Shown: positions 1 to 64,000 of the stretch, in pieces | Layout of the letters: each line of letters begins with the position of its first letter | How positions within the stretch are numbered: the stretch's first letter is position 1 | From: Candidatus Zixiibacteriota bacterium | GTDB taxonomy: Bacteria > Zixibacteria > MSB-5A5 > UBA10806 > 4484-95 | Direction: 5' to 3' | Assembly: GCA_024231855.1 (NCBI GenBank) | Contig: JAAEQD010000180.1 | Location: 1-64,000, forward strand | DNA: 64,000 bases | Made by a program: the position numbers and the translations under genes | The notes under the pieces: generated by a model | The model's database searches: none | Seen by the model: the letters and a program-made list of their open reading frames with translations, nothing else | Told to the model about the DNA's origin: nothing

Positions 1-309
1 CCCAACGGTATCTGGCCTCCGGCAGTCATCGGTTCTGATGTGACATATCTTGTCAACTATTTCCGAGCTATAAGCGGTCCTTGCTTACTTGATGGATTCT
101 TCGCTTCGGCCGATGCCAATGGCGATTGCCTGGTTATCGGCAGTGATGTCACCAAGCTGGTGACCTACTTCAGAGGATTGACCTCGCTGAGCTATTGCCC
201 CGACTACGAGCCCGCCTGGCACGACCCATCCGAACTGCCGGAAGAAGCCCCAGCCGGCTGGCCGAATTGCGAAACAGTGACCGCAGGAAGGATTATTCCA
301 ACAAAATAA
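1..309 (+). CDS. C-terminal fragment of secreted protein with dockerin-like module
   Basis: The reading frame is open from the first base, so the gene starts left of the window and only its last 102 codons are visible. They encode the same C-terminal module seen in eleven later genes. It has a first half containing WPP and GSDVTYLVNYF, a second half containing ADANGDC and GSDVTKLVTYFRG, and the tail GWPNCE. The second half matches the Asp-x-Asn-x-Asp calcium loop and F-helix of type I dockerins; the first loop is degenerate. Unlike most copies the tail continues about eleven residues past GWPNCE. The N-terminal domain, and so the function, cannot be seen. Confidence 0.85.
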   Translation, partial: PNGIWPPAVIGSDVTYLVNYFRAISGPCLLDGFFASADANGDCLVIGSDVTKLVTYFRGLTSLSYCPDYEPAWHDPSELPEEAPAGWPNCETVTAGRIIPTK

Positions 310-334
310 ATTGGCAAATAATTCTGAGTCTTTG

Positions 335-374
335 AAATCAGGCCATGCTAAATAGAGTGTGGCCTGATTTTTTG
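335..374 (+). terminator. Rho-independent terminator after truncated first gene
   Basis: An 11-bp perfect inverted repeat (335-345 with 360-370, core ATCAGGCCA/TGGCCTGAT) is followed directly by a T-rich run. It lies 26 bases after the stop codon. Confidence 0.85.
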
Positions 375-517
375 TTTAACCTGTAATCGGTCTGATATAT
401 TTGAATCTATCCCTTGACTTTTAACCGGAAATGTTTCAAATATTCCTGTGATGACGATTAAGTACAATCGTGAGGGTTAATGAAAACAAGATATTATAAG
501 CTAGATTGAAGGTGCCT

Positions 518-1405
518 ATGTTAAAGACAAATGAAAGCAAAGTAGTTGAGTTTTTACTTCAATGCCAACCCGGTCCACCGTGGGGACAGCGAGGTTGGAA
601 CGTCGATCACAAAGGTAAACCCTTCTACCTGCCAAGTATCGGTGGAATCACGGTAAACGTCCAGATCGGTGATTCGGCATTTGGCTGGGCCGGTGACCAT
701 ATCGAGCCCGGTGTAAGTTGCACAGCGGATACTCACAAACCCAATGAGCATCCTAATAGGGGAGTGCAAACTTACGCTTGCGCCGGAAATATTGCCACTA
801 TTGTATCAGGTAAAGCCAAGGGCAAAAAAGGCGTAGTGATTGGTCATCATGGGGGATCCGAGCACTTGATAGTTGAATTTCCCAAAGAAGTAAAAGCAAA
901 AATGACTTATGATGACAAGATTATTATTAATGCCAAAGGACAAGGATTAACCCTTTTGGATTACCCAAAAATCAGGATCATCAATTTAGCGCCGTCATTA
1001 TTGAAAAAAATGAATGTCAAGCAATTAAAAAACAAAAAACTGAAAATACCGGTAACTACCTTGGTGCCGGCATCCTGTATGGGATCGGGAATTGGTGATT
1101 CAAATATAGGAACCGGCGATTATGATATAATGACCAGCGATCCGTCAACTGTTAAAAAATATAAACTGGATCAGATCAGGTTTGGGGACTTCGTCGCTCT
1201 GTTGGATCAGGATAATACATACGGAAGGACATTCAAAAAAGGCGCTATAACGATAGGCATAGTCGTTCATAGTGATTGTTTAAATGGTGGGCATGGACCC
1301 GGCGTGACCACGTTAATTTCATCAGTTGAGAAAGTTATAGAACCGATCATATCCCGGAAGGCAAATATAGCGGACATTTTAAAGATCGGGAAGTTCAAAA
1401 AATGA
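518..1405 (+). CDS. DUF4438-family protein
   Basis: This encodes a 295-residue soluble protein with no signal peptide. It resembles the DUF4438 family, conserved proteins of unknown function in Thermotogae, Firmicutes and other anaerobes. That call rests on overall pattern: an N-terminal [13 protein letters not shown]-like segment, glycine-rich strands around [24 protein letters not shown], the [21 protein letters not shown] block and a C-terminal [11 protein letters not shown]. The frame is open from a TTG at 506. The ATG at 518 is preferred because GAAGGTG lies just upstream of it. There is no clear operon partner; the alcohol dehydrogenase starts 60 bases later. No catalytic role can be assigned. 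Confidence 0.7.
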
Positions 1406-1465
1406 ACTTGAGCCAAGTGGGTTTTTCAATGAAATTTAGCTCTCCTTGCTAATCAAGGACTCGTT

Positions 1466-2449
1466 ATGCTGGCGATGATTCTGAATAAACCGAAACAGCC
1501 CCTTCAACTTGTAAGGCTACCCGATCCGACTCCGGGACCGGGGCAAGTCTTGCTGAAAGTGCGTGCTTGCGGGGTCTGTCGCACCGATTTACATGTGGTC
1601 GATGGCGATCTCGTTGAACCGAATTTACCCATTATACCAGGCCATCAGATCGTCGGCACTGTCATGGAAGTAGGCGAAAATACGGCAAACTTTTCGCCGG
1701 GCCAACGCGTTGGTGTGCCCTGGCTGGGGTGGAGTTGCGGCTGGTGCGGTTATTGCCTTTCGGGCGGCGAAAATTTATGTGATAGCGCTCGCTATACTGG
1801 CTATCAGATAAACGGCGGTTTCGCCGAGATGTGTATCGCCGATGAGCGTTTTTGCTTCCCCATTCCACCGGGCTTTCCCGATATTCAGGCGGCCCCGCTG
1901 TTATGCGCCGGATTGATCGGCTATCGGGCTTTATCTATGGCGGGGGAGGGTAAACGTTTGGGTTTTTACGGTTTCGGCGCGGCGGCTCATATATTAATAC
2001 AGGTTGCCGGTTTTCAGAAGCGTGAAGTTTACGCGTTTACCCGTCCTAAGGATGTTTCCGCGCAAGGTTTTGCCTTAAAGCTAGGCGCTGTTTGGGCCGG
2101 ATCCGCAAATGATATACCACCCGAGCCTTTAGATGCCGCGATTATATTCGCGCCGGTGGGAGAGCTTGTACCTACCGCTCTTAAAGCAGTGGCTAAAGGT
2201 GGTACGGTTATCTGCGCCGGGATACATATGAGCGATATACCCTCGTTTCCGTATTCCATACTCTGGGGCGAACGGATTGTTCGTTCGGTTGCCAATCTTA
2301 CGAGGCGGGATGGCGAAGAGTTCATGGCTTTAGCTCCAAAAATACCTGTTAAAACTGAAATTCACTCATATCCACTTGCCGAAACGAATACTGCTCTGGA
2401 TGATCTTCGTCACGGAAGATTTAATGGAGCGGCAGTAATAGTTCCCTAA
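1466..2449 (+). CDS. Zinc-dependent alcohol dehydrogenase (MDR superfamily)
   Basis: This is a cytoplasmic NAD(P)-dependent medium-chain dehydrogenase of 327 residues, interconverting alcohols and aldehydes or ketones. Visible features, in order, are the catalytic-zinc Cys38 in ACGVCRTDLH, His60 in PGHQ, the structural-zinc cysteines 91, 94, 97 and 105, a third catalytic-zinc ligand Cys147 in LLCAGLIGY, and a Rossmann glycine motif at about 166-172 (GFYGFGA). The residue after His60 is Gln where many relatives have Glu. It resembles the short zinc-binding alcohol dehydrogenase family often seen singly in bacterial genomes. AAGGAC about seven bases before the ATG supports the start. The substrate is unknown. 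Confidence 0.88.
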   Translation: MLAMILNKPKQPLQLVRLPDPTPGPGQVLLKVRACGVCRTDLHVVDGDLVEPNLPIIPGHQIVGTVMEVGENTANFSPGQRVGVPWLGWSCGWCGYCLSGGENLCDSARYTGYQINGGFAEMCIADERFCFPIPPGFPDIQAAPLLCAGLIGYRALSMAGEGKRLGFYGFGAAAHILIQVAGFQKREVYAFTRPKDVSAQGFALKLGAVWAGSANDIPPEPLDAAIIFAPVGELVPTALKAVAKGGTVICAGIHMSDIPSFPYSILWGERIVRSVANLTRRDGEEFMALAPKIPVKTEIHSYPLAETNTALDDLRHGRFNGAAVIVP

Positions 2450-2507
2450 CTTTATAAATAACATAGAACTCTATAACTCTATAATAGCATTTAGAGCCTA
2501 ATTTTTC

Positions 2508-2535
2508 TTGACAAATAAATACAGTATGGTATCTT
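2508..2535 (+). promoter_or_regulatory. Sigma70-type promoter of the M6 protease gene
   Basis: TTGACA at 2508-2513, a 16-base spacer, and TATCTT at 2530-2535. The predicted leader is about 120 bases, ending in an AGGAGGT ribosome site before the ATG at 2661. Confidence 0.6.
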
Positions 2536-2660
2536 TTGTTTAGCATCTTTGATTCGGGGCAAGTAGTTGCTCTCTGATAATTTAGTTTCTAAAATTTGGC
2601 TTAGTTAGAGGGTTAAAATGACTTCTATAGAAATTCATCAGACTCAGGAGGTTTGTAGGC

Positions 2661-4979
2661 ATGGGTAAAAAGTTTATGTTATCAGTTATCTTGGTTATTA
2701 CTACTTATTCGCTGATCGTAGCCATGCCGCCGCATCCTGATATCCTCGAGAAAATCCGCAGGGGGGAAGTAGCTAAACCAATCTTCATGACTAATCCTGG
2801 TTATATGGCTGAAATGGGAATCAACCAGGGTCCTGATGAGCCGTTATTTCAGCCCGGCACTATTGCGGCAAACTGGAATGTTCTTGCTGTCCTGGTGGAG
2901 TTCCCCGATCAATTGGGGGGGAGCAACGAAACCGATTTCGATAGCTTAATTTTCGGACAAACTTATTCTGTGGGGGCATCGTTAAGAGAGTTTTACTCAC
3001 GCGCTTCATATGGCAATCTCGATATTGTCACGGTTAATTATCCCTCGACATATGGCTGGCATGGTTTGTCTAATAATCGGGAGCATTATACGTCCGACGG
3101 AGGATCATTCTCATACGGTTTGGGAACCTATCCCAACAACTCCCAGGGCTTGTGTGAAGAATTATTAGACATTATCGATCCGCTGGTGAATTTCGCCAAT
3201 TATGATAACAATGGCGACAACTATGTTGACGGCATAATAATACTTCATTCCGGCATGGGAGCGGAAACCTCTGGCGATACTCTGGATATATGGTCTCATC
3301 AATGGGGGATTACTGCTCAGACGCGGGATGGTGTTTACGTCCAAAACTATTCAATTAATCCCGAATACAGATATAATCCCGGCGATGCCACAGTAGGCGT
3401 ACACGCTCATGAGTTCTGCCATCTGCTGGGCGCTGCCGATCTTTACGATTACGACATCCCATTCGATTCGTGGGGACTTGGCCGTTGGTCGTTGATGGCT
3501 TACGGCGGTTGGCTAGGTAATCTGGGCGCACCTGATACGATTTCCGGCAGCAGTCCGGCTTTCCTTGATGCCTATACGCGAGTAAAAATCGGCTTTGTTA
3601 CTCCAATAACTGTCGGTTGTTTTACGCCATGGGTAATGATTCACGCGGTTGAAGATAGCGCTATGGTATATAAACTCTGGACGCATGGTGATTATAGCGG
3701 CAACGAATATTTCCTTGTGGAAAACCGACATGGGCTATTTACCGATACCGCACTGGCGGCGGAGGGATTATTAATTTATCATGTCGATGAAAACCAAACC
3801 AATAATGACAATCAATGGTGGCCGGGACAGCCGGCGGCCAATCATTATATGGTGGCTTTGGAACAGGCCGATAATGCCTACCACCTTGAACATGGCACTA
3901 ATGGCATGGATTATCAAGATCCATTCAGGCAGAATTTTAACGTTAACTTCGGGCCGAATACTTATCCTAATTCAAGAGATTATTATGGCACCGATACTGA
4001 TGTTAGTGTCACTAGTATTACTCAAGGTTACACCATTTTCGCTGATCTTGATGTTGGCACGGGTTCACCCCCGGTTACCCCAACTCACGAATTTCCTTAT
4101 GACCTGCACGCGTACAATAATGCTATGATGGATTTCCAATGGATTCATACACCCTGTGCCACACAATTCCATTTTCAGCTTTCCTTTGAATCAAACATGA
4201 TACCGCTTTTATTGGAAGATAGTACGCTTACGACTGATTACAGGTATGTCGGACTCGATACCTGGGGGCAGGGCAATTACTTCTGGCGAGTCAGGGCGAA
4301 AAATGAAGCCGGTTGGTCAGGTTGGTCATGGCCCTGGCAATTTATCTTCGATTATAGACGTCCATATGGCTGCGTGGCATCGTCACCCGATACCGCTTAT
4401 TCATCATCGTTTTTAGTCAACTGGTCCGCCGCCTCCGATTCTATGCCAACGCTTGGGATAAATTCCTATGCGGTTTACAGTAAAGCCGGTTCGGGTGGCT
4501 GGACGGTCTGGCTATCGAACATTGATACATTATCCTATACTTTTACGGGCGCCCAGAGCGGGACAAAATACTATTTTGAAGCCATCGCCAGGGATAGCGC
4601 CGGTAACTATGAAACCTTAAACTTAGGTCCTGAATGCAGTACCTATGTTACGTATGAGGTAACGGGTTATGAATACTTGCCCGGCGATGCCAATATGTAC
4701 CACGGTGGCTGGCCGCCTTTAGCGATCGGCGGAGATGTCACCTTCATGGTGAGCTATTTCCGGGCTATGCCGTCCAGCCAGCCATGCTTGCTCGATGGTT
4801 TCTGGTGTTCGGCCGATGCCAACGGCGATTGCCTTATACTTGGAAGTGATGTTACCAAGATGGTAACTTATTTCAGAGGTATGACATCGTTGGATTATTG
4901 CCCGGATTACGAATCGGCCTGGCCGACTCCTGAGGACCTGCCGGGCGATGCCCCGAGTGGCTGGCCCAATTGCGAATAG
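2661..4979 (+). CDS. Secreted M6-family metalloprotease with dockerin-like C-terminus
   Basis: This is an exported 772-residue zinc endopeptidase. A signal peptide covers roughly residues 1-21. The protease domain (about 70-460) contains the zincin motif HEFCHLLGAAD, with His250, Glu251, His254 and a probable third ligand Asp260, and a Met-turn-like SLMAYGG near 277-283. This is the arrangement of immune inhibitor A-like M6 peptidases. Two fibronectin-III-like domains follow (about 474-565 and 570-655), the second with the GTKYYFEAIARDSAGN pattern. The dockerin-like module fills residues 670-772 and ends GWPNCE. Likely role: extracellular protein degradation, held at the cell surface or in a matrix by the module. 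A strong AGGAGGT lies nine bases before the start. Confidence 0.88.
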   Translation: MGKKFMLSVILVITTYSLIVAMPPHPDILEKIRRGEVAKPIFMTNPGYMAEMGINQGPDEPLFQPGTIAANWNVLAVLVEFPDQLGGSNETDFDSLIFGQTYSVGASLREFYSRASYGNLDIVTVNYPSTYGWHGLSNNREHYTSDGGSFSYGLGTYPNNSQGLCEELLDIIDPLVNFANYDNNGDNYVDGIIILHSGMGAETSGDTLDIWSHQWGITAQTRDGVYVQNYSINPEYRYNPGDATVGVHAHEFCHLLGAADLYDYDIPFDSWGLGRWSLMAYGGWLGNLGAPDTISGSSPAFLDAYTRVKIGFVTPITVGCFTPWVMIHAVEDSAMVYKLWTHGDYSGNEYFLVENRHGLFTDTALAAEGLLIYHVDENQTNNDNQWWPGQPAANHYMVALEQADNAYHLEHGTNGMDYQDPFRQNFNVNFGPNTYPNSRDYYGTDTDVSVTSITQGYTIFADLDVGTGSPPVTPTHEFPYDLHAYNNAMMDFQWIHTPCATQFHFQLSFESNMIPLLLEDSTLTTDYRYVGLDTWGQGNYFWRVRAKNEAGWSGWSWPWQFIFDYRRPYGCVASSPDTAYSSSFLVNWSAASDSMPTLGINSYAVYSKAGSGGWTVWLSNIDTLSYTFTGAQSGTKYYFEAIARDSAGNYETLNLGPECSTYVTYEVTGYEYLPGDANMYHGGWPPLAIGGDVTFMVSYFRAMPSSQPCLLDGFWCSADANGDCLILGSDVTKMVTYFRGMTSLDYCPDYESAWPTPEDLPGDAPSGWPNCE

Positions 4980-5033
4980 GATGATAGTTAAAATACTGTT
5001 TATAAATGTAATCTGTTTGAAAGGAGATATCAG

Positions 5034-8000
5034 ATGATTAAACAGCAAATGAACATGATTGGATTAATGACCCTAGTGTTGATTCTTCTTTGGGGATCAT
5101 TAGCGTTATCCCAGTGTGTTGTTCCCGATAACGGTTCAGGCACAATCGATTTTCCGGCGGATTGTCAGATAGTCGCTCCTTCAGAACCGATGTACATAAT
5201 CGACGGCTTGCCGCCCGGCACCACAATCGAACTTCAGCCAATTTTCATGGATATCTTGTGTGGTATTCCAATGGCATTATGTTCGATGTCATTGCCACCC
5301 GGCATTTGTGAAATGGCGGGAGGTATGATGGGCGGACATGCAGACTGCTTCGAGTCAACACTTGATTTAACCGTATCAGGCACCGGCGATCTTCTTGGTT
5401 TTAATCGCCACCTGTCAGTTCCGGTATCGTGTGAGGTTCACACTGGCCCGCGAAATCCCGGTGATCCGGTTCAAACATTTCAGCAAATGTTTTTCAGCCT
5501 ATCCGGCGAGCTCTTCGGCGATCCGGATTTTTGCACTTTTAGAATAACTGGCGGACTCGATTTCGGCCTGCCCAGCCCCGGAGAATGTACGCTCACTGAT
5601 ATTGGCGGCGGCTTATACAATGTCGATAGTTTCTTTGATATCATGTATCAAATCGAATTTGAAGGCTGTCCGGGTTCGCAGTTGGATGGATACGCCGGCA
5701 TCACAACCGAAGTCATTCGCGTACAACAGGGTACAGGCGCTATTACAGGAGCCTGTTGCGCTAATGACGGCCAATGTGCTTTGATGTCAGAAGCCGATTG
5801 CGACAACATCGGCGGTACTTATTTCGGTGATGATACATTTTGTCGGGGTGATGGCGACGGCGACGGCTACGATGACCTGTGCTATCCTCAAGGTACCTGT
5901 TTGGCTCCGGACAACGGCACCGGCACTCCTGATCTACCCGCCGATTGCGATTTCACCGCTCCGCTTGAGCCGATGTATATAATAGAAGGCTTACCACCCG
6001 GTACGACTATCGAGCTTGAACCGATTTTGACCGATTTCATCTGCCAGGAACCTCACCCCGTTTGTTCGATGCCATTGTCGCCAGGCGTATGTGAAATGCC
6101 CGGCGGATCGTTGGGGGGACATGGCCATTGCTTTGAAGCTACGCTTGATTTGACGGTGACTGGGACAGGTGGCCTCAATGGCTTCAACCGTCATCTTGCT
6201 GTACCGGTGATGTGTGAGGTTCATACCGGGCCGCGCAATCCCGGGGATTCGATTCAATCATTCCCGGCCGTATTTTTCCGATTGCAGGGCGAGCTTTTCG
6301 GCGATCCTGATTTCTGTACGTTCAGAATCATGGGCGGTCATGATTTCGGCCTGCCCAGTACCGGCGGCTTTGCGCTAACCGATATGGGAGATGGTTATTT
6401 TAATATCGATAGCTTTTTTGATATCACTTATCAGATTGAATTCGAAGGCTGTCCTGGTTCGCAGTTAGATGATTATTCGGGCACTACAACGGCTTCCGTG
6501 CGCATGAAGCAGGGATCTGGCGATGTCGTGCTTCCGCCAACGGGAGCGTGCTGCGGATACGATGGCTCGTGTATGGTTACAACCGAAGCGAATTGTACTC
6601 TCCTGGGCGGCTTCTACGATGGTGATGAAACCGAATGTCTGGGCGATGGCGACGGCGATGGTTACGACGACCAATGTTTCCCGCAAGGTACCTGCCTGGC
6701 TGAGGATAACGGTACCGGCACACCTGATCTGCCAGTCGATTGCGATTTCACAGCTCCTCTTGAGCCAATGTATATAATAGAAGGCTTACCACCCGGTACA
6801 ACTATCGAACTTGAACCTATATTAATGGATTTTATCTGCCAGGAACCTCACCCCGTTTGTTCGATGCCATTGTCGCCAGGTGAATGCGAAATACCCGGTG
6901 GAACATTAGGTGGACATGGTCATTGCTTTGAAGCTACGCTTGATTTGACAGTGACGGGGACAGGCAGCCTTAATGGCTTCAACCGTCATCTTGCTGTACC
7001 GGTGATGTGCGAGGTCCATACCGGGCTGCGCAATCCCGGCGATCCGGTTCAATCTTTCCCGGCCATATTTTTCCGATTGCAGGGCGAGCTTTTCGGCGAT
7101 CCTGATTTCTGTACATTCAGAATCACAGGAGGTGATGATTATGGTTTGCCCAGCCCCGGCGGATTTACGCTGACCGGCGTGGGTGGCGGTCTTTACGATA
7201 TCGATAGCTTCTTTGATATTACTTATCAGATAGAATTCGAAGGCTGTCCTGGTTCGCAATTAGATGATTATTTGGGCACTACCACGGCTTCAGTTCTCAT
7301 GAAACAGGGATCGGGCGAAGTTGTACTTCCGCCGACAGGCGCCTGCTGCGGATACGATGGTTCGTGTATAGTTACAACTGAAGCCAATTGTATTCTCTTT
7401 GGTGGCTTCTATGGTGGCGATGAAACCGAATGCCTGGGCGATGGCGACGGCGACGGCTATGATGACCAATGCTTCTCGCCGGGCACATGCCTGGCTCCCG
7501 ATAATGGTACAGGCACCATTGATCTACCCGCAGACTGCCCTTATACCGCGCCGGAAGAACCGATGTATATTATCGATGGTTTGCCGCCGGGCACTACTAT
7601 CGAGCTTGAACCGATACTAATGGATTTCATTTGTAGTGAACCTCACCCTGTATGTTCGATGCCCTTGCCGCCCGGGCAATGCGAAATACCCGGCGGATCA
7701 TTAGGCGGCCACGGTCATTGCTTCGAAGCAACTCTTGATTTAGACGTATCGGGTACCGGCGACCTTGTTGGCTTCAACCGTCATCTGGCCGTGCCGATGA
7801 TGTGCGAGGTCCATACCGCGCCGCGCAATCCCGGCGATCCGGTCCAAACATTCCAAGCCGATATGTTCCGCTTGCAGGGCGAGCTTTTCGGCGATCCCGA
7901 CTTCTGTTCGTTCAGAGTAACCGGCGGTACTGATTTCGGCTTGCCGAGCCCTGGAGTTACCAGTTTAACTGAATTGGGCGGCGGTCTTTATAATGTTGAT

Positions 8001-8435
8001 AGTTTCTTCGACATAACTTATCAAATCGAATTCGAGGGCTGCCCGGGTTCGATCCTGGAAGGCTTAGGAGGAACAACTACCGCGACTATACGGATAGTGC
8101 AGGGAGCGGAAGCCCCGGAACTGGATGATTACCAATACCTGCCCGGTGATGCTAACATGCCAAATGGTATCTGGCCGCCGACTGTTATAGGCGCTGATGT
8201 TACATATCTGGTGAATTATTTCCGGGCTTTAAACGACCCATGCTTACTCGACGGTTTCTTCGCGTCGGCTGATGCTAATGGTGATTGCCTTGTTATCGGC
8301 AGTGATGTTACCAAGCTGGTGACTTATTTCAGAGGTTTAACTACTCTCAGCTATTGCATCGATTACGAACCGGCCTGGCCAACACCGGCCGACTTGCCGG
8401 TTGGCGCGCCCTCGGGCTGGCCTAACTGTGAGTAG
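5034..8435 (+). CDS. Secreted Cys-rich protein with four ~265-residue tandem repeats and dockerin-like C-terminus
   Basis: I do not recognise the main domain. The 1133-residue protein has a signal peptide (about 1-26). Four tandem units begin at residues 28, 289, 554 and 819, each opening with a CxxxDNGxGTxDxPxDC motif and closing with SFFDIxYQIEFEGCPGS. Units 1-3 are each followed by a short linker with GACCxxDGxC and an Asp-Gly-rich GDGDGDGYDD, which could bind calcium. The dockerin-like module covers about 1033-1133. Conserved cysteines suggest disulphides outside the cytoplasm. AAGGAGATA precedes the ATG. Adhesive or structural surface roles are plausible but unproven. Confidence 0.8.
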   Translation: MIKQQMNMIGLMTLVLILLWGSLALSQCVVPDNGSGTIDFPADCQIVAPSEPMYIIDGLPPGTTIELQPIFMDILCGIPMALCSMSLPPGICEMAGGMMGGHADCFESTLDLTVSGTGDLLGFNRHLSVPVSCEVHTGPRNPGDPVQTFQQMFFSLSGELFGDPDFCTFRITGGLDFGLPSPGECTLTDIGGGLYNVDSFFDIMYQIEFEGCPGSQLDGYAGITTEVIRVQQGTGAITGACCANDGQCALMSEADCDNIGGTYFGDDTFCRGDGDGDGYDDLCYPQGTCLAPDNGTGTPDLPADCDFTAPLEPMYIIEGLPPGTTIELEPILTDFICQEPHPVCSMPLSPGVCEMPGGSLGGHGHCFEATLDLTVTGTGGLNGFNRHLAVPVMCEVHTGPRNPGDSIQSFPAVFFRLQGELFGDPDFCTFRIMGGHDFGLPSTGGFALTDMGDGYFNIDSFFDITYQIEFEGCPGSQLDDYSGTTTASVRMKQGSGDVVLPPTGACCGYDGSCMVTTEANCTLLGGFYDGDETECLGDGDGDGYDDQCFPQGTCLAEDNGTGTPDLPVDCDFTAPLEPMYIIEGLPPGTTIELEPILMDFICQEPHPVCSMPLSPGECEIPGGTLGGHGHCFEATLDLTVTGTGSLNGFNRHLAVPVMCEVHTGLRNPGDPVQSFPAIFFRLQGELFGDPDFCTFRITGGDDYGLPSPGGFTLTGVGGGLYDIDSFFDITYQIEFEGCPGSQLDDYLGTTTASVLMKQGSGEVVLPPTGACCGYDGSCIVTTEANCILFGGFYGGDETECLGDGDGDGYDDQCFSPGTCLAPDNGTGTIDLPADCPYTAPEEPMYIIDGLPPGTTIELEPILMDFICSEPHPVCSMPLPPGQCEIPGGSLGGHGHCFEATLDLDVSGTGDLVGFNRHLAVPMMCEVHTAPRNPGDPVQTFQADMFRLQGELFGDPDFCSFRVTGGTDFGLPSPGVTSLTELGGGLYNVDSFFDITYQIEFEGCPGSILEGLGGTTTATIRIVQGAEAPELDDYQYLPGDANMPNGIWPPTVIGADVTYLVNYFRALNDPCLLDGFFASADANGDCLVIGSDVTKLVTYFRGLTTLSYCIDYEPAWPTPADLPVGAPSGWPNCE
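5115..8105 (+). repeat. Four in-frame tandem repeats of about 795 bp
   Basis: Units begin at 5115, 5898, 6693 and 7488, giving spacings of 783, 795 and 795 bases. Units 2 and 3 are close to identical over long stretches, for example around the GCGAGCTTTTCGGCGATCC motif near 6287 and 7082. Units 1 and 4 are more diverged. This points to recent unit duplication within the gene. Confidence 0.85.
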
Positions 8436-8452
8436 TAAAATATAAATTTACA

Positions 8453-8480
8453 AAGGCAGCCTTCGGGCTGCCTTATTGTA
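8453..8480 (+). terminator. Rho-independent terminator
   Basis: A 9-bp stem, AAGGCAGCC with GGCTGCCTT, closes a TTCG tetraloop (8453-8474) and is followed by ATTGTA. It lies about 20 bases after the stop of the four-repeat gene. Confidence 0.8.
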
Positions 8481-8612
8481 AAATTCGGGGTTGAACTAGT
8501 AAAATAAACGTAATGATTCCATTACCTGCGTTGAACCAATTGCAGTACCGCAGCGAAAACTTCAGTAAATTCAAACAGATGTAGAGTTGTATGAACTTAG
8601 AATTTAGGAGGA

Positions 8613-10652
8613 ATGATGAAAAGGGTAGGCTTGATTGTTTTAATAATATTTGGATTTATTTACCTCAGCTCAGCCATGGCGACAATTATCAATGTCCCGG
8701 GTGATTCAACCACCATCCAGGCGGGAATAAACGGATCGGCCAACGGGGATACAGTACTGGTTCAGCCCGGTACGTATCTAGAGAATATTAATTTCACAGG
8801 GCGGAATATCGTTCTCGGTTCCCTATATCTAACAACCGATGATACCTCATACATTTCATCTACAATCATCGATGGTGATTCATCCGGCTGTGTCGTTACA
8901 TTTATAGAGGGGGAGGATTCTACGGCTGTTATTACCGGATTTACCATAACAAAAGGCTTAGGCGGGGGGGCGTTCCCGAGCTATATCGGTGGCGGAATCA
9001 CATGCAAAAATAGCTCTAGTCCACGAATTTTAAAAAATAAAGTAATCGTCAATTCAGCGGTCAATCTTTATGGCGGCGGGATAATGTGTTGGGATAATTG
9101 TAATCCTGATATAATCGATAATTTAATAAGCGGAAATACCTCCTGGATTGGCGCTGGAGTTTATTGCTATCAAAATTGTAATCCGGTAATTAGTAATAAT
9201 ACGATATCTGGTAATATTGCCAGTAATTCAGGCGGCGGGATTAGTTGTTTTGAATATAGCGATGCTCAAATAGGAAACAATTTCATTAGTAATAACAATG
9301 CCGATAAGGGCGGCGGTGTTTATTGCGAAAACTCTAATACTATGATTGATAGTAATACGATTATTGATAATTCGGCATATTTCGGGGGAGGGATTTACTG
9401 TAATGAAACTTGCTACCCTACTATCAGCAATAATATCATACGCGGAAACGATGTCTCATCATCCGGTAGCGAAGGGGGCGGGATTTATTGCCATACCGCT
9501 TTTCCTACTATAAGTGATAATACTATTGATAGCAATGTAGCTAATCTGTTTGGCGGAGGGATTTATTGCTACAATAGCTATGGGATCACTGTATCTGATA
9601 ATATTATTAGTGAAAACGAAACCCCGAATAACGGCAGCCTTGGCGGCGGTATTTACGCGGAAGATTGCTCGCTAATGGTAGTTAATAATACGATTAGTGG
9701 AAACGAATCCATTCATAGCGGCGGGGGAATTTATTGCGCTAACAATGTTTTCGTATTAATCAACGAAAATTCGGTAATTGGAAATTACTCTGATTGGGGC
9801 GGAGGGATTTATTGTTCTGATAGTTCAAGCACATCCATAAGCTATAATATTATCAGAGATAATACAGCCATCGAAAAAGGTGGGGGGATTGTATGCCATG
9901 AATACTCGAGGCCATACATAAGTTTTAATTTGATACGAGCTAATTCTGCCGGATTCACCGGCGGCGGCGGGATTTACTGCGAAGGCGGCAGTTACGCTGA
10001 TATAATTAACAATACTATTACTGAAAATTTCGCGTCCAATGACGGCGGAGGTATTTATTGTCAGCTTTATTCAAATGTGGAAATAGTTAATACTATCCTC
10101 TGGGCTGATAGCGCAAACAGCGAATACAATGAGATATACCTTCCCAGTGGAGGATTGGATATTACATATTCGGATATCCAGGGTAGCTGGGAAGGCGAGG
10201 GAAACATCAATTGCGATCCCTGGTTTTGCGATCCTGTTAATCTTGATTATCATTTAACCGATTCATCTTGCTGCGTGGGCGCCGGCGAGGGCGGTGTCAA
10301 CATCGGTGCTTATGACGTGGGTTGCGGCATAGATACAACATATAAATACTTGCCCGGTGATGTCAATATGTTCAATGGTGCCTGGCAGCCAATGGTCATT
10401 GGCGGAGATGTGACATACCTTGTCAACTACTTCAGAGGTATGGAATCCAGCATTCCATGCCTGTTGGGTGGTTTCTGGTGCTCAGCCGACGCCAACGGCG
10501 ATTGCTCTATTATCGGCAGCGATGTAACCAAGCTGGTAAATTATTTCCGTGGCGAATCTGATATATCCTGGTGCCCCGATTACGAACCGGGCTGGCTGCA
10601 CCCGGATGACCTTCCGACAGAACCCCCATCAGGCTGGCCGAATTGCGAGTAG
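8613..10652 (+). CDS. Secreted right-handed beta-helix protein with dockerin-like C-terminus
   Basis: The signal peptide is about residues 1-22. A conserved N-cap follows (INVPGDSTTIQAGINGS, GDTVLVQPGTYLENI), then about 450 residues of parallel beta-helix turns of 20-30 residues with repeated GGGIYC and NNxIxGN patterns. This is the right-handed beta-helix (PbH1) architecture of pectate-lyase-like and adhesin proteins. No polysaccharide-lyase catalytic set could be identified. After a spacer ending in GVNIGAYDVGCG, the module occupies about 577 to the end, with GWPNCE last. Two ATGs lie at 8613 and 8616; AGGAGG is only one base before the first, so 8616 may be the real start. Close paralogues are at 10813, 21050 and 22903. 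Confidence 0.85.
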   Translation: MMKRVGLIVLIIFGFIYLSSAMATIINVPGDSTTIQAGINGSANGDTVLVQPGTYLENINFTGRNIVLGSLYLTTDDTSYISSTIIDGDSSGCVVTFIEGEDSTAVITGFTITKGLGGGAFPSYIGGGITCKNSSSPRILKNKVIVNSAVNLYGGGIMCWDNCNPDIIDNLISGNTSWIGAGVYCYQNCNPVISNNTISGNIASNSGGGISCFEYSDAQIGNNFISNNNADKGGGVYCENSNTMIDSNTIIDNSAYFGGGIYCNETCYPTISNNIIRGNDVSSSGSEGGGIYCHTAFPTISDNTIDSNVANLFGGGIYCYNSYGITVSDNIISENETPNNGSLGGGIYAEDCSLMVVNNTISGNESIHSGGGIYCANNVFVLINENSVIGNYSDWGGGIYCSDSSSTSISYNIIRDNTAIEKGGGIVCHEYSRPYISFNLIRANSAGFTGGGGIYCEGGSYADIINNTITENFASNDGGGIYCQLYSNVEIVNTILWADSANSEYNEIYLPSGGLDITYSDIQGSWEGEGNINCDPWFCDPVNLDYHLTDSSCCVGAGEGGVNIGAYDVGCGIDTTYKYLPGDVNMFNGAWQPMVIGGDVTYLVNYFRGMESSIPCLLGGFWCSADANGDCSIIGSDVTKLVNYFRGESDISWCPDYEPGWLHPDDLPTEPPSGWPNCE

Positions 10653-10689
10653 TGTTGGGAAATATTCGCGAGTAATTCCTATGTTTTCC

Positions 10690-10719
10690 TTGACAACCCA
10701 TATTACTATTTAGTATCTT
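10690..10719 (+). promoter_or_regulatory. Sigma70-type promoter of the double beta-helix gene
   Basis: TTGACA at 10690-10695, an 18-base spacer, and TATCTT at 10714-10719. It lies about 95 bases before the start codon at 10813. Confidence 0.55.
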
Positions 10720-10812
10720 TTTTTAAGGTCATTAATTTTCATTATCTGGGGTCGCTTTCAGAAAATTGGCGTATGCTGTTTTGAATCTATCAGATTTCAG
10801 CAAGGAGAACAG

Positions 10813-13530
10813 ATGTCCAGGTATGTAGCGGTTTCAATGTTTTTTATCTTCGCCTTATTTATATCCGCGTCGGCGACGATAATCAGTATCCCTGTCGATC
10901 AACCGACTATACAGCAGGGAATAGATGTCAGCTCCGATGGCGATACCGTCTTAGTCCAACCCGGCACATATGTTGAGAATATTAATTTCGGGAGTCATAT
11001 CATTGTATTAGCATCGCTATTTTTGACTACCGGTGATACAACTTATATATCGAATACTATAATAGATGGTGATACATTAAATAGTGTTATTATCTTAGAG
11101 AATGGCGTTCAAAGTATTACCAGAATAACCGGTTTTACGATTCAAAACGGGTATGGTGACCCTCACGGCGGCGGGATTTACTGCGCTTATACTCACGCCC
11201 ACATCGCGAATAATATAATTACCGGAAATATAGGTTCTGCCGGCGGAGGAATCTATTTCGGACGATATGTGGATATTTTGATAGAGAAAAATAAGATTAC
11301 TGAAAACAGCGCGTCTAGATTCGGCGGAGCTATATATAGTTTTAAAAGTAATCCTGAAATTATTAACAATATTATAACTGAAAATACGGCCCAGGAAAGC
11401 GGCGGTGGGATTCATTGCAGGTATTCAAGCGCGACGATAAATAATAATACTATTACTGATAATGAAGCAATTCAAACTAATGGCGGTGGTATTGTTTGTA
11501 ATGAATCATTTATATCAGGCGCGAATAATATCATCAATAATAATTCCGCCAATTCTTTTGGAGGAGGGCTATACTGCGAACATTCCAACGCTATCTTTAC
11601 TAACACCGTGTTCTATGGGAATTCATCAGCCGAAAATGGTGGAGGTATAGCCTGCATTAATAGTTGCCCGATGTTTATTAACACCATCATTTGGGCCAAT
11701 GCCGCTGTTTCAGCAGGTGATAATATATACGCTGATGTAAACTCTATGCCCAAACTGAGCTTTTGCGATATCGAGGGCGGTTGGTCGGGCGATGGTAATA
11801 TCGATACCGACCCGCTTTTCAAGGATCCCGAAAATGGTGATTTTCATCTTATGGCTATCAAGTGCGGCGATATGTCGAATTCGCCCTGTATAGATATGGG
11901 TAATCCTGTTATTTTAGATAGTCTCGTGGACTGCTTTTGGGGATTGAATACATCGTTGAGTGATATTGGCGCATATGGGGGAGGAGCTATAATAACGCAA
12001 TATCCCGGCATAATTTACGTCCCGGCCGATTACCCGACAATTCAGGAGGCGATAAATAATAGCTTCGATGGAGATACGGTTCTGGTGTCTCCGGGCACAT
12101 ACATCGAAAATATTTCATTTAATGGTCATAGCATTGTACTGGGCTCTATGTTCTTAACGACCGGAGATACATCTTATGTATCTTCCACTATTATCGATGG
12201 CGGTTCTCTTGGAACAGTAATCGATTTGCGGAGCGGCGAGGATAGTACCACGGCAATTATCGGCTTAACAATTCAAAATGGATTTACGGAAAATTATGGC
12301 GCCGGAATATGGTGCCAACATTCAGATCCCAGGATTAGACATAATAGAATTATTGATAATAACGCGGCTCATCAAGGCACGTCCGGTGGAGGTATTCGAT
12401 GCCATTATTCGAATGTGGAAATATCTGATAATTTGATCAGCGGCAACAGCGCCGATGCGGGCGGCGGTATAAATTGCGCGTTTTGTTCGATTATTATAAG
12501 TAACAATATCATAAGTTCTAACGAAAGTGAAGTTGGCGGCGGGTTGAAGCATTCTGGCTGTAATATTGAGATTGCCAATAACACCTTTGTTAATAATACC
12601 TCGATAGTCAGCGGTGGGGCTATCTTTGCCACCAGTTCTAGGGGATGCCAAATACATGATAATTATTTCACCGGTAATTCCACAGGAAATCTTTTTGGCG
12701 GTGGCGCGATTATATGTACCTCAAATGACACGGTAACCAGTAATATTATTATAGGAAATTCAACAACCGGCGCCGGTGGAGGTATAAGATGTGAAGGCAG
12801 GGCATTTATCGCTAATAATATAATCGCATATAACACGGCTTTCACTGGCGGTGGTATTTGGTTTGGTGATCCCGCCACGCTGACCGGTAATACAATAATA
12901 GGAAATTCAGCCGAATATGCCGGAAATGCCATAGCCTGCCAGGGTGTTTATTGTGATGCGATTATAAAAAATAATATTTGCTGGCATAACGGCTCCGATG
13001 AAATCGCTATCTTGGATAACGCTCAACCTGCTATAACTTACTGCAATATAGAAAACGGCTTTGCCGGTGAAGGTAATATCGATTGTGATCCGGTATTCTG
13101 CAATGCCGCCGATGCCGATTATCATCTTTCCGATGCCTCCTGTTGCGCCGGCGCCGGCGAGGGCGGTGTCGATATCGGCGCGATGGGTGTCGGTTGTTAT
13201 GCCAGCGTTTTCCTGAAAGGCGATGTCAACATGTATAACGGGCAATGGCCGCCTACTGTAGTTGGCGGGGATGTAACATATCTGGTGAATTATTTCAGGA
13301 GCCTTCCGGCCAGCCAACCTTGCTTGCTGGGCGGTTTCTGGGCTTCGGCGGATGCCAACGGCGATTGCCTTATTATCGGCAGCGATGTCACCCGGCTGGT
13401 GAACTGCTTCCGCGGCGATGCGGAAATATCCTGGTGCCCGGATTACGCCCCGGCCTGGCCAATCCCGGATGATCTGCCTGTCGAAGCCCCTGAGGGCTGG
13501 CCCAATTGCGAGGAAAGTGAAGCAGGATGA
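10813..13530 (+). CDS. Secreted protein with two tandem beta-helix domains and dockerin-like C-terminus
   Basis: This 905-residue exported protein has a signal peptide (about 1-20) and is internally duplicated. The N-cap segment (PTIQQGIDVSSDGDTVLVQPGTY) recurs near residue 405 (PTIQEAINNSFDGDTVLVSPGTY), and each copy starts a separate parallel beta-helix with GGGI repeats. The dockerin-like module starts near residue 801. GWPNCE is followed by five more residues (ESEAG). CAAGGAGA lies eight bases before the ATG. The linker between helices (ECGDMSNSPCIDMGNP-like, LSDIGAYGGG) matches the end of the single-helix paralogue at 21050. This suggests the gene arose by joining two beta-helix genes with loss of one module. 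Function unknown; adhesion or glycan binding is plausible. Confidence 0.83.
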   Translation: MSRYVAVSMFFIFALFISASATIISIPVDQPTIQQGIDVSSDGDTVLVQPGTYVENINFGSHIIVLASLFLTTGDTTYISNTIIDGDTLNSVIILENGVQSITRITGFTIQNGYGDPHGGGIYCAYTHAHIANNIITGNIGSAGGGIYFGRYVDILIEKNKITENSASRFGGAIYSFKSNPEIINNIITENTAQESGGGIHCRYSSATINNNTITDNEAIQTNGGGIVCNESFISGANNIINNNSANSFGGGLYCEHSNAIFTNTVFYGNSSAENGGGIACINSCPMFINTIIWANAAVSAGDNIYADVNSMPKLSFCDIEGGWSGDGNIDTDPLFKDPENGDFHLMAIKCGDMSNSPCIDMGNPVILDSLVDCFWGLNTSLSDIGAYGGGAIITQYPGIIYVPADYPTIQEAINNSFDGDTVLVSPGTYIENISFNGHSIVLGSMFLTTGDTSYVSSTIIDGGSLGTVIDLRSGEDSTTAIIGLTIQNGFTENYGAGIWCQHSDPRIRHNRIIDNNAAHQGTSGGGIRCHYSNVEISDNLISGNSADAGGGINCAFCSIIISNNIISSNESEVGGGLKHSGCNIEIANNTFVNNTSIVSGGAIFATSSRGCQIHDNYFTGNSTGNLFGGGAIICTSNDTVTSNIIIGNSTTGAGGGIRCEGRAFIANNIIAYNTAFTGGGIWFGDPATLTGNTIIGNSAEYAGNAIACQGVYCDAIIKNNICWHNGSDEIAILDNAQPAITYCNIENGFAGEGNIDCDPVFCNAADADYHLSDASCCAGAGEGGVDIGAMGVGCYASVFLKGDVNMYNGQWPPTVVGGDVTYLVNYFRSLPASQPCLLGGFWASADANGDCLIIGSDVTRLVNCFRGDAEISWCPDYAPAWPIPDDLPVEAPEGWPNCEESEAG

Positions 13531-13601
13531 TTTTCGCTCTAAATATTGAAGGTATCTGATAAAGTATTTGGTTTTTTAGAATAATTTGCAGAGGAGAAGA
13601 A

Positions 13602-16600
13602 ATGAAGAAGGTTAGTAATATCCTGGCATGTTTTTTAATCTTTGTCGTGGCAATTAGTATTGAAGCTCAAAGCAATATAGCGGATTTCGATAAGCCATCT
13701 ATGGCGATTACATTCACTGAAAACGTGGGGCAGTTCGGGCGGAACATTTTATTTAAAACCGAAGCAAACGGAGCAGTATTCTATTTTTATCGCGATGAAG
13801 TCGCCTATTTGCTAACCAGGGATACCGACGAGCTGAATGTGCAGGAATTATCGATTGATAATGATTTACCGGATGAGTTCAAGCAATCCCGACATAAAAA
13901 CGAATCGGTGCTGATTAAAGCTCGGTTCATCGGCGCGAACGAACGGGTGGCAGTTTCAGGCGAGGATAAACGGAAATTCAAAAGTAATTACATCCGAGGC
14001 AATAATCCGGGCAATTGGTTCACTAATGTAGCCAGCTATTCCGCAATAGTGTATCATGATATTTATCCCGGTATCTCTTTGAAGTATTACGGCAACGGTA
14101 AATCATTGAAATATGATTTCATCGTTCGGCCGGGCGCGGATTTATCAAAAATATTAATCGACTATGAGGGAATTGATAATCTTGCGATTACAGAAAATGG
14201 TGATTTGGAGATTTCAACGCTCTGTGGAAACATCATTGAGAAAACACCATTCATTTATCAGGAAATAGACGGGTATCACCGGCAGGTAAACGGACAGTAT
14301 GTAATTAACAATAACAGCTTCGGCTTCAAGATTAATTCTAAATATGACTTAAATCATGATCTGACAATAGATCCTTACATCCAATGGAGCACGCTTATTG
14401 GTGGAAGCCAATACGAGCGAAGTCATGATGTAACCTATGACTCAAACGGCAATATAATAATAATCGGAAAGACAGATTCCAACGATTATCCTCTCGTAAA
14501 CCCATACGCGGATAGTTCAAGTGGAAGCAATGATATTGTTATTACCAAAATTTCAAGTGATGATTCGACTACGCTCTACAGCACTTATATTGGCGGATCG
14601 GGCTATGATGAAGGTATATGCGTAAAAACTGATAATGATAATAGTATTATTTTTGCCGGTAATACTTCTTCATCCGATTTTCCTACATCTAACGCTTATG
14701 ACGATTCACTTAATGGATATAGCGATATTATAATAGGTAAACTGTCATCCGACGGTTCAGAACTAACCTTTTGCACATATTTAGGCGGTAGTAATTCTGA
14801 AAGCATTTCCGATTTTGATCTGGATTCCGAAAATAATATTTATTTATGCGGAACGACAAATTCTGATGATTTTCCCGTAGTAAATGCTTTCGATTCAACA
14901 TACAACCTGGAAGAAGCCGATTCATATATATCATTGCTTTCCAGCTCTGGGACTATTCTTATGTATAGTACATACCTTGGTGGTTCCGGTGATGATCGTG
15001 CGTCAGCCATTGGCTTTAATAATGGCCTGGTTTACCTGGTAGGCTCAACAGAATCATACGATTTTCCCGTATATGAACCGTTCGATAACACTTACAACGG
15101 TGACCAGGATGCCTTCATCATGGCGTTTACCGAAGGGTGTTCGACATTGGTAACCAGCACTTATTTCGGTGGAGATGATGAGGATGATTTTTCTGAGATT
15201 GCATTTGATAATTCAAACCAGGTCTATATTGTCGGCTCTACAAGATCAACGGATTTGCCTGTTGTGAATGCTTTTGATGATAGCCACAATGGCACATCTG
15301 ATATAGTTATCACCAAGTGGAACTCGTCACTTGATTCTCTTATCTATAGCACATTTTTCGGTCTTTCGAGTCATGATTTCGGCTATGATATTGTTGTAAG
15401 CGGCCTCAGCACAGTTTTTATTGCCGGTCGAACAGCTATTAGATTCCCGTTAGTAAATCCAATTGATAATAGAAATTCCGGTGGTTATACGGAAGCGTTC
15501 CTTTCGGAGTTCAATAGCGCCGGTGATTCATTATTATTCAGCACGTTTTACGGCGGAAATTGGAGCGAGGATTATATAGATTTAGATATAAATTCTGATA
15601 ATGAGGTAATCCTTACAGGTAGAACGAATTCTACTGATTTCTATATTTTTAATAGTCCAATAGATACTTCTACTATAGACAGATACAATATTTTCGCGGT
15701 AAAACTTGGCTACGGTTATGGCGGTGTGATAAATGGTATTGTTACTGATTCATATTCGAATCCTGTTAGCGGGGCTTACCTGGAAGTTGAAAACATGTTG
15801 ATGGATGATTATTCTGATTCACTTGGCCAATTTTCTCTGTATGGGTTAACCGATGGATCTTTTAATATTATCGTTTCACATTTTCAGCATAAAGATACAT
15901 TGGTGAGTAGTATTCCGGCATCTTTGAATGATACTACACATGTTGAAATAGCGATGAATCCCGGCGGGATAGTTAAGGGCGTTGTATCCGATTTGGAGAT
16001 GAATCCCGTGTTTGGTACTAGAGTAACGGCTACTGACTATCCAAATGTCGATTCGACCGACAACTCAGGGGAATACCTCCTGAGCGGATTCGAAACAGGC
16101 TCTTATGATATTCGCTTCTTTCACAATTTAGGGGAGCCCGGTTTCTTCGATACTATAATTACTGAAGTATCGGTAACAGAGAACGACACTACTTTCTTAA
16201 ACTTAATAGCTGTTCCTGAAGAGGCAAATGTTACGATCTGGATCGGCAATATTGATGAATCACCTTTAGTGGTACCGATAGGCGCTCCAACCGAAATTAA
16301 TGTCTATTTCCATACTCAGGAAGATGTCTATGTGGGTGAATTAATGTTTCCCTTAGGCATTAACAGCGCTTATATTGACTCATTCGATGAACTTAGCTGC
16401 CAATTACATTATCCGCTAACAGTCTGGGATTATAAAGGGTTTGGTAGTTTTAATGATGATTATATGATGGATATCGGTGGTAATACTTGGGATAGTTATT
16501 CGTTTTGGGGTAGGGATGAAGGGCCCCCACCATATGATGAAGACCCATTGCATACCGAACCAGGTGATCCGCCGATACTTGGCCTGACGTTCGGAGTCAT

Positions 16601-17075
16601 TATAGCCGATGAACATGACCTGAGCGGTCAAATTATCAGTGATGCAATTGGCCCGGGACTTGATCCCGTTTATGGCCCGGCAAACATAGGTGATTATCAG
16701 GGCGGCCCGGGTTACAGATATTTTCAAATATTTTCGTCTCTTAGTTTCGTAGATTACCAGTACCTCCCCGGCGATGCCAATATGCCCAGCGGACTCTGGC
16801 CGCCTGCGGTTATCGGGGCGGATGTCACATACCTGGTCAACTATTTCAGAACTACGAGTGATCCCTGCTTGATGGAAAGTTATTACGCTGCCGCCGATAT
16901 CAACGGCGATTGCCTGGTTATCGGCAGCGATGTAACAAGGTTGGTGAACTATTTCAGGGCAGAGGCCGAAATATCCTGGTGCCCCGACTTCGCCCCGGCC
17001 TGGCCAACCCCGGATTATTTGCCGCCCGACGCGCCAATTGGCTGGCCGAATTGTGATGTAATCGAAGTAAGATAA
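13602..17075 (+). CDS. Secreted SBBP beta-propeller protein with regulatory-like, cohesin-like and dockerin-like domains
   Basis: This is a 1157-residue exported protein. In order it has a signal peptide (about 1-22) and an N-terminal domain (30-260) with FTENVGQFG and YFYRDEVAYLL. That domain is typical of the beta-sandwich found before SBBP propellers. About seven SBBP blades follow (260-700), with repeated STYxGGS and DFPxxNxxD patterns. Then come two carboxypeptidase-regulatory-like Ig-fold domains (706-872), a roughly 175-residue domain starting VTIWIGNIDESPL (about 875-1050), and the dockerin-like module (about 1051 to the end). The VTIWIG domain is also in the genes at 17147, 26837 and, diverged, 30830. 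I suspect a cohesin-like fold but cannot prove it. GAGGAGAAG precedes the start. No enzymatic motif seen. Confidence 0.82.
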   Translation: MKKVSNILACFLIFVVAISIEAQSNIADFDKPSMAITFTENVGQFGRNILFKTEANGAVFYFYRDEVAYLLTRDTDELNVQELSIDNDLPDEFKQSRHKNESVLIKARFIGANERVAVSGEDKRKFKSNYIRGNNPGNWFTNVASYSAIVYHDIYPGISLKYYGNGKSLKYDFIVRPGADLSKILIDYEGIDNLAITENGDLEISTLCGNIIEKTPFIYQEIDGYHRQVNGQYVINNNSFGFKINSKYDLNHDLTIDPYIQWSTLIGGSQYERSHDVTYDSNGNIIIIGKTDSNDYPLVNPYADSSSGSNDIVITKISSDDSTTLYSTYIGGSGYDEGICVKTDNDNSIIFAGNTSSSDFPTSNAYDDSLNGYSDIIIGKLSSDGSELTFCTYLGGSNSESISDFDLDSENNIYLCGTTNSDDFPVVNAFDSTYNLEEADSYISLLSSSGTILMYSTYLGGSGDDRASAIGFNNGLVYLVGSTESYDFPVYEPFDNTYNGDQDAFIMAFTEGCSTLVTSTYFGGDDEDDFSEIAFDNSNQVYIVGSTRSTDLPVVNAFDDSHNGTSDIVITKWNSSLDSLIYSTFFGLSSHDFGYDIVVSGLSTVFIAGRTAIRFPLVNPIDNRNSGGYTEAFLSEFNSAGDSLLFSTFYGGNWSEDYIDLDINSDNEVILTGRTNSTDFYIFNSPIDTSTIDRYNIFAVKLGYGYGGVINGIVTDSYSNPVSGAYLEVENMLMDDYSDSLGQFSLYGLTDGSFNIIVSHFQHKDTLVSSIPASLNDTTHVEIAMNPGGIVKGVVSDLEMNPVFGTRVTATDYPNVDSTDNSGEYLLSGFETGSYDIRFFHNLGEPGFFDTIITEVSVTENDTTFLNLIAVPEEANVTIWIGNIDESPLVVPIGAPTEINVYFHTQEDVYVGELMFPLGINSAYIDSFDELSCQLHYPLTVWDYKGFGSFNDDYMMDIGGNTWDSYSFWGRDEGPPPYDEDPLHTEPGDPPILGLTFGVIIADEHDLSGQIISDAIGPGLDPVYGPANIGDYQGGPGYRYFQIFSSLSFVDYQYLPGDANMPSGLWPPAVIGADVTYLVNYFRTTSDPCLMESYYAAADINGDCLVIGSDVTRLVNYFRAEAEISWCPDFAPAWPTPDYLPPDAPIGWPNCDVIEVR

Positions 17076-17146
17076 TTAACGCTCTATATGTTTGGGATAG
17101 ATTATTATTATTTTGGCTGTTAATGAAAATTACTTAAGGAGATGAT

Positions 17147-20100
17147 ATGAAGGTGAGTAATATTATCCTGGCATGTTTTGTAACCCTTATTTTGGCAATA
17201 TCTACAGAAGCTCAAAATAATCTATCTGAATTCGGTATGCCGGTCGCCTTCACCGAGAATATGGGGCAGTTCGGGGAAAGGACTCTATTCAAAGCCGAAG
17301 CTAACGGCGCGTCTTTCTACTTCTGCTCCGATGAAGTTGCCTATCTGTTTGTTCGCAACACCGATGAGCTGATTGAAGATGAATTACCGGTTAATAATGA
17401 CCTGCCTGAAGAATTAAGGCAACCTCGATATAAAAAAGAGAGCATATTGATAAAAACACGGTTTATTGGCGCCAGCCAGCAGGTTGAGGTGACCGGTGAA
17501 GAGATACTTGGCCATATAAGCAACTATTTCCACGGCAATGATCCTGATCAGTGGCGAACGAATGTGTCAAGCTACTCATCAATAGTATATCACGAAATTT
17601 ACCCTCGTATCGATTTGAAATACTACGGCAACGGCAAATCATTAAAATACGATTTCATTGTTAATTCGGGCGCGGATATCTCCCAAATTCGGATTCGATA
17701 TGAAGGAATCGATTATCTCGATGTTACAACTGACGGCGATCTTGAAATAAGCACCTCATTTGGGGAAATATATGAAAAAGCGCCCCGTATCTATCAGGAT
17801 ATTAATGGCAGTAAAACCGAAATAAACGGACGATATGAAATCAAGGAGCCAGGTTTTTTCGGCTTTGTTGTCGATGAGGGCTATGATCCGGATTTACCTC
17901 TAATAATCGATCCATATATTGAATATAGCACATATCTTGGAGCTTCGAAAAACGATAAAAGCGAGGGTATCGCCGTCGATTCCGAGGGCAGTACTTATAT
18001 AGTAAGCAATACCAATTCATACTATTTTCCGGTCGCTAATCCATACGATGAAAGCCGAAATGATGGTGATGAAATCGTTGTATCCAAACTTTCCGCGTCC
18101 GGAAACTATTTGGTTTATAGTACTTATTTAGGAGGTAGCCATCATGACTATGGCAAGGATATCGCTGTTGATATAAATGGCAATGCCTATATTACCGGTT
18201 ACACTAATTCTTCCGATTTTCCATTAGCAAACCAATATGATGATGGTTTTGATGGAGATGAGTGGGATTGCTTTCTGGCTAAACTATCCAATTTGGGAAA
18301 CGCTTTGCTATATAGCACATATTTTGGTGGTTCAGAAAATGAATATAGTTATGGTATCGCCGCGGATACTGGGGGTAACGCGTTTGTCGCGGGTTTTACT
18401 AGATCATCAGATTTTCCCACGGCAAATCCATATGATGGAATACTTGGTGGAGACGGTGACGTTTTTATAGCGAAGTTTAATACACAACTTAGTGGCTCTA
18501 ATTCTTTGATATTTAGCACGTATTATGGCGGCAGTTATAGTGATATGGGAAGCGCTACTGAATCTGCCAAGGACATAGCGGTTGATTCGGAGGGCTGCTC
18601 ATATATCACGGGTTATACATATTCCAGCGATTTGCACACCGTAAACGCGTACAGTACAAGTAAAACCGGATGGGAAGATATTTTTATAGTTAAGTTTTCA
18701 AATACGGGCCATTATCCCCTATACGCGACTTATTTGGGAGGAACAAGGGGACAGAGAGGAAATTGTATAGATGTAGATGATTCTGGAAACGCCTACATCA
18801 TTGGCTTAACCGATTCCCGGGATTTTCCAATAATAAACGCGTATGATACAACTCATAATGATATTTTTGTGGTAAAAATCGCGACTTATCTAAGTGGAGA
18901 TAGCTCCTTATTATATAGCACGTATTTTGGCGGGTCAGATAGTGAATACGGTAATGGAATCGCCGTCAATTCTGAAGGTGAGGTATATTTCACGGGCACA
19001 ACATATTCTGAAGATATGCCTATTGTAGACGCTTTTGATGGTAGTTATAACGGAGGTGACGGATGGTGGGGAGGCGGTGATGCTTTTGTCGCGAAGCTTT
19101 CCGCCCAAGGCGATGATTTATTATATAGCACGTTTTTCGGAGGTTCCGATGGTGACGTAGCAAACGGAATTGCCGTAGATGAAAGTGGCAACGCGTATAT
19201 CGCGGGAAACACCGAATCCATCAATTTCCCGGTGGTTAATGCTTTTGATGGTGATTATAATGGCGGCCGGAGCGATATATTTATAGCCAATTTAAATTTT
19301 GGAATGGGGGGAACAGTTACCGGCACCGTATCTGATGATGATGGCTTTCCAATTGAAGGCGTTTTTGTTACCGATGAAAATAATGTATCTACCGATACTA
19401 CGGATTACTCCGGTGAATATGTTTTATCTCATCTCCAACCGGGCTCGCATGATATATTTTACATTTCCTCAGAATACTGTGCCGCGATTGCCGCCGATGT
19501 TTACACAGACCCAGGCGAAACGGTATATGTAGATATTGAAATGGCAGCAGGAGGGCCGATTACAGGGACAGTAAATAATGAGAATTATAATCCTGTTGAT
19601 AATGTTCTTGTTGAAGTTGAAGGTACCGGTATAAAAGATTCCACCGATGTGAATGGAAACTTTTGGCTCACAGGATTATGCGAAGGTACATATGATATTT
19701 CATTTACTCACATCGGATATGTCGACACTTCTATCGTAGATATAACGGTAAATCCAACTGACACAAGTTATGTTGATTTAGTAATAGGGGTAGGAAGCTC
19801 GATATGTGGTCTGGTCACCGATTCTTCATTGAATCCAATAGGTGAAGTAACTATAGTCACGATAGATTTTCCAGCCAATGAAACTTCTAACAGTCAGGGT
19901 GAGTATTGTTTGAATGGTTTACCCGCCGGAAGTTACAATATCTCATTTATACATCCCGACTATTTTGATACTGTAATCAGTAATATAAGTGTTAACGAAA
20001 ATGATACTATTAATCTCAATGTAACTTTGAGGCCACCTACTCCTGATGTGACGATTTGGATTGGAACTATTGACGACTCCCCCGTCGTCGCGTCAATAGG

Positions 20101-20884
20101 CGGAATGCTGGAAATTAATATTTACTTTCATACTACGGCGTACGCGTATGGTGCCGATTTTAGTTTCCCGTTAGGAATAAACAATGCGTATCTAAATACT
20201 TTTGACGGGTATAGCTGCCAAATTCATTACCCATTCTCTCATTGGGATAGCAAGTCTTTCGGCAACCTCAATGAAGACTATATGACTGATAGTACAGGCA
20301 GTACCTGGGATAGTTACACATTTACCGGTTTCGCGGAACTCCCGGCCCCGTACGATAGTCCGCTTTTGCATACTGATCCGGTTGATCCCCCCATTCTTGG
20401 TTTAACCTTTGCGGTGGAAGTTAAAGATGATTCTACTTTAGATGGCCAAATTATCCCTAACGCTATTGGTCCCGGGCAGGATCCAATATCCGGCCCGGCC
20501 AATATGGGCGATCCTTATGGTGGCCCCGGTAATAGTCTTTATCAAATATTCTCATCGATACGATTTGTGAGGTATCTATACCTTCCCGGTGACGCTAATA
20601 TCTCCGCCGGGCTCTGGCCTCCGACAGTCATTGGCGGTGATGTCACTTATCTGGTAAATTATTTCAAGGGAGAGCCTGCCAATCCCGGTTGTACGCGTGA
20701 TGGCTTTTACGCGCCTGCCGATGTAAATGGCGATTGTCTGGTAATTGGCAGTGATGCTACAAAACTGGTGAACTATTTCCGCGGCGAGGCCAATATCTCC
20801 TGGTGCCCCGACTTCGCCCCGGCCTGGCCAACACCGGATGATTTGCCCCCGGAAGCCCCTGAGAGCTGGCCGAATTGCGAATAG
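17147..20884 (+). CDS. Secreted SBBP beta-propeller protein, paralogue of the preceding gene
   Basis: This 1245-residue protein has the same layout as the upstream gene. It has a signal peptide, a FTENMGQFG N-terminal domain, SBBP blades (about 260-715) with STYxGGS/DFPxxNxYD repeats, then three regulatory-like Ig domains (720-963). The VTIWIGTIDDSPV domain follows (about 966-1140), then the dockerin-like module (about 1143 to the end, last residues SWPNCE instead of GWPNCE). It starts 71 bases after the upstream stop, with AAGGAGATGAT directly before the ATG and no obvious promoter in the gap, so the two may be co-transcribed. Similarity along the whole length indicates tandem duplication followed by divergence. 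Likely a surface or matrix structural protein. Confidence 0.82.
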   Translation: MKVSNIILACFVTLILAISTEAQNNLSEFGMPVAFTENMGQFGERTLFKAEANGASFYFCSDEVAYLFVRNTDELIEDELPVNNDLPEELRQPRYKKESILIKTRFIGASQQVEVTGEEILGHISNYFHGNDPDQWRTNVSSYSSIVYHEIYPRIDLKYYGNGKSLKYDFIVNSGADISQIRIRYEGIDYLDVTTDGDLEISTSFGEIYEKAPRIYQDINGSKTEINGRYEIKEPGFFGFVVDEGYDPDLPLIIDPYIEYSTYLGASKNDKSEGIAVDSEGSTYIVSNTNSYYFPVANPYDESRNDGDEIVVSKLSASGNYLVYSTYLGGSHHDYGKDIAVDINGNAYITGYTNSSDFPLANQYDDGFDGDEWDCFLAKLSNLGNALLYSTYFGGSENEYSYGIAADTGGNAFVAGFTRSSDFPTANPYDGILGGDGDVFIAKFNTQLSGSNSLIFSTYYGGSYSDMGSATESAKDIAVDSEGCSYITGYTYSSDLHTVNAYSTSKTGWEDIFIVKFSNTGHYPLYATYLGGTRGQRGNCIDVDDSGNAYIIGLTDSRDFPIINAYDTTHNDIFVVKIATYLSGDSSLLYSTYFGGSDSEYGNGIAVNSEGEVYFTGTTYSEDMPIVDAFDGSYNGGDGWWGGGDAFVAKLSAQGDDLLYSTFFGGSDGDVANGIAVDESGNAYIAGNTESINFPVVNAFDGDYNGGRSDIFIANLNFGMGGTVTGTVSDDDGFPIEGVFVTDENNVSTDTTDYSGEYVLSHLQPGSHDIFYISSEYCAAIAADVYTDPGETVYVDIEMAAGGPITGTVNNENYNPVDNVLVEVEGTGIKDSTDVNGNFWLTGLCEGTYDISFTHIGYVDTSIVDITVNPTDTSYVDLVIGVGSSICGLVTDSSLNPIGEVTIVTIDFPANETSNSQGEYCLNGLPAGSYNISFIHPDYFDTVISNISVNENDTINLNVTLRPPTPDVTIWIGTIDDSPVVASIGGMLEINIYFHTTAYAYGADFSFPLGINNAYLNTFDGYSCQIHYPFSHWDSKSFGNLNEDYMTDSTGSTWDSYTFTGFAELPAPYDSPLLHTDPVDPPILGLTFAVEVKDDSTLDGQIIPNAIGPGQDPISGPANMGDPYGGPGNSLYQIFSSIRFVRYLYLPGDANISAGLWPPTVIGGDVTYLVNYFKGEPANPGCTRDGFYAPADVNGDCLVIGSDATKLVNYFRGEANISWCPDFAPAWPTPDDLPPEAPESWPNCE

Positions 20885-20921
20885 AATATCGCGAATTGCT
20901 ATTAGGTTATTAAAATAATAC

Positions 20922-20951
20922 TTGACAACCTATATTGTTATCGGCTATGTT
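20922..20951 (+). promoter_or_regulatory. Sigma70-type promoter of a beta-helix gene
   Basis: TTGACA at 20922-20927, an 18-base spacer, and TATGTT at 20946-20951, about 100 bases before the ATG at 21050. Confidence 0.5.
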
Positions 20952-21049
20952 TAGCTAAGAATTGACAATCAAATCTAATTAGTCTGCAGTTTTGATATTT
21001 AGTACGCGCCACAGTTAAAAATTAAAGATAAGTTACACGGGAGAGCAAG

Positions 21050-22723
21050 ATGAATAAACCGTATGTATTAGCAATGGTTGTTATCATCGCCTGTTGTATT
21101 TCCGTATCGGCGACGATAATCAATGTCCCTGCTGATCAACCAAAGATTCAGGACGGCATAAATACCGCCATTGACGGCGACACCGTATTGGTGCAACCCG
21201 ATACTTACGTTGAGAATATTAATTTCACCGGTCGCAATATTGTTGTGGGATCACTGTTTTTAACTACCGGCGATACGACTTATATTTCAACGACCATCAT
21301 AGATGGCGATTCAGTTGGCACGGTGGTGTCATTTATGAGTGGTGAAGATAGCACCGCGATGATTACCGGATTTACTATTACAAATGGCGCTGGTGGAGGA
21401 ACACACAGTAATTGGTTTGGTGGGGGAATAACATGTAATAACAATTCCAATCCGGCGATTATTAATAACATTGTAACAGAGAACATAGCGTCTCGAGGTG
21501 GCGGAATTCATTGCCATGAATCATCACCAAGAATAATTAACAATAAAATAATGAACAATGAAAGCATCGGCGGTGGCGGTATCGGCTGCAAACATGAAGC
21601 TCATCCTATTATTGAAGGAAACGTAATTGAGGGAAATTCAGCATCAGGTGGTGGCGGTGTTTTAGGAATTTTTGATTGTAATCTTACAATTCATAACAAC
21701 CTTATTAAAGATAATCATGCCAGCGATGGAGGGGGAATACAGTGTAACAGCGATTGTAATTCTTCAATAACCAACAATATTATTGTTGGAAATCATGCAA
21801 GCGGTCATGGCGGAGGTATCGACTGTTATCACGATTGTAATATGCTGATTTACAGCAATACAGTTATAGGCAACACTGCCGATTCCTGGGGAGGTGGTAT
21901 TCGCCTGAATGTAAGATGTATTGGCATAGTCAGCAATAATGTGATTGCCGGAAATGCGGCCGGAGATTTTGGGGGAGGGATTTATTGTTGTTATGATTCT
22001 GACGCAAAAATTATCAATAACACAATTGCCGGTAATTCTGCGGGTTGGTATGGCGGCGGAGTAGGCTGTATGGACGCGCTACCTACTATAGCAAACTGCA
22101 TTCTATGGGGAAATACAGCGATAGTTGAAGGCGATGAAGTTCATGATTATGACGGATATGACCATGAATTGTCCTTCTGCGATGTTCAAAATGGCTGGCC
22201 AGGGGATGGCAATTTAAGCGTCGATCCGATGTTTCGCGATCCATTGAATTATGATTATCATCTTATGGCGATAGAATGCGGCGATCCTTATGATTCCCCT
22301 TGTATTGACACAGGCGATCCTTATTATTCTGATAGTAATTTAAACTGCTCATGGGGCCTTGGCACTGAACTTAGCGATATTGGCGCGTTTGGCGGCGGCA
22401 TGCGTACTTTGATTCCATATCTTCCGGGCGATGTCGGTATGTTGCTTGGCGGTTGGCCGCCGATGGCAATTGGCGGCGATGTTACCTGGCTGGTTGGCTA
22501 TTTCCGCGGCCATCTATCAGATCAGCCATGTCTTCTGGATGGCTTTTGGGCATCGGCTGATGCCAATGGCGATTGTATTATAATTGGCAGCGACTTAACT
22601 AAGCTGGTGAATTATTTCCGAGGGCTAACATCACTGAGCTATTGTCCTGAATATCCGCCGGCATGGCCAACTTCGGATGATCTTCCTGCCGAAGCGCCTG
22701 AGGGCTGGCCAAATTGCGAATAG
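21050..22723 (+). CDS. Secreted right-handed beta-helix protein with dockerin-like C-terminus
   Basis: This exported 557-residue protein has a signal peptide (about 1-21). The N-cap (INVPADQPKIQDGINTAIDGDTV) is shared with the paralogues at 8613 and 10813, followed by a parallel beta-helix (about 25-380) with GGGI repeats and many NNxIxGN turns. A spacer with DSPCIDTGDP and LSDIGAFGGG leads into the dockerin-like module (about 457 to the end, GWPNCE). It is the shortest of the helix paralogues. No catalytic residues were identified. GGGAGAGCAAG precedes the ATG. Extracellular binding or structural role inferred only from fold and context. Confidence 0.83.
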   Translation: MNKPYVLAMVVIIACCISVSATIINVPADQPKIQDGINTAIDGDTVLVQPDTYVENINFTGRNIVVGSLFLTTGDTTYISTTIIDGDSVGTVVSFMSGEDSTAMITGFTITNGAGGGTHSNWFGGGITCNNNSNPAIINNIVTENIASRGGGIHCHESSPRIINNKIMNNESIGGGGIGCKHEAHPIIEGNVIEGNSASGGGGVLGIFDCNLTIHNNLIKDNHASDGGGIQCNSDCNSSITNNIIVGNHASGHGGGIDCYHDCNMLIYSNTVIGNTADSWGGGIRLNVRCIGIVSNNVIAGNAAGDFGGGIYCCYDSDAKIINNTIAGNSAGWYGGGVGCMDALPTIANCILWGNTAIVEGDEVHDYDGYDHELSFCDVQNGWPGDGNLSVDPMFRDPLNYDYHLMAIECGDPYDSPCIDTGDPYYSDSNLNCSWGLGTELSDIGAFGGGMRTLIPYLPGDVGMLLGGWPPMAIGGDVTWLVGYFRGHLSDQPCLLDGFWASADANGDCIIIGSDLTKLVNYFRGLTSLSYCPEYPPAWPTSDDLPAEAPEGWPNCE

Positions 22724-22813
22724 CCGGGATGTCGGCTCAAATAAAACATCAATTTTGGTATGAAGTTATTACGAGCCAGCAAGATTTACTCATCAAAAAA
22801 TCTAAATTAAGGC

Positions 22814-22841
22814 TTGATTTTCCGCGAAAATAAGCTATTTT
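22814..22841 (+). promoter_or_regulatory. Sigma70-type promoter
   Basis: TTGATT at 22814-22819, a 16-base spacer, and TATTTT at 22836-22841, about 60 bases before the start at 22903. Confidence 0.45.
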
Positions 22842-22902
22842 TTATGTGTTACGAAGTTACTTCACGTTTTGGTAGTATACTACAGGCTAATCGGGGAGAA
22901 AA

Positions 22903-24957
22903 ATGATGAGAAAAACGTTATATTTTGTAATCCTGGTGTCATTTATTTTTACATCTGCCGCGTCAGCCATAACAATTCATGTGCCGGCGGATTATATATC
23001 GATACAAGACGCTGTCAATGGCTCAGTCGATGGCGATACGGTGCTGGTTGCTCCAGGATTATACAATGAGCATATCAGGTTTTTCGGTAGAGCTATCGTA
23101 CTTAAAAGCGAAGCTGGAGCGGAGGCTACGATAATCGAGAAGGTCTATGAACAATGGTCATTGATCTATGTTTATGATGGTGAAACCCAGACTACGATTA
23201 TCGACGGTTTCACGCTGAGGAACGCTTCAAGTGGCGCGATTAAATGCGTCGGCAGTTCGCCAACGATTCAGAATTGTATTATCGAGAACTGCACGATATT
23301 TCCGCCCGAATTCGATTATTTCGGCGGAGGAATCACCATTCGAGATTCGAATGGTTGGGCCAGAATTAAAAACAATATTATCCGCTTCAACGACGCGACC
23401 CATAGTTACGGTATTATCGGCGGCGGTATACTTATAAATGATTCATATGCCATAATTGATTCGAATATCATATACGGCAATATTGCCAATTACGGCGGAG
23501 CAATCGATTGCCACGGCGGCTCGGTGATTATCAAGCATAACATGATATACGATAATCAGGCGGAAATCACGGGCGGAGCGATTATGATAAGAGACATTTC
23601 GAACAGCGCGATTATCAATAATACCATAACCGACAATAACTCCCTGGAAACCTCCGGTGGAATCATTATATACGAAAGCATCGATTTAGAAATTAAAAAT
23701 AATATAATAGCCAACAACAATCTGAACTCTATTAGAGCCGAATATTCGCATGAAATACATTTTGGCTACAATTGCGTATTCGGCCATGAGGATAGCCTGT
23801 TTTATGGATTCCTGCCCGAAGTCGGCAATATCACCGATGATCCGCGGTTCTGGGACATACCAAATGATGACTACGCTCTACACAGATATTCTCCCTGCAT
23901 CAACGCCGGCGATCCCACGAGTCCGCATGACAATGACGGCTCGATAGCCGACATGGGAGCAATTACTTTCGATCCTACGGATCATTTATTGAATTTCAGC
24001 CTCCTGGCACCGGTCGATGATTCAATCTGCGCCAATCCTCCTGAGTTTGTCTGGCATTCATCGGCTGATACGGATTCGGGCTATCCTGTATTTTACAGAT
24101 TATATATCAGCGGCGATCCTGAGTTCGTTTCTCCTGATTCAAGCGTTGAGCTGACCGATACGGTTTACAGTTATCCTGATTCGTTAATTAGATCGCTTGA
24201 TTACAGTTGGCATGTCAAAGCCTATTCATATCATCATGATTCGGTATTCAGTGATGAGACCTGGAATTTTTATCTTGATGGCATTCCATCTATGCCAATA
24301 GTCGAAGCTCCCGAAAACGGCGAGTTGGTCGACTCTACAACCCAGTTGTTTTGGGAAGTATCTATCGATCCTGACCCGATGGACTCTCTAACCTATTCGG
24401 CACAAATCGATGATGATCCGAATTTCGATTCGCCGGAAATAGATGTGAGCGGCATTTCCGATATCGGCTTAATTCTCGATGGCGTAGCCACGGTCAGGTT
24501 AGGTGATATGCCCGGTTTCGAAAATCTCCAGGATGATCAAACGTATTTCTGGCGAGTACGCGGTGATGATCGATACGGCTTGCATTCCGATTTCACTGAC
24601 GGCAGCAACTTCTTCCATGTTAGCGATAGATTCCCCGGCAGCTACGGATACCTTCCGGGTGATGTCAATATGGCCTCAGGCGCCTGGCCGCCTTCAGTAA
24701 TTGGCAGCGATGTAACTTACTTAGTAAACTACTTCAGAGGTTTCCCGAACTGCCCGCCATGTCCTGTCGATAACCTCTGGCAATCCGCTGATGCCAACGG
24801 CGATTGTAATATACTGGGCAGCGATGTGACTAAACTTGTCAACTATTTTAGAGGTACTTCGAATATCCAGTATTGCCCATATCACAGCACCGCCTGGCCC
24901 ACATCGGAAAATTTACCGGCCGAACAACCGTCTGGTTGGCCCAATTGCGAGGAGTAG
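22903..24957 (+). CDS. Secreted beta-helix / fibronectin-III-like protein with dockerin-like C-terminus
   Basis: This 684-residue protein has a signal peptide (about 1-22) and the family N-cap (HVPADYISIQDAVNGSVDGDTV). A shorter beta-helix (25-350) follows, less glycine-rich than its paralogues. Two fibronectin-III-like domains come next, at about 363-460 (PPEFVWHSSADTD, YSWHVKAYSY) and 461-575 (TQLFWEVSIDPDP, TYFWRVRGDDRYG). The dockerin-like module starts near 583; GWPNCE is followed by one extra Glu. Two adjacent ATGs (22903, 22906) follow a GGGGAG. The combination suggests an extended surface protein presenting the helix away from the module. No enzymatic function is visible. Confidence 0.82.
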   Translation: MMRKTLYFVILVSFIFTSAASAITIHVPADYISIQDAVNGSVDGDTVLVAPGLYNEHIRFFGRAIVLKSEAGAEATIIEKVYEQWSLIYVYDGETQTTIIDGFTLRNASSGAIKCVGSSPTIQNCIIENCTIFPPEFDYFGGGITIRDSNGWARIKNNIIRFNDATHSYGIIGGGILINDSYAIIDSNIIYGNIANYGGAIDCHGGSVIIKHNMIYDNQAEITGGAIMIRDISNSAIINNTITDNNSLETSGGIIIYESIDLEIKNNIIANNNLNSIRAEYSHEIHFGYNCVFGHEDSLFYGFLPEVGNITDDPRFWDIPNDDYALHRYSPCINAGDPTSPHDNDGSIADMGAITFDPTDHLLNFSLLAPVDDSICANPPEFVWHSSADTDSGYPVFYRLYISGDPEFVSPDSSVELTDTVYSYPDSLIRSLDYSWHVKAYSYHHDSVFSDETWNFYLDGIPSMPIVEAPENGELVDSTTQLFWEVSIDPDPMDSLTYSAQIDDDPNFDSPEIDVSGISDIGLILDGVATVRLGDMPGFENLQDDQTYFWRVRGDDRYGLHSDFTDGSNFFHVSDRFPGSYGYLPGDVNMASGAWPPSVIGSDVTYLVNYFRGFPNCPPCPVDNLWQSADANGDCNILGSDVTKLVNYFRGTSNIQYCPYHSTAWPTSENLPAEQPSGWPNCEE

Positions 24958-25013
24958 CAATAACTAGTCGGTCCGGCCCCAAAATCTCTTTTTAAACAAA
25001 TCAAATTTAATAC

Positions 25014-25042
25014 TTGACCAACATGTTAATATTCACTATTTT
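25014..25042 (+). promoter_or_regulatory. Sigma70-type promoter
   Basis: TTGACC at 25014-25019, a 17-base spacer, and TATTTT at 25037-25042, about 80 bases before the ATG at 25125. Confidence 0.5.
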
Positions 25043-25124
25043 ATGTATGTAAATGAGACTACGCGGTGGATTAAACTAAGCAATTGATGTGAACAGTTAA
25101 CTATTAACTGAAGGCGGAATTAAA

Positions 25125-26597
25125 ATGAAGTATGCCTGCTTAATCTCGTTTATCACTGTTTTATCTGTTTCAGCTGTATTAAATGCTCAGCCCGCTGATT
25201 CTCTATGGTTTTATACGTACGGTGATGAAAATGACAATGTCATAAGTAATATTATTCAAACCAATGATGCTGGCTTTCTACTAATAGGAACAACCGATAC
25301 TGAGACTAACGAGGAAGATATTTATTTAGTTAAACTAAACTCCGATGGAGACTCATTATGGACCAGAACATATGGTGATTATTCTATTGATAAGGGATAC
25401 GATGCTTTTGAAACAAACGAGGGCGATTTTATTATTGTCGGCAATTCATATAGCTATGGCAACGAAATGCAAGTTTATATAATTTTAACTGATTCTATTG
25501 GTGATATAAACTGGTTCCGGACTTATGGTGGGGAACATGATGATTACGCATTGGATATTGAGAAAGATTCCAATGGGGATTTCATTTTGACAGGTTATAC
25601 AAGAGATATCGATACTCAAAACCGCGACCTGCTAATAATTAAAGTTAATCCTAATGGCGATAGCCTGTGGGCGACTATACATGGAGAGGACTCGCGTGAT
25701 GTTGGCATTTCAACAAAGGCTACACCAGATGGCGGATATATCGTTAATGGTTCAACTTGGAGTTATGGTAGCAGCGGTGGCAGTGATTTCTGGCTAATCA
25801 AGTTTAACGATCAGGATGAACAAATATGGAATAATACTTACGGAACTACGCTCACTGAACATTCTAAAGATTTTGATATTACGGCAGATGGCGGTTATAT
25901 ATTGGTGGGCTCAACTTGGTCGCAGGAAAAACAACATGATTTCTATATTGTAAAAACCGACTCCGCGGGTAATCTACAATGGAGTCAATCATTCGGCGGT
26001 AATCTGGATGATCACGCTAACGGTATTAAAGAGGGAATTGATGGCGAATATCTTATTATAGGTGGTACTCGAAATTTCGGAGCCGGCTCGACTGATTTAT
26101 ACATCACTAAACTGACCTCAAGCGGTGATGTGATTTGGACGAAAACCTATGGCGATTCGCACCAAGATGTGGGCGGATCGTTTGTAATCACCGATCAAAA
26201 CGACTGCGTTATCGGAGGTAATACCAATAGCTTTGGTAATGGTTTTAATGATCTTTTAGCCTTGAAAATTACTAATCTTTCCCCTTTGATGTACCTTCCT
26301 GGGGACGTAAATATGTACAACGGCGCTTGGCCGCCATCCGTAATCGGCGGGGATGTCACATTTCTGGTGAACTATTTTAGATCATTGCCATCCAGCCAGG
26401 CATGTTTATTGGGCGGTTTCTGGGCTTCGGCCGATGCCAATGGCGATTGCAATATAATCGGTAGCGATGTGACTCGGTTGGTGAACTATTTCCGGGGCCT
26501 GAGTGATATCACTTCATGCCCGGATTACCCAGCGGCCTGGCTGACTCTGGATGATCTTCCGTTAGAAACGCTTGAAGGTTGGCCCAATTGCGAGTAA
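25125..26597 (+). CDS. Secreted beta-propeller-like repeat protein with dockerin-like C-terminus
   Basis: This exported 490-residue protein has a signal peptide (about 1-21). Roughly seven repeats of about 50 residues (25-375) follow. Each has a W-x-x-TYG motif, a polar turn, then GG(Y/F)-(I/L)-x-x-G-x-T and an L-x-K-(L/I/V)-(N/D)-x-x-G-(D/N) closing strand (for example GDSLWTRTYGD, DGGYIVNGSTWSYG). This pattern fits a seven-bladed beta-propeller distinct from SBBP. The dockerin-like module is at about 389-490 and ends GWPNCE. The repeat resembles many annotated-hypothetical secreted proteins of FCB bacteria. No catalytic motif; binding or scaffold role inferred. Confidence 0.8.
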   Translation: MKYACLISFITVLSVSAVLNAQPADSLWFYTYGDENDNVISNIIQTNDAGFLLIGTTDTETNEEDIYLVKLNSDGDSLWTRTYGDYSIDKGYDAFETNEGDFIIVGNSYSYGNEMQVYIILTDSIGDINWFRTYGGEHDDYALDIEKDSNGDFILTGYTRDIDTQNRDLLIIKVNPNGDSLWATIHGEDSRDVGISTKATPDGGYIVNGSTWSYGSSGGSDFWLIKFNDQDEQIWNNTYGTTLTEHSKDFDITADGGYILVGSTWSQEKQHDFYIVKTDSAGNLQWSQSFGGNLDDHANGIKEGIDGEYLIIGGTRNFGAGSTDLYITKLTSSGDVIWTKTYGDSHQDVGGSFVITDQNDCVIGGNTNSFGNGFNDLLALKITNLSPLMYLPGDVNMYNGAWPPSVIGGDVTFLVNYFRSLPSSQACLLGGFWASADANGDCNIIGSDVTRLVNYFRGLSDITSCPDYPAAWLTLDDLPLETLEGWPNCE

Positions 26598-26703
26598 CCT
26601 GATAATAACGATTTTACATCTGGCTTAGTACGCAAATAGAAATTTTATATCCAATAGATAAAATGATCAATTGGTTAATTTGGCTTAATTTTACATTTTA
26701 TTG

Positions 26704-26731
26704 TTGACATATGCTATTATAATACTATAAT
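26704..26731 (+). promoter_or_regulatory. Near-consensus sigma70 promoter
   Basis: TTGACA at 26704-26709, a 16-base spacer, and a perfect TATAAT at 26726-26731. It is the best promoter match in the array, about 105 bases before the ATG at 26837. Confidence 0.7.
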
Positions 26732-26836
26732 TTACTAATGATTCTCACCGGAGCCGAAATGCCAGTTAGCCTGGCTATAAAAGGCGGTACCATGCGAAAG
26801 AATTTGAATCATTTATGCTTATATGAAGGAGGAGGA

Positions 26837-29800
26837 ATGAAGAAGTTTTGTTTTATCTTGACATGTTTTATTATCCTCACTTTTGCATTAAATACCGAAG
26901 TTCAAAGTAATTTATCCGAATTCGGAATGCCAAATATGCCAATTTCCTTCACCGAAAATATGGGTCAGTTCGGGGAGACAACGCTATTCAAAGCCGAAGC
27001 CAACGGTGTGGCTTTTTATTTCAGCCGCGATGAAGTTGCCTATCTGTTCGTTCGCAAAACAGATGTGCCGATTGAAGATGAATTATCTGTCGATAAGAGC
27101 CTGTCGGATGAACTCAAGCAACTTCGATATAAGCAAGAGTTATTACTGATAAAAGCGAAGTTTATAGGCGCTAACGAGCAAGCCGAAGTATCGGGAGAAG
27201 GGATACAGAACTACAAATACAACTACTTCCGCGGTAATGATCAGTCGAAGTGGCAAACAAATGTACCAAGTTACTCATCGATAGTTTATCACGATATTTA
27301 CCCGGGTATCGATTTGAAATACTACGGTAACGATAAGTCATTGAAATATGATTTCATTATCAAACCCGGCGCGGATGTTTCTCAAATCCAAATTCGCTAC
27401 GATGGAATCGATAATCTAGGCGTCACTCCATCCGGCGATCTCGAAATAAACACTTCGTTTGGCGAGATGCATGAAAAAGCACCGCGAATCTATCAGGATA
27501 TGAATGGTTTAAAAACTGAAGTATCCGGGCGGTATGAACTTAAGGAGCCGGGAGTTTTCGGTTTTGCTTTCGACGAAAGTTTTAATCCGGAAATCACACT
27601 AATTATCGATCCCGAACTGGCCTATAGCACTTTCCTGGGCGGAAGTTATCATGAGTATTGCAATGGTATTGAGCTGGATGAAAACGGTAATATGTACATT
27701 GCCGGTCATACCGGTTCGGATGATTTTCCTGTCGTTAATCCATACGATAGCAGCGCTAATGGTTCTGGTGATATTTTTGTATCTAAAATCTCAAGTGATG
27801 GTCAAACGCTTTTATTTAGCACATTTATCGGCGGCGGGAATGCTGAACATTGCTATGATGTCGTTATTAATTCATTGGGCGACATATGCCTTACCGGAAA
27901 GACACAATCATCAGATTATCCAATGGCTTATCCTTATCAGAGTATTTACGATGATGGTGATGTAAGCTCTTACGGAGATGCTTATATCACGGTATTATCA
28001 TCATCAGGGGATTCATTAGTATTCAGTTCATATTTGGGAGGTAATAGAGAAGATATAGGATATGGTATTGCTGTTAATGATTATAATGATATCTATATCA
28101 TCGGTTTTACAAAATCAAATGATTTCCCCACTGTAAATGCTTTTGATGATACTCGCAATGGATACAATGACGCATTTGTATCGAAGTTTTCGCCATATAC
28201 AGGCGGTTCCGAATGTCTTCTGATTAGTACTTACTTAGGTGGTAGCGATACGGAGAAAGGAAATGCTATAGAGATAGATGGCGACGAAAATATATACCTG
28301 GTGGGCGAAACTGATTCGGATGATTTTCCTGTTTCTTCTGATGCATTTGATACAACATTCGCAAACGATGATATTTTCATTACAAAAATGCCGCCCGATT
28401 TAGATTCTCTTATGTATAGCACTTATCTGGGAGGACTTGATGATGATCATGGTTACAGTATTGCGGTTGATAATAACGGATGCGCTTATTTAACCGGTTA
28501 TACTAATTCTACGGATTTCCCTTTGGTTACTCCTTACGATTCAACCAGAGTTAACAGAGAAGCATTTATATCTAAACTGTCGGCGGCCGGAGATAGCCTT
28601 CTTTATAGCACATTTTTGGGCGGTGAACATCGGGACAATGGCAAAAAAATAGCAGTAGATGAAAGCGGGCTGGTTTACATTACCGGTCAAACTCAGTCTA
28701 ATTACTATCCTTTAGTAAATTGTGATAACCCGGGTTTTTACAATGGCAGTATTATCTTAAGTGTACTTTCTACGCCCACGAATACTTTATGCTTCAGCGG
28801 CAGATTTGGCGGTTCAGATAGCGAATCCGGTACTGACATGGTTTTTGCCGATAACGGTGACCTTCTTATAACTGGACTGACCAAATCACCTGATTTTCCG
28901 TTGTTAAATCCCGTTGATGATGAAATTATAGAAGATTACTATGACGCTTTTGTTTCGAGATTCAATTTTGAAAGCTGGGAGCAGGTATCAGGGGTAATCA
29001 CCGGAGTAATAACGGATGAGTACGCGAATCCGGTGGAGGGAGTATTTGTTGAAGTTCAAGGTACATTTAATAATGATATCTCCAATGCCGATGGTGAGTA
29101 TTTAATCGAAGGAAATATCTTAAGCGCGTCCACTGTCTTTTTCAGCCACATCGATTTTTGCGATTCGGCTATTTATAATATCGAAGTAAATGAAAACGAG
29201 ACCACGTATGTTAATGTAGAATTGGCGATGAATGGATCTGTAAACGGTATAGTATACAATAATGCTTTGGATCCTTTGGAGGGGGCAGTCATATCGGCCT
29301 TTTGCACGGAGTATGAAAGCGTTTCGGATACTACTGATAGCTTCGGTCAATATCTGCTGAGTGGATTCTGCGCCGGTAATTATGATTTATCTCTTACGCG
29401 TTACGGCTGCAGAGATTCCACAATAAATGATATTGCGATTTCAGCGGGCGATACGACCACACTTGATATCGAGATAACGGTATTAGGCTCAATAGCCGGA
29501 TATGTAACCGATCCCGATGGCGAACCGATACCTGGTGTCCGGGTTAAATATAGAAGTTATCCTGATCCTATTCAATTCGCCGCTTATACTAATCAGCATG
29601 GTTTTTATCAAACTAATGGAATTGAACCGGGAACATATAACGGTGTAGTTTATCACAATAACAACTATATCGATACTACATGTGATGTGAATATTTTTCT
29701 TGAAGATACGACTGTGATAAATGTGACCTTACAACCTGTAACCGAATATGATGTCACTGTCTGGATAGGTAATCTGGATGAATCTCCGCTTATCGCGCCG

Positions 29801-30583
29801 ATTGGGCAGCAAATCGAATTTAATGTATATTTTCAAACTCAGGAGGATGTCGAGGTAGCCGATATGCACTACTCACTGGCTATTAACAATGCTTTCATTG
29901 ACTCGTTTCTAGTTGATAATTTCCAAATTCATTATCCATTGTCTTATTGGGATAGCAAATCTTTTGGCAACCCTGAGGAAGACTACGTGACCGATGACTC
30001 GGGATATACCTGGGATAGCTATATGTTTGTGGGTTTTGCGGAGCTCATGCCCCCTTATAATAGTCCGCTACTGCATACCGAACCCGGCGATCCACCAATT
30101 CTCGGATTAACATATGCCGTGAAAATTACTGACAATCATGAAATAAGCGGGCTAATAACTGATAACGCGCTGATGCCCGGGTGTCATTCAATTTATGGTC
30201 CAACCTGGATGGGTGATCCTCAAGGCGGCGATGGTTACAGCTACGAGCAGATTATTTCGACAATGCACCTTCTGGTTTTTCATTATTTCCCCGGGGATGC
30301 TAACATGGCCAAAGGTTTCTGGCCGCCCGAAGTTATAGGCGCGGATGCTACTTACCTGGCAAACTTTTTCAGGTCAGTAAACAGTCCTTGCTTGCTTGGC
30401 GCTTTTTACGCGTCAGCTGATATAAACGGTGATTGCCTTGTTATCGGCAGTGATGTAACCAGGTTCGTGCATTTCTTCAGGGGCGAGGTCGAAATGTCAT
30501 ATTGCCCCGATTACCCCTCGGCCTGGCCAACACCGGATGATCTGCCTGAAGAAGCGCCAACTGGCTGGCCCAACTGCGAATAA
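26837..30583 (+). CDS. Secreted SBBP beta-propeller protein with regulatory-like, cohesin-like and dockerin-like domains
   Basis: The frame is open from 26738, but the ATG at 26837 is the likely start. It follows GAAGGAGGAGGA and begins a typical signal peptide (MKKFCFILTCFIILTFA). Of 1248 residues, 30-260 form the FTENMGQFG domain and about 265-715 hold SBBP blades with STxLGGS and DFPxVNxxD repeats. Three regulatory-like Ig domains cover 718-968, the VTVWIGNLDESPL domain about 971-1145, and the dockerin-like module 1148 to the end (GWPNCE). It is the third member of the paralogue set at 13602 and 17147, although separated from them by three other genes. No enzyme motif seen. Confidence 0.82.
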   Translation: MKKFCFILTCFIILTFALNTEVQSNLSEFGMPNMPISFTENMGQFGETTLFKAEANGVAFYFSRDEVAYLFVRKTDVPIEDELSVDKSLSDELKQLRYKQELLLIKAKFIGANEQAEVSGEGIQNYKYNYFRGNDQSKWQTNVPSYSSIVYHDIYPGIDLKYYGNDKSLKYDFIIKPGADVSQIQIRYDGIDNLGVTPSGDLEINTSFGEMHEKAPRIYQDMNGLKTEVSGRYELKEPGVFGFAFDESFNPEITLIIDPELAYSTFLGGSYHEYCNGIELDENGNMYIAGHTGSDDFPVVNPYDSSANGSGDIFVSKISSDGQTLLFSTFIGGGNAEHCYDVVINSLGDICLTGKTQSSDYPMAYPYQSIYDDGDVSSYGDAYITVLSSSGDSLVFSSYLGGNREDIGYGIAVNDYNDIYIIGFTKSNDFPTVNAFDDTRNGYNDAFVSKFSPYTGGSECLLISTYLGGSDTEKGNAIEIDGDENIYLVGETDSDDFPVSSDAFDTTFANDDIFITKMPPDLDSLMYSTYLGGLDDDHGYSIAVDNNGCAYLTGYTNSTDFPLVTPYDSTRVNREAFISKLSAAGDSLLYSTFLGGEHRDNGKKIAVDESGLVYITGQTQSNYYPLVNCDNPGFYNGSIILSVLSTPTNTLCFSGRFGGSDSESGTDMVFADNGDLLITGLTKSPDFPLLNPVDDEIIEDYYDAFVSRFNFESWEQVSGVITGVITDEYANPVEGVFVEVQGTFNNDISNADGEYLIEGNILSASTVFFSHIDFCDSAIYNIEVNENETTYVNVELAMNGSVNGIVYNNALDPLEGAVISAFCTEYESVSDTTDSFGQYLLSGFCAGNYDLSLTRYGCRDSTINDIAISAGDTTTLDIEITVLGSIAGYVTDPDGEPIPGVRVKYRSYPDPIQFAAYTNQHGFYQTNGIEPGTYNGVVYHNNNYIDTTCDVNIFLEDTTVINVTLQPVTEYDVTVWIGNLDESPLIAPIGQQIEFNVYFQTQEDVEVADMHYSLAINNAFIDSFLVDNFQIHYPLSYWDSKSFGNPEEDYVTDDSGYTWDSYMFVGFAELMPPYNSPLLHTEPGDPPILGLTYAVKITDNHEISGLITDNALMPGCHSIYGPTWMGDPQGGDGYSYEQIISTMHLLVFHYFPGDANMAKGFWPPEVIGADATYLANFFRSVNSPCLLGAFYASADINGDCLVIGSDVTRFVHFFRGEVEMSYCPDYPSAWPTPDDLPEEAPTGWPNCE

Positions 30584-30713
30584 AAACCCGAAATAGCTGA
30601 AATCTGAATCGGTAACTTTAAAATAGTAATGCATAAACCATATAACTTATAGATATATAATATAATACAGGCGATACATAAAGAAGTACTATAAGCGTTT
30701 ATTCAATTCAATC

Positions 30714-30741
30714 TTGACAGATTTGGCATATGCGCTATATT
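30714..30741 (+). promoter_or_regulatory. Near-consensus sigma70 promoter
   Basis: TTGACA at 30714-30719, a 16-base spacer, and TATATT at 30736-30741, about 90 bases before the ATG at 30830. Confidence 0.65.
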
Positions 30742-30829
30742 AATTTTGTGAAGGTCTGTTTCTTCGCTTTTTTGATTTATTGAAAAGGACTGAAATTAAA
30801 TTAATCCGAAAGTGGTTTTGGACCGAAAT

Positions 30830-33508
30830 ATGAAGCGTTTTGTATCTGCTTACTTATTTACATTTTCTCTAATCCTGGCTGGTTTATCATTCGCCCAGGC
30901 TGATGATTGCCCGGGTTTGTTCACCCATTATACGACATATGTCGTAAATTCCAAGCCGATTTCCATTTTCAGCGAAGACCTTAATGGCGATGGCCATAAG
31001 GATATCGCCGTGGCCTGCCATTTCCGTGAATTCATGTCGGTCACTTTAAATAATGGCGATGGTACGTTCACCGACTTTGATTGGTCTTATGTGCCGTACT
31101 ATACCGAATGGCTGGATGGCGCCGATCTCGATGGCGATGACGATATCGATATAGTCACGGCCAATTCTCAGCATGGCAATGTTGCCGTACTTCTAAACAA
31201 CGGCGATGCCACTTTCGCCATGCGTCAGCTTTACACAACTTACGGTAATCCCAGGTCTGTATGCCTGGCAAAAATCGATGATGATGATGATATCGATATA
31301 GTCACGGCCAATTATTGGACCGGGCGAGTTTCCATATTGTTCAACAACGGCGACGGCACATTCGCCTCCTATGTCGATTACGTCGTCAACGGCGATCCCC
31401 GGGCGGTTTATGCCGCCGATCTTGATGGCGATGGGGATAACGATCTTATTACCGCCAATATGGATTCCAGCACGGTAACGGTCCTTCGAAATAACGGCTT
31501 GGGCGAATTCACCATCCGGGGAATACATCCAACCGGCCCCGAACCATTCATGGTCCAGGCAGCCGCCCTGGATGACGATGAACTACTGGACCTTGTTACG
31601 GTTAATACAGGCAACAATACGGTATCGGTGCTATTGAATACCGGCTACGGGGCTACCTTCGGTTCCCCAACCGGTTTCGATGTCGGCGTGGAACCCGTAT
31701 ACGTTACGACATTCGATGTTGATAAAGACGGCGATCTTGATCTGGCCACGTCAAACAGCGGCGATAGTACCGTCTCGGTACTGCTCAACGACGGCAATGC
31801 CGATTTCGACCATCGCACTTCATATTCGGTAGGAGTGAATCCGTATTCGATCGCGGTGGCCGATTTCGACAACGATAATGATCTCGATTTAGGCATAGCG
31901 CTTTTCATGTCCAACTATGTTTCGATACTCGATAATATTGATGCTGTACCGTTTACCGGTATCGTTTCCGGATCAATTACAAACAATCTGGCCGAACCGG
32001 TACAAGGCGCGCGCGTATTCGCCTCGGAGTCGCAGGTTGACGATACATCCCAGGCCAATGGAGATTATACGCTATCCGATGTCTGCGCCGCGACACAGGA
32101 TATTCACTTCACTCATCCTGATTTTTGCGATACCGTTGTGGAAGGGATTCGGGTCCCTGCTTTTGATATCTATAACATAGATATGGTTTTAAACTATAGA
32201 TCGATATATGGTCTTATCATCGATCCTGACTCAATTCCTATTGAGGGGGTTTATGTAGAAGTGTCCGGCGCTGATTTTAGTGATTCCTCGAATTCCACGG
32301 GTGAGTATCATCTTGGAGGGCTCGGTCCGGGCCCGCACGATATTTCGTTTTTTCATCCTCATTTCGGAGACACCTCGATAACAGATGTTGCCGCGCCTTT
32401 GAATGATACGACTATTATAGATTTGCAAATGCAGCCTCGAGGTTTCATTAAAGGCAGAGTCACCGATCAATCAGCCTTACCGCTCGAATACATATTTGTA
32501 GAGGCAATCGGCGCTTCGGTGGATGATTCAACTGATGAGGATGGCAATTATCTTCTCAACTATCTCAACGCCGGTACTTGCAATATTCGTTTCAGCAATA
32601 CATATTATTATAATATAACCCTGGCGGATATTTCAGTCTTACCCGGCGATACGACCACCGTCGATATCACGTTGATTAGACGACCCGATATTGAACTCTG
32701 GTATGGTACAGTCTTTTGTGATCCCATAATCGGCATGATTGATTCGCAACTCGGTATTGATCTCTATCTGCAAACCGCCGGCGATATTCAAATCCAGTCC
32801 GCCGGTTTTATCCTGGCCGCGGATGAATCTTATATCAATAGCCTTGTTGGTGAATCGATGGGAGAATTCTTCTATCCTTTCACGGCGATGGATCAGGCCG
32901 GCTTTTCGCCGCCCCTGGGTTCGCCGCCTAATCAATCGGGCTGGACAAGCCAGGCGTTTTCCGCCCAAACGTCGATTGAGCAAAGCCCCTGGTTCAATTT
33001 CGATAGCCCGATGCTGGTGGCTCGTTTCGTTGTCGAAGTAGTTGATGATACATCAATAGTCGGCGATACCGTTAGCTGTCTTTCAGGCGGTGTAAATGAG
33101 CTTGGCGATTCTTCATCCGTTTTCACATTTGAGGATATACCGTTGACTTTGACCGAGCATTTCTGCCAATTGGCAATTACGGATGGCTATCCTTATCTGC
33201 CCGGTGATGTCAATATGTTCAACGGCGCCTGGCCACCTGTGATCATCGGCGGGGATGTCACCTACCTGGTTAACTATTTCAGGCTTCTACCGTCATCCCA
33301 GCCATGTCTGCTCGATGGTTTCTGGGCATCGGCTGATGCCAACGGCGATTGTTTGGTAATCGGCAGCGATGTGACCAGGCTGGTAAACTTCTTCCGAAGC
33401 CTGGGCGAGATCGTGTATTGCCCCGATTACACCCCGCTCTGGCCCTCGCCCGACGATATCCCAACAATCGCGCCAATTAACTGGCCCAACTGCGATATAG
33501 CCAGATAA
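30830..33508 (+). CDS. Secreted FG-GAP/VCBS propeller protein with regulatory-like and dockerin-like domains
   Basis: The frame is open from a GTG at 30812. The ATG at 30830 starts the signal peptide (MKRFVSAYLFTFSLILAG), so I prefer it. Of 892 residues, about 30-370 carry FG-GAP/VCBS-type blades with calcium-loop-like DLDGDGDNDL, DDDDDIDIV and NNGDGTF motifs. Three regulatory-like Ig domains follow (377-617). A diverged version of the pre-module domain begins at about 619 (IELWYGTVFCDP). The dockerin-like module runs from about 786 and ends GWPNC plus DIAR. It is GC-richer than its neighbours by eye. Integrin-like propellers of this type usually mediate binding; no catalytic site visible. 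Confidence 0.82.
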   Translation: MKRFVSAYLFTFSLILAGLSFAQADDCPGLFTHYTTYVVNSKPISIFSEDLNGDGHKDIAVACHFREFMSVTLNNGDGTFTDFDWSYVPYYTEWLDGADLDGDDDIDIVTANSQHGNVAVLLNNGDATFAMRQLYTTYGNPRSVCLAKIDDDDDIDIVTANYWTGRVSILFNNGDGTFASYVDYVVNGDPRAVYAADLDGDGDNDLITANMDSSTVTVLRNNGLGEFTIRGIHPTGPEPFMVQAAALDDDELLDLVTVNTGNNTVSVLLNTGYGATFGSPTGFDVGVEPVYVTTFDVDKDGDLDLATSNSGDSTVSVLLNDGNADFDHRTSYSVGVNPYSIAVADFDNDNDLDLGIALFMSNYVSILDNIDAVPFTGIVSGSITNNLAEPVQGARVFASESQVDDTSQANGDYTLSDVCAATQDIHFTHPDFCDTVVEGIRVPAFDIYNIDMVLNYRSIYGLIIDPDSIPIEGVYVEVSGADFSDSSNSTGEYHLGGLGPGPHDISFFHPHFGDTSITDVAAPLNDTTIIDLQMQPRGFIKGRVTDQSALPLEYIFVEAIGASVDDSTDEDGNYLLNYLNAGTCNIRFSNTYYYNITLADISVLPGDTTTVDITLIRRPDIELWYGTVFCDPIIGMIDSQLGIDLYLQTAGDIQIQSAGFILAADESYINSLVGESMGEFFYPFTAMDQAGFSPPLGSPPNQSGWTSQAFSAQTSIEQSPWFNFDSPMLVARFVVEVVDDTSIVGDTVSCLSGGVNELGDSSSVFTFEDIPLTLTEHFCQLAITDGYPYLPGDVNMFNGAWPPVIIGGDVTYLVNYFRLLPSSQPCLLDGFWASADANGDCLVIGSDVTRLVNFFRSLGEIVYCPDYTPLWPSPDDIPTIAPINWPNCDIAR

Positions 33509-33724
33509 AATCAAGTAAAAAAGTATACAACGATAACGAATCGTAGGTTGGGAGCTTGCTCCCAAATGTCCGCAGAATGTGAAGTTCTGTCAGGTCTTTA
33601 CGAAGCGTGACCTGGCTGAGAATTTTTTTCTAAAGACAGCCATTTAATTGAAGCTGATCCAGGAACTTAATCCAACCGACCGCATAAAACCAGATTGAAA
33701 TAGCAAAGTAGGTGTATTATTGCC
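33509..33724. other. Non-coding interval with hairpins
   Basis: No convincing gene. GTAGG (33543-33547) is followed by a perfect 8-bp palindromic hairpin, TTGGGAGC-TT-GCTCCCAA (33548-33565). A second stem, CAGGTC (33591-33596) with GACCTG (33609-33614), is followed about nine bases later by a T run at 33623-33629. The latter may terminate the upstream gene. The GTAGG-plus-CTTGC-centred palindrome resembles the repeats at 43870-44054. Confidence 0.5.
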
Positions 33725-33753
33725 TTGACAAGGCGATAAAAAATCGCTATTTC
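33725..33753 (+). promoter_or_regulatory. Sigma70-type promoter of small membrane protein
   Basis: TTGACA at 33725-33730, a 17-base spacer, and TATTTC at 33748-33753. The spacer contains an inverted repeat, GGCGAT/ATCGC. It lies about 30 bases before the start at 33782. Confidence 0.5.
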
Positions 33754-33781
33754 AGTATAACGCGCACATTAATCCGGGGAT

Positions 33782-34180
33782 ATGTCAATGAGACGCGACC
33801 AGAATCTAAGCATCAAATTTCTAATCACATACCTTCTCCTGATGGGATTTTCAATCTGCGGCTACTGGATTGTTCAGCTATCGGATGGCTTTTTACATCA
33901 GGGTATGGCCACTATCGATAGCGGCACATATATAGTTTGGCATCTGATCGCCGAGTTTTTAGCCGCCGTGCTCTCGATAATCGCCGCCTTTATGATGTTA
34001 TCGCGCAACCCGCTCGGCTTTCGTTTCGGACTGGCCGCCTGCGGGATGCTTCTTTACACCGGCCTCAACTCAATCGGCTGGGGACTTCTGCAGGACCCGG
34101 GACTGCTGATACTATACATAATCTGCGCCATCGGCGCCTTTTTCGGCATCTTCATTATCCTCGGCAGGGCAGAGCTGTAA
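33782..34180 (+). CDS. Small four-helix integral membrane protein, unknown function
   Basis: This 132-residue protein has four predicted transmembrane segments (about 11-31, 48-72, 78-99 and 106-126), short polar loops and no recognisable catalytic motif. I do not assign it to a family. A second in-frame ATG at 33788 is better spaced from the GGGGAT upstream and could be the start. It is monocistronic and converges on the minus-strand SIR2-associated gene, with only seven bases between the two stop codons. Its base composition is like the housekeeping genes and not the AT-rich operon, so it is probably not part of that island. Confidence 0.7.
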   Translation: MSMRRDQNLSIKFLITYLLLMGFSICGYWIVQLSDGFLHQGMATIDSGTYIVWHLIAEFLAAVLSIIAAFMMLSRNPLGFRFGLAACGMLLYTGLNSIGWGLLQDPGLLILYIICAIGAFFGIFIILGRAEL

Positions 34181-34187
34181 AAGCTAA

Positions 34188-37100
34188 TCATTTTTCAAAT
34201 TTATCATATAATTCTTTTAGGAAGAAACTACCTTTTTTTGCATAAGCTTCACAAATCCTAACAGCATCAGATCTATTGCCATTCTCAAATAGAAATTTTA
34301 CTAATTCCTCTATATGTTCCTTTTTAAAATCTGGAAGATAAGTTTTTGACATCACCAGGAATATTTTCCCTACAAATTCTGAAATTTTCTTCTTATCTCC
34401 ATTATCCTTGATAATGTTTAATTTTTTAATGAAGCGGGGCTCATTCCAGTTAGTGTGAATATAAGGGGCTGATAATAGCAGCATTTTATAATACTTTTCG
34501 TCTATTACATCTATCAAATCCAAGAAATTTGCGGTATCCGCCAATAACTTTTTATCATCAATTGTAAATTTGTCAGGGTCTTCATCCTTATATTTATCAT
34601 AGATTAATTCCCAAAATTTGAGTATTCGATTCAAAATATCTTTATCATTTTCTTTAACTAATTCACGTTCTTTTATTGCATAGCCTTCCCTCCTGAATGA
34701 ACTTAAGATATGTTCAATTATTTCATAATTCCAATTCTTTATTAGTTCGCCGAACAAACCTTTTAGGTCAAACTTATCAAAACCGGTCAAATGGCTCAAA
34801 ATATATCCTACAGATATATGGTCGGATAGTAATTCCCTAAATTCATCGTCCGTCTTTTTTAAAGACAATGCTCTTGTATAATGATCTGTCATAAAACGAT
34901 ATGAACCAGTATTCTGGCGACATCCAAATAAATATCCATACATGAATGCGTACCATAATGATTCATCCTTCAATTCTTTGAAGTATTTTATCTTTTTCAT
35001 TGTCCAAACGCTATCAATGAAACTAAGATTTGGGAAAAATTGTCCTATTATCGTATAAGCCTCCGGGATATTGTTGTCCAAACAGCTGTCATACAAAATT
35101 TTAAGCTCATCATCCATTAGTGGTTTTAGACTTTTATCTTTAATCCCAGCAACTCTTAATCTGCGTAATTCCAAATAAACAATCGCGGATAACGAACAAC
35201 CATAAGCTGTATTTAAAGCTTCTGCAACTGGATTATTATGAGCTTCAGTTTTCTTCATATCCTGTGAATTTATTGCAATAATAAGAATTTCCTTCAATAT
35301 ATCGTAATACTCCAAAGGTATAGCCCAATTATCGTCTGTACATCCGTCTCTTATCAACCATCCAATAGTTTGAATAATCCATTTATTGTTAGCATCCCTT
35401 TCAGACTCGCCTTGTGTTAATTTATTATTCTTGAATTCATCTTGAGATATATACAGTTTTATAAAGGTCAATAGTTTTTCCCAATTTATTTGCTTTTTTT
35501 CATTAAATGCGTCTCTTATCGCCAAAAAAGCATGGTAATTATAATAATAATTAACTTTTACAAATTGCTCAATATTGTCTATTAGTAATTCCGGATTATC
35601 TTTCACAATCTCTTGAAAAGCTTCTGCCAAACCTGCTGTAGTTGGTCCTTTCCAAGGATGTTCAGTTTTAAATGAATTGAAGTAATCTATTAGTGTACCA
35701 TCTTCCAATTTTGTTATTATCTCATCTTTTGTTAAAGGGGATGGGCCAGATCCTATTTTAACAGCTCGTTCTCTAAACATGTATTCTTCTTCTATTTTTG
35801 TTTCTTCTTTTAAGTCAATATAGAGTTTTTTAAAATGTTCATCTGATTTTAACGAAGAATACCATTTCTGACGCCAGTATTTCTTTGCTTTTTCTATTTC
35901 ATGGCTATCAATATCTTTTAATCTCTTGGCGAATGATAGCGATTCTATAATTCCTTCTAGTTTTCCTTTTTCTGCATTGCTAAAAGAATGTATATTGCTT
36001 TCAAGAAGAGAGTAAACTTCGGCTTCGTAATGTAAATTGCTAAAAATTTGTTCTTTGAAAGGGCCTTCAATTAATTCCCAAAATCGGGTTTTATACTTAT
36101 TCCAACCTACATCACATATATATAAAACAAATCTTATAAATATTGCATAATGATATTTTTTGCCCAGAAAATCTCTTATTACTTCATCAAAATTACTGTC
36201 TTCCGCTGGATTTTGTACCTTTGCCCTAATAATTTCTTTAGCTATATCAACTAATGTATCAAGGGGCTCATCTTTATATCCCCCAATTCTATTTCTAAGT
36301 GATTTTACCCATAAATAAGAATGATCAAAAATAATTTCGTTATAAAGATTAAATGGGTCAATATCCTGCAATTTTGATTTAATGTCTTCTAAAAGCACAT
36401 TGTTGCTAAGTTCATCTATAAAAAACAAGCCAAAATCGGCAATTTCATTGCATCTTTTAACAGATTTATAACTTCCGATATTTTCAAATTCTTTAGTACT
36501 ATTTGCCAACTTCCTAATTGAAGCAATACAATAATTGTCTGAATCAAATTCAAACTCTATTTGATATTTAGTTCCATTGGAGGATTCTTCTATTGCTTTG
36601 CTTGGGAATTTCTTGCTAAATATGCTGCTTAGTAAATCTGAAATATTATAAATAGGTTTCATTGAACATAATTGACCTATTTTAAAGGCATTTTTATTAT
36701 CTATTAGTGAATCGCCCAACCAATGCGTATCTATAATAGTATTAAAATCTTTAGTGCTCGAAATATATGGTGATTTTTCTTTTTCATCATCTGAAATCCA
36801 TTTTATTTTTATTACTTCATTAAAAATGAATTCTGCTTTTTCTTTATCCTCATTTGTTGAATTATCAGGAAGAAACTTAGGTAATAATTTATTTGTTATT
36901 TCAGCATCAGCTAATGAAAAGTTAAATCTAGTTTCCAACCAGTCTGGTATAAATTTCAATATATCTATTCCAATTTTCTCATTTGGTAGATTACATATAA
37001 TTTTTACAAAATACCACCATGTCCGCGGATTATCAGTCCTTTCGCCTTTATCATTTCTAAACTTTGTAACATTTCTAACTATTTCTAAAAGTTCATCAAC

Positions 37101-37406
37101 ATATTGCTCACTTTTTGGCTCATTTGATTTTTTAGATACATGTTCAAGATAAGGAAGTACGTTCCATTCAGGTATAACGAATCCATCTTGATCTAAAGCA
37201 GGTAGAGGCCCTGGCGCATTATAAGGATCGAAATAGCCTTTTTCTTTTAAAAAATGGAACCATCTAGAGTCACTGATAGAATTTAGAAACAAATTTGACA
37301 AAGCATTATCGATCAGTAAAATTTCTAATTCTTGAACAATTGATTCTGAATAGCCTGCTTCAACTATCCTTTCTATTTTGTCAAATTTATCAAAAAAATC
37401 ACTCAT
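34188..37406 (-). CDS. Large helical protein, partner of SIR2 protein (candidate defence gene)
   Basis: This 1072-residue protein has no signal peptide or transmembrane segment and is very AT-rich, with many Lys, Asn, Ile and Glu codons. The sequence looks almost wholly alpha-helical, in the style of HEAT/ARM-like solenoids. Notable segments are WFHFLKEKGYFDPYNAPGP near the N-terminus and PRTWWYFVKIICNLP around 128-142. No Walker A/B, HNH, PD-(D/E)xK or protease motif was found. Its ATG lies inside the 3-prime end of the SIR2 gene (8-base overlap, ATGAGTGA), which implies translational coupling and a shared role. It may be the sensor, scaffold or oligomerisation partner of the NADase. Relationship to DUF4020 or to the C-terminal region of DSR2-like proteins is possible but unverified. 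Confidence 0.8.
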   Translation of the reverse strand: MSDFFDKFDKIERIVEAGYSESIVQELEILLIDNALSNLFLNSISDSRWFHFLKEKGYFDPYNAPGPLPALDQDGFVIPEWNVLPYLEHVSKKSNEPKSEQYVDELLEIVRNVTKFRNDKGERTDNPRTWWYFVKIICNLPNEKIGIDILKFIPDWLETRFNFSLADAEITNKLLPKFLPDNSTNEDKEKAEFIFNEVIKIKWISDDEKEKSPYISSTKDFNTIIDTHWLGDSLIDNKNAFKIGQLCSMKPIYNISDLLSSIFSKKFPSKAIEESSNGTKYQIEFEFDSDNYCIASIRKLANSTKEFENIGSYKSVKRCNEIADFGLFFIDELSNNVLLEDIKSKLQDIDPFNLYNEIIFDHSYLWVKSLRNRIGGYKDEPLDTLVDIAKEIIRAKVQNPAEDSNFDEVIRDFLGKKYHYAIFIRFVLYICDVGWNKYKTRFWELIEGPFKEQIFSNLHYEAEVYSLLESNIHSFSNAEKGKLEGIIESLSFAKRLKDIDSHEIEKAKKYWRQKWYSSLKSDEHFKKLYIDLKEETKIEEEYMFRERAVKIGSGPSPLTKDEIITKLEDGTLIDYFNSFKTEHPWKGPTTAGLAEAFQEIVKDNPELLIDNIEQFVKVNYYYNYHAFLAIRDAFNEKKQINWEKLLTFIKLYISQDEFKNNKLTQGESERDANNKWIIQTIGWLIRDGCTDDNWAIPLEYYDILKEILIIAINSQDMKKTEAHNNPVAEALNTAYGCSLSAIVYLELRRLRVAGIKDKSLKPLMDDELKILYDSCLDNNIPEAYTIIGQFFPNLSFIDSVWTMKKIKYFKELKDESLWYAFMYGYLFGCRQNTGSYRFMTDHYTRALSLKKTDDEFRELLSDHISVGYILSHLTGFDKFDLKGLFGELIKNWNYEIIEHILSSFRREGYAIKERELVKENDKDILNRILKFWELIYDKYKDEDPDKFTIDDKKLLADTANFLDLIDVIDEKYYKMLLLSAPYIHTNWNEPRFIKKLNIIKDNGDKKKISEFVGKIFLVMSKTYLPDFKKEHIEELVKFLFENGNRSDAVRICEAYAKKGSFFLKELYDKFEK

Positions 37407-38433
37407 TTGTAATTCCCTGTTTAATAAAACTTAAATAATGAAATAGTTTTTCTATAAAAATATGTTTACCTTTATCGTATATAACTGGATAAATACCAAT
37501 TTTTTCAAATGAGTTAAAGAAATCAATATCTGTTGTATCATTTTTTCCAATTAGTAAAAAATGCTTTCTTTGATATGACTTGTTTTCTTTCCCATGTTCC
37601 CGGTAAAAGGTTCTAGTTTTTTCAAAATCATTTTTTATTTCGAAGGCAATATCTGTAATACATTTTTTAACAAATCTGTCTTCAAAACTGAAACCAATGA
37701 AGATGATATGTTTATTAAGATAAATTCTCTTTAATAGATCTAATATTTGTTTGGATCCTGTTTTATCATAAAAATTCTCATAATCTTTTGTCCTTAATAT
37801 AAATAGATTCTTGTTTATATCTGCATGCAAATAATACAATTGATCAACTTCGCTTTTAGGCTCTATATTTAAATCGTCTAAATATCTTTTAACTAAGTTC
37901 ATATCTTTACTATTATTTGTTAATGTAGCGAAATATTCGATGAATTTATATGCTTCCTCAATTGATGTGTCAAAATTTGTAGTTAGATGGCATTTAATAG
38001 CTAATATTACTTTAACTAATGTAATAGATGTGCTTGAAATTTCCTGTTCCATATGTTCTTTTATTGTTCCGAAAAACAACTCATCATTTCCCATCGCGCG
38101 GTATTCTTCAAATATCTCATCAGCAATGTCAGGATAATTATGAGGATTAGAATTTTCGAAGTCATTGTATTTTTCAATAAATGATTCGCTACATTTTGCT
38201 ATCATTTTCTTTATTAATTTTTTCCAATCACTTATACCCAATGGCTTAGACAATCCAGCCCCAATAAAAGCAGCGAAATTTTCATATTCACCTTTATAAT
38301 TATTAATAAGATCGTTCAGATTCTTCTCAGAACGATTAAAAATATCACCGCTTGCGCTTAAAAAACTTGAGAGCTGGTCAACTTTTTTCTTATTGGGCAA
38401 TTTTTCGGTTGTTATATTGTCTATGGTAACCAT
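37399..38433 (-). CDS. SIR2-domain protein, probable NAD-depleting defence effector
   Basis: This 344-residue cytoplasmic protein has a SIR2-like NAD-binding core: GAGLSKPLG at 58-66, SDWKKL at 68-73, TTNFD at 151-155, a candidate catalytic His in LHAD (about 203) and IFIGFSFED at 244-252. The TTN(F/Y)D and FxGxSFxD signatures are those of prokaryotic defence SIR2 proteins (Thoeris ThsA, DSR and SIR2-HerA types). Those act as NADases during phage infection. They are not the signatures of classical zinc-ribbon deacetylases; the zinc-binding Cys pairs are absent. It is the first gene of a two-gene operon and strongly AT-rich compared with its neighbours, suggesting horizontal acquisition. No Argonaute, HerA or TIR gene lies beside it in the window. 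Confidence 0.85.
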   Translation of the reverse strand: MVTIDNITTEKLPNKKKVDQLSSFLSASGDIFNRSEKNLNDLINNYKGEYENFAAFIGAGLSKPLGISDWKKLIKKMIAKCSESFIEKYNDFENSNPHNYPDIADEIFEEYRAMGNDELFFGTIKEHMEQEISSTSITLVKVILAIKCHLTTNFDTSIEEAYKFIEYFATLTNNSKDMNLVKRYLDDLNIEPKSEVDQLYYLHADINKNLFILRTKDYENFYDKTGSKQILDLLKRIYLNKHIIFIGFSFEDRFVKKCITDIAFEIKNDFEKTRTFYREHGKENKSYQRKHFLLIGKNDTTDIDFFNSFEKIGIYPVIYDKGKHIFIEKLFHYLSFIKQGITNE

Positions 38434-38442
38434 ATTGTCTGC

Positions 38443-38471
38443 TTTATATGATTTCTCTGCTAAAATGTCAA
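38443..38471 (-). promoter_or_regulatory. Consensus sigma70 promoter of the SIR2 operon
   Basis: On the minus strand there is a perfect TTGACA (38471-38466), a 17-base spacer and TATAAA (38448-38443). The ATG is at 38433, so the predicted transcript has only a few bases before the start codon and no Shine-Dalgarno sequence. It is effectively leaderless. Confidence 0.7.
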
Positions 38472-38565
38472 TAGCTATATTAAACTAATGTAAGTTACCT
38501 CATTCAAGAACAATCCCGCAACAAATCCCTTGAAAAAAAACAATCAGTCCCATAAATTCCCAGTC

Positions 38566-38790
38566 ATGACTACGAAACAGAAAAAGGGCAACTTCGCTAT
38601 CGATATCGAATACGGCCTCTGCGGAAATTGCGGCGCCTGTGTGGCGGTCTGCCCGGAAAACGTGCTTCATCTCGGCACTGTCATGCTCACTTCCGATAAT
38701 GACGATTGTACCGGCTGCAAACACTGTATCATCTTCTGTCCCGCCGATGCCCTGAAACTTCTCAAACGCCCGGGTGACGGTCATGACTGA
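38566..38790 (+). CDS. 2[4Fe-4S] ferredoxin
   Basis: This is a small (74-residue) low-potential electron carrier. Two complete CxxCxxCxxxCP cluster motifs are visible: Cys19, 22, 25, 29 and Cys48, 51, 54, 58. The frame is open from a TTG at 38530. The ATG at 38566 is preferred because it removes a poorly conserved lead-in, though neither start has a strong ribosome site. The stop overlaps the next gene, the FAD-dependent geranylgeranyl-reductase homologue, by 8 bases. That makes it the likely electron donor for that reductase. Confidence 0.88.
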   Translation: MTTKQKKGNFAIDIEYGLCGNCGACVAVCPENVLHLGTVMLTSDNDDCTGCKHCIIFCPADALKLLKRPGDGHD

Positions 38791-39955
38791 TTCGTATGAT
38801 GTAATCGTAATCGGAGCCGGACCCGCCGGCTCAACTGCCGCCAGATTCGCGGCATCCGGGGGAGCCAAAACGCTGCTGCTGGAGAAGCACCCGGTTATCG
38901 GCTACCCGTTATGTTGTGCCGAGGGGATAACAGTCTCCGGCCTCAACCGCGTGGTAGAGCCGGACCCCAGGTGGATAGTCTCCAAAGTTGGCAAATTGAG
39001 GATGTTCGGGCCGAAGGGTGCGATAGGCGCAATAACCCATCCTGATGCCGGATATATCCTTGAACGCAAGATATTCGACCGCGATCTGGCCAATCTGGCC
39101 TCGAAAGCCGGGGCTCAAGTCAGAGTCGGTGTCGATGTTCGGGACCTTTTATATGATAAAAGCGGTAAAATAGTTGGCATTAAGGCGCAGGCAAACGGCA
39201 GTCAATCCGAAATTCAGGCAAAAGTTATAATCGCCGCTGATGGGGTGGAATCCGAAATCGCCCTAAAAGCGGGTATCGATAGCTATCCCAAACCCGGGCA
39301 AATCGAAGCGGCTTATCAGTATCTTTTAGGGGATGTTGATTTCGAACCGGAGACCCTGGAATTTTATTTCGGCACGGAGGTAGCGCCCGGAGGGTATATC
39401 TGGGTATTTTGTAAAGGCGACGCGCTGGCTAATGTCGGCATCAGTATTTGTCCGGTCAAATCGCCACGCAAAAAAGCGGTCGAATATCTGAATGAATTCA
39501 TAGAGAAGCGATTCAAACGATACACGATCCTGGAAAGAATGACCGGCGGTATTCCGGCCTATAAAGCCGATATGCCGCTGTATAAAGACAACCTGCTGCT
39601 TGTCGGAGATGCCGCCCGGGTCGTCGATTCTTTAACCGGCGCCGGCATAGCTAATGCTCTGCTGTCGGGAAAAGTGGCGGGTGAAACGGCGGCCAAAATG
39701 ATCAGTGATGGAGTGTCCGGCGAAAAGTATGAGAAAGAGTTTACCGGATATAAACAGAAAGAACTGAAATATTACTATTTGGCGCGCGAGCTACTATTGA
39801 AAATGACCGACGATGATTTCGAATCGGTCATAAAATTCGTTGATGATATGTTCGGCGATAGAGTGGTAACGGCCCTTAATCCTTCTACCATGATTAGAAA
39901 AATAATCCTGGCTCATCCAAGGTTATTGAAACTGGGCCGGCACCTGATATTTTAA
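38783..39955 (+). CDS. Geranylgeranyl reductase family FAD-dependent oxidoreductase
   Basis: This 390-residue flavoprotein belongs to the family that saturates isoprenoid chains on archaeal-type lipids, menaquinone or chlorophyll precursors. The N-terminal dinucleotide-binding motif is GAGPAG at 11-16. The family's CAEG motif is near 45-48. The substrate-loop YxWxF signature is present near 204-209 (GYIWVFCKGD), although the usual Pro after Phe is Cys. The second FAD motif GDAARVVDSLTGAGI is near 276-290. The ATG at 38783 overlaps the ferredoxin stop; a GTG at 38774 is the alternative. Pairing with a ferredoxin is typical of ferredoxin-dependent reductases in this family. The substrate cannot be decided from sequence. 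Confidence 0.85.
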   Translation: MTDSYDVIVIGAGPAGSTAARFAASGGAKTLLLEKHPVIGYPLCCAEGITVSGLNRVVEPDPRWIVSKVGKLRMFGPKGAIGAITHPDAGYILERKIFDRDLANLASKAGAQVRVGVDVRDLLYDKSGKIVGIKAQANGSQSEIQAKVIIAADGVESEIALKAGIDSYPKPGQIEAAYQYLLGDVDFEPETLEFYFGTEVAPGGYIWVFCKGDALANVGISICPVKSPRKKAVEYLNEFIEKRFKRYTILERMTGGIPAYKADMPLYKDNLLLVGDAARVVDSLTGAGIANALLSGKVAGETAAKMISDGVSGEKYEKEFTGYKQKELKYYYLARELLLKMTDDDFESVIKFVDDMFGDRVVTALNPSTMIRKIILAHPRLLKLGRHLIF

Positions 39956-40207
39956 TTACTTGGCCTGTAAATTGGCCTTTTTAGCTAAACGAGATTTTAA
40001 ACGGGCAGCCTTATTCTTATGAAGAACCCTTTTAGCAACAGCCTTGTCGAGAACCTTGACGATGGCTTTAAATTTCTCGGGAGATTTTTCTGTCTCACTT
40101 TGGTATTCGCCCAATGTACCTCGAATAACCGATTTTATTCGCCGGTTGCGTTGACGGGATTTCTCGGCAGTTTTCATCCGCTTGGCGCAGGATTTATGTT
40201 GCGGCAA
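39956..40207 (-). CDS. rpsT: 30S ribosomal protein S20
   Basis: This is an 83-residue, very basic protein that binds the 5-prime domain of 16S rRNA during small-subunit assembly. The N-terminus MPQHKSCAKRMKTAEKSRQ and the C-terminal half (LDKAVAKRVLHKNKAARLKSRLAK) match bacterial S20. The frame is open to an ATG at 40231. However, the family N-terminus and an AAGGAG six bases upstream both point to the TTG at 40207-40205 as start. Its stop codon abuts the stop of the convergent geranylgeranyl-reductase gene with no base between. It is divergent from murJ. Confidence 0.95.
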   Translation of the reverse strand: MPQHKSCAKRMKTAEKSRQRNRRIKSVIRGTLGEYQSETEKSPEKFKAIVKVLDKAVAKRVLHKNKAARLKSRLAKKANLQAK

Positions 40208-40287
40208 CTTGTGCTCCTTTCGGCCAACCATCCGGCTGGCAGATTCATTTTAATTTTAAGCTTAGAAATATAATCATCCATTTGCTA

Positions 40288-41850
40288 ATGTCAACCCAAA
40301 ATACTGATCAACCGACCCCCTCACGGGATAGTTTCCTGAAAAAATCGATGAGATTTTCCGGGTCTACTGTTATATCTCGGCTTTTAGGTCTGGTTAGAGA
40401 GCAGGTTTTTTCACATTATTTCGGGGCATCTGCGGCCGTGGACGCGTTCTACGCCGCCTTCAGAATCCCTAATCTACTGCGCGAATTCTTCGCCGAAGGG
40501 GCTCTTTCAGCCGCATATGTGCCGGTTTTCTCCCAAAAACTCAAGGATGACGGCAAACAGAAGGCGTTTTTGCTCACATCGACAGTGTTGTCTGTGTTAT
40601 TGGTCATTCTCGGCTTGATTACGATATTAGGCATCATTTTTGCCCCCTATATAGTTAAGGTTATCGCCGCCGGTTTCGCCAAAACGCCTGGCCAGCTTGA
40701 ACTTACCACCACGCTAACCCAAATAATGTTCCCTTTCCTGATCTTTGTCGCATGTGCCGCCGCAGTCATGGGCACATTAAATTGCTTTGGCCGATTCGGC
40801 TTACCGGCGCTTGCCCCGGTAGGCTTCAATATCGCCCTGATTGTCGCCGGCTTGTTTTGCCGCCAATATTTCGATCCGCCGATTATCGCCATGGCCTGGG
40901 GCGCGTTAGCCGGCGGAGTCCTTCAGCTTGTCATTCAAATACCCCAGTTATACGCGGTCGGCTTTCGCTTCAAATTCGTATTCAGTTTCGCAGATAGATC
41001 GGTCCGCCAGATAATCCGACTGATGGGTCCGGCCGCCTTGGGCGTGGCCGCCGCCCAGGTCAATATCGTCGTCGGGACACTTCTGGCCTCGTTTTTGGCA
41101 ACAGGCAGTATTGCCTATTTGAACTATGCTTTCCGGCTTATGCATTTCCCACTGGGAGTATTCGGTGTAGCCGTAGCCACAGTGAGCCTTGCCGAACTGG
41201 CGAAACTGGCCGCCGGGGGAGAGGCCGATACCTTGCTTGCCAGATATATCAAATCCTGCCGGATGCAGATCACATTTTTGTTGCCGTCGGCGTTGTTTTT
41301 GATTGTCGCCGCCCGCCCAATCTGCGCGCTGATTTATCAGCACGGCCTTTTTGGCTGGGAAGATTCGATCAACGCCGCGTTTGCCCTTCAGGCCTACTGC
41401 GCCGGACTGGTTTTCTTCGGCCTGGTTCGGCTTTCCGCGCAGGTGTTTTACGCCTACAAGAACACCGCCACGCCTGTCAGAATCGCCGTCGTATCGATGG
41501 TCATCAATGTCATCTTAATGTTACTCCTGATGAAGCCGCTGGGCTTTATCGGCCTGGCCCTGGCGCCCGGCATTGCCGCTTTGGCTAATTTCCTGATGCT
41601 TACCTATAATATCCGGAAAAAGGTTGGCCGCCCGCGGTATTCATATTTTATTATACATATGATGAAGACTTTAGTAGCCTCATCCGCCGGTGCGTCTGTT
41701 ATTTATCTAATTTTGAATTATTTTGATCTGTATTCCGGCTATGCCGGCGTGATGACTACGGCTTATCATCTGGCAGTTGGTTTTATCGCTGGAGTGGCGG
41801 TATTTGGCGTGATTGGTTATGGTTTAGGGATATTTAGGAAAGGAAATTAA
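40288..41850 (+). CDS. murJ: Lipid II flippase MurJ (MviN family)
   Basis: This 520-residue polytopic inner-membrane protein flips the peptidoglycan precursor lipid II to the periplasmic face. The family N-terminal pattern is clear (STVISRLLGLVREQ, then GASAAVDAFYAAFRIPNLLREFFAEGALSAAYVPVF), as are about 14 hydrophobic segments and the conserved APVGFN in the middle. Length matches MurJ (about 510-530). A TTG at 40282 is in frame six bases upstream; the ATG at 40288 is preferred. It is divergent from rpsT, a common murJ-rpsT neighbourhood in bacteria. The TPR gene starts nine bases after the stop. Confidence 0.93.
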   Translation: MSTQNTDQPTPSRDSFLKKSMRFSGSTVISRLLGLVREQVFSHYFGASAAVDAFYAAFRIPNLLREFFAEGALSAAYVPVFSQKLKDDGKQKAFLLTSTVLSVLLVILGLITILGIIFAPYIVKVIAAGFAKTPGQLELTTTLTQIMFPFLIFVACAAAVMGTLNCFGRFGLPALAPVGFNIALIVAGLFCRQYFDPPIIAMAWGALAGGVLQLVIQIPQLYAVGFRFKFVFSFADRSVRQIIRLMGPAALGVAAAQVNIVVGTLLASFLATGSIAYLNYAFRLMHFPLGVFGVAVATVSLAELAKLAAGGEADTLLARYIKSCRMQITFLLPSALFLIVAARPICALIYQHGLFGWEDSINAAFALQAYCAGLVFFGLVRLSAQVFYAYKNTATPVRIAVVSMVINVILMLLLMKPLGFIGLALAPGIAALANFLMLTYNIRKKVGRPRYSYFIIHMMKTLVASSAGASVIYLILNYFDLYSGYAGVMTTAYHLAVGFIAGVAVFGVIGYGLGIFRKGN

Positions 41851-41858
41851 TACAACCT

Positions 41859-42872
41859 ATGGGGATAATCATGTTTACAACTAGATTCGCAATAATCATT
41901 GTAATTCTTTCCGGATTATTAATGTTCGATGTTTCGTGTAAAAGTGATGATAAGCTTGCTGATGCTCTTGAGGAGGCATGGGAATTTAAGAATGCCGGAG
42001 AATTTGAACAAGCTGAGAAAGCCTATAAAAGGGCAATTAGTATTTCAAGAAAAAAATATGGTAGTGATAATACTAGAGAGGCTGATTATTTATGTATTCT
42101 AGGTATGATGTATGTTGAAAACGGTAGGATTGAGGAAGGTGAAATCGTACTGCATAAATCATTAAACATTTTCAAAGATAAGGGTAAAACTGATGATCAT
42201 ATTGCTTTATTGGCTTTAAATTCATTAGCTATAGCATATAAAATGGGAGAAAAATATACTGAAGCAGAATCGCTTTTCACATATCTAATCAATAATAATA
42301 ATTATAATTCAGTGATGTGTAATAAACCAATAATTCATAGTAATTTATTGTATTTATTGGCTGAAACTAACATCTACCTCGGTAGAATGCCTAGGGCTGA
42401 ATCATTGCTATTAGATTATACTTCTAGTTATACTAATAGTCCTTATCGTGATATTGATGATTTGCTATATGCTTATCTTTATTTAGCTAATTTATATGGT
42501 GAGCAAAGCAGGTATTCTGAACTTGAACAAATTATGACGGAACTCATAAATATAGCTGATTCTGTTTATAATGATGATAATACCCAAAAAATTCACTATA
42601 GGCTATACATGAGTATGATCTGTGAAAGGTTTTACGATACAAATAAGGCAGATTCAATTTATTACAATACTATAGAATTACTTAAACAAGTATATGGAAA
42701 TGATCCCGAGGGAATCGCTCAGATTTGCGAATATTTAGAAGCATCATACAAAAAGCAAGACATGAAAGATAAAGCGTCGATTTTCGCTCAAAAGGCAATA
42801 AATATAAGATCTGCAATAGAGCAAGACTCAATCCCGAATCCTGATGACCTTAACCTATATATTAACCGCTAA
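41859..42872 (+). CDS. TPR-repeat protein, possible lipoprotein
   Basis: This 337-residue protein has an N-terminal hydrophobic segment ending LLMFDVSC. That may be an atypical lipobox (Asp at -3 is unusual), so it is either a lipoprotein or a cleaved or uncleaved signal. The rest is helical with tetratricopeptide repeats, clear at about 35-100 (EAWEFKNAGEFEQAEKAYKRAI) and continuing to about 320. It is distinctly AT-rich between GC-richer murJ and the heptosyltransferase, which may mean recent insertion. An alternative ATG at 41871 has GGGGA better placed upstream. TPR domains mediate protein-protein contacts; the partner is unknown. Confidence 0.75.
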   Translation: MGIIMFTTRFAIIIVILSGLLMFDVSCKSDDKLADALEEAWEFKNAGEFEQAEKAYKRAISISRKKYGSDNTREADYLCILGMMYVENGRIEEGEIVLHKSLNIFKDKGKTDDHIALLALNSLAIAYKMGEKYTEAESLFTYLINNNNYNSVMCNKPIIHSNLLYLLAETNIYLGRMPRAESLLLDYTSSYTNSPYRDIDDLLYAYLYLANLYGEQSRYSELEQIMTELINIADSVYNDDNTQKIHYRLYMSMICERFYDTNKADSIYYNTIELLKQVYGNDPEGIAQICEYLEASYKKQDMKDKASIFAQKAINIRSAIEQDSIPNPDDLNLYINR

Positions 42873-42880
42873 GTATTCCC

Positions 42881-43873
42881 ATGTCCCGTATCGCCGTAAT
42901 ACAAACAGCTTTCCCCGGTGATGTCATCCTCTGCACGCCGATATTCGAGTCGCTCAATAGCGCCGGACATCAGGTAGTTGCAGTCGTCCGTCCGCAAGCC
43001 GAGCCGCTTCTGCGCCATAATCCGCATATCGATAAACTGATTCTTTACGATAAAGGAAAAGGCCTGTTCGCTTTCCTTAGAGCCGCCGGCGAATTGAAAT
43101 CCGAAAACTGTGATGCCGCCTTAATTCTTCAACGCTATCTAAAAAGCGGCTTTCTGCCTCTTTGCGCCGGAATCGATAAGCGGGTCGGCTATGATATCGC
43201 CGAGGTCAAGCTCTTATACACCGATGAAATTCATTACGATAGAAACGGTCACGAGGTCCAAAGATGCCTTGCCCTCTGTCAGGGCTTCTCACCGACCTCC
43301 GGATTCTCGCCTAAAATCGAAATCACCAATGATGAAATAAAGAAGGCTAGGGAGCTTCTGCTTAAGCAGCAAATCAATATCGAAAACTTTATCGTTATCG
43401 CCCCCGGTTCTGTATGGGCTACCAAACGCTGGGATAGCTATCGTGAACTGGCCGAGCTATTGCGAAAAAAATATGATAGCGATATTGTACTTCTCGGTTC
43501 AGATGATGATTACGATCTCTGCCGAAAAATCAGCGCCGAGGGACCGGCTCACAATTTCGCCGGCAAAACCGATCTGCTCCAATCCGCGGCCATAATCAAA
43601 CTGGCTCGACTGGCGATAACCAACGATTCCGCGCCCGCCCATATTGCCGCCGCGGTCGGCACATCTGTGGCAGCCATATTCGGCCCAACCATACCCGCGT
43701 TCGGTTTCGCGCCCTATAGTGATGAATCAACAGTGATCGAAAATAAGGACCTCTATTGCCGGCCCTGCAATGCCCACGGCCCGATGAAATGCCCCGAAAA
43801 ACATTTCAAATGTATGATAGAAATATCAGCCGATAAAGTACTCAGAGAATGTGAGAAGTTGATCTCAGAGTAG
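42881..43873 (+). CDS. Glycosyltransferase family 9 heptosyltransferase
   Basis: This 330-residue cytoplasmic or membrane-associated transferase of the ADP-heptose:LPS heptosyltransferase family (GT9) builds the lipopolysaccharide inner core. Visible are the N-terminal Rossmann start (RIAVIQTAFPGDVILCTP), the nucleotide-sugar loop APGSVWATKRW near 175-185, the conserved TNDSAPAHIAAAVG and AIFGPT segment, and the C-terminal CRPC...CPEKHFKCM cysteines typical of WaaF-like members. It implies an outer membrane with LPS. It starts eight bases after the TPR gene. Its stop codon (TAG, 43871-43873) lies inside the first copy of a REP-like repeat. Exact acceptor position unknown. Confidence 0.9.
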   Translation: MSRIAVIQTAFPGDVILCTPIFESLNSAGHQVVAVVRPQAEPLLRHNPHIDKLILYDKGKGLFAFLRAAGELKSENCDAALILQRYLKSGFLPLCAGIDKRVGYDIAEVKLLYTDEIHYDRNGHEVQRCLALCQGFSPTSGFSPKIEITNDEIKKARELLLKQQINIENFIVIAPGSVWATKRWDSYRELAELLRKKYDSDIVLLGSDDDYDLCRKISAEGPAHNFAGKTDLLQSAAIIKLARLAITNDSAPAHIAAAVGTSVAAIFGPTIPAFGFAPYSDESTVIENKDLYCRPCNAHGPMKCPEKHFKCMIEISADKVLRECEKLISE

Positions 43874-44054
43874 GGGCGTATCGCATACGCCCGGGGAAGG
43901 GAGTGGAAGGTATGATGGCTACTCCACCCCCGGGTCGAGACAAGCTGCGACCCCTACGTCTGTCGCTTTTTCCCTTAATAAATTCGATATATGTGAAAAA
44001 TGTATTTGTAGGGGCGGCACCTTGCATCCGCCCAGGGAAGGGAATGGGAGGTAC
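43870..44054. repeat. Cluster of three REP-like GTAGGGG repeats
   Basis: Three copies of a roughly 40-45 base element lie between two convergent genes. Copies A (43870-43915) and C (44008-44054) point forward, each GTAGGGGCG, a small palindrome, then CCGGGGAAGGGAGTGG-like sequence. Copy B (43917-43957) is inverted. Copies A and B can pair as a long stem. The right end touches the stop codon of the minus-strand glycosyltransferase gene. Confidence 0.75.
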
Positions 44055-46337
44055 TTATTTAATCTCCCGCCGCAAAGCCCTTAAAACCTGCTGCGCCTGT
44101 TTGAAATCCGGCTCCAATTCGATGGCCTTCTCAAGCATCGATGCCGCTTTGCTATAATTACCTGTCTTACCCAATGTCATAGCATAATTATAGTAATATA
44201 TAGCCCGGGTGCTATCGATCTCAATCGCCTTAATAAATTCAGACTCAGCTTTATGATAGTCATTGGCGTTGTCATAAGCCAAAGCGAGATTAACCCTGGC
44301 ATCGGCATCGTTTGGCAATAATAGGGCAGCCTGTTTAAAATAATCAAGAGCCGAATCGATTTCACCTTTCCGCGCCAAAATCAGGCCAAGCTGATAGAAA
44401 CTTCTGCCGCGAATCTTTCTCGGGTTATAGCCATAAGGCAGAGCCGAAGAGTATATTTCCGATAAATCATACTCGGCTACGATATCTTTGTCACCGGCTA
44501 AAGCGACAGACTTAAACTCCGCTTCGGCCCGGGCGTGATTACCAGTTTGAAGCAGATACATGCCATGATAATATTTCGCCGCCGGATTTTCGGGGAATTT
44601 CCGACGGAAATCGATTACTGACAATCGTGTCATCATCGTATCCCGCTTAGCCATCGCCGCTGATATTTTATTAATATAGGCTTCCTTGAAATTGGGGAAA
44701 TGATATATAGCTGAATCCGCGAAAGCATTAGCCTGGCTATAATCCCCTTTTAAGCTCGCCAGCATCGACAGATTATTGTAAGCTTTCCCCGATGGCCCGC
44801 AGCTTTTAATTTCATCCGTGAATTGCTCCCGGGCGCGGGTAGTGTCGCCATTATAGAAAGCGATTACGCCGAGATTCAGATGAGCGTTGGGTACGCGCGC
44901 GCCCTGATCAATAGTCGATTCATATTGTTTTCTCGCCGCCTGATGGTCACCCTTTTTCATGAACATATTGCCGAGCGAATAATTAGCCATCGCCATCGAG
45001 CGGTCGTGATGATCATATAAATTGGTCCAGGTAATAATCCCGATCAGCAGGGAGGATGCCGCTAGAATCAGCGAGTATTTATATCGCTTATCGCGCCAGG
45101 CGCTATATATTTCATGAACCGCGAATACCGCCATGATTGTCAGAAGTGGAACGAGCGGGATACGAAAACGGGCGGTCACAAAGAAAGCCACGATCGTCGC
45201 CATATAACCGAAGATTAATATCGGAAAAAGCCAGTAACGCCGGTCTTTAAAAAAGCAAAGGACCGATCCCACCAATCCAAGAGGAGAGATAAACATAAAC
45301 AGGAAAAGCGGCATAAAAGACATGCCGATATAATCGGTTAGAAAATAGAGATTGTTGTTATTTGAAATCTCAAAGCGATTCCAGAACATATAGAGCTTTT
45401 TGATAATTAGCTTGAGGAAATCGACTGGTTCTGAGAATATATAATCAAGCGCCTTATCATAATAAAAGCCTGATACCTCGGATGGCTTAATTACGCCGGG
45501 CTTCTTGCCGATCTCTTGAGCGGCTTCGAATTCGGCATCGGAATACTGCCAGGTATGGCCGAAGCCGGGCAATAACGCTGTAAAACCATCGGCTCGCTCA
45601 TTATTGCCGATATAGAAATTTATCCCGCCCTGGCTGGCTACCAATACCGTATCCCCGCCGATAACAATGTTGCGTACGGTTACCGGCAAAACCAGGATTA
45701 TGATCCCACATAATACGAGCAGACTTTGCTTGATTCCCCGCTTGAAATCGTCGCCGGCTATAATAATCCAGACGCAAATCAAGGGGATTATTGCCAGAAT
45801 ATTTGGCCGGGTGATCGCGAATAAACCAATTGTAAGGCCGGCAAACAGATATAACCATGATTTGTTATTCTTATGAGCCGAGACCAACGATAATACTATT
45901 ATTAGCATATATATAACCAGCATGAAATCCAGCAGCAGCTGAGATTCAAAATATATCAGTACGCCGTTGATAGATGTTATAAAAGCCGCGACATATGCGA
46001 TTTTAACGGAAAAAAACCGACGAGCTAGCAGAAATACCAGTGGGATAGCTGTCAAACCCATGAGATGCTGAAGCATTATCACGATATTGAAGTCAGGTCC
46101 GAAGATTACGTATATCATACCCAGCATAAAAGGGTATAGCGGAGCCCGAAAATACGGTCCTCCTCCGAGTATGTCACCGGCGGCAATCTGTTGAGCCCAG
46201 ATATGATGGTAAAGAGCGTCGATAGTAGGGCTGTCCCAGCCCGGCCAATCTGATTTCAGAGTAATCATAAAAATAGCTCTCAAAATTAATCCCAGGCCGA
46301 TTATTATGCCGATTATTGTTAATTCTTTTCCTTTCAT
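44055..46337 (-). CDS. GT39-like membrane glycosyltransferase fused to TPR repeats
   Basis: Of 760 residues, about 1-460 are a polytopic GT-C-fold membrane domain with ten or more hydrophobic segments. The N-terminal WPGWDSPTIDALYHHIWAQQI and YFRAPLYPFMLG patterns are typical of GT39/ArnT/PMT-like enzymes, which use polyprenyl-phosphate sugars. The C-terminal part (about 470-760) holds six or more TPRs (for example AYDNANDYHKAESEFIKAIEID), probably periplasmic or cytoplasmic depending on helix count. The frame is open from a TTG at 46376; the ATG at 46337 directly before the first hydrophobic segment is preferred. Likely transfers a sugar to protein or a lipid; TPRs may recruit the acceptor. 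Substrate unknown. Confidence 0.8.
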   Translation of the reverse strand: MKGKELTIIGIIIGLGLILRAIFMITLKSDWPGWDSPTIDALYHHIWAQQIAAGDILGGGPYFRAPLYPFMLGMIYVIFGPDFNIVIMLQHLMGLTAIPLVFLLARRFFSVKIAYVAAFITSINGVLIYFESQLLLDFMLVIYMLIIVLSLVSAHKNNKSWLYLFAGLTIGLFAITRPNILAIIPLICVWIIIAGDDFKRGIKQSLLVLCGIIILVLPVTVRNIVIGGDTVLVASQGGINFYIGNNERADGFTALLPGFGHTWQYSDAEFEAAQEIGKKPGVIKPSEVSGFYYDKALDYIFSEPVDFLKLIIKKLYMFWNRFEISNNNNLYFLTDYIGMSFMPLFLFMFISPLGLVGSVLCFFKDRRYWLFPILIFGYMATIVAFFVTARFRIPLVPLLTIMAVFAVHEIYSAWRDKRYKYSLILAASSLLIGIITWTNLYDHHDRSMAMANYSLGNMFMKKGDHQAARKQYESTIDQGARVPNAHLNLGVIAFYNGDTTRAREQFTDEIKSCGPSGKAYNNLSMLASLKGDYSQANAFADSAIYHFPNFKEAYINKISAAMAKRDTMMTRLSVIDFRRKFPENPAAKYYHGMYLLQTGNHARAEAEFKSVALAGDKDIVAEYDLSEIYSSALPYGYNPRKIRGRSFYQLGLILARKGEIDSALDYFKQAALLLPNDADARVNLALAYDNANDYHKAESEFIKAIEIDSTRAIYYYNYAMTLGKTGNYSKAASMLEKAIELEPDFKQAQQVLRALRREIK

Positions 46338-46655
46338 GTAAGGATATATATAACAAAAACCTGAAAGAAGATGCAAGAAAGTTGAAACTCAATTCAGGTA
46401 AAAGCGATTTAAATAATAGACGAAGCTGGGAAATAGATGCTGGATTTCCCGCTAATTGCTTATATTAGTTAAGTTAAGCCGGAAATTTGGTCTATAACAT
46501 TAATAATAATTGGACTTTTTGAAATTGTTAATGAAAACTGGAAACGGCATATATTTTGAATTATATGGATTGATGAATGGTTTTTGCTTGTATTTAGGTA
46601 AAAATCTATTATTGTTAAATGATAAATAAAAAAACTTAATACGAAGGGAGTTACA
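46338..46655. other. AT-rich divergent intergenic region with promoter
   Basis: No gene seen. A plausible forward promoter is TTGCTT (46584-46589), a 17-base spacer and TATTAT (46607-46612), leaving a leader of about 37 bases that ends in GAAGGGAG before the ATG at 46656. A small inverted repeat, GGGAAAT/ATTTCCC, lies near 46428-46450. Confidence 0.5.
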
Positions 46656-49600
46656 ATGAAAACTTGGCTAACTGTTATTTTGATCGGCTTATTCGCCGTG
46701 ATTTCATTTGCTGAGGAGGCTGAAAAAGTCGGCGTCCTGAGCAATGGCGGTGAATATATCCTCGATAAGTTCATTATAACGGTTTATCCTGGTACCCAAC
46801 CTCTGGACGTTTATCGATCCAGTTCGGGTATTGCCGTTACCGGCAACCAGCAGATAGATATGCTCTGTGAAAATCACCAGGTAATTAAAGTCGAGCCATG
46901 GTATCCCTGGCCTGTGAAAAATGATGTACTCCGTTCCTTTGTCGAGCGCGTATATGTTTTTACAGTCATCGATGGGAAAGATGTTATTGACTTTAAAGAT
47001 GAATTTTTAAGCAGCAAGGATGTCGAATCATCTGATATCTGGGATCTTCCCAAGCTGGCTTATATGCCTAACGATCCGGCGGCCGCCGGACAATGGGCTT
47101 TGGATAAAATCGAATGCTTCGGCGCCTGGGATCTGATCCGCGGCGATACGACCAGCAGTGTCATTATTTCTATCAATGACACCGGCGTTTATTACAATCA
47201 TCCCGATTTGCAGGCCAATATGTATATCAATGGTCCCGAGGATCTAAATGGCAACGGTATTTTCGATAACTACTCGGAAGGTTCCGGTGGCGACCTGAAC
47301 TATGCCGACGATGATGGAAACGGCTATCCCGATGATGTCGTTGGCTACGATCTTGGCCGCGGCGATTCTAATCCGGCTGAAGATACTCCGACTCACGGTA
47401 CACATGTCGCCGGTTGCGCGTCCGAGGTGGCTGATAATGGCATTGGCGGCGCCGGTCCCGGTTTTGCCGCTAAAATTCATGCTACTAAAATAACGAATGC
47501 CGCCGGTCAGCTAACTCATGGTTATACTGGTATGATTTACGCCGCCGATAATGGCGTTCATATCATTAACGCTTCCTGGGGTTCGCCTTCGTATACCAGT
47601 AATGGCGCCAATACGGTTGCTTACTGTCATTCCGTTGGCGTCCTGGTTGTCGGTGCCGCGGGTAATGACGATTATTGGACACCGCCATACAACAATTATC
47701 CGTCCGCTTATACAACCGTACTGGCGGTTGCTTCGACAGACCCGAATGACCATAAATCAGGTTTTTCCAACTACAATCCCTGGGTCGATATCAGCGCCCC
47801 CGGTTCGAATATCTATGCTACCTGGGGAACGACCGGTTATTCGAACTTGAGCGGAACTTCTATGTCGTCGCCGGTTGTCGCCGGGGCCGTGGCTTTGGTT
47901 AAAGCCCAAAACCCTGATGCTACTCCGGATTTCCTTACCAACAGCATTATGGGCGCCGCCGATGATATTGATGAACTTAATCCCCAATACGCGGGTATGC
48001 TCGGAGCCGGTCGATTGAATATTCACGCCGCCCTCGGAGCCAGTCAGTATCCCAATATCAGCCTTATCGATTTTGAGATAACTCAAACAAGCGATGATGG
48101 CGATGGCGTGGTTAATCCCGGTGAGTCGATAGATATTGTCGTGATATTGGAAAACCTCTGGCAGGATGCTTCTAATACGATTGTGACATTGAGAGCTCCC
48201 GATGGTGTTACGGTTACGGATTCGGTTACGGATTTCGGTACTTTCTTCGGCAATGGAGAAATCCAGGATAACGGAACTGATCCTTTCAGCCTGACATTCA
48301 ATTCGGATGCCGTGCCCGGAGAATATTTGCTCTCTCTGGCCATTTCAGCCGATGGTCCATACAGTATCGAAGAGGAATTACTGGTATGGCTTAGTTTGGC
48401 TCAAGCCGGCTTCCCGATTAATATCCCCGATAATGTTGATTCTCATCCGTTGGTTTTTGATTTCAATAGTGATGGTCAAAGAGAGATTCTATTTGGCTGT
48501 AATAACGCCAGAGTATATGCCATTCAACCTGATGGGTCTAATAGTCCCGGTTGGCCTGTAGATGGACTCGATGAAGATTTTAGCACCGGTCCGGCTGTCG
48601 GCGATATTGATAATGATGGTGATTTTGAAGTTGTAATCTCTGATGAAAGCGGTCAATTGTTCGCCTTTGATCATGACGGAAATAGTCTTTCGGGATTCCC
48701 CATTACTACTGGCGGCGCGACATTCGCCACCGTAACTCTGGCCGATTTGGATGCTAATGGTGATCTGGAAATTATCTTACCGAATTTCCAGACAAAGAAT
48801 ATCGATGTTTACAATCATGACGGATCGGCGTTCATGGATTGGCCGTTTACATCATCGATGGCCTGGTACTGTGGAGCGGCTGTGGGTGATGTGGATAATG
48901 ACGATGTGGTGGAAATAATAATCGGTGGTTTCAATGACAGCCTTCATGTATTTAATGCCGATCAAACCGAAGTCAGTGGATTCCCAATCGAATTGGATGA
49001 TCGCGTTTGGGGCACCCCGGTAGTCGGCAATATTGATCCATCCGATTATAATCTGGAAATCTTTGTCGTCACACAAACCGGCATGATATATCTGGTTAAT
49101 CACGATGGTTCTCTTGTTGAGGGTTGGCCTGTCGATCTGGATGTTACATTAAAAGCATCGCCATCGTTGGGCGATATGGATGGAGACGGTACACCCGAAA
49201 TGGCTTTTGGCGATAATAGCGGCTTCCTGCATGTAATTGACTCCGATGGCACTGAGCTTGATGGTTTCCCGATCGAACTTGAAACGGGTATGGCTTCAGC
49301 TTCACCGGTTATCGGTGATTTAACCGGCAACGGCATGGCCGATATCATAATCGCGAATGGTTCCGGCGAAACGTTCTTCTTCGGCTTTGATGGCAGCGGT
49401 CAGACCTTACCCAATTTCCCGATTCCGACAGTCGTGACCGGCCAGGTTAAAGCATCACCGGCTATATGGGATATCGATAGGGATGGCGATCTTGAGATCG
49501 TAGCCTTTGTCCAGAATAGCGGTGATAATTTCGAAGTGATCGATTATAAAGCAACTGCCTATATCAGCGGTATCGAATGGGCCGCGTTCGGTAATGATGT

Positions 49601-49943
49601 ATTACGGGGTCATAATTATGTCGATGTTATGGTTTCCGTTGAGGATGAGATATCCGCGCTACCCGAAGTTTTCAATCTGGCGCAAAATTATCCTAATCCA
49701 TTTAACGGTAGTACGGTTATAAGATATAACCTGAGCGCCGATACCGAAATCTCTCTGGAAATATACGATTTGCTGGGCCGTCTTGTCAGCGAATTGGATT
49801 CTGGCGCCAAACAGGCAGGTTTACACGAAATAGTCTGGCATGGCCGCAATGACAATGGTTCTGAGGCCGCATCAGGTATTTATTTCTACAAGCTTAAAGC
49901 AGGCGATAACTCGTCAATTAAGCAGATGGTTTACCTAAGATAA
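46656..49943 (+). CDS. Secreted subtilisin-like (S8) protease with FG-GAP repeats and T9SS sorting domain
   Basis: This is a 1095-residue exported serine protease. A signal peptide (about 1-20) and a propeptide-like region (21-140) precede the S8 domain (about 145-460). The complete catalytic set is visible: Asp175 (INDTGV), His247 (HGTHVAG), oxyanion Asn337 (AAGN) and Ser402 (GTSMSSPVVAG). A beta-sandwich domain follows (about 465-590). FG-GAP/VCBS-like propeller blades occupy about 600-960 (GDIDNDGDFEVVI, LADLDANGDLEIIL), with calcium-loop-like Asp/Asn patterns. The FlgD-like C-terminal sorting domain covers about 1006-1095 (NYPNPFNGST to MVYLR). It is probably released or displayed through type IX secretion, though no T9SS machinery gene is in the window. 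Confidence 0.92.
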   Translation: MKTWLTVILIGLFAVISFAEEAEKVGVLSNGGEYILDKFIITVYPGTQPLDVYRSSSGIAVTGNQQIDMLCENHQVIKVEPWYPWPVKNDVLRSFVERVYVFTVIDGKDVIDFKDEFLSSKDVESSDIWDLPKLAYMPNDPAAAGQWALDKIECFGAWDLIRGDTTSSVIISINDTGVYYNHPDLQANMYINGPEDLNGNGIFDNYSEGSGGDLNYADDDGNGYPDDVVGYDLGRGDSNPAEDTPTHGTHVAGCASEVADNGIGGAGPGFAAKIHATKITNAAGQLTHGYTGMIYAADNGVHIINASWGSPSYTSNGANTVAYCHSVGVLVVGAAGNDDYWTPPYNNYPSAYTTVLAVASTDPNDHKSGFSNYNPWVDISAPGSNIYATWGTTGYSNLSGTSMSSPVVAGAVALVKAQNPDATPDFLTNSIMGAADDIDELNPQYAGMLGAGRLNIHAALGASQYPNISLIDFEITQTSDDGDGVVNPGESIDIVVILENLWQDASNTIVTLRAPDGVTVTDSVTDFGTFFGNGEIQDNGTDPFSLTFNSDAVPGEYLLSLAISADGPYSIEEELLVWLSLAQAGFPINIPDNVDSHPLVFDFNSDGQREILFGCNNARVYAIQPDGSNSPGWPVDGLDEDFSTGPAVGDIDNDGDFEVVISDESGQLFAFDHDGNSLSGFPITTGGATFATVTLADLDANGDLEIILPNFQTKNIDVYNHDGSAFMDWPFTSSMAWYCGAAVGDVDNDDVVEIIIGGFNDSLHVFNADQTEVSGFPIELDDRVWGTPVVGNIDPSDYNLEIFVVTQTGMIYLVNHDGSLVEGWPVDLDVTLKASPSLGDMDGDGTPEMAFGDNSGFLHVIDSDGTELDGFPIELETGMASASPVIGDLTGNGMADIIIANGSGETFFFGFDGSGQTLPNFPIPTVVTGQVKASPAIWDIDRDGDLEIVAFVQNSGDNFEVIDYKATAYISGIEWAAFGNDVLRGHNYVDVMVSVEDEISALPEVFNLAQNYPNPFNGSTVIRYNLSADTEISLEIYDLLGRLVSELDSGAKQAGLHEIVWHGRNDNGSEAASGIYFYKLKAGDNSSIKQMVYLR

Positions 49944-49956
49944 GTCTATAAGTTAT

Positions 49957-49992
49957 AGCCCGCTGACTGCGACAAACAGCGGGCTTTCTTAA
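49957..49992 (+). terminator. Rho-independent terminator
   Basis: A 9-bp perfect stem, AGCCCGCTG (49957-49965) with CAGCGGGCT (49977-49985), and a T-rich tail, just after the S8 protease gene. Confidence 0.85.
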
Positions 49993-50450
49993 TTGACAAT
50001 AGGATTTCACGATATTTTACGATTTTCTGGACCCGGATAAGAGGAAACGCACGTAGTTTGATTGGATCTTTGGAAAATATTCAAGGAATTAAATTAGGCA
50101 GGGAATTTGCTGATATAATAATTGTATTATATATGGTGAATTATGGCGGAAGTTTTGCGCGGATGCCTGGAAATCGTTGTCCAGCAATTTCACTTGACTT
50201 TTTTGGTAATTTTTGTAGATTGAAAGTGACTGCCTGGATCATTATGAGAGTATTGGTAGATTTTGGAAGTACGGTGTCTACGACAAATAAATACAAAAGG
50301 GAAACAAACTATTTTTGTTAACTATTTGCAATTTAATCAATTAGGAACAATAAAATCGGTGGTTTTCCGCCTGACCAGAAGGAGGTGACACGGGCGAATA
50401 ACTGAATATCTTAGAAGTAGTATTTTTAAGCTTTGTGGAGGTAATTTTTG
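49993..50450 (+). promoter_or_regulatory. Long non-coding leader region with promoter, hairpin and orphan Shine-Dalgarno
   Basis: No credible gene in this interval. A promoter candidate is TTGACT (50194-50199), a 16-base spacer and TAGATT (50216-50221), which would give a leader of about 225 bases. In that leader a GGTGG-TTTT-CCGCC hairpin (about 50358-50371) is followed by AAGGAGGTGA (50379-50388). That sequence is fully complementary to the 16S 3-prime end but is not followed by a proper start codon. The gene's own ribosome site, GGAGGT, is at 50437-50442. Confidence 0.5.
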
Positions 50451-52298
50451 ATGAAAAAGTTAGTGATTTTTGCTCTCATTATGGCTCTCGCAGCCAGTGG
50501 GGCGTATGCAAAAAATAGCACATTTAATTGGCCGATTCTGCCGCAACCGGCTGATTCCAGCGGCACACCTGATTCTTATGGTTATACCTGGGTCGATAAC
50601 GACAATGGCGGCAGCCCGGTTTACAATTGGGTAGATATTACCGGTACCGGCGTATTGGTCGATGGTTTGGCCGATGATAACGCCGTTGGTCCTTTTGATA
50701 TCGGTTTTGTTTTCCCGTTTTACTGGTATAGCGTAGATGAATTCTTTATCGGTTCGAATGGTTATATTTCATTCTCATCCGATGCCAACTACTCCCAGGA
50801 TTTCCCGATGATACCCAACACCAGTCAGCCGAATGATCTGGTCGTTCCGTTGGCCTGCGATATCGATTTCACCGCGCCTTATGGCACAAACGAATGCTAT
50901 ATGTATACAAATAATACGGATTCATTAGTCGTGTCCTGGATTGGCGTTTGCGAATGGAATAATCCATATAATCCGACCGCGACCCATACATTCCAGCTTA
51001 TTCTGTCCGCCGCGGATTCATCGATCACTTTCCAATACGGCGAACAGGGCGGCGATTTCCAGAATCCCGATGGCGCTTCTCAGATCGGTATCGAGGATTT
51101 GGTCGGTCGTACCGGCTTAAGATATCTCTATAACCTGGATCCGCCAGATCGCGCCCCTCACGATGGTCTGGCTATTCGGATACATGCCGAACCGGATCCG
51201 TCATTTGAGTTCAAGGATGTCGGACCGAACGGTGCGATGAACGCCGGCTCTCAAGGTATTTTCCAAGCCGTGGATTCGCCCTTATCTTTTGGCGGATACA
51301 TTCAGAACTTTGGTACTATCGATGTTGAAAATGTCAGAGCTATCCTCAGAATGAAAAGAGAATATTCTGTAGTCCTTAACGATACTGTCTATATCGATAA
51401 CCTTAATGCCGGCGAAGTTTTGTGGGTGGATTTTGATGACACATACACACCGGATCAGGAAGCTGTTTATTCTATCGAAATCAAAACCAGCTTAACCGGT
51501 GATCAGTTCTTCTTTAACAATGCCGATACTACTGAAATGCGTTCTTACATCTTGCCGGCCACTCTGGCCTACGCCGATACCGTGTTTACATACACCTCAT
51601 GGGAGGGCGGCGGCGGCGGTTTCGCCAATGAATTTGTTGCCCCTGAAGCTATTGAGATTACTGCCGTCAGGGCCAATATGCAGAATACCGGTGCTTTCCT
51701 GGCCACAGTGATTCTTATGGGCGCTAATGAAGCCGGTAATCCTGATGAGGATAATATTTACTTTGAGGAAGATATAGCAGTTACAGATCCGGGTTGGTAT
51801 GTAGCTACTCTTCCGGTACCTGCCATTATTTACGGTGGTGAAAAATTCTTCGCCGCTGCTTTAAGCGGCGGTGATGGCATCGGCTTCGGCGTCGACTCAT
51901 CCTGGCCATTGAGCCATCGCGGATGGGAAAACACAGCCGGCTATGCTCCTTCACGTGACCGTGATCTTCAGGATATCGGTATTACGGTGCTCTGTGATTT
52001 ACATGTCGGAATCGATGATGATAATTCCAGACCGATCAATTTCAGCCTGAACCAGAACTATCCCAATCCGTTCAACGCCAACACCGAAATCAACTTCAGC
52101 CTGGATAAAACATCCACCGTTGATTTAAGCGTTTACAATATGCTGGGTCAGAAAGTCGCTACTTTGGTATCCGGCGATCTTCCAGCCGATAATCATACTG
52201 TAAGCTGGGATGCTTCTGATGTTGCTACTGGTGTCTATTTCTATCGTCTTGAAGTAGAAAACAATAGTGAAACCAGAAAGATGATCCTGCTCAAATAG
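50451..52298 (+). CDS. Secreted beta-sandwich protein with T9SS sorting domain
   Basis: This 615-residue exported protein has a signal peptide of about 1-21. Residues 25-250 resemble the nidogen-like or GSNGYISF-type beta-sandwich found in many FCB exoproteins (FDIGFVFPFYWYSVDEFFIGSNGYISF, then CDIDFTAPYGTNECYMY). A CARDB-like segment follows (about 255-365), then another beta domain (about 370-520). The C-terminal NYPNPFN sorting domain covers about 531-615, ending MILLK. I do not recognise an enzymatic function. GGAGGT eight bases upstream supports the ATG at 50451 over an in-frame TTG one codon earlier. Confidence 0.82.
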   Translation: MKKLVIFALIMALAASGAYAKNSTFNWPILPQPADSSGTPDSYGYTWVDNDNGGSPVYNWVDITGTGVLVDGLADDNAVGPFDIGFVFPFYWYSVDEFFIGSNGYISFSSDANYSQDFPMIPNTSQPNDLVVPLACDIDFTAPYGTNECYMYTNNTDSLVVSWIGVCEWNNPYNPTATHTFQLILSAADSSITFQYGEQGGDFQNPDGASQIGIEDLVGRTGLRYLYNLDPPDRAPHDGLAIRIHAEPDPSFEFKDVGPNGAMNAGSQGIFQAVDSPLSFGGYIQNFGTIDVENVRAILRMKREYSVVLNDTVYIDNLNAGEVLWVDFDDTYTPDQEAVYSIEIKTSLTGDQFFFNNADTTEMRSYILPATLAYADTVFTYTSWEGGGGGFANEFVAPEAIEITAVRANMQNTGAFLATVILMGANEAGNPDEDNIYFEEDIAVTDPGWYVATLPVPAIIYGGEKFFAAALSGGDGIGFGVDSSWPLSHRGWENTAGYAPSRDRDLQDIGITVLCDLHVGIDDDNSRPINFSLNQNYPNPFNANTEINFSLDKTSTVDLSVYNMLGQKVATLVSGDLPADNHTVSWDASDVATGVYFYRLEVENNSETRKMILLK

Positions 52299-52319
52299 GA
52301 ACATCGTTTAATACTTTAT

Positions 52320-52349
52320 AAACCCCGCTGCAAGGCGGGGTTTTTTTTA
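52320..52349 (+). terminator. Rho-independent terminator
   Basis: Stem AACCCCGC (52321-52328) with GCGGGGTT (52335-52342), overlapping a run of eight T. It lies just after the preceding exoprotein gene. Confidence 0.9.
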
Positions 52350-52807
52350 TTGGGATTGCGTTGTTTTATCGTATAACACTGTTGATAGTACTAACATATA
52401 GCAAAATGCTTATCATAATCGTGGATAATTAATTGTTAGATTGGTAAAGCTTACATAAAGGGAAATAATTATTGACTTATCTGTAGTAACTTATGATATT
52501 GATTAAAAGATGAATGCAACTTCTATGAAAGAAGTTGCCTACTGCAGTAAAGGGAGTATCTCGAAGCAAAATGACTTTTTCCATCTAATATGCTAAATTG
52601 GACGAATGTGTCAAGGAATTAGTAAGTTGATGATATATAAAAGATTCCACCCATCGCTTCGAACAAAGATAGAGTTTGTAATTATTACTTTATAACGAAG
52701 GCATGCTAATTGCTTGAATTTTACAGGTATGGAACTGTTAAAAAAGGAAAGAATCGAAAAGGAAATATAAATCTTTAATAATTTACATCTTAAAGAACGG
52801 AGAGTGT
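52350..52807 (+). promoter_or_regulatory. Non-coding region with promoter and 5-prime leader hairpin
   Basis: No gene seen. A promoter candidate is TTGACT (52472-52477), a 17-base spacer and GATATT (52495-52500). A perfect 8-bp hairpin, GCAACTTC (52516-52523) with GAAGTTGC (52531-52538), would lie within about ten bases of the predicted transcript start. The remaining leader of some 260 bases is AT-rich and ends in ACGGAGAG before the ATG at 52808. Confidence 0.5.
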
Positions 52808-54484
52808 ATGTACAGAACACTACTGCTTAGTGCAATTCTGGCAATTTGCCTGATTGCTACCGTGAGCGCGGAACAAACCAAGACTATTGTTCAAAGCGCT
52901 GTGAATGGGCCAATTGCCGATTATCCCGTCGTACTTGATGACATGGAGGATATGATCGCTTATGATTCGGCTCCCCAGGTTTATTATCCCAATGCTTTAT
53001 CCCCCGGGACGATGTTTGCTGTCAGGTTTACGCCGGTTCAGGCGTGTTCCCTGACCTATGTCCAGGTTGTCAGCTATAATGGCTCGGGCAATGCTATTAT
53101 TCATGTTATGAGTGATGATGGCGGCAGTCCTGATGTCGATTTAATCGATCCATTCACCGTTTCCTTAGCCGGTAATATTAGTTATCAAACGATAACGCTG
53201 CCCGAGATTGTCGTGATTAACGATGTCGATTTCCATGTTGCCGTGGAATATTCCCAGGCCCCACCGCCATTTGTTACCGCCGATGGTGATGGAACCACGA
53301 CCCAACGTTCCAAACTTTGGGAACCCGGCGATACCGATTGGTCGGCCCTGAGCGCCGATTTGAATATACGGGCTTTCGTGATTTACTATGGTGTTGATGG
53401 TGTACCCCCGACAATCAACCATACTCAGCAAGTATTGGGTTTTGCTTCCGATGATACTCATGATTTTACCGCGGAAATTACTGATGGCTCCGGCGTTGAA
53501 TCCGCCGAGTTACATTACTCTCTTGATGGTTCGACCTGGGAAACCGTGGATATGGTAAACACTTCCGGAGATGCCTGGGATGGATCTATTCCGGTTCAAC
53601 CGGCCGGTAATTCGGTCGGCTATTATCTGTCAGCGACAGATACGTATGCCAATACAGCTTATGAACCTGAAGGCGCGGGAGCTGATCCTTTTGTGATGGA
53701 AATCGTCGCCGGCACCGAGTTAGCTTATGATGATGGTTCCGTTGATGGCTGGTGGATAGTGGCCCCCGATTATGATGACAACGCTTTCGCAGTCAGAATG
53801 ACCCCCGATGAATACCCCGCCACCGTTCTTATGGTCAGAGCTTTTGTTTCCGATGATACCCCGTTTGATTACACGATTAACGGTGTAATGGGCGGAGTTC
53901 CCGGCGATATTCTGCCCGGCGGCGAAGCTCTCCAGGGCATCCGTGCCCCTCATGGCTGGGCGATCAGCGAATATGTCGATGGACCGACAATTGCTTCCGG
54001 TAGTTTCTTCGTGTTATTTAACTGGCGTCCGTCAACCCCGTCGGATCCTGCCGTAGGTGAAGATACCGATAATGTTACTTTCCGTTCGTACTGGTATTCA
54101 GCAACCAGCGGCTGGAATATGATTGCCGATGGTGAATACATGATACGTGCCATTGTTTCCACACCCACGGGTATAAAAGAGATCAATGGTGACGGCGCCC
54201 GTCCTGCCAGCTTCGAATTAGTTGGCAATTACCCCAACCCATTCAATCCGTCGACCGACATTAAATTCCTGGCTCCTGAAGCCGGTAATGTAAAAATCGA
54301 AATCTACAATGTCGCCGGACAGCTTGTCAAAACCGTGCTTGATGAATATGTAAGCGCCGGCGTAAAGGCTGTTACCTGGGATGGCACTAACAGTAATGGT
54401 GTCAAGGTTAATTCTGGCGTATACCTTTATAAAATGACTGCCGGAAATCATGTAGAAACAGAGAAGATGGTACTACTTAAGTAA
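52808..54484 (+). CDS. Secreted multi-domain protein with T9SS sorting domain
   Basis: This 558-residue exported protein has a signal peptide of about 1-21. Two similar beta-sandwich domains at about 55-200 and 305-450 share the pattern (F)AVR(F/M)TP...(D)Y(P/S). An Ig-like bacterial domain lies between them (about 205-300, ITDGSGVESAELHYSLDGSTW). The C-terminal NYPNPFN sorting domain runs from about 470 to the end (MVLLK). No catalytic motif recognised. It is probably an exported structural or binding protein using the same export route as its neighbours. The region upstream has its own promoter candidate and the gene ends in a strong terminator, so it appears monocistronic. Confidence 0.8.
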   Translation: MYRTLLLSAILAICLIATVSAEQTKTIVQSAVNGPIADYPVVLDDMEDMIAYDSAPQVYYPNALSPGTMFAVRFTPVQACSLTYVQVVSYNGSGNAIIHVMSDDGGSPDVDLIDPFTVSLAGNISYQTITLPEIVVINDVDFHVAVEYSQAPPPFVTADGDGTTTQRSKLWEPGDTDWSALSADLNIRAFVIYYGVDGVPPTINHTQQVLGFASDDTHDFTAEITDGSGVESAELHYSLDGSTWETVDMVNTSGDAWDGSIPVQPAGNSVGYYLSATDTYANTAYEPEGAGADPFVMEIVAGTELAYDDGSVDGWWIVAPDYDDNAFAVRMTPDEYPATVLMVRAFVSDDTPFDYTINGVMGGVPGDILPGGEALQGIRAPHGWAISEYVDGPTIASGSFFVLFNWRPSTPSDPAVGEDTDNVTFRSYWYSATSGWNMIADGEYMIRAIVSTPTGIKEINGDGARPASFELVGNYPNPFNPSTDIKFLAPEAGNVKIEIYNVAGQLVKTVLDEYVSAGVKAVTWDGTNSNGVKVNSGVYLYKMTAGNHVETEKMVLLK

Positions 54485-54525
54485 TACGATAATATGCCAT
54501 TAGGCTAGTTTTCCCTGCAATAGTT

Positions 54526-54555
54526 GCCCCTCGATTTTTCGAGGGGCTTTTTTTT
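54526..54555 (+). terminator. Rho-independent terminator
   Basis: A perfect 9-bp stem, GCCCCTCGA (54526-54534) with TCGAGGGGC (54539-54547), a TTTT loop and a run of eight T. Confidence 0.92.
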
Positions 54556-54773
54556 GCATACTTTTTGAAAAGCAAGTTGATTCATACTGTAAATAAAGTG
54601 CAAATAAATGCATAATGGAATACTAGTCATTCTTAATAATAACACTTTGTCCGCTAGACTATGTGACTTAACATATTGGTAAATAAGAAGTTGCAAAATG
54701 TCAAAAGAATTTGATTTTTAGTGCTAAAGTGGTCCGTGCTTTGCATTTAAGGTATTGAGATTAAGGAGATTAA

Positions 54774-57650
54774 ATGCGGAAAACCTTCAAACATATGGCA
54801 CTAATCATCGCGATACTGACATCATCTTTGTATGCGTCCGAAATCCCTGATTTTCTGGCAAAAGCGGACGGCGAAATCGAAGTTGTTATGAAGATAACGG
54901 AAGGCCCGGAAGCCCGCGCTAAAATGGGAATTCTGCAGAAAAACAATATCCCCAGACCCGAGAGACACCGCCTTATCGTCAATCACCTCAAAGGCCAAAT
55001 CCTGAGTTCCCAGTTATCGCTTTTAGATATCATTGCGGCCAATGGCGATAATGTGAAATCCTATAAAAGTTTCTGGATTAGCAATGCTATTTACCTCAAG
55101 GGAGATGCCGAATTTATCCGTCAACTGGCGCATAGGAATGATGTTGAATATGTATTCAGAAATCTACCCCTGGTTCTTGTCGAGCCGGTGGCATCCGAGG
55201 TATCCGAATCAGGCGTCATTGGCGCCGAACCCGGCTTGGATATCATAGGCGCCCGGCAGGCATGGCAAATGGGCTTAACAGGCGACGGCCGCATCGTGTG
55301 TAATATTGATACCGGCGTCGATGCCGACCATCCGGCTCTGACCTCATCATGGCGTGGTGCAAATGGCGCTACAGTCGCCGAAAGCTGGTTTGATCCTTAT
55401 ACGAGTACGAGCTATCCTATCGATAGCCGCGGCCACGGTACACATACAATGGGAACTATGGTTGGCGTAGATGGTGTTGATACAGTGGGAATTGCGGTGG
55501 GGGCGCAGTGGATAGCCGCTGGTGTTGTTGATCGTGGCGGAAGTATCGACCGCACGATCTCGGATATCCTCTCAGCTTTTGAATGGGCCGCTGATCCCGA
55601 TGGAGACCCCACCACTATAGATGATATGCCGGATGTGATTAATAACTCATGGGGAGTTCCGGCGGGTTTTTATGGCCCTTGCGATATGACTTTTTGGGAT
55701 GCTATTGATAACCTGGAAGCGCTTGGCATAGTTTGCGTTTTCGCGGCCGGCAATGAAGGACCAACATCTTCAACTATGAGGACCCCGGCCGATAGGATAA
55801 CATCGCAATTTAACTCTTTTTCGGTGGGGGCAATTGACGCGAATACAATGGAAGTAGCAAGTTTCTCATCACGTGGACCATCAGGTTGTGATGGTCAGAC
55901 GATCAAGCCGGAAATCACTGCCCCCGGGGCCGCGATAAGATCATGCGGCAACAACGGCGGCTATGTAACCAAGTCCGGCACATCGATGGCTGCGCCTCAT
56001 ATTTCCGGAGTAGTGGCCTTACTTCGCCAATTTAATCCTGATGCCACGGTAGAACAGATAAAACAGGCTATGATGGCAGGCGCGGACGACTTGGGCGATC
56101 CTGGTGAAGACAATGATTATGGCTACGGCCTGTTGAACATCATGAATTCGCTCTATCATATGCCGCCTCCTGGCAATCCTTTCATACGCTTAATATCCGT
56201 AAATGTGGAAGATAATCAAAACGGCATGGCCGATCCGGGCGAACAAATAAGCTTCAATCTGGTTCTGGAAAATCTTGGTTCCGATGGCTATGTTGATGTA
56301 CAGCTTGGATGCCAGGCGCCAGATGTCGAAATCCATGATAACTATATCGATCTTGGCTTTGTAGGGCATCACGATTCATTATCACAAGGCGCGTTTAGCC
56401 TGACTATACCTGTGAATATCGGTGATGATCATACTATGGAGTTCAGCCTGACATTCTCTTCAGGTTCATCGACTAATTCGTACGATTTCTCAATCGTTAT
56501 CGGCGATAACGTTGTAACTGAGATTGCTACGATTAACACGGGAACCCTGGAGATGAGTTTCTCGAATAGCGGCCAATTCGGACTGGGTGAAAATTCAATC
56601 AATCCTTCAGGTGGTGTAGGTTTCAGATATCCGGTCGGTTCGGTTGATTTCATGAAAGAAGCGGCTCTCATGTTATCCGTCGATGATCGAATTAGCGATG
56701 CCGCCCGCGATGAACAGAGCCTTCCCGATAATGATTTTGCGCCAACCGCCGACGGCCAACCATTTGTCGATTATCCGGGGAATTACGCTGATTACGATGG
56801 ATTCGCGATTTATTCGGATTCGGCCGCGGAAGAGCCGATAGGTTTGCTCGTCGATCAAAAGTGCTTCGCCTGGGATACGGGTTCCAAGTTTATTATCGTT
56901 GAATTCACTATTCAAAACATTTCAGGCTCATATCTTAACAATTTACGCGTCGGCATGTTTTGTGACTGGGATTTAGCGCTCACATCGGGAATCGATGATA
57001 TTGTCGATTATGAGGATGTTTTCTCCCTTGGCTACATGCAAGACGATCCTACCGGATGGTGCATAGGTGTTAGGTCCATTACCGATTACCCAAGTTCTTA
57101 TCGGGCAATTGATAATCAACAGGCTCTGGCCGATGGTTTTTCCGAAGCTGAAAAAATTCAATTTATGGCTGATGGTTTCAACCAGGTTCAATATTCGCGG
57201 CCCGGCGATTATTCACATCTTCTAACCGTTGGGCCTTATAATCTTGCTAATGGGGAATCGGAAGTAGTCGCTTTCGCGTTTGTCGTGGGCGAATCACTCG
57301 ATGAAATCACGACACAGGCCGAAATGGCTTTCATTATGTACCCGCAATTAACCAGGCTGCGCGATGAACTATCTTCAATGCCGAATGATATCAGGCTTTC
57401 CCAGAATTATCCCAATCCCTTTAATAATTTGACAGCTATCAATCTATTTTCGACCGAACCCTCGCAACTCGGGATTTATGATGTTACCGGCCGTCAGGTG
57501 AAATTGATCGATATCGCGTCTGCCGGATTTAATCAGGTGATTTGGGACGGCAAAAACGACAGGGGGGAAGATGTTGTGTCGGGCGTATATTTGTATAGAA
57601 TTGTAAACGGTAACGATAATATTCGAAGAAAAATGATATTTCTAAAGTGA
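54774..57650 (+). CDS. Secreted subtilisin-like (S8) protease with T9SS sorting domain
   Basis: This is a 958-residue exported serine endopeptidase. It has a signal peptide (about 1-21), an inhibitor-I9-like propeptide (about 32-138) and an S8 domain (about 155-455). The full catalytic set is Asp179 (NIDTGVDADHP), His221 (GHGTHTMGT), oxyanion Asn327 (FAAGNEGP) and Ser404 (GTSMAAPHISG). A beta-sandwich domain follows (about 465-580), then a less defined domain (580-860) and the sorting domain (about 873-958, NYPNPFNN to MIFLK). It differs from the other protease in the cluster by lacking FG-GAP blades. AAGGAGATT precedes the ATG. No terminator was seen after it. Confidence 0.92.
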   Translation: MRKTFKHMALIIAILTSSLYASEIPDFLAKADGEIEVVMKITEGPEARAKMGILQKNNIPRPERHRLIVNHLKGQILSSQLSLLDIIAANGDNVKSYKSFWISNAIYLKGDAEFIRQLAHRNDVEYVFRNLPLVLVEPVASEVSESGVIGAEPGLDIIGARQAWQMGLTGDGRIVCNIDTGVDADHPALTSSWRGANGATVAESWFDPYTSTSYPIDSRGHGTHTMGTMVGVDGVDTVGIAVGAQWIAAGVVDRGGSIDRTISDILSAFEWAADPDGDPTTIDDMPDVINNSWGVPAGFYGPCDMTFWDAIDNLEALGIVCVFAAGNEGPTSSTMRTPADRITSQFNSFSVGAIDANTMEVASFSSRGPSGCDGQTIKPEITAPGAAIRSCGNNGGYVTKSGTSMAAPHISGVVALLRQFNPDATVEQIKQAMMAGADDLGDPGEDNDYGYGLLNIMNSLYHMPPPGNPFIRLISVNVEDNQNGMADPGEQISFNLVLENLGSDGYVDVQLGCQAPDVEIHDNYIDLGFVGHHDSLSQGAFSLTIPVNIGDDHTMEFSLTFSSGSSTNSYDFSIVIGDNVVTEIATINTGTLEMSFSNSGQFGLGENSINPSGGVGFRYPVGSVDFMKEAALMLSVDDRISDAARDEQSLPDNDFAPTADGQPFVDYPGNYADYDGFAIYSDSAAEEPIGLLVDQKCFAWDTGSKFIIVEFTIQNISGSYLNNLRVGMFCDWDLALTSGIDDIVDYEDVFSLGYMQDDPTGWCIGVRSITDYPSSYRAIDNQQALADGFSEAEKIQFMADGFNQVQYSRPGDYSHLLTVGPYNLANGESEVVAFAFVVGESLDEITTQAEMAFIMYPQLTRLRDELSSMPNDIRLSQNYPNPFNNLTAINLFSTEPSQLGIYDVTGRQVKLIDIASAGFNQVIWDGKNDRGEDVVSGVYLYRIVNGNDNIRRKMIFLK

Positions 57651-57676
57651 TTTTTTGGGTAATGTCATTATTGTAA

Positions 57677-57705
57677 TTGACAAAAAAATATATGTGCATT
57701 ATCTA
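57677..57705 (+). promoter_or_regulatory. Sigma70-type promoter
   Basis: TTGACA at 57677-57682, a 17-base spacer, and TATCTA at 57700-57705, giving a leader of about 145 bases to the ATG at 57859. Confidence 0.6.
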
Positions 57706-57858
57706 TGTACGGAAGTAATTGAGGTAAAATGATAAAACCTAATATAACCTATATAACAGGAACTAGTAATCAGGTAAAACTAAAACAGGAAAGGGGTGAA
57801 TAGTAACCAGAAACAAATTTCTTGTGTCGTTGCATTAATAAGTAAAAGGAGTAATGAA

Positions 57859-60144
57859 ATGAAAAAAGCGTTAGTTATTTTTGTTTTAGCTATGTTTTGG
57901 TGCAGCTTTGCTTTAGCCACCGACGCGTTTCTTAGCAAAAACATGCCAGTCGACAAGGAATTAAATATCACGATTCCTTCATATGCGGCGGAAATACCCG
58001 CTGATATGGTAACTGATACTGAAGAGTATTGTGCATCCACATATACCAATATGACCGATGACTGGATTACCTATGTTGAATTCAATACGATCGCCAACCA
58101 AACCGAACAGGACGGCCCATCAAGCTATGGTGATTACACCGATCTTGAGACAGTCGTTGAGGGCGGTGCTACATACACTCTTACCGTGACTTTCTTCTCT
58201 GATGGTAGTTGGACAGAGCATGTGCGGGCCTGGATCGATTGGAACATGGATGAGATATTCGATGTAGAGGAAAGCTACTATCTGGGTAGCGGCGTCGATG
58301 CCACGTTGACAATCGATATCGAAGTCCCGATGGGCGGCCCCGAGGGCGCTACGGTTCTCCGTGTTATCGAGCAGTACAGCACCGATCCCGGCGCTGATGG
58401 CGCCTGCGATGGCCAGGGCAACCATACTGCGATTTATGGCGAAACCGAAGATTATACCGTTATAGTTGGCGAAGCGGGTCCTTGTGACGTCGTTTGCCCG
58501 CCTGAAGGCATTGAGGAAGGCGAAGATGATTGCGGCGATGAATACGTCGATACTTACAACGGCGGCTGCAACTCCGATCCTAGCATTTTCCAGGATATCG
58601 CCCCCGGTCAGACAATATGTGGTACTTCCGGAACATACCTGGTTGCTGAAGTCCAGAACCGTGACACCGATTGGTTCACCTTCACTCCGGAATACGAAGG
58701 TCCGATAACTTTTGAAGTGGAAGCCGAATTTAATGTACTTATCTTCGTGATCGATGCCGGTACAGGCAACTGCGAAGATCTGGAAATCATCTCCAATATT
58801 ACCGGCGAGCCTTGCGTAGAGATCAGCCTTACGCACGTTCCGACCCCCGGTCAGGAATATTGGTATTGGGTTGGACCTTCCGAATTCACCGGTTGGGACT
58901 GTCCGCTTGAATATAACGCTACTTTAACTCAGGAAGATCCTCCTCTGGGTGGTGAAGATTGTGAAAGCGCTGTCGTAATTGATACCCCGCTGCCATATCA
59001 GGCAACTGGTAATACTTGCGATTATCTTGATGATTGCGAATTGACCGGAAGCAATGATAATTCCGATGTTATCTTTGAATTGACAGTTGAAGAAGAAATG
59101 ACAATCATTTGTTCTTTGGTTGGTTCTGAATATGACACCAAAATCGGTGTTTTCATGACTGATTGCTGCAGTGGCGCCGGTACCGAATTCCTTTACAACG
59201 ATGATTTCGACGGTCTGCAATCTCAGGTTGAAGGCGTCTTCATGCCTGGCGTTTACTATGTCGTCGTTGATGGTTACAGCTCCGCTTGCGGTAACTTCCT
59301 CTTGAATATCTCCGAAGGCGAACCTCCGCCGCCGCCGGCCTGCGACCAGTCTTATATCGGCCCGGATGATAGCTGGAACTTCGTTACCAGTGACGTCGAA
59401 GTTGGACCGTACAAAGTTTATGATAACTTCTTCTGCGAAGATGAGACCCAAATCTGTGGTATGACCTGGTGGGGCTTAGACCTCGAATATAATTCCGGAT
59501 GGTTTGAGTGCGATGAAGTCGAACCTGAATTTGAAATCTCATTCTATCCCGATCTTGGCAATGCTCCGGATTATGGCAATCCGACTTGCACTTTCTACGT
59601 GACGCCGAATAGAACCAATACTGGTATCATGTATGGTGGTTCCTATGAACTTATCGAGTACCAGGTTGATTTCGACGAGTGCTGCCAGGTTAATGGCGGT
59701 TGGGTTTCGGTTCAAGGTATGACATTCGATGGCTGTTCATTCCTCTGGGCTGCTTCCTTCGACGGCGACGCCTTATCTTACCAGGAACAGAACGGTTCAC
59801 CGGTGGTGTCTGATGCCGACCTTTCACGTGAGTTCGATTTCATGACCTCAATCGACGAAACCGAATTACTGCCGACTCAGATCGATATGCTGGCCAACTA
59901 TCCTAACCCGTTCAACGCTCAGACCAAGATTGCCTTCTCGCTCAAGGAGAGCGGCAATGTCTCGATCGAAATCTATGACGTTCTCGGTCGCCGCATCGAC
60001 AGACTCGAAATGGGTCATCTCAGCAACACTGAGATTCATACGGTCGATTATGATGCCGGAAACCTGGCCACTGGCGTATACTTCTACAGCCTGATGGTTG
60101 ATGGCGAAAAGAGAGCTTCCGAAAGGTTCAGCTTACTCAAATAG
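57859..60144 (+). CDS. Secreted GEVED-domain, Cys-rich protein with T9SS sorting domain
   Basis: The ATG at 57859 follows AAAAGGAG and starts a signal peptide (MKKALVIFVLAMF); the frame is open from 57796. Of 761 residues, about 38-203 form a GEVED-type domain (EEYCASTYTN, RAWIDWNMDEIFDVEE, GETEDYTV). Two PPC-like beta domains follow, about 225-355 (DTDWFTFTPEYEGPITFEVEA) and about 365-495 (DVIFELTVEEEMTIICSLVGSEYDTKIGVF). A Cys-rich beta domain comes next (about 500-650), then the NYPNPFN sorting domain (about 675-761). Many paired cysteines suggest extracytoplasmic folding with disulphides. Codon usage is GC-rich and regular, consistent with high expression. No catalytic site visible. Confidence 0.83.
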   Translation: MKKALVIFVLAMFWCSFALATDAFLSKNMPVDKELNITIPSYAAEIPADMVTDTEEYCASTYTNMTDDWITYVEFNTIANQTEQDGPSSYGDYTDLETVVEGGATYTLTVTFFSDGSWTEHVRAWIDWNMDEIFDVEESYYLGSGVDATLTIDIEVPMGGPEGATVLRVIEQYSTDPGADGACDGQGNHTAIYGETEDYTVIVGEAGPCDVVCPPEGIEEGEDDCGDEYVDTYNGGCNSDPSIFQDIAPGQTICGTSGTYLVAEVQNRDTDWFTFTPEYEGPITFEVEAEFNVLIFVIDAGTGNCEDLEIISNITGEPCVEISLTHVPTPGQEYWYWVGPSEFTGWDCPLEYNATLTQEDPPLGGEDCESAVVIDTPLPYQATGNTCDYLDDCELTGSNDNSDVIFELTVEEEMTIICSLVGSEYDTKIGVFMTDCCSGAGTEFLYNDDFDGLQSQVEGVFMPGVYYVVVDGYSSACGNFLLNISEGEPPPPPACDQSYIGPDDSWNFVTSDVEVGPYKVYDNFFCEDETQICGMTWWGLDLEYNSGWFECDEVEPEFEISFYPDLGNAPDYGNPTCTFYVTPNRTNTGIMYGGSYELIEYQVDFDECCQVNGGWVSVQGMTFDGCSFLWAASFDGDALSYQEQNGSPVVSDADLSREFDFMTSIDETELLPTQIDMLANYPNPFNAQTKIAFSLKESGNVSIEIYDVLGRRIDRLEMGHLSNTEIHTVDYDAGNLATGVYFYSLMVDGEKRASERFSLLK

Positions 60145-60175
60145 TAATCACGTTTCTCTCTAATAGTTGTTTTTC

Positions 60176-60213
60176 AAAGCAGCGTCACAATTCAGTGACG
60201 CTGCTTTATTTAT
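60176..60213 (+). terminator. Rho-independent terminator
   Basis: A 13-bp stem, AAAGCAGCGTCAC (60176-60188) with GTGACGCTGCTTT (60195-60207), a six-base loop and an ATTTATT tail. Confidence 0.9.
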
Positions 60214-60363
60214 TGTGAAGCCACAGTCTTAGTTTTTACTTTACAGATATTAGATATCAATATATGTTGAATACGGATAGAAAGTCGTGGAGGTTTTTAT
60301 GATCTGACGCGATTGGAATACCATGAACCGGTTAGATAATAATAACAAGACCGGGAGGAATCG

Positions 60364-62037
60364 ATGAACTCGCTTGTTTTAGTGGCAATAATGATTGCCT
60401 GGCTGATAACTGCTTATAGGATATATGGAAAATTCATCGAGAAGCATCTTATAGATCCTAGCGATAATAAGCCTACACCCGCTCACGCGCAAAACGATGG
60501 CGTCGATTATTCCCCCGCTAAAACACCGCTTTTATTCGGCCATCATTTCTCCTCGATTGCCGGCGCCGGTCCGATTGTCGGGCCGCTTATCGGCGTGCTG
60601 TATTTCGGCTGGCTGGTGTCGGTGCTCTGGATCGCTATCGGCTCGGTTTTCATGGGCGCCGTGCATGATTACCTGGCGCTGATGATATCGGTGCGAAGCC
60701 GTGGTAATTCGATCAGTTACACCGCCGAACAAACGCTCGGAAAAGTCTCCCGTTTAGTTTTTTCGATATTTCTCTGGTTGGCCCTGGTTCTGGTTGTGGC
60801 GATTTTCGCCGTTGTAGCGGCTCAAACATTCATCGCTCGCCCCGGTATCGTGATTCCGACATTCGGTTTGATATTCGTGGCCATATTATTTGGCTACACT
60901 GCCTATCGGCTCAAGTGGCCGATTGCTATCGGTACGGTTTTGGCACTCGGCCTGGTTGGCCTATTATTATATATAGGGGAGATGCTGCCGATTGTTTTGC
61001 CTGAAACGGTTCTGGGCCTGGCCGCGTCTAAAGTATGGTTCTGGATATTGATGTTGTATTGCTTGCTGGCATCAACGATACCTGTCTGGGTACTGCTTCA
61101 ACCGCGCGATTACATCTCATCGTGGCTATTATACATCGGCATGGGCCTGGGCTTTCTGGGCTTGATCGTGGCCCATCCTCAGGTAGCCAGCCCGGCCTAC
61201 GTTGCCTGGTCAACCGATAAAGGACCATTATGGCCGATGCTGTTCGTGCTGATCGCCTGCGGCGCGGTTTCCGGTTTTCATTCGCTTGTCTCAGGCGGCA
61301 CATCCTCCAAGCAGTTAGATAAGGAATCGCTGGGCTTGCGTATCGGTTACGGCGCGATGCTTACCGAAGCCGCCCTTGCGTCGTTGGTGGTTGCCATCGC
61401 TACCGGCGTACTGATCTGGGATCCCACGGCGGCCAAATCGGCGCTGGGTTATCAGTACCTGATGGGATCAGGCGGCGGCCCGATCGTCGCCTTCTCGACA
61501 GGTTTCGGCAAACTGGTTTCCAGCCTGCCGTCGATAACGCTGGTAGCCGGGATGTATATCGGTATGCTGATGTTAAACGCGTTCGTTATAACCACGCTCG
61601 ATACGGCTACCCGCCTGGGACGGTTCATCCTCGTCGAATCACTGGGCGAGAAATTCAAACCCGTAAACAACAGGTTCGTCGCGGCATTGATTACCGTGCT
61701 AGCGGCAGCATTCTTCGGCGCCGGCGGCGGCTACAAGACTATCTGGCCGGTATTCGGCGCGGCCAATCAGTTAGTCGCGGCCCTGGCCCTAATCGTAATC
61801 TCGGCCTATCTCGTCGGCATCAAGAAGCCCCGTATCTACACGCTGATTCCGGCGATCTTCATGACAGTCACAACAATCAGCGCCCTGATCTTCCTGATGA
61901 TCGGTTTTATCAAAGCCGGCAATATCACCTTGGCCACTGTCTCGATCATCTTGGTCACTCTGGCCCTATACATGATCTGGGAAGCCAGGGGAGTGTTGCT
62001 GTTTGTGAGGGGCGGGGGAGAGAAGAATATCGTATAA
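60364..62037 (+). CDS. cstA: Carbon starvation protein A (CstA) family transporter
   Basis: This 557-residue polytopic inner-membrane transporter belongs to the family that includes peptide and pyruvate importers induced by carbon limitation. The family pattern is clear: TPLLFGHHFSSIAGAGPIVGP near 52-72, FMGAVHDYLALMISVRSRG near 96-114, SGFHSLVSGGTSSKQL near 300-315 and TLDTATRLGRFILVE near 414-428. It has about 15 hydrophobic segments. It is shorter than Escherichia coli CstA (about 700 residues) and matches the short form common outside enterobacteria. GGGAGGAATCG precedes the ATG. Monocistronic by appearance. The actual substrate here is not known. Confidence 0.92.
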   Translation: MNSLVLVAIMIAWLITAYRIYGKFIEKHLIDPSDNKPTPAHAQNDGVDYSPAKTPLLFGHHFSSIAGAGPIVGPLIGVLYFGWLVSVLWIAIGSVFMGAVHDYLALMISVRSRGNSISYTAEQTLGKVSRLVFSIFLWLALVLVVAIFAVVAAQTFIARPGIVIPTFGLIFVAILFGYTAYRLKWPIAIGTVLALGLVGLLLYIGEMLPIVLPETVLGLAASKVWFWILMLYCLLASTIPVWVLLQPRDYISSWLLYIGMGLGFLGLIVAHPQVASPAYVAWSTDKGPLWPMLFVLIACGAVSGFHSLVSGGTSSKQLDKESLGLRIGYGAMLTEAALASLVVAIATGVLIWDPTAAKSALGYQYLMGSGGGPIVAFSTGFGKLVSSLPSITLVAGMYIGMLMLNAFVITTLDTATRLGRFILVESLGEKFKPVNNRFVAALITVLAAAFFGAGGGYKTIWPVFGAANQLVAALALIVISAYLVGIKKPRIYTLIPAIFMTVTTISALIFLMIGFIKAGNITLATVSIILVTLALYMIWEARGVLLFVRGGGEKNIV

Positions 62038-62177
62038 GCAGGTATCTTAAGAAATAATTATCTGAATTTCTTGCATTTCAAATTAAATTAAGATATAATT
62101 GGAGATACTGTAGGGGAGCAATGTAAAAGTGAGGCTATAATGATTACTACATATAATTACAGTATATAATAATCGTG

Positions 62178-62864
62178 ATGATGAACGAATTTGAACAACA
62201 AGTCCAATCTCCATATCAGAAGTTTAGAGCGTTCATTGCGAAGAAACCAGTTAAGTATTCTATAAGGATAGCCTATGCTATTCTTAATTTATATTTAATC
62301 GGTTATCTATGGTCGACAATTGATAATCGGGTGGCAACACTAACAGGATTCTCACTTAGTAATTTAGCTAAATATATCTACCAACCACACACCGCTGAGG
62401 TAGGTGGAAGGGAGTTCAAGCTTCCATCAGGTTTCTTTGTATACGATGAACCAACCGATAAAAACAATCTATTCCTATGGTTTGCTATTGATATAAATGC
62501 TTCAATGCTGATATACAAAGAGTATTATGAAAAAGAAAACGCGTCTTACTCTGATACCTGCTATAAGTGGTTTAAACGTTTGTCTATTGAAGGTTCTTTA
62601 AATCAAGTAAATAATGTTATAGCGAAGTATAGATATGGTGATTATGATGTCTTCATGAGTCGTGATTATAAATTTGGAACCGGGAAAGTTTATTTGATTG
62701 ATTATGATGCTTGTATCCCGGAAAAACGAATATATTTCAAATACAACCAATGGTCTATATTTAAAAAAGATTTTAAGTACTTTAAAAAATTAGTAGAAGA
62801 TATTTGTTTAAAAGATACTGAAGGCGAATTTGTATTCCAGGGATATATTTCTAATGATGAGTAA
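62178..62864 (+). CDS. Membrane-anchored protein of unknown function
   Basis: I do not recognise this 228-residue protein. One hydrophobic segment lies near 27-48, followed by a polar, Tyr- and Lys-rich domain of about 175 residues (VGGREFKLPSGFFVYDEP, YKWFKRLSIEGSLNQV). It is strongly AT-rich compared with cstA before it. Three adjacent starts are possible (GTG 62175, ATG 62178, ATG 62181); none has a clear ribosome site. The next gene overlaps its 3-prime end, so the two probably form an operon. The domain arrangement resembles that of the next protein and they may be distant paralogues. Confidence 0.65.
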   Translation: MMNEFEQQVQSPYQKFRAFIAKKPVKYSIRIAYAILNLYLIGYLWSTIDNRVATLTGFSLSNLAKYIYQPHTAEVGGREFKLPSGFFVYDEPTDKNNLFLWFAIDINASMLIYKEYYEKENASYSDTCYKWFKRLSIEGSLNQVNNVIAKYRYGDYDVFMSRDYKFGTGKVYLIDYDACIPEKRIYFKYNQWSIFKKDFKYFKKLVEDICLKDTEGEFVFQGYISNDE

Positions 62865-63420
62865 GGTTCTTAAATTTCTATGCTCATGGAGATTTACTCT
62901 TGTACTTATAGTTTTAATAGTTATTTCATTCATTTCAATTGCCTACCAGCACGTAGTAATATACTTATTGGCTGATCGAGTTTCGGATAAAACCACTCTT
63001 CAAATTGGCTCAAATGTAATAAATACAGTTGAAAGTAAGATATTTTTCGAAGATTATTTTGATAACAGCGATAGTTTAAATATTGCCGGTTTAATTAGTA
63101 AGGATTATACTTGTGTAATAAGCGGAATAAATTGGTATACTGGTGGTAATATTCAGGATTATGCTGATAGCTTGCATGAAATACAGAGATTTAGGGAATC
63201 TGAACGGGAGTATTCTGAAAACACCTATGAGGTCGCCGGTGATACTATCTACTACTATCAGCAGAAATCGAACTTTATAACTGCTATTATACTAAATCCG
63301 AAGAGGAATATATATTTAGAGACAATGTATTTAACCGACTCTGAAGAGAAAGTTAAAAACCTGGTAAATGAAATGATATACTACAATCAGAAAAACGTAA
63401 CTTGGAAAGAGCTGCAGTAA
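62854..63420 (+). CDS. Membrane-anchored protein of unknown function, coupled to preceding gene
   Basis: This 188-residue protein has one transmembrane segment near 13-35 (FTLVLIVLIVISFISIAY) and a polar C-terminal domain of about 150 residues, probably outside the cytoplasm. Its ATG lies 11 bases inside the preceding gene, indicating translational coupling. A second ATG is at 62857, and an in-frame TTG at 62830 is less likely. AT-rich like its partner. No known domain or motif recognised; the presence of two similarly built, coupled small anchored proteins is the only functional hint. Confidence 0.65.
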   Translation: MMSKVLKFLCSWRFTLVLIVLIVISFISIAYQHVVIYLLADRVSDKTTLQIGSNVINTVESKIFFEDYFDNSDSLNIAGLISKDYTCVISGINWYTGGNIQDYADSLHEIQRFRESEREYSENTYEVAGDTIYYYQQKSNFITAIILNPKRNIYLETMYLTDSEEKVKNLVNEMIYYNQKNVTWKELQ

Positions 63421-63503
63421 AAGGGCGCGTTTCCACGCTTTATTCTAATTACCTCTTCCCATGATCATCAATCGAATATAAGCCCCGGCATATGATAAAT
63501 ACC

Positions 63504-64000
63504 CTAAGGCTCAACCCCCGGTGGATAATAAATATAGTCAAAAATCGCTACTGAACCGGGGCCGCCGCTAAATTTCAATAAGGTCAAATGGGCCGAGCCG
63601 CCGTCGGCGGTTTTAATTATATAGGTTTTGCCCTTTGTAAGCGGCTTTGTCTGCTCGAATTTGCTCGCTTTATCCAATCTGAAATCGATAAGCGACTCGC
63701 GCAGACTCGAATGCAATCTGGATGGACTCGATATCCCGGCTTTTTCCCTGGTCGCGTAGATATAGAAATCGTTATCGAAATCGCGAGCGGGTGTATATTT
63801 CTCTTTGGCAAAACTATAACCGCTCTCCGAAGTCGCGTGATTGGTTGAAATTTCCAATTTTCCCCTTAACAGCGGTATGAATGAAACGCGCCCGGATACA
63901 TCAGACAGGCTGCCGTCAATCATAACCGTTCTGACATACGCGTAATATCTTTCGCCATTTTCAAGCCGCGATAATTCGTAAGTTTCCCGCGTAATATCAC
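63504..64000 (-). CDS. C-terminal part of a fibronectin-III-like protein (truncated by window edge)
   Basis: The minus-strand frame is open from the right edge (first complete codon at 63998) to the stop at 63504, so the true start is beyond the window. The visible 164 residues open with a strand pattern typical of the end of a fibronectin-III domain (YELSRLENGERYYAYVRTV). A beta-rich domain follows, with FDNDFYIYATREKAGI, KTYIIKTADGGSAHLTLLKF and a C-terminal FDYIYYPPGVEP. The second part resembles the HmuY-like or ligand-binding beta domains of FCB surface lipoproteins, but this is weak. No sorting module is seen at its C-terminus. Confidence 0.65.
   Translation of the reverse strand, partial: DITRETYELSRLENGERYYAYVRTVMIDGSLSDVSGRVSFIPLLRGKLEISTNHATSESGYSFAKEKYTPARDFDNDFYIYATREKAGISSPSRLHSSLRESLIDFRLDKASKFEQTKPLTKGKTYIIKTADGGSAHLTLLKFSGGPGSVAIFDYIYYPPGVEP

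Follow-up and report, generated by a model that had tools for sequence, protein, structure and literature searches.

A predicted cohesin-fold domain beside dockerin-like modules in an order of Zixibacteria suggests a surface assembly joined to type IX secretion

Four proteins encoded in the 64,000-nucleotide stretch of Candidatus Zixiibacteriota DNA that we analysed (the window) carry a domain of about 173 residues, here called X, directly N-terminal of a C-terminal module of about 98 residues, here called D. Cohesins and dockerins are the sockets and plugs of cellulosomes, and we believe that X is probably a cohesin lineage specific to this order that binds D and keeps many secreted proteins at the cell surface; the proteins that carry both X and D would serve as adaptors. 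The novelty lies in this lineage, its expansion and its cargo; cohesin-dockerin assemblies are already known, as is the proposal of one anchored through the type IX secretion system (T9SS).

The initial annotation of the window had described a beta-rich domain ahead of a dockerin-like module in four proteins, with a diverged fourth copy, and this description held. The four X cores could be located (Table 1), and all of them fit one profile with E-values of 1e-44 to 6e-66 within the fetched sequences, so the resemblance is not due to chance. Copies 1 to 3 share 54-60% mutual identity; the fourth is 26% identical to X1 and belongs to a subfamily with the motif GSPPNPxGW that is common in relatives. 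In each case D begins with the motif PGD, 18-27 nt past the X core. For the third of these genes, the start given earlier, 26837, is likely the real one, as AGGAGGAGGA precedes it and a signal peptide begins there; the mechanical open reading frame starts at 26738. Two other regions of the window can be mentioned here. At 46656-57650 there are four proteins in a row with T9SS-type tails, two of which are subtilases and the fourth of which has a tail just below the Pfam cut-off, with the T9SS route in use beside the window's D cluster. At 34188-38433 on the minus strand, a SIR2_2-domain protein overlaps a 1072-residue protein with no Pfam match, which looks like a two-gene defence or stress unit.

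Table 1. X domains and D modules located in the window
Feature	Position	Strand	Evidence
D, incomplete at window edge	1..264	+	
D of M6-peptidase-like protein 2661-4979, without X	4674..4967	+	
D of protein 5034-8435, without X	8136..8423	+	
D of beta-helix protein 8613-10652, without X	10347..10640	+	
D of beta-helix protein 10813-13530, without X	13210..13503	+	
X1, predicted cohesin-fold domain of gene 13602-17075	16224..16760, core 16230-16748	+	AlphaFold2 model, PDB matches
D after X1; two repeats and Cys-containing tail ending WPNC	16767..17054	+	Dockerin_1 13.8 bits, cut-off 22.9
X2, predicted cohesin-fold domain of gene 17147-20884	20042..20578, core 20048-20566	+	60% identity to X1; E 6e-66
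D after X2	20585..20878	+	
D of beta-helix protein 21050-22723, without X	22418..22711	+	
D of beta-helix protein 22903-24957, without X	24649..24942	+	
D of beta-propeller-like protein 25125-26597, without X	26292..26585	+	
X3, predicted cohesin-fold domain of gene 26837-30583	29747..30283, core 29753-30268	+	54% identity to X1; E 1e-65
D after X3	30290..30577	+	
X4, diverged predicted cohesin-fold domain of gene 30812/30830-33508	32684..33190, core 32690-33172	+	26% identity to X1; E 1e-44
D after X4	33200..33493	+	

The AlphaFold2 model of X1 reached a pLDDT of 92.3 and a pTM of 0.89, and all five models had a mean pLDDT of at least 90.5, from an alignment of only 13 sequences taken from the window and from Zixibacteria loci. 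When this model was compared with the PDB using Foldseek, all 50 of the 50 matches listed were cohesins, 47 of them at E <=0.001, and they included types I, II and III, Ruminococcus autonomous cohesins and the archaeal non-cellulosomal cohesin of Archaeoglobus. Among these listed matches the best E-value was 1.5e-5, and TM-scores reached 0.64 when normalised by the query and 0.73 when normalised by the target, with the best query-normalised value belonging to the autonomous cohesin of Ruminococcus flavefaciens (PDB 4n2o). Sequence identity to these structures was 8-13%, and many of the superpositions had an rmsd of 5-8. A cohesin-type jelly roll had been guessed by eye, with structure prediction and a Foldseek comparison against cohesins proposed as the check, and the confident model together with its matches agrees with that guess; the cohesin fold of X is strongly supported by prediction.

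Sequence comparisons gave a fainter picture of this kinship. None of 50 X copies, each scanned alone, matched the Pfam Cohesin model (PF00963) even at E up to 1, which counts against X as a cohesin, and no Pfam or NCBIfam model detects X. A sequence search of the PDB with the X profile likewise gave nothing meaningful. An hhalign comparison of the X profile with a profile of the ordinary cohesins of the phylum yielded P 2e-4 and a score of 30 (probability 47%) over 40 columns, and the match covers the first strands in matching register; the controls stayed lower, with three other domains from these proteins scoring no more than 13.3 and 20 column shuffles no more than 10.9. Remote homology of X to ordinary cohesins is likely, though unproven by sequence, and judging from the model this lineage appears to have kept the cohesin fold even though sequence models fail to recognise it. 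The X1 model was also compared with a library of viral structures, in which three viral proteins match at E <0.001. One of them comes from an uncultured member of the Caudovirales and has a secretion-system C-terminal sorting domain in its annotation, and phages of T9SS hosts may encode cohesin-fold proteins.

Module D had been called dockerin-like, and a profile-profile comparison with the canonical two-loop dockerins of the order supported this kinship (99.7% probability, E 6.6e-27). The D that follows X1 falls under the Pfam Dockerin_1 cut-off (Table 1), and a close sibling of it (C208:53635-53784) reaches that cut-off. Repeat 2, as seen in 67 full-length modules, has the form D-x-N-G-D-C-x-x-x-G-S-D; its calcium-loop residues D1, N3, D5 and D12 are kept in at least 65 of 66 modules, and the cysteine at position 6 is present in all. 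For repeat 1, the GxDxT half is kept in 61 modules. The first loop has 17 residues rather than 12 in 60 of 61 class-1 modules, and because the dockerins of relatives keep a 12-residue first loop, this length looks derived. The two repeats are on average 72% identical over positions 10-22, and in known dockerins such repeat symmetry goes along with two binding orientations. At the level of sequence, the evidence supports D as a dockerin in which one calcium loop is normal and the other is lengthened. There is also a conserved WPP in the lengthened loop 1, a conserved cysteine in loop 2 and a tail that ends in cysteine (WPNC), and disulfides are possible in this dockerin. Of 68 D modules, 61 lie no more than 30 residues from the C-terminus and the other seven are internal or N-terminal, so D is not solely a C-terminal tag. 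Some proteins carry two or three D modules, with some of these internal or N-terminal (L062:8305-15939, L064:2325-7616 and L083:1034-2377).

The genome that contains the window is a fragmented MAG of 5.37 Mb in 415 contigs, with 96.5% completeness and 8.5% estimated contamination. X extends well beyond the four window proteins, with about 57 copies in this genome (56 places in a profile search and 58 in an iterative search of fetched stretches, some of them partial), several in proteins that lack D. The genome also encodes about 150 D modules (at least 152 matches were listed, and a first-look total was 222). Of 133 genomes of the phylum, X was present in all nine that belong to its order and absent from the other 124. 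D is strong in these same nine genomes, with a best E-value of 6e-24 or lower and at least 31 copies in each; because this order supplied the sequences for the D profile, the weak D scores elsewhere are partly bias, and the nine related genomes count as a single evolutionary event. Among named genomes, a scan with a single peptide pattern (GSPPNPxGW) placed all relatives of X in Candidatus Zixiibacteriota MAGs of the same order as the window, the nearest being 4484_95, which appears to correspond to genome G112 of the window's own family. Ordinary Pfam cohesins occur in 119 of the 133 genomes. One genome of the order, G112 (84% complete), has 5 X and 31 D and gave no Pfam cohesin match at E 1e-3.

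Two further loci stand out in these searches. Elsewhere in the genome of the window, seven consecutive same-strand proteins (C208:33000-52999) each carry two X domains and end in a D, which is class-1 in six of them and diverged in the seventh; this X cluster is denser than that of the window. In another Zixibacteria family, a Pfam cohesin match (G104:C11:15601-15777) lies in an open frame of 24,197 residues, which would be a giant surface protein if real. We found no publication on cohesins or dockerins in Zixibacteria or in Latescibacteria in a limited literature search, and such reports may exist.

Proteins with X fall into several architectures. Within the fetched set, X and D occur on one chain in 28 proteins, as dyads but also as X-X-D and D-X-D-X-D, and X occurs without D in 15. 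In a second architecture, found in several genera, X is joined to a type IX secretion tail (PF18962, over the cut-off) with no class-1 D, and the T9SS translocon SprA is present in the genome of the window (SprA_N, E 3.8e-27). A third is represented by a 1559-residue protein of genome G116 in which five tandem X domains, spaced by 7-8 residues, are followed by a dockerin. A protein found across the order, about 735-790 residues long and with X close to its N-terminus and a T9SS tail, is represented by loci in the genome of the window (L070 and L073) and in relatives (L126, L128, L138, L139 and L142). Most of these proteins have a middle stretch that resembles an ordinary Pfam cohesin, scoring near or just over the cut-off, and two cohesin types may therefore sit on one anchored protein. 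The sampled proteins that carry D without X include beta-helices, an M6 peptidase, an arylsulfotransferase and propeller-like repeats, and an M4 peptidase is found fused to X. No glycoside hydrolase or CBM was found among the D or X proteins scanned, which include a minority of the roughly 150 D proteins.

In the arrangement that we favour, X would bind the D at the C-terminus of most of these D-bearing secreted proteins. The proteins with X and a T9SS tail would pass through the T9SS and then serve as anchors attached to the cell surface, and the tandem-X proteins would be scaffolds. The X-D proteins, including the four in the window, would be adaptors that receive a D from another protein and dock by their own, which would allow chains or branches. 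Such a surface assembly would resemble a cellulosome, with passengers that, as far as sampled, belong to the beta-helix, beta-propeller, FG-GAP, peptidase and arylsulfotransferase types instead of being cellulases for the most part. Support for this arrangement comes from the predicted cohesin fold, the dockerin kinship of D, the co-occurrence of the two, the architectures, the T9SS tail together with SprA, and the precedent of Candidatus Stygibacter (discussed below). The most plausible reading of co-occurrence, architecture and precedent is that X binds D; we infer this binding, along with calcium dependence, surface anchoring and any polymerisation. Genome G112, with X and D and no detected Pfam cohesin, also supports X as the receptor of D, softly because of its completeness.

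Some observations do not sit easily with this arrangement. In cellulosomes most dockerin proteins lack cohesins, unlike the 28 proteins with X and D against 15 with X only, and this counts against X receiving D. Within dyads the mean identity is 65% among D modules versus 33% among X domains, a contrast that would not be expected if every X recognised the same D; for every D to bind every X, the X domains would need to share a conserved specificity face despite their divergence elsewhere. When X and D were folded as one chain, X was modelled well and D had a pLDDT below 50. A further proposal, that X-D proteins join head to tail (X to the next D) into a self-polymerising extracellular matrix on which single-D proteins hang and which is rooted by T9SS-anchored X, strikes us as doubtful. 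If it were true, there would be a surface layer that a cohesin lineage missing from family libraries builds through cohesin-dockerin contacts, with cargo made up mainly of structural proteins and not of polysaccharide hydrolases.

The frequent fusion of X and D also allows an intramolecular role, in which X would be a cohesin-fold companion that packs on the D of its own chain and stabilises or presents it, while ordinary Pfam cohesins would be the D receptor. In cellulosomal XDoc dyads the X-module packs on the dockerin, and here X abuts D, with 4-13 residues between them in 20 of 24 dyads. X and D distances within dyads are correlated, if weakly (Mantel r 0.30, p 0.025), and ordinary cohesins are available in 119 of 133 genomes of the phylum. 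A companion role is nonetheless unlikely in our estimation, as X occurs without D in T9SS-tailed proteins and in the five-X tandem array, the Foldseek matches listed for it are cohesin domains, and G112 has X and D with no Pfam cohesin detected, with its 84% completeness as a caveat.

Another reading separates the two partners: X would keep a cohesin fold but have lost dockerin binding, acting in adhesion or carbohydrate binding, and D would be a C-terminal surface-attachment or sorting tag used in place of a T9SS tail. This would fit the closeness of D to the C-terminus in 61 of 68 modules, the observation that C-termini mostly carry either D or the T9SS tail, and the much greater diversity of X. 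The seven internal or N-terminal modules make it quite unlikely, as do the restriction of X to the D-rich order and the retention in D of calcium-loop residues and near-symmetric repeats (72%), like those of dual-orientation dockerins. Doubt can also be directed at the fold itself, since no sequence model recognises X, just 13 sequences went into the alignment used for modelling, and the matches to PDB cohesins show 8-13% identity, with an rmsd of 5-8 in many superpositions. It is nevertheless very improbable that X is an unrelated beta-sandwich with a cohesin likeness that is convergent or an artefact of modelling, given that all five models have a mean pLDDT of at least 90.5, that there is no non-cohesin among the best 50 PDB matches, and that the profile comparison scores well above its controls in the correct register.

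Reading X as a D-binding cohesin lineage has consequences for how these genomes are interpreted. Current annotation misses X entirely, so the genomes of this order read as having many dockerins with few or no partners. Our results suggest a cohesin-dockerin assembly at such a scale outside of cellulose breakdown, joined to type IX secretion in an uncultured phylum. A new orthogonal cohesin-dockerin pair would also be helpful for protein assembly, and X and D are small and separable.

Comparison with known systems places these proteins near several of them. Like the XDoc dyad, the X-D pair has a beta domain immediately N-terminal to a dockerin, but X is cohesin-like, measures about 173 residues and is also found without D; its predicted cohesin fold and its occurrence without D led us to set aside the idea that it is the X-module of such a dyad. 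The autonomous cohesin of R. flavefaciens (4n2o) and other solved cohesins have a fold like that predicted for X, with only 8-13% identity. Cellulosomes such as that of Pseudobacteroides cellulosolvens, which has 78 cohesins and 212 dockerin ORFs (PMC5590126), are similar in scale to the roughly 57 X and 150 D described here, and they too place cohesin-fold domains in tandem arrays or together with a dockerin in a single protein. They differ in that Pfam misses X, D has a 17-residue first loop and a conserved cysteine, putative anchoring is by a T9SS tail instead of SLH domains, and the D-bearing proteins scanned here yielded no glycoside hydrolase.

Systems outside of the cellulosome are closer in some respects. 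The planctosome hypothesis for Nemodlikiaceae (Planctomycetes) describes a peptidase-bearing, non-cellulosomal cohesin-dockerin complex with an anchor and adaptor proteins that carry a cohesin and a dockerin on one chain; its cohesins are recognisable, its anchoring is by a lamin-tail domain, and an expansion of the size of X and D is not described in the accessible part of that report (PMC6461901). A T9SS-anchored cellulosome-like complex has been proposed from sequence for Candidatus Stygibacter (Cloacimonadota), with dockerin-bearing secreted proteins that include peptidases and a cohesin scaffold that has a C-terminal surface-attachment domain (PMC8542988). That scaffold consists of recognisable cohesins and CBMs in a single 3755-residue protein (PMC8542988), whereas in the Zixibacteria order dozens of proteins share a new candidate cohesin lineage, and most of them have a dockerin as well.

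Follow-up and report, generated by a model that had tools for sequence, protein, structure and literature searches.

A probable split DSR1-like defense system in which the SIR2 subunit appears to be exchangeable

The window analyzed here, a 64,000-nucleotide stretch of contig JAAEQD010000180.1 from a Candidatus Zixiibacteriota bacterium, carries two overlapping genes on the minus strand. One (37399–38433) encodes a 344-residue SIR2-type effector, and the other (34188–37406) encodes a 1072-residue partner, called the sensor here after its proposed role. The open reading frames overlap by 8 nt, ATGAGTGA (37399–37406, minus strand), a segment that holds the sensor start and the SIR2 stop as expected for translational coupling, and a purine-rich AGGGA lies upstream of it. 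The positions, lengths, and strand of both frames and the 8-base overlap agree with an earlier note on this DNA, as does the description of the operon as AT-rich: the GC content of the pair is about 25–34% compared to mostly 43–57% on either side. Low GC alone is not unique to the pair because a second AT-rich stretch lies at ~41.8–42.7 kb. That stretch (41859–42872; ~29–35% GC) encodes a TPR-like protein and is located between murJ and a glycosyltransferase-like gene. Promoter and terminator scans returned chance level only, and an Rfam search was empty.

A small membrane protein gene lies downstream of the pair, and a ferredoxin gene, a geranylgeranyl-reductase-like gene, and then rpsT and murJ lie upstream. 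These names come from reading the sequence, and the homologues and their order were partly checked. The neighbors are housekeeping genes, as had been claimed, with no defense island. The ferredoxin-reductase-rpsT-murJ block is kept in two of three genomes of the same family that lack the pair; an exact empty site was not found in these genomes, and the DNA upstream of the block is rearranged. Elsewhere in the window, positions 26738–33508 encode two large proteins that look secreted; they have SBBP-like or FG-GAP-like repeats and share a dockerin-like C-terminal motif (PGDVNM...GSDVT.LVNFFR).

The 344-residue protein matches Pfam SIR2_2 (9e-16) and has all of the SIR2 motifs previously read from it, GAGLS, TTNFD, LHAD, and FIGFSFED. 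Motif alignment places the catalytic Asn and His at N153 and H203, and these residues are conserved among the SIR2 proteins of the related loci described below. The protein is a predicted NADase. It reads LHAD, with HA following the histidine, where nearly all of the others have LHG, and its activity could be altered by this difference. One of the coupled SIR2 genes at a related locus (L022, 6148–6993) has HIRG where the catalytic LHG is expected, and its product is possibly inactive or altered. The window genome has no second copy of this SIR2 and has two other SIR2 genes. One (L003, G000:C163, 538–1761) is a stand-alone SIR2-like gene of 407 residues upstream of a panC-like gene, and it weakly matches all three Dsr1 models in their SIR2 part. 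The other (L005, G000:C128, 1423–3585, in a frame of about 1100 residues) encodes one protein in which a probable NB-ARC/STAND ATPase region comes after a SIR2 domain, and it is reminiscent of Avs5-like proteins.

In PADLOC, the window SIR2 is nearest to ThsA (4e-20), ThsA also provides its best sequence matches in the PDB, and the match to the SIR2 part of Dsr1 is weaker (8e-10). Two other SIR2 proteins from split pairs match the N-terminal part of Dsr1 at about 1e-57. The resemblance to ThsA raises a Thoeris-like alternative, that a nucleotide second messenger switches on the SIR2 and that the large protein makes or relays this messenger. However, the ThsA match covers the SIR2 part only, and at 344 residues the protein is too short for a C-terminal SLOG messenger-binding domain. 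Neither protein of the pair has a SLOG or TIR family match in Pfam or PADLOC, and the partner is a Dsr1 solenoid with no matched enzyme domain. We regard the Thoeris-like arrangement as very unlikely.

The sensor has no Pfam or NCBIfam match, and the earlier note had described it as helical without recognizable catalytic motifs. It does belong to a recognizable family. The protein corresponds to the C-terminal part of PADLOC Dsr1, matching the whole non-SIR2 part of model PDLC04166 with an E value of 2e-114 over profile positions 290–549 and 561–1225 of 1227. Where the two proteins match the Dsr1 model places the gene split between about positions 211 and 290. The other two Dsr1 models, PDLC04167 and PDLC02183, did not match the sensor directly. 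The sensor profile was therefore compared by hhalign to conventional single-gene Dsr1 proteins from the same phylum (1190, 1178, and 1201 residues) that match PDLC04167/PDLC02183. The alignment had a probability of 99.5% and an E value of 1.4e-22 over 812 columns, nearly the whole sensor, and two of these fused proteins also match PDLC04166 in their C-terminal part. These profile comparisons identify the sensor as a homologue of Dsr1 minus its SIR2 domain. Neither protein of the pair matched the PADLOC Dsr2 model at E values up to 1, which by sequence makes DSR1, not DSR2, the relative of the pair. The pair had been proposed as a new system with the architecture of a split DSR2-like protein. 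The layout of a split DSR protein holds, but DSR2 as the sequence relative does not, and the pair is not a wholly new system since its large protein is a relative of a catalogued one, recognizable in the PADLOC Dsr1 model. The earlier caveat that the pair might already be catalogued is in this part borne out.

Structure prediction of the sensor gave a mean pLDDT of 84.5 and a pTM of 0.53, and the model is nearly all helical with one beta-rich insert, modeled at about residues 268–317. The model matched importin/HEAT-type solenoids, not DSR2, and a HEAT-like alpha solenoid is the predicted fold of the sensor. PDB searches with the sensor sequence and profile returned nothing meaningful, and no solved structure matched the profile of the sensor family. 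For the fused relative L021, a single-chain prediction was made (residues 1–1200; pLDDT 88.5), and the 34 best Foldseek matches of this model in the PDB are DSR2 chains with E values from 7e-10, followed by ThsA and KomBC matching the SIR2 part. The TM-scores to DSR2 are low, about 0.2–0.25, so the match supports the architecture only and not the detailed shape. The expected SIR2-plus-solenoid layout of DSR2 is borne out at this level of fold in the fused homologue. Sensor conservation is highest across residues 50–200. The most conserved segment, at about residues 50–180 (36867–37257, minus strand), comes directly after the SIR2 junction of the fused forms, and eight of the nine invariant sensor columns fall at residues 81–179. 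This segment is a candidate coupling or hub segment. The beta-rich insert, at about residues 268–350 (36357–36605, minus strand) from predicted strands and insert lengths, is a candidate variable recognition element. Its occurrence is patchy: 9 of 36 sensors have a long version of the region, and the rest lack it.

The sensor alignment was used to scan one genome per species across 84,980 species. The scan found 37 sensor loci, all of which (37/37) have an adjacent SIR2 gene or domain. This pairing was not favored by the scan because the search patterns lie in the sensor. The SIR2 is a separate gene in 34 loci and fused in three (L012, L018, and L021), and each of the fused proteins is a clear Dsr1 that matches the model end to end. 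The two frames of the window are not a chance pair, and the neighborhood conservation, together with the predicted helical solenoid, upholds the proposal of a SIR2 NADase-like effector conserved with a helical partner. The set was enlarged with the window and a pair on a Vibrio coralliilyticus plasmid, counting one record that was found twice only once. In the enlarged set, 36 of 39 related loci are split and three are fused, a predominance that applies to this sample and not to all Dsr1 because sequences without the chosen motifs escape the scan. The genes overlap in 29 of the 36 split pairs, by exactly 4 or 8 nt in 22. The two-gene form is therefore common among the sampled loci, a point that the earlier note had missed. 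At L029, L032, and L045, decay or sequencing errors have split the sensor gene into two or three frames.

The hosts of the related loci belong to many bacterial phyla and to two archaeal phyla, Promethearchaeota and Thermoproteota. Within the phylum of the window, 4 of 133 genomes carry the sensor, and the distribution of the pair is patchy. Several related loci have defense genes as neighbors, given here as a plain tally over these loci: type I restriction-modification genes at L016, L022, L028, and L043, a type IV methyl-directed enzyme at L042, a HEPN protein at L028, a Schlafen-type protein at L013, and a DrmD-like helicase at L034. In L016 and L028, the pair comes immediately after hsdS, a specificity gene of type I restriction, and looks like part of one operon with it. 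Searches of phages and viral contigs with the sensor, and of phages with the window SIR2, found no relatives, so mobility by phage is not supported. The earlier reading of the window pair as acquired defense genes is supported as probable.

The sensor and SIR2 trees agree in one half (18 rows) and strongly disagree in the other half, which includes the window. The disagreement is evident in four pairs of sister sensors. The sensors of L019 and L032 are 73% identical and their SIR2 proteins 29%; the corresponding values are 67% and 21% for L023/L030, 59% and 18% for L021/L029, and 51% and 24% for L014/L016. The window SIR2 groups with those of L029, L031, and L017, apart from the common SIR2 type, and appears to belong to one of the replaced types, which is closer to ThsA than to the SIR2 usual in Dsr1. 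AU test p-values are only a guide here because the SIR2 types were defined after the tree had been seen and some SIR2 rows lie on long branches; the raw identities are the stronger evidence. With this reading, holding each sister-sensor pair together in the SIR2 tree was rejected for L019/L032 (p = 3e-99), L021/L029 (p = 1e-4), L023/L030 (p = 0.006), and L014/L016 (p = 0.005). Holding SIR2 relatives together in the sensor tree was likewise rejected for L019/L021 (p = 2e-5) and for window/L029/L031/L017 (p = 1e-4). Placing the eight SIR2 types on the sensor tree requires at least 12 changes.

Exchange could be mimicked by fast SIR2 evolution or by misassembled metagenome contigs, with the SIR2 simply co-evolving with the sensor; most of the loci are metagenome-assembled, and the long SIR2 branches point the same way. 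Against an artifact, identity falls sharply at the SIR2-sensor gene boundary in the four sister pairs, and in other pairs conservation of the SIR2 equals or exceeds that of the sensor. The SIR2 proteins of L019 and L021 are 50% identical even though their sensors are not sisters, and the AU tests reject co-inheritance in both trees. We give the artifact only a slim chance. These comparisons indicate that the SIR2 and the sensor have different histories, and that across many microbes the SIR2 half was repeatedly swapped for a highly dissimilar one, with the sensor half retained. Having its own gene, the effector can be replaced as a unit. Fusion or splitting also occurred within a SIR2 type, since L021 is fused and L019 is split with the same type of SIR2.

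The closest known system is DSR1 (defense-associated sirtuin 1; PDLC04166/04167/02183), in which, as in the pair, the SIR2 precedes the sensor region; the two sensor regions are homologous from end to end. DSR1 is one polypeptide, whereas the window has two frames with an 8-nt overlap and a SIR2 type that appears to differ from the usual one. DSR2 shares the architecture of a SIR2 and a long alpha solenoid, and provides the best PDB matches of the fused homologue, but it consists of one chain of about 1,000 residues. Thoeris ThsA has the most similar SIR2 catalytic module by profile. However, Thoeris combines a SIR2-SLOG ThsA with a TIR ThsB, and the window pair has neither SLOG nor ThsB, and has a solenoid partner instead. 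SIR2-HerA (Nezha), Kongming KomBC, and Avs5 also use a SIR2 NADase effector, and in the first two the SIR2 and its partner are on separate chains as in the pair. Their partners are a HerA ATPase and a nucleotide-processing protein, respectively, and Avs5 has a STAND ATPase on the same chain, whereas the window partner has no Pfam match to any of these.

Dsr1 homology, pairing, the SIR2 catalytic residues, and effector exchange, all read from sequence, suggest that the pair is quite probably a split DSR1-like anti-phage system in which a phage-triggered solenoid sensor switches on a SIR2 NADase. DSR2 is an inactive tetramer that is switched on by a phage tail-tube protein binding its middle and C-terminal domains (PMC11087589). 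Homology and architecture make DSR2-like switching logic the most likely for the pair, in which the SIR2 would form its own subunit. The solenoid protein, equivalent to Dsr1 without the SIR2 domain, would keep the separately made SIR2 inactive and would recognize a phage product as DSR2 does the tail-tube protein. A shape change or assembly would then turn on the NADase, and depletion of NAD+ would stop phage multiplication. Complex formation, the phage trigger, and NAD+ depletion are the inferred parts of this scheme. The separate effector gene would be replaceable as a unit, and in this lineage it appears to have been replaced by the ThsA-resembling type. DSR1 is reported to stop phage without cell death, unlike the DSR2 outcome (PMC10952713), and abortive infection should not be assumed for the pair.

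A guard or antitoxin-like arrangement would predict the same strict pairing and translational coupling. The solenoid would constitutively inhibit a toxic SIR2 NADase, and the toxin would be freed when a phage interferes with the solenoid by degradation or sequestration, not when a trigger binds it directly. We consider this unlikely: the effector-first gene order and the natural fusions are more in keeping with an allosteric switch than with a degradable antitoxin, and DSR2, the precedent, is bound directly by a phage protein (PMC11087589). The triggered DSR1-like switch is the preferred reading.

DSR1 has so far been treated as a single-gene system (PMC10973363), and a search of the open-licence literature found no description of a two-gene DSR1. 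As far as that literature shows, the common split form and the exchangeable SIR2 subunit are new. Annotation tools that use a fused Dsr1 model could list the sensor gene alone and miss the separate SIR2. The natural two-gene form means that sensor and effector can be expressed, purified, and mixed separately, and the natural swaps, such as the 73% identical sensors with 29% identical SIR2 proteins, are ready-made experiments on how the sensor controls the SIR2 and on specificity. A broader reading, which we put forward tentatively and at somewhat less than even chances, is that the Dsr1 solenoid serves as a general sensor and works with at least eight interchangeable, separately encoded SIR2 types docked at the conserved N-terminal segment, with gain and loss of the beta insert varying target recognition. 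If this is true, DSR1 would represent one fused version within an immune family of bacteria and archaea that swaps its effectors and mostly uses two genes.
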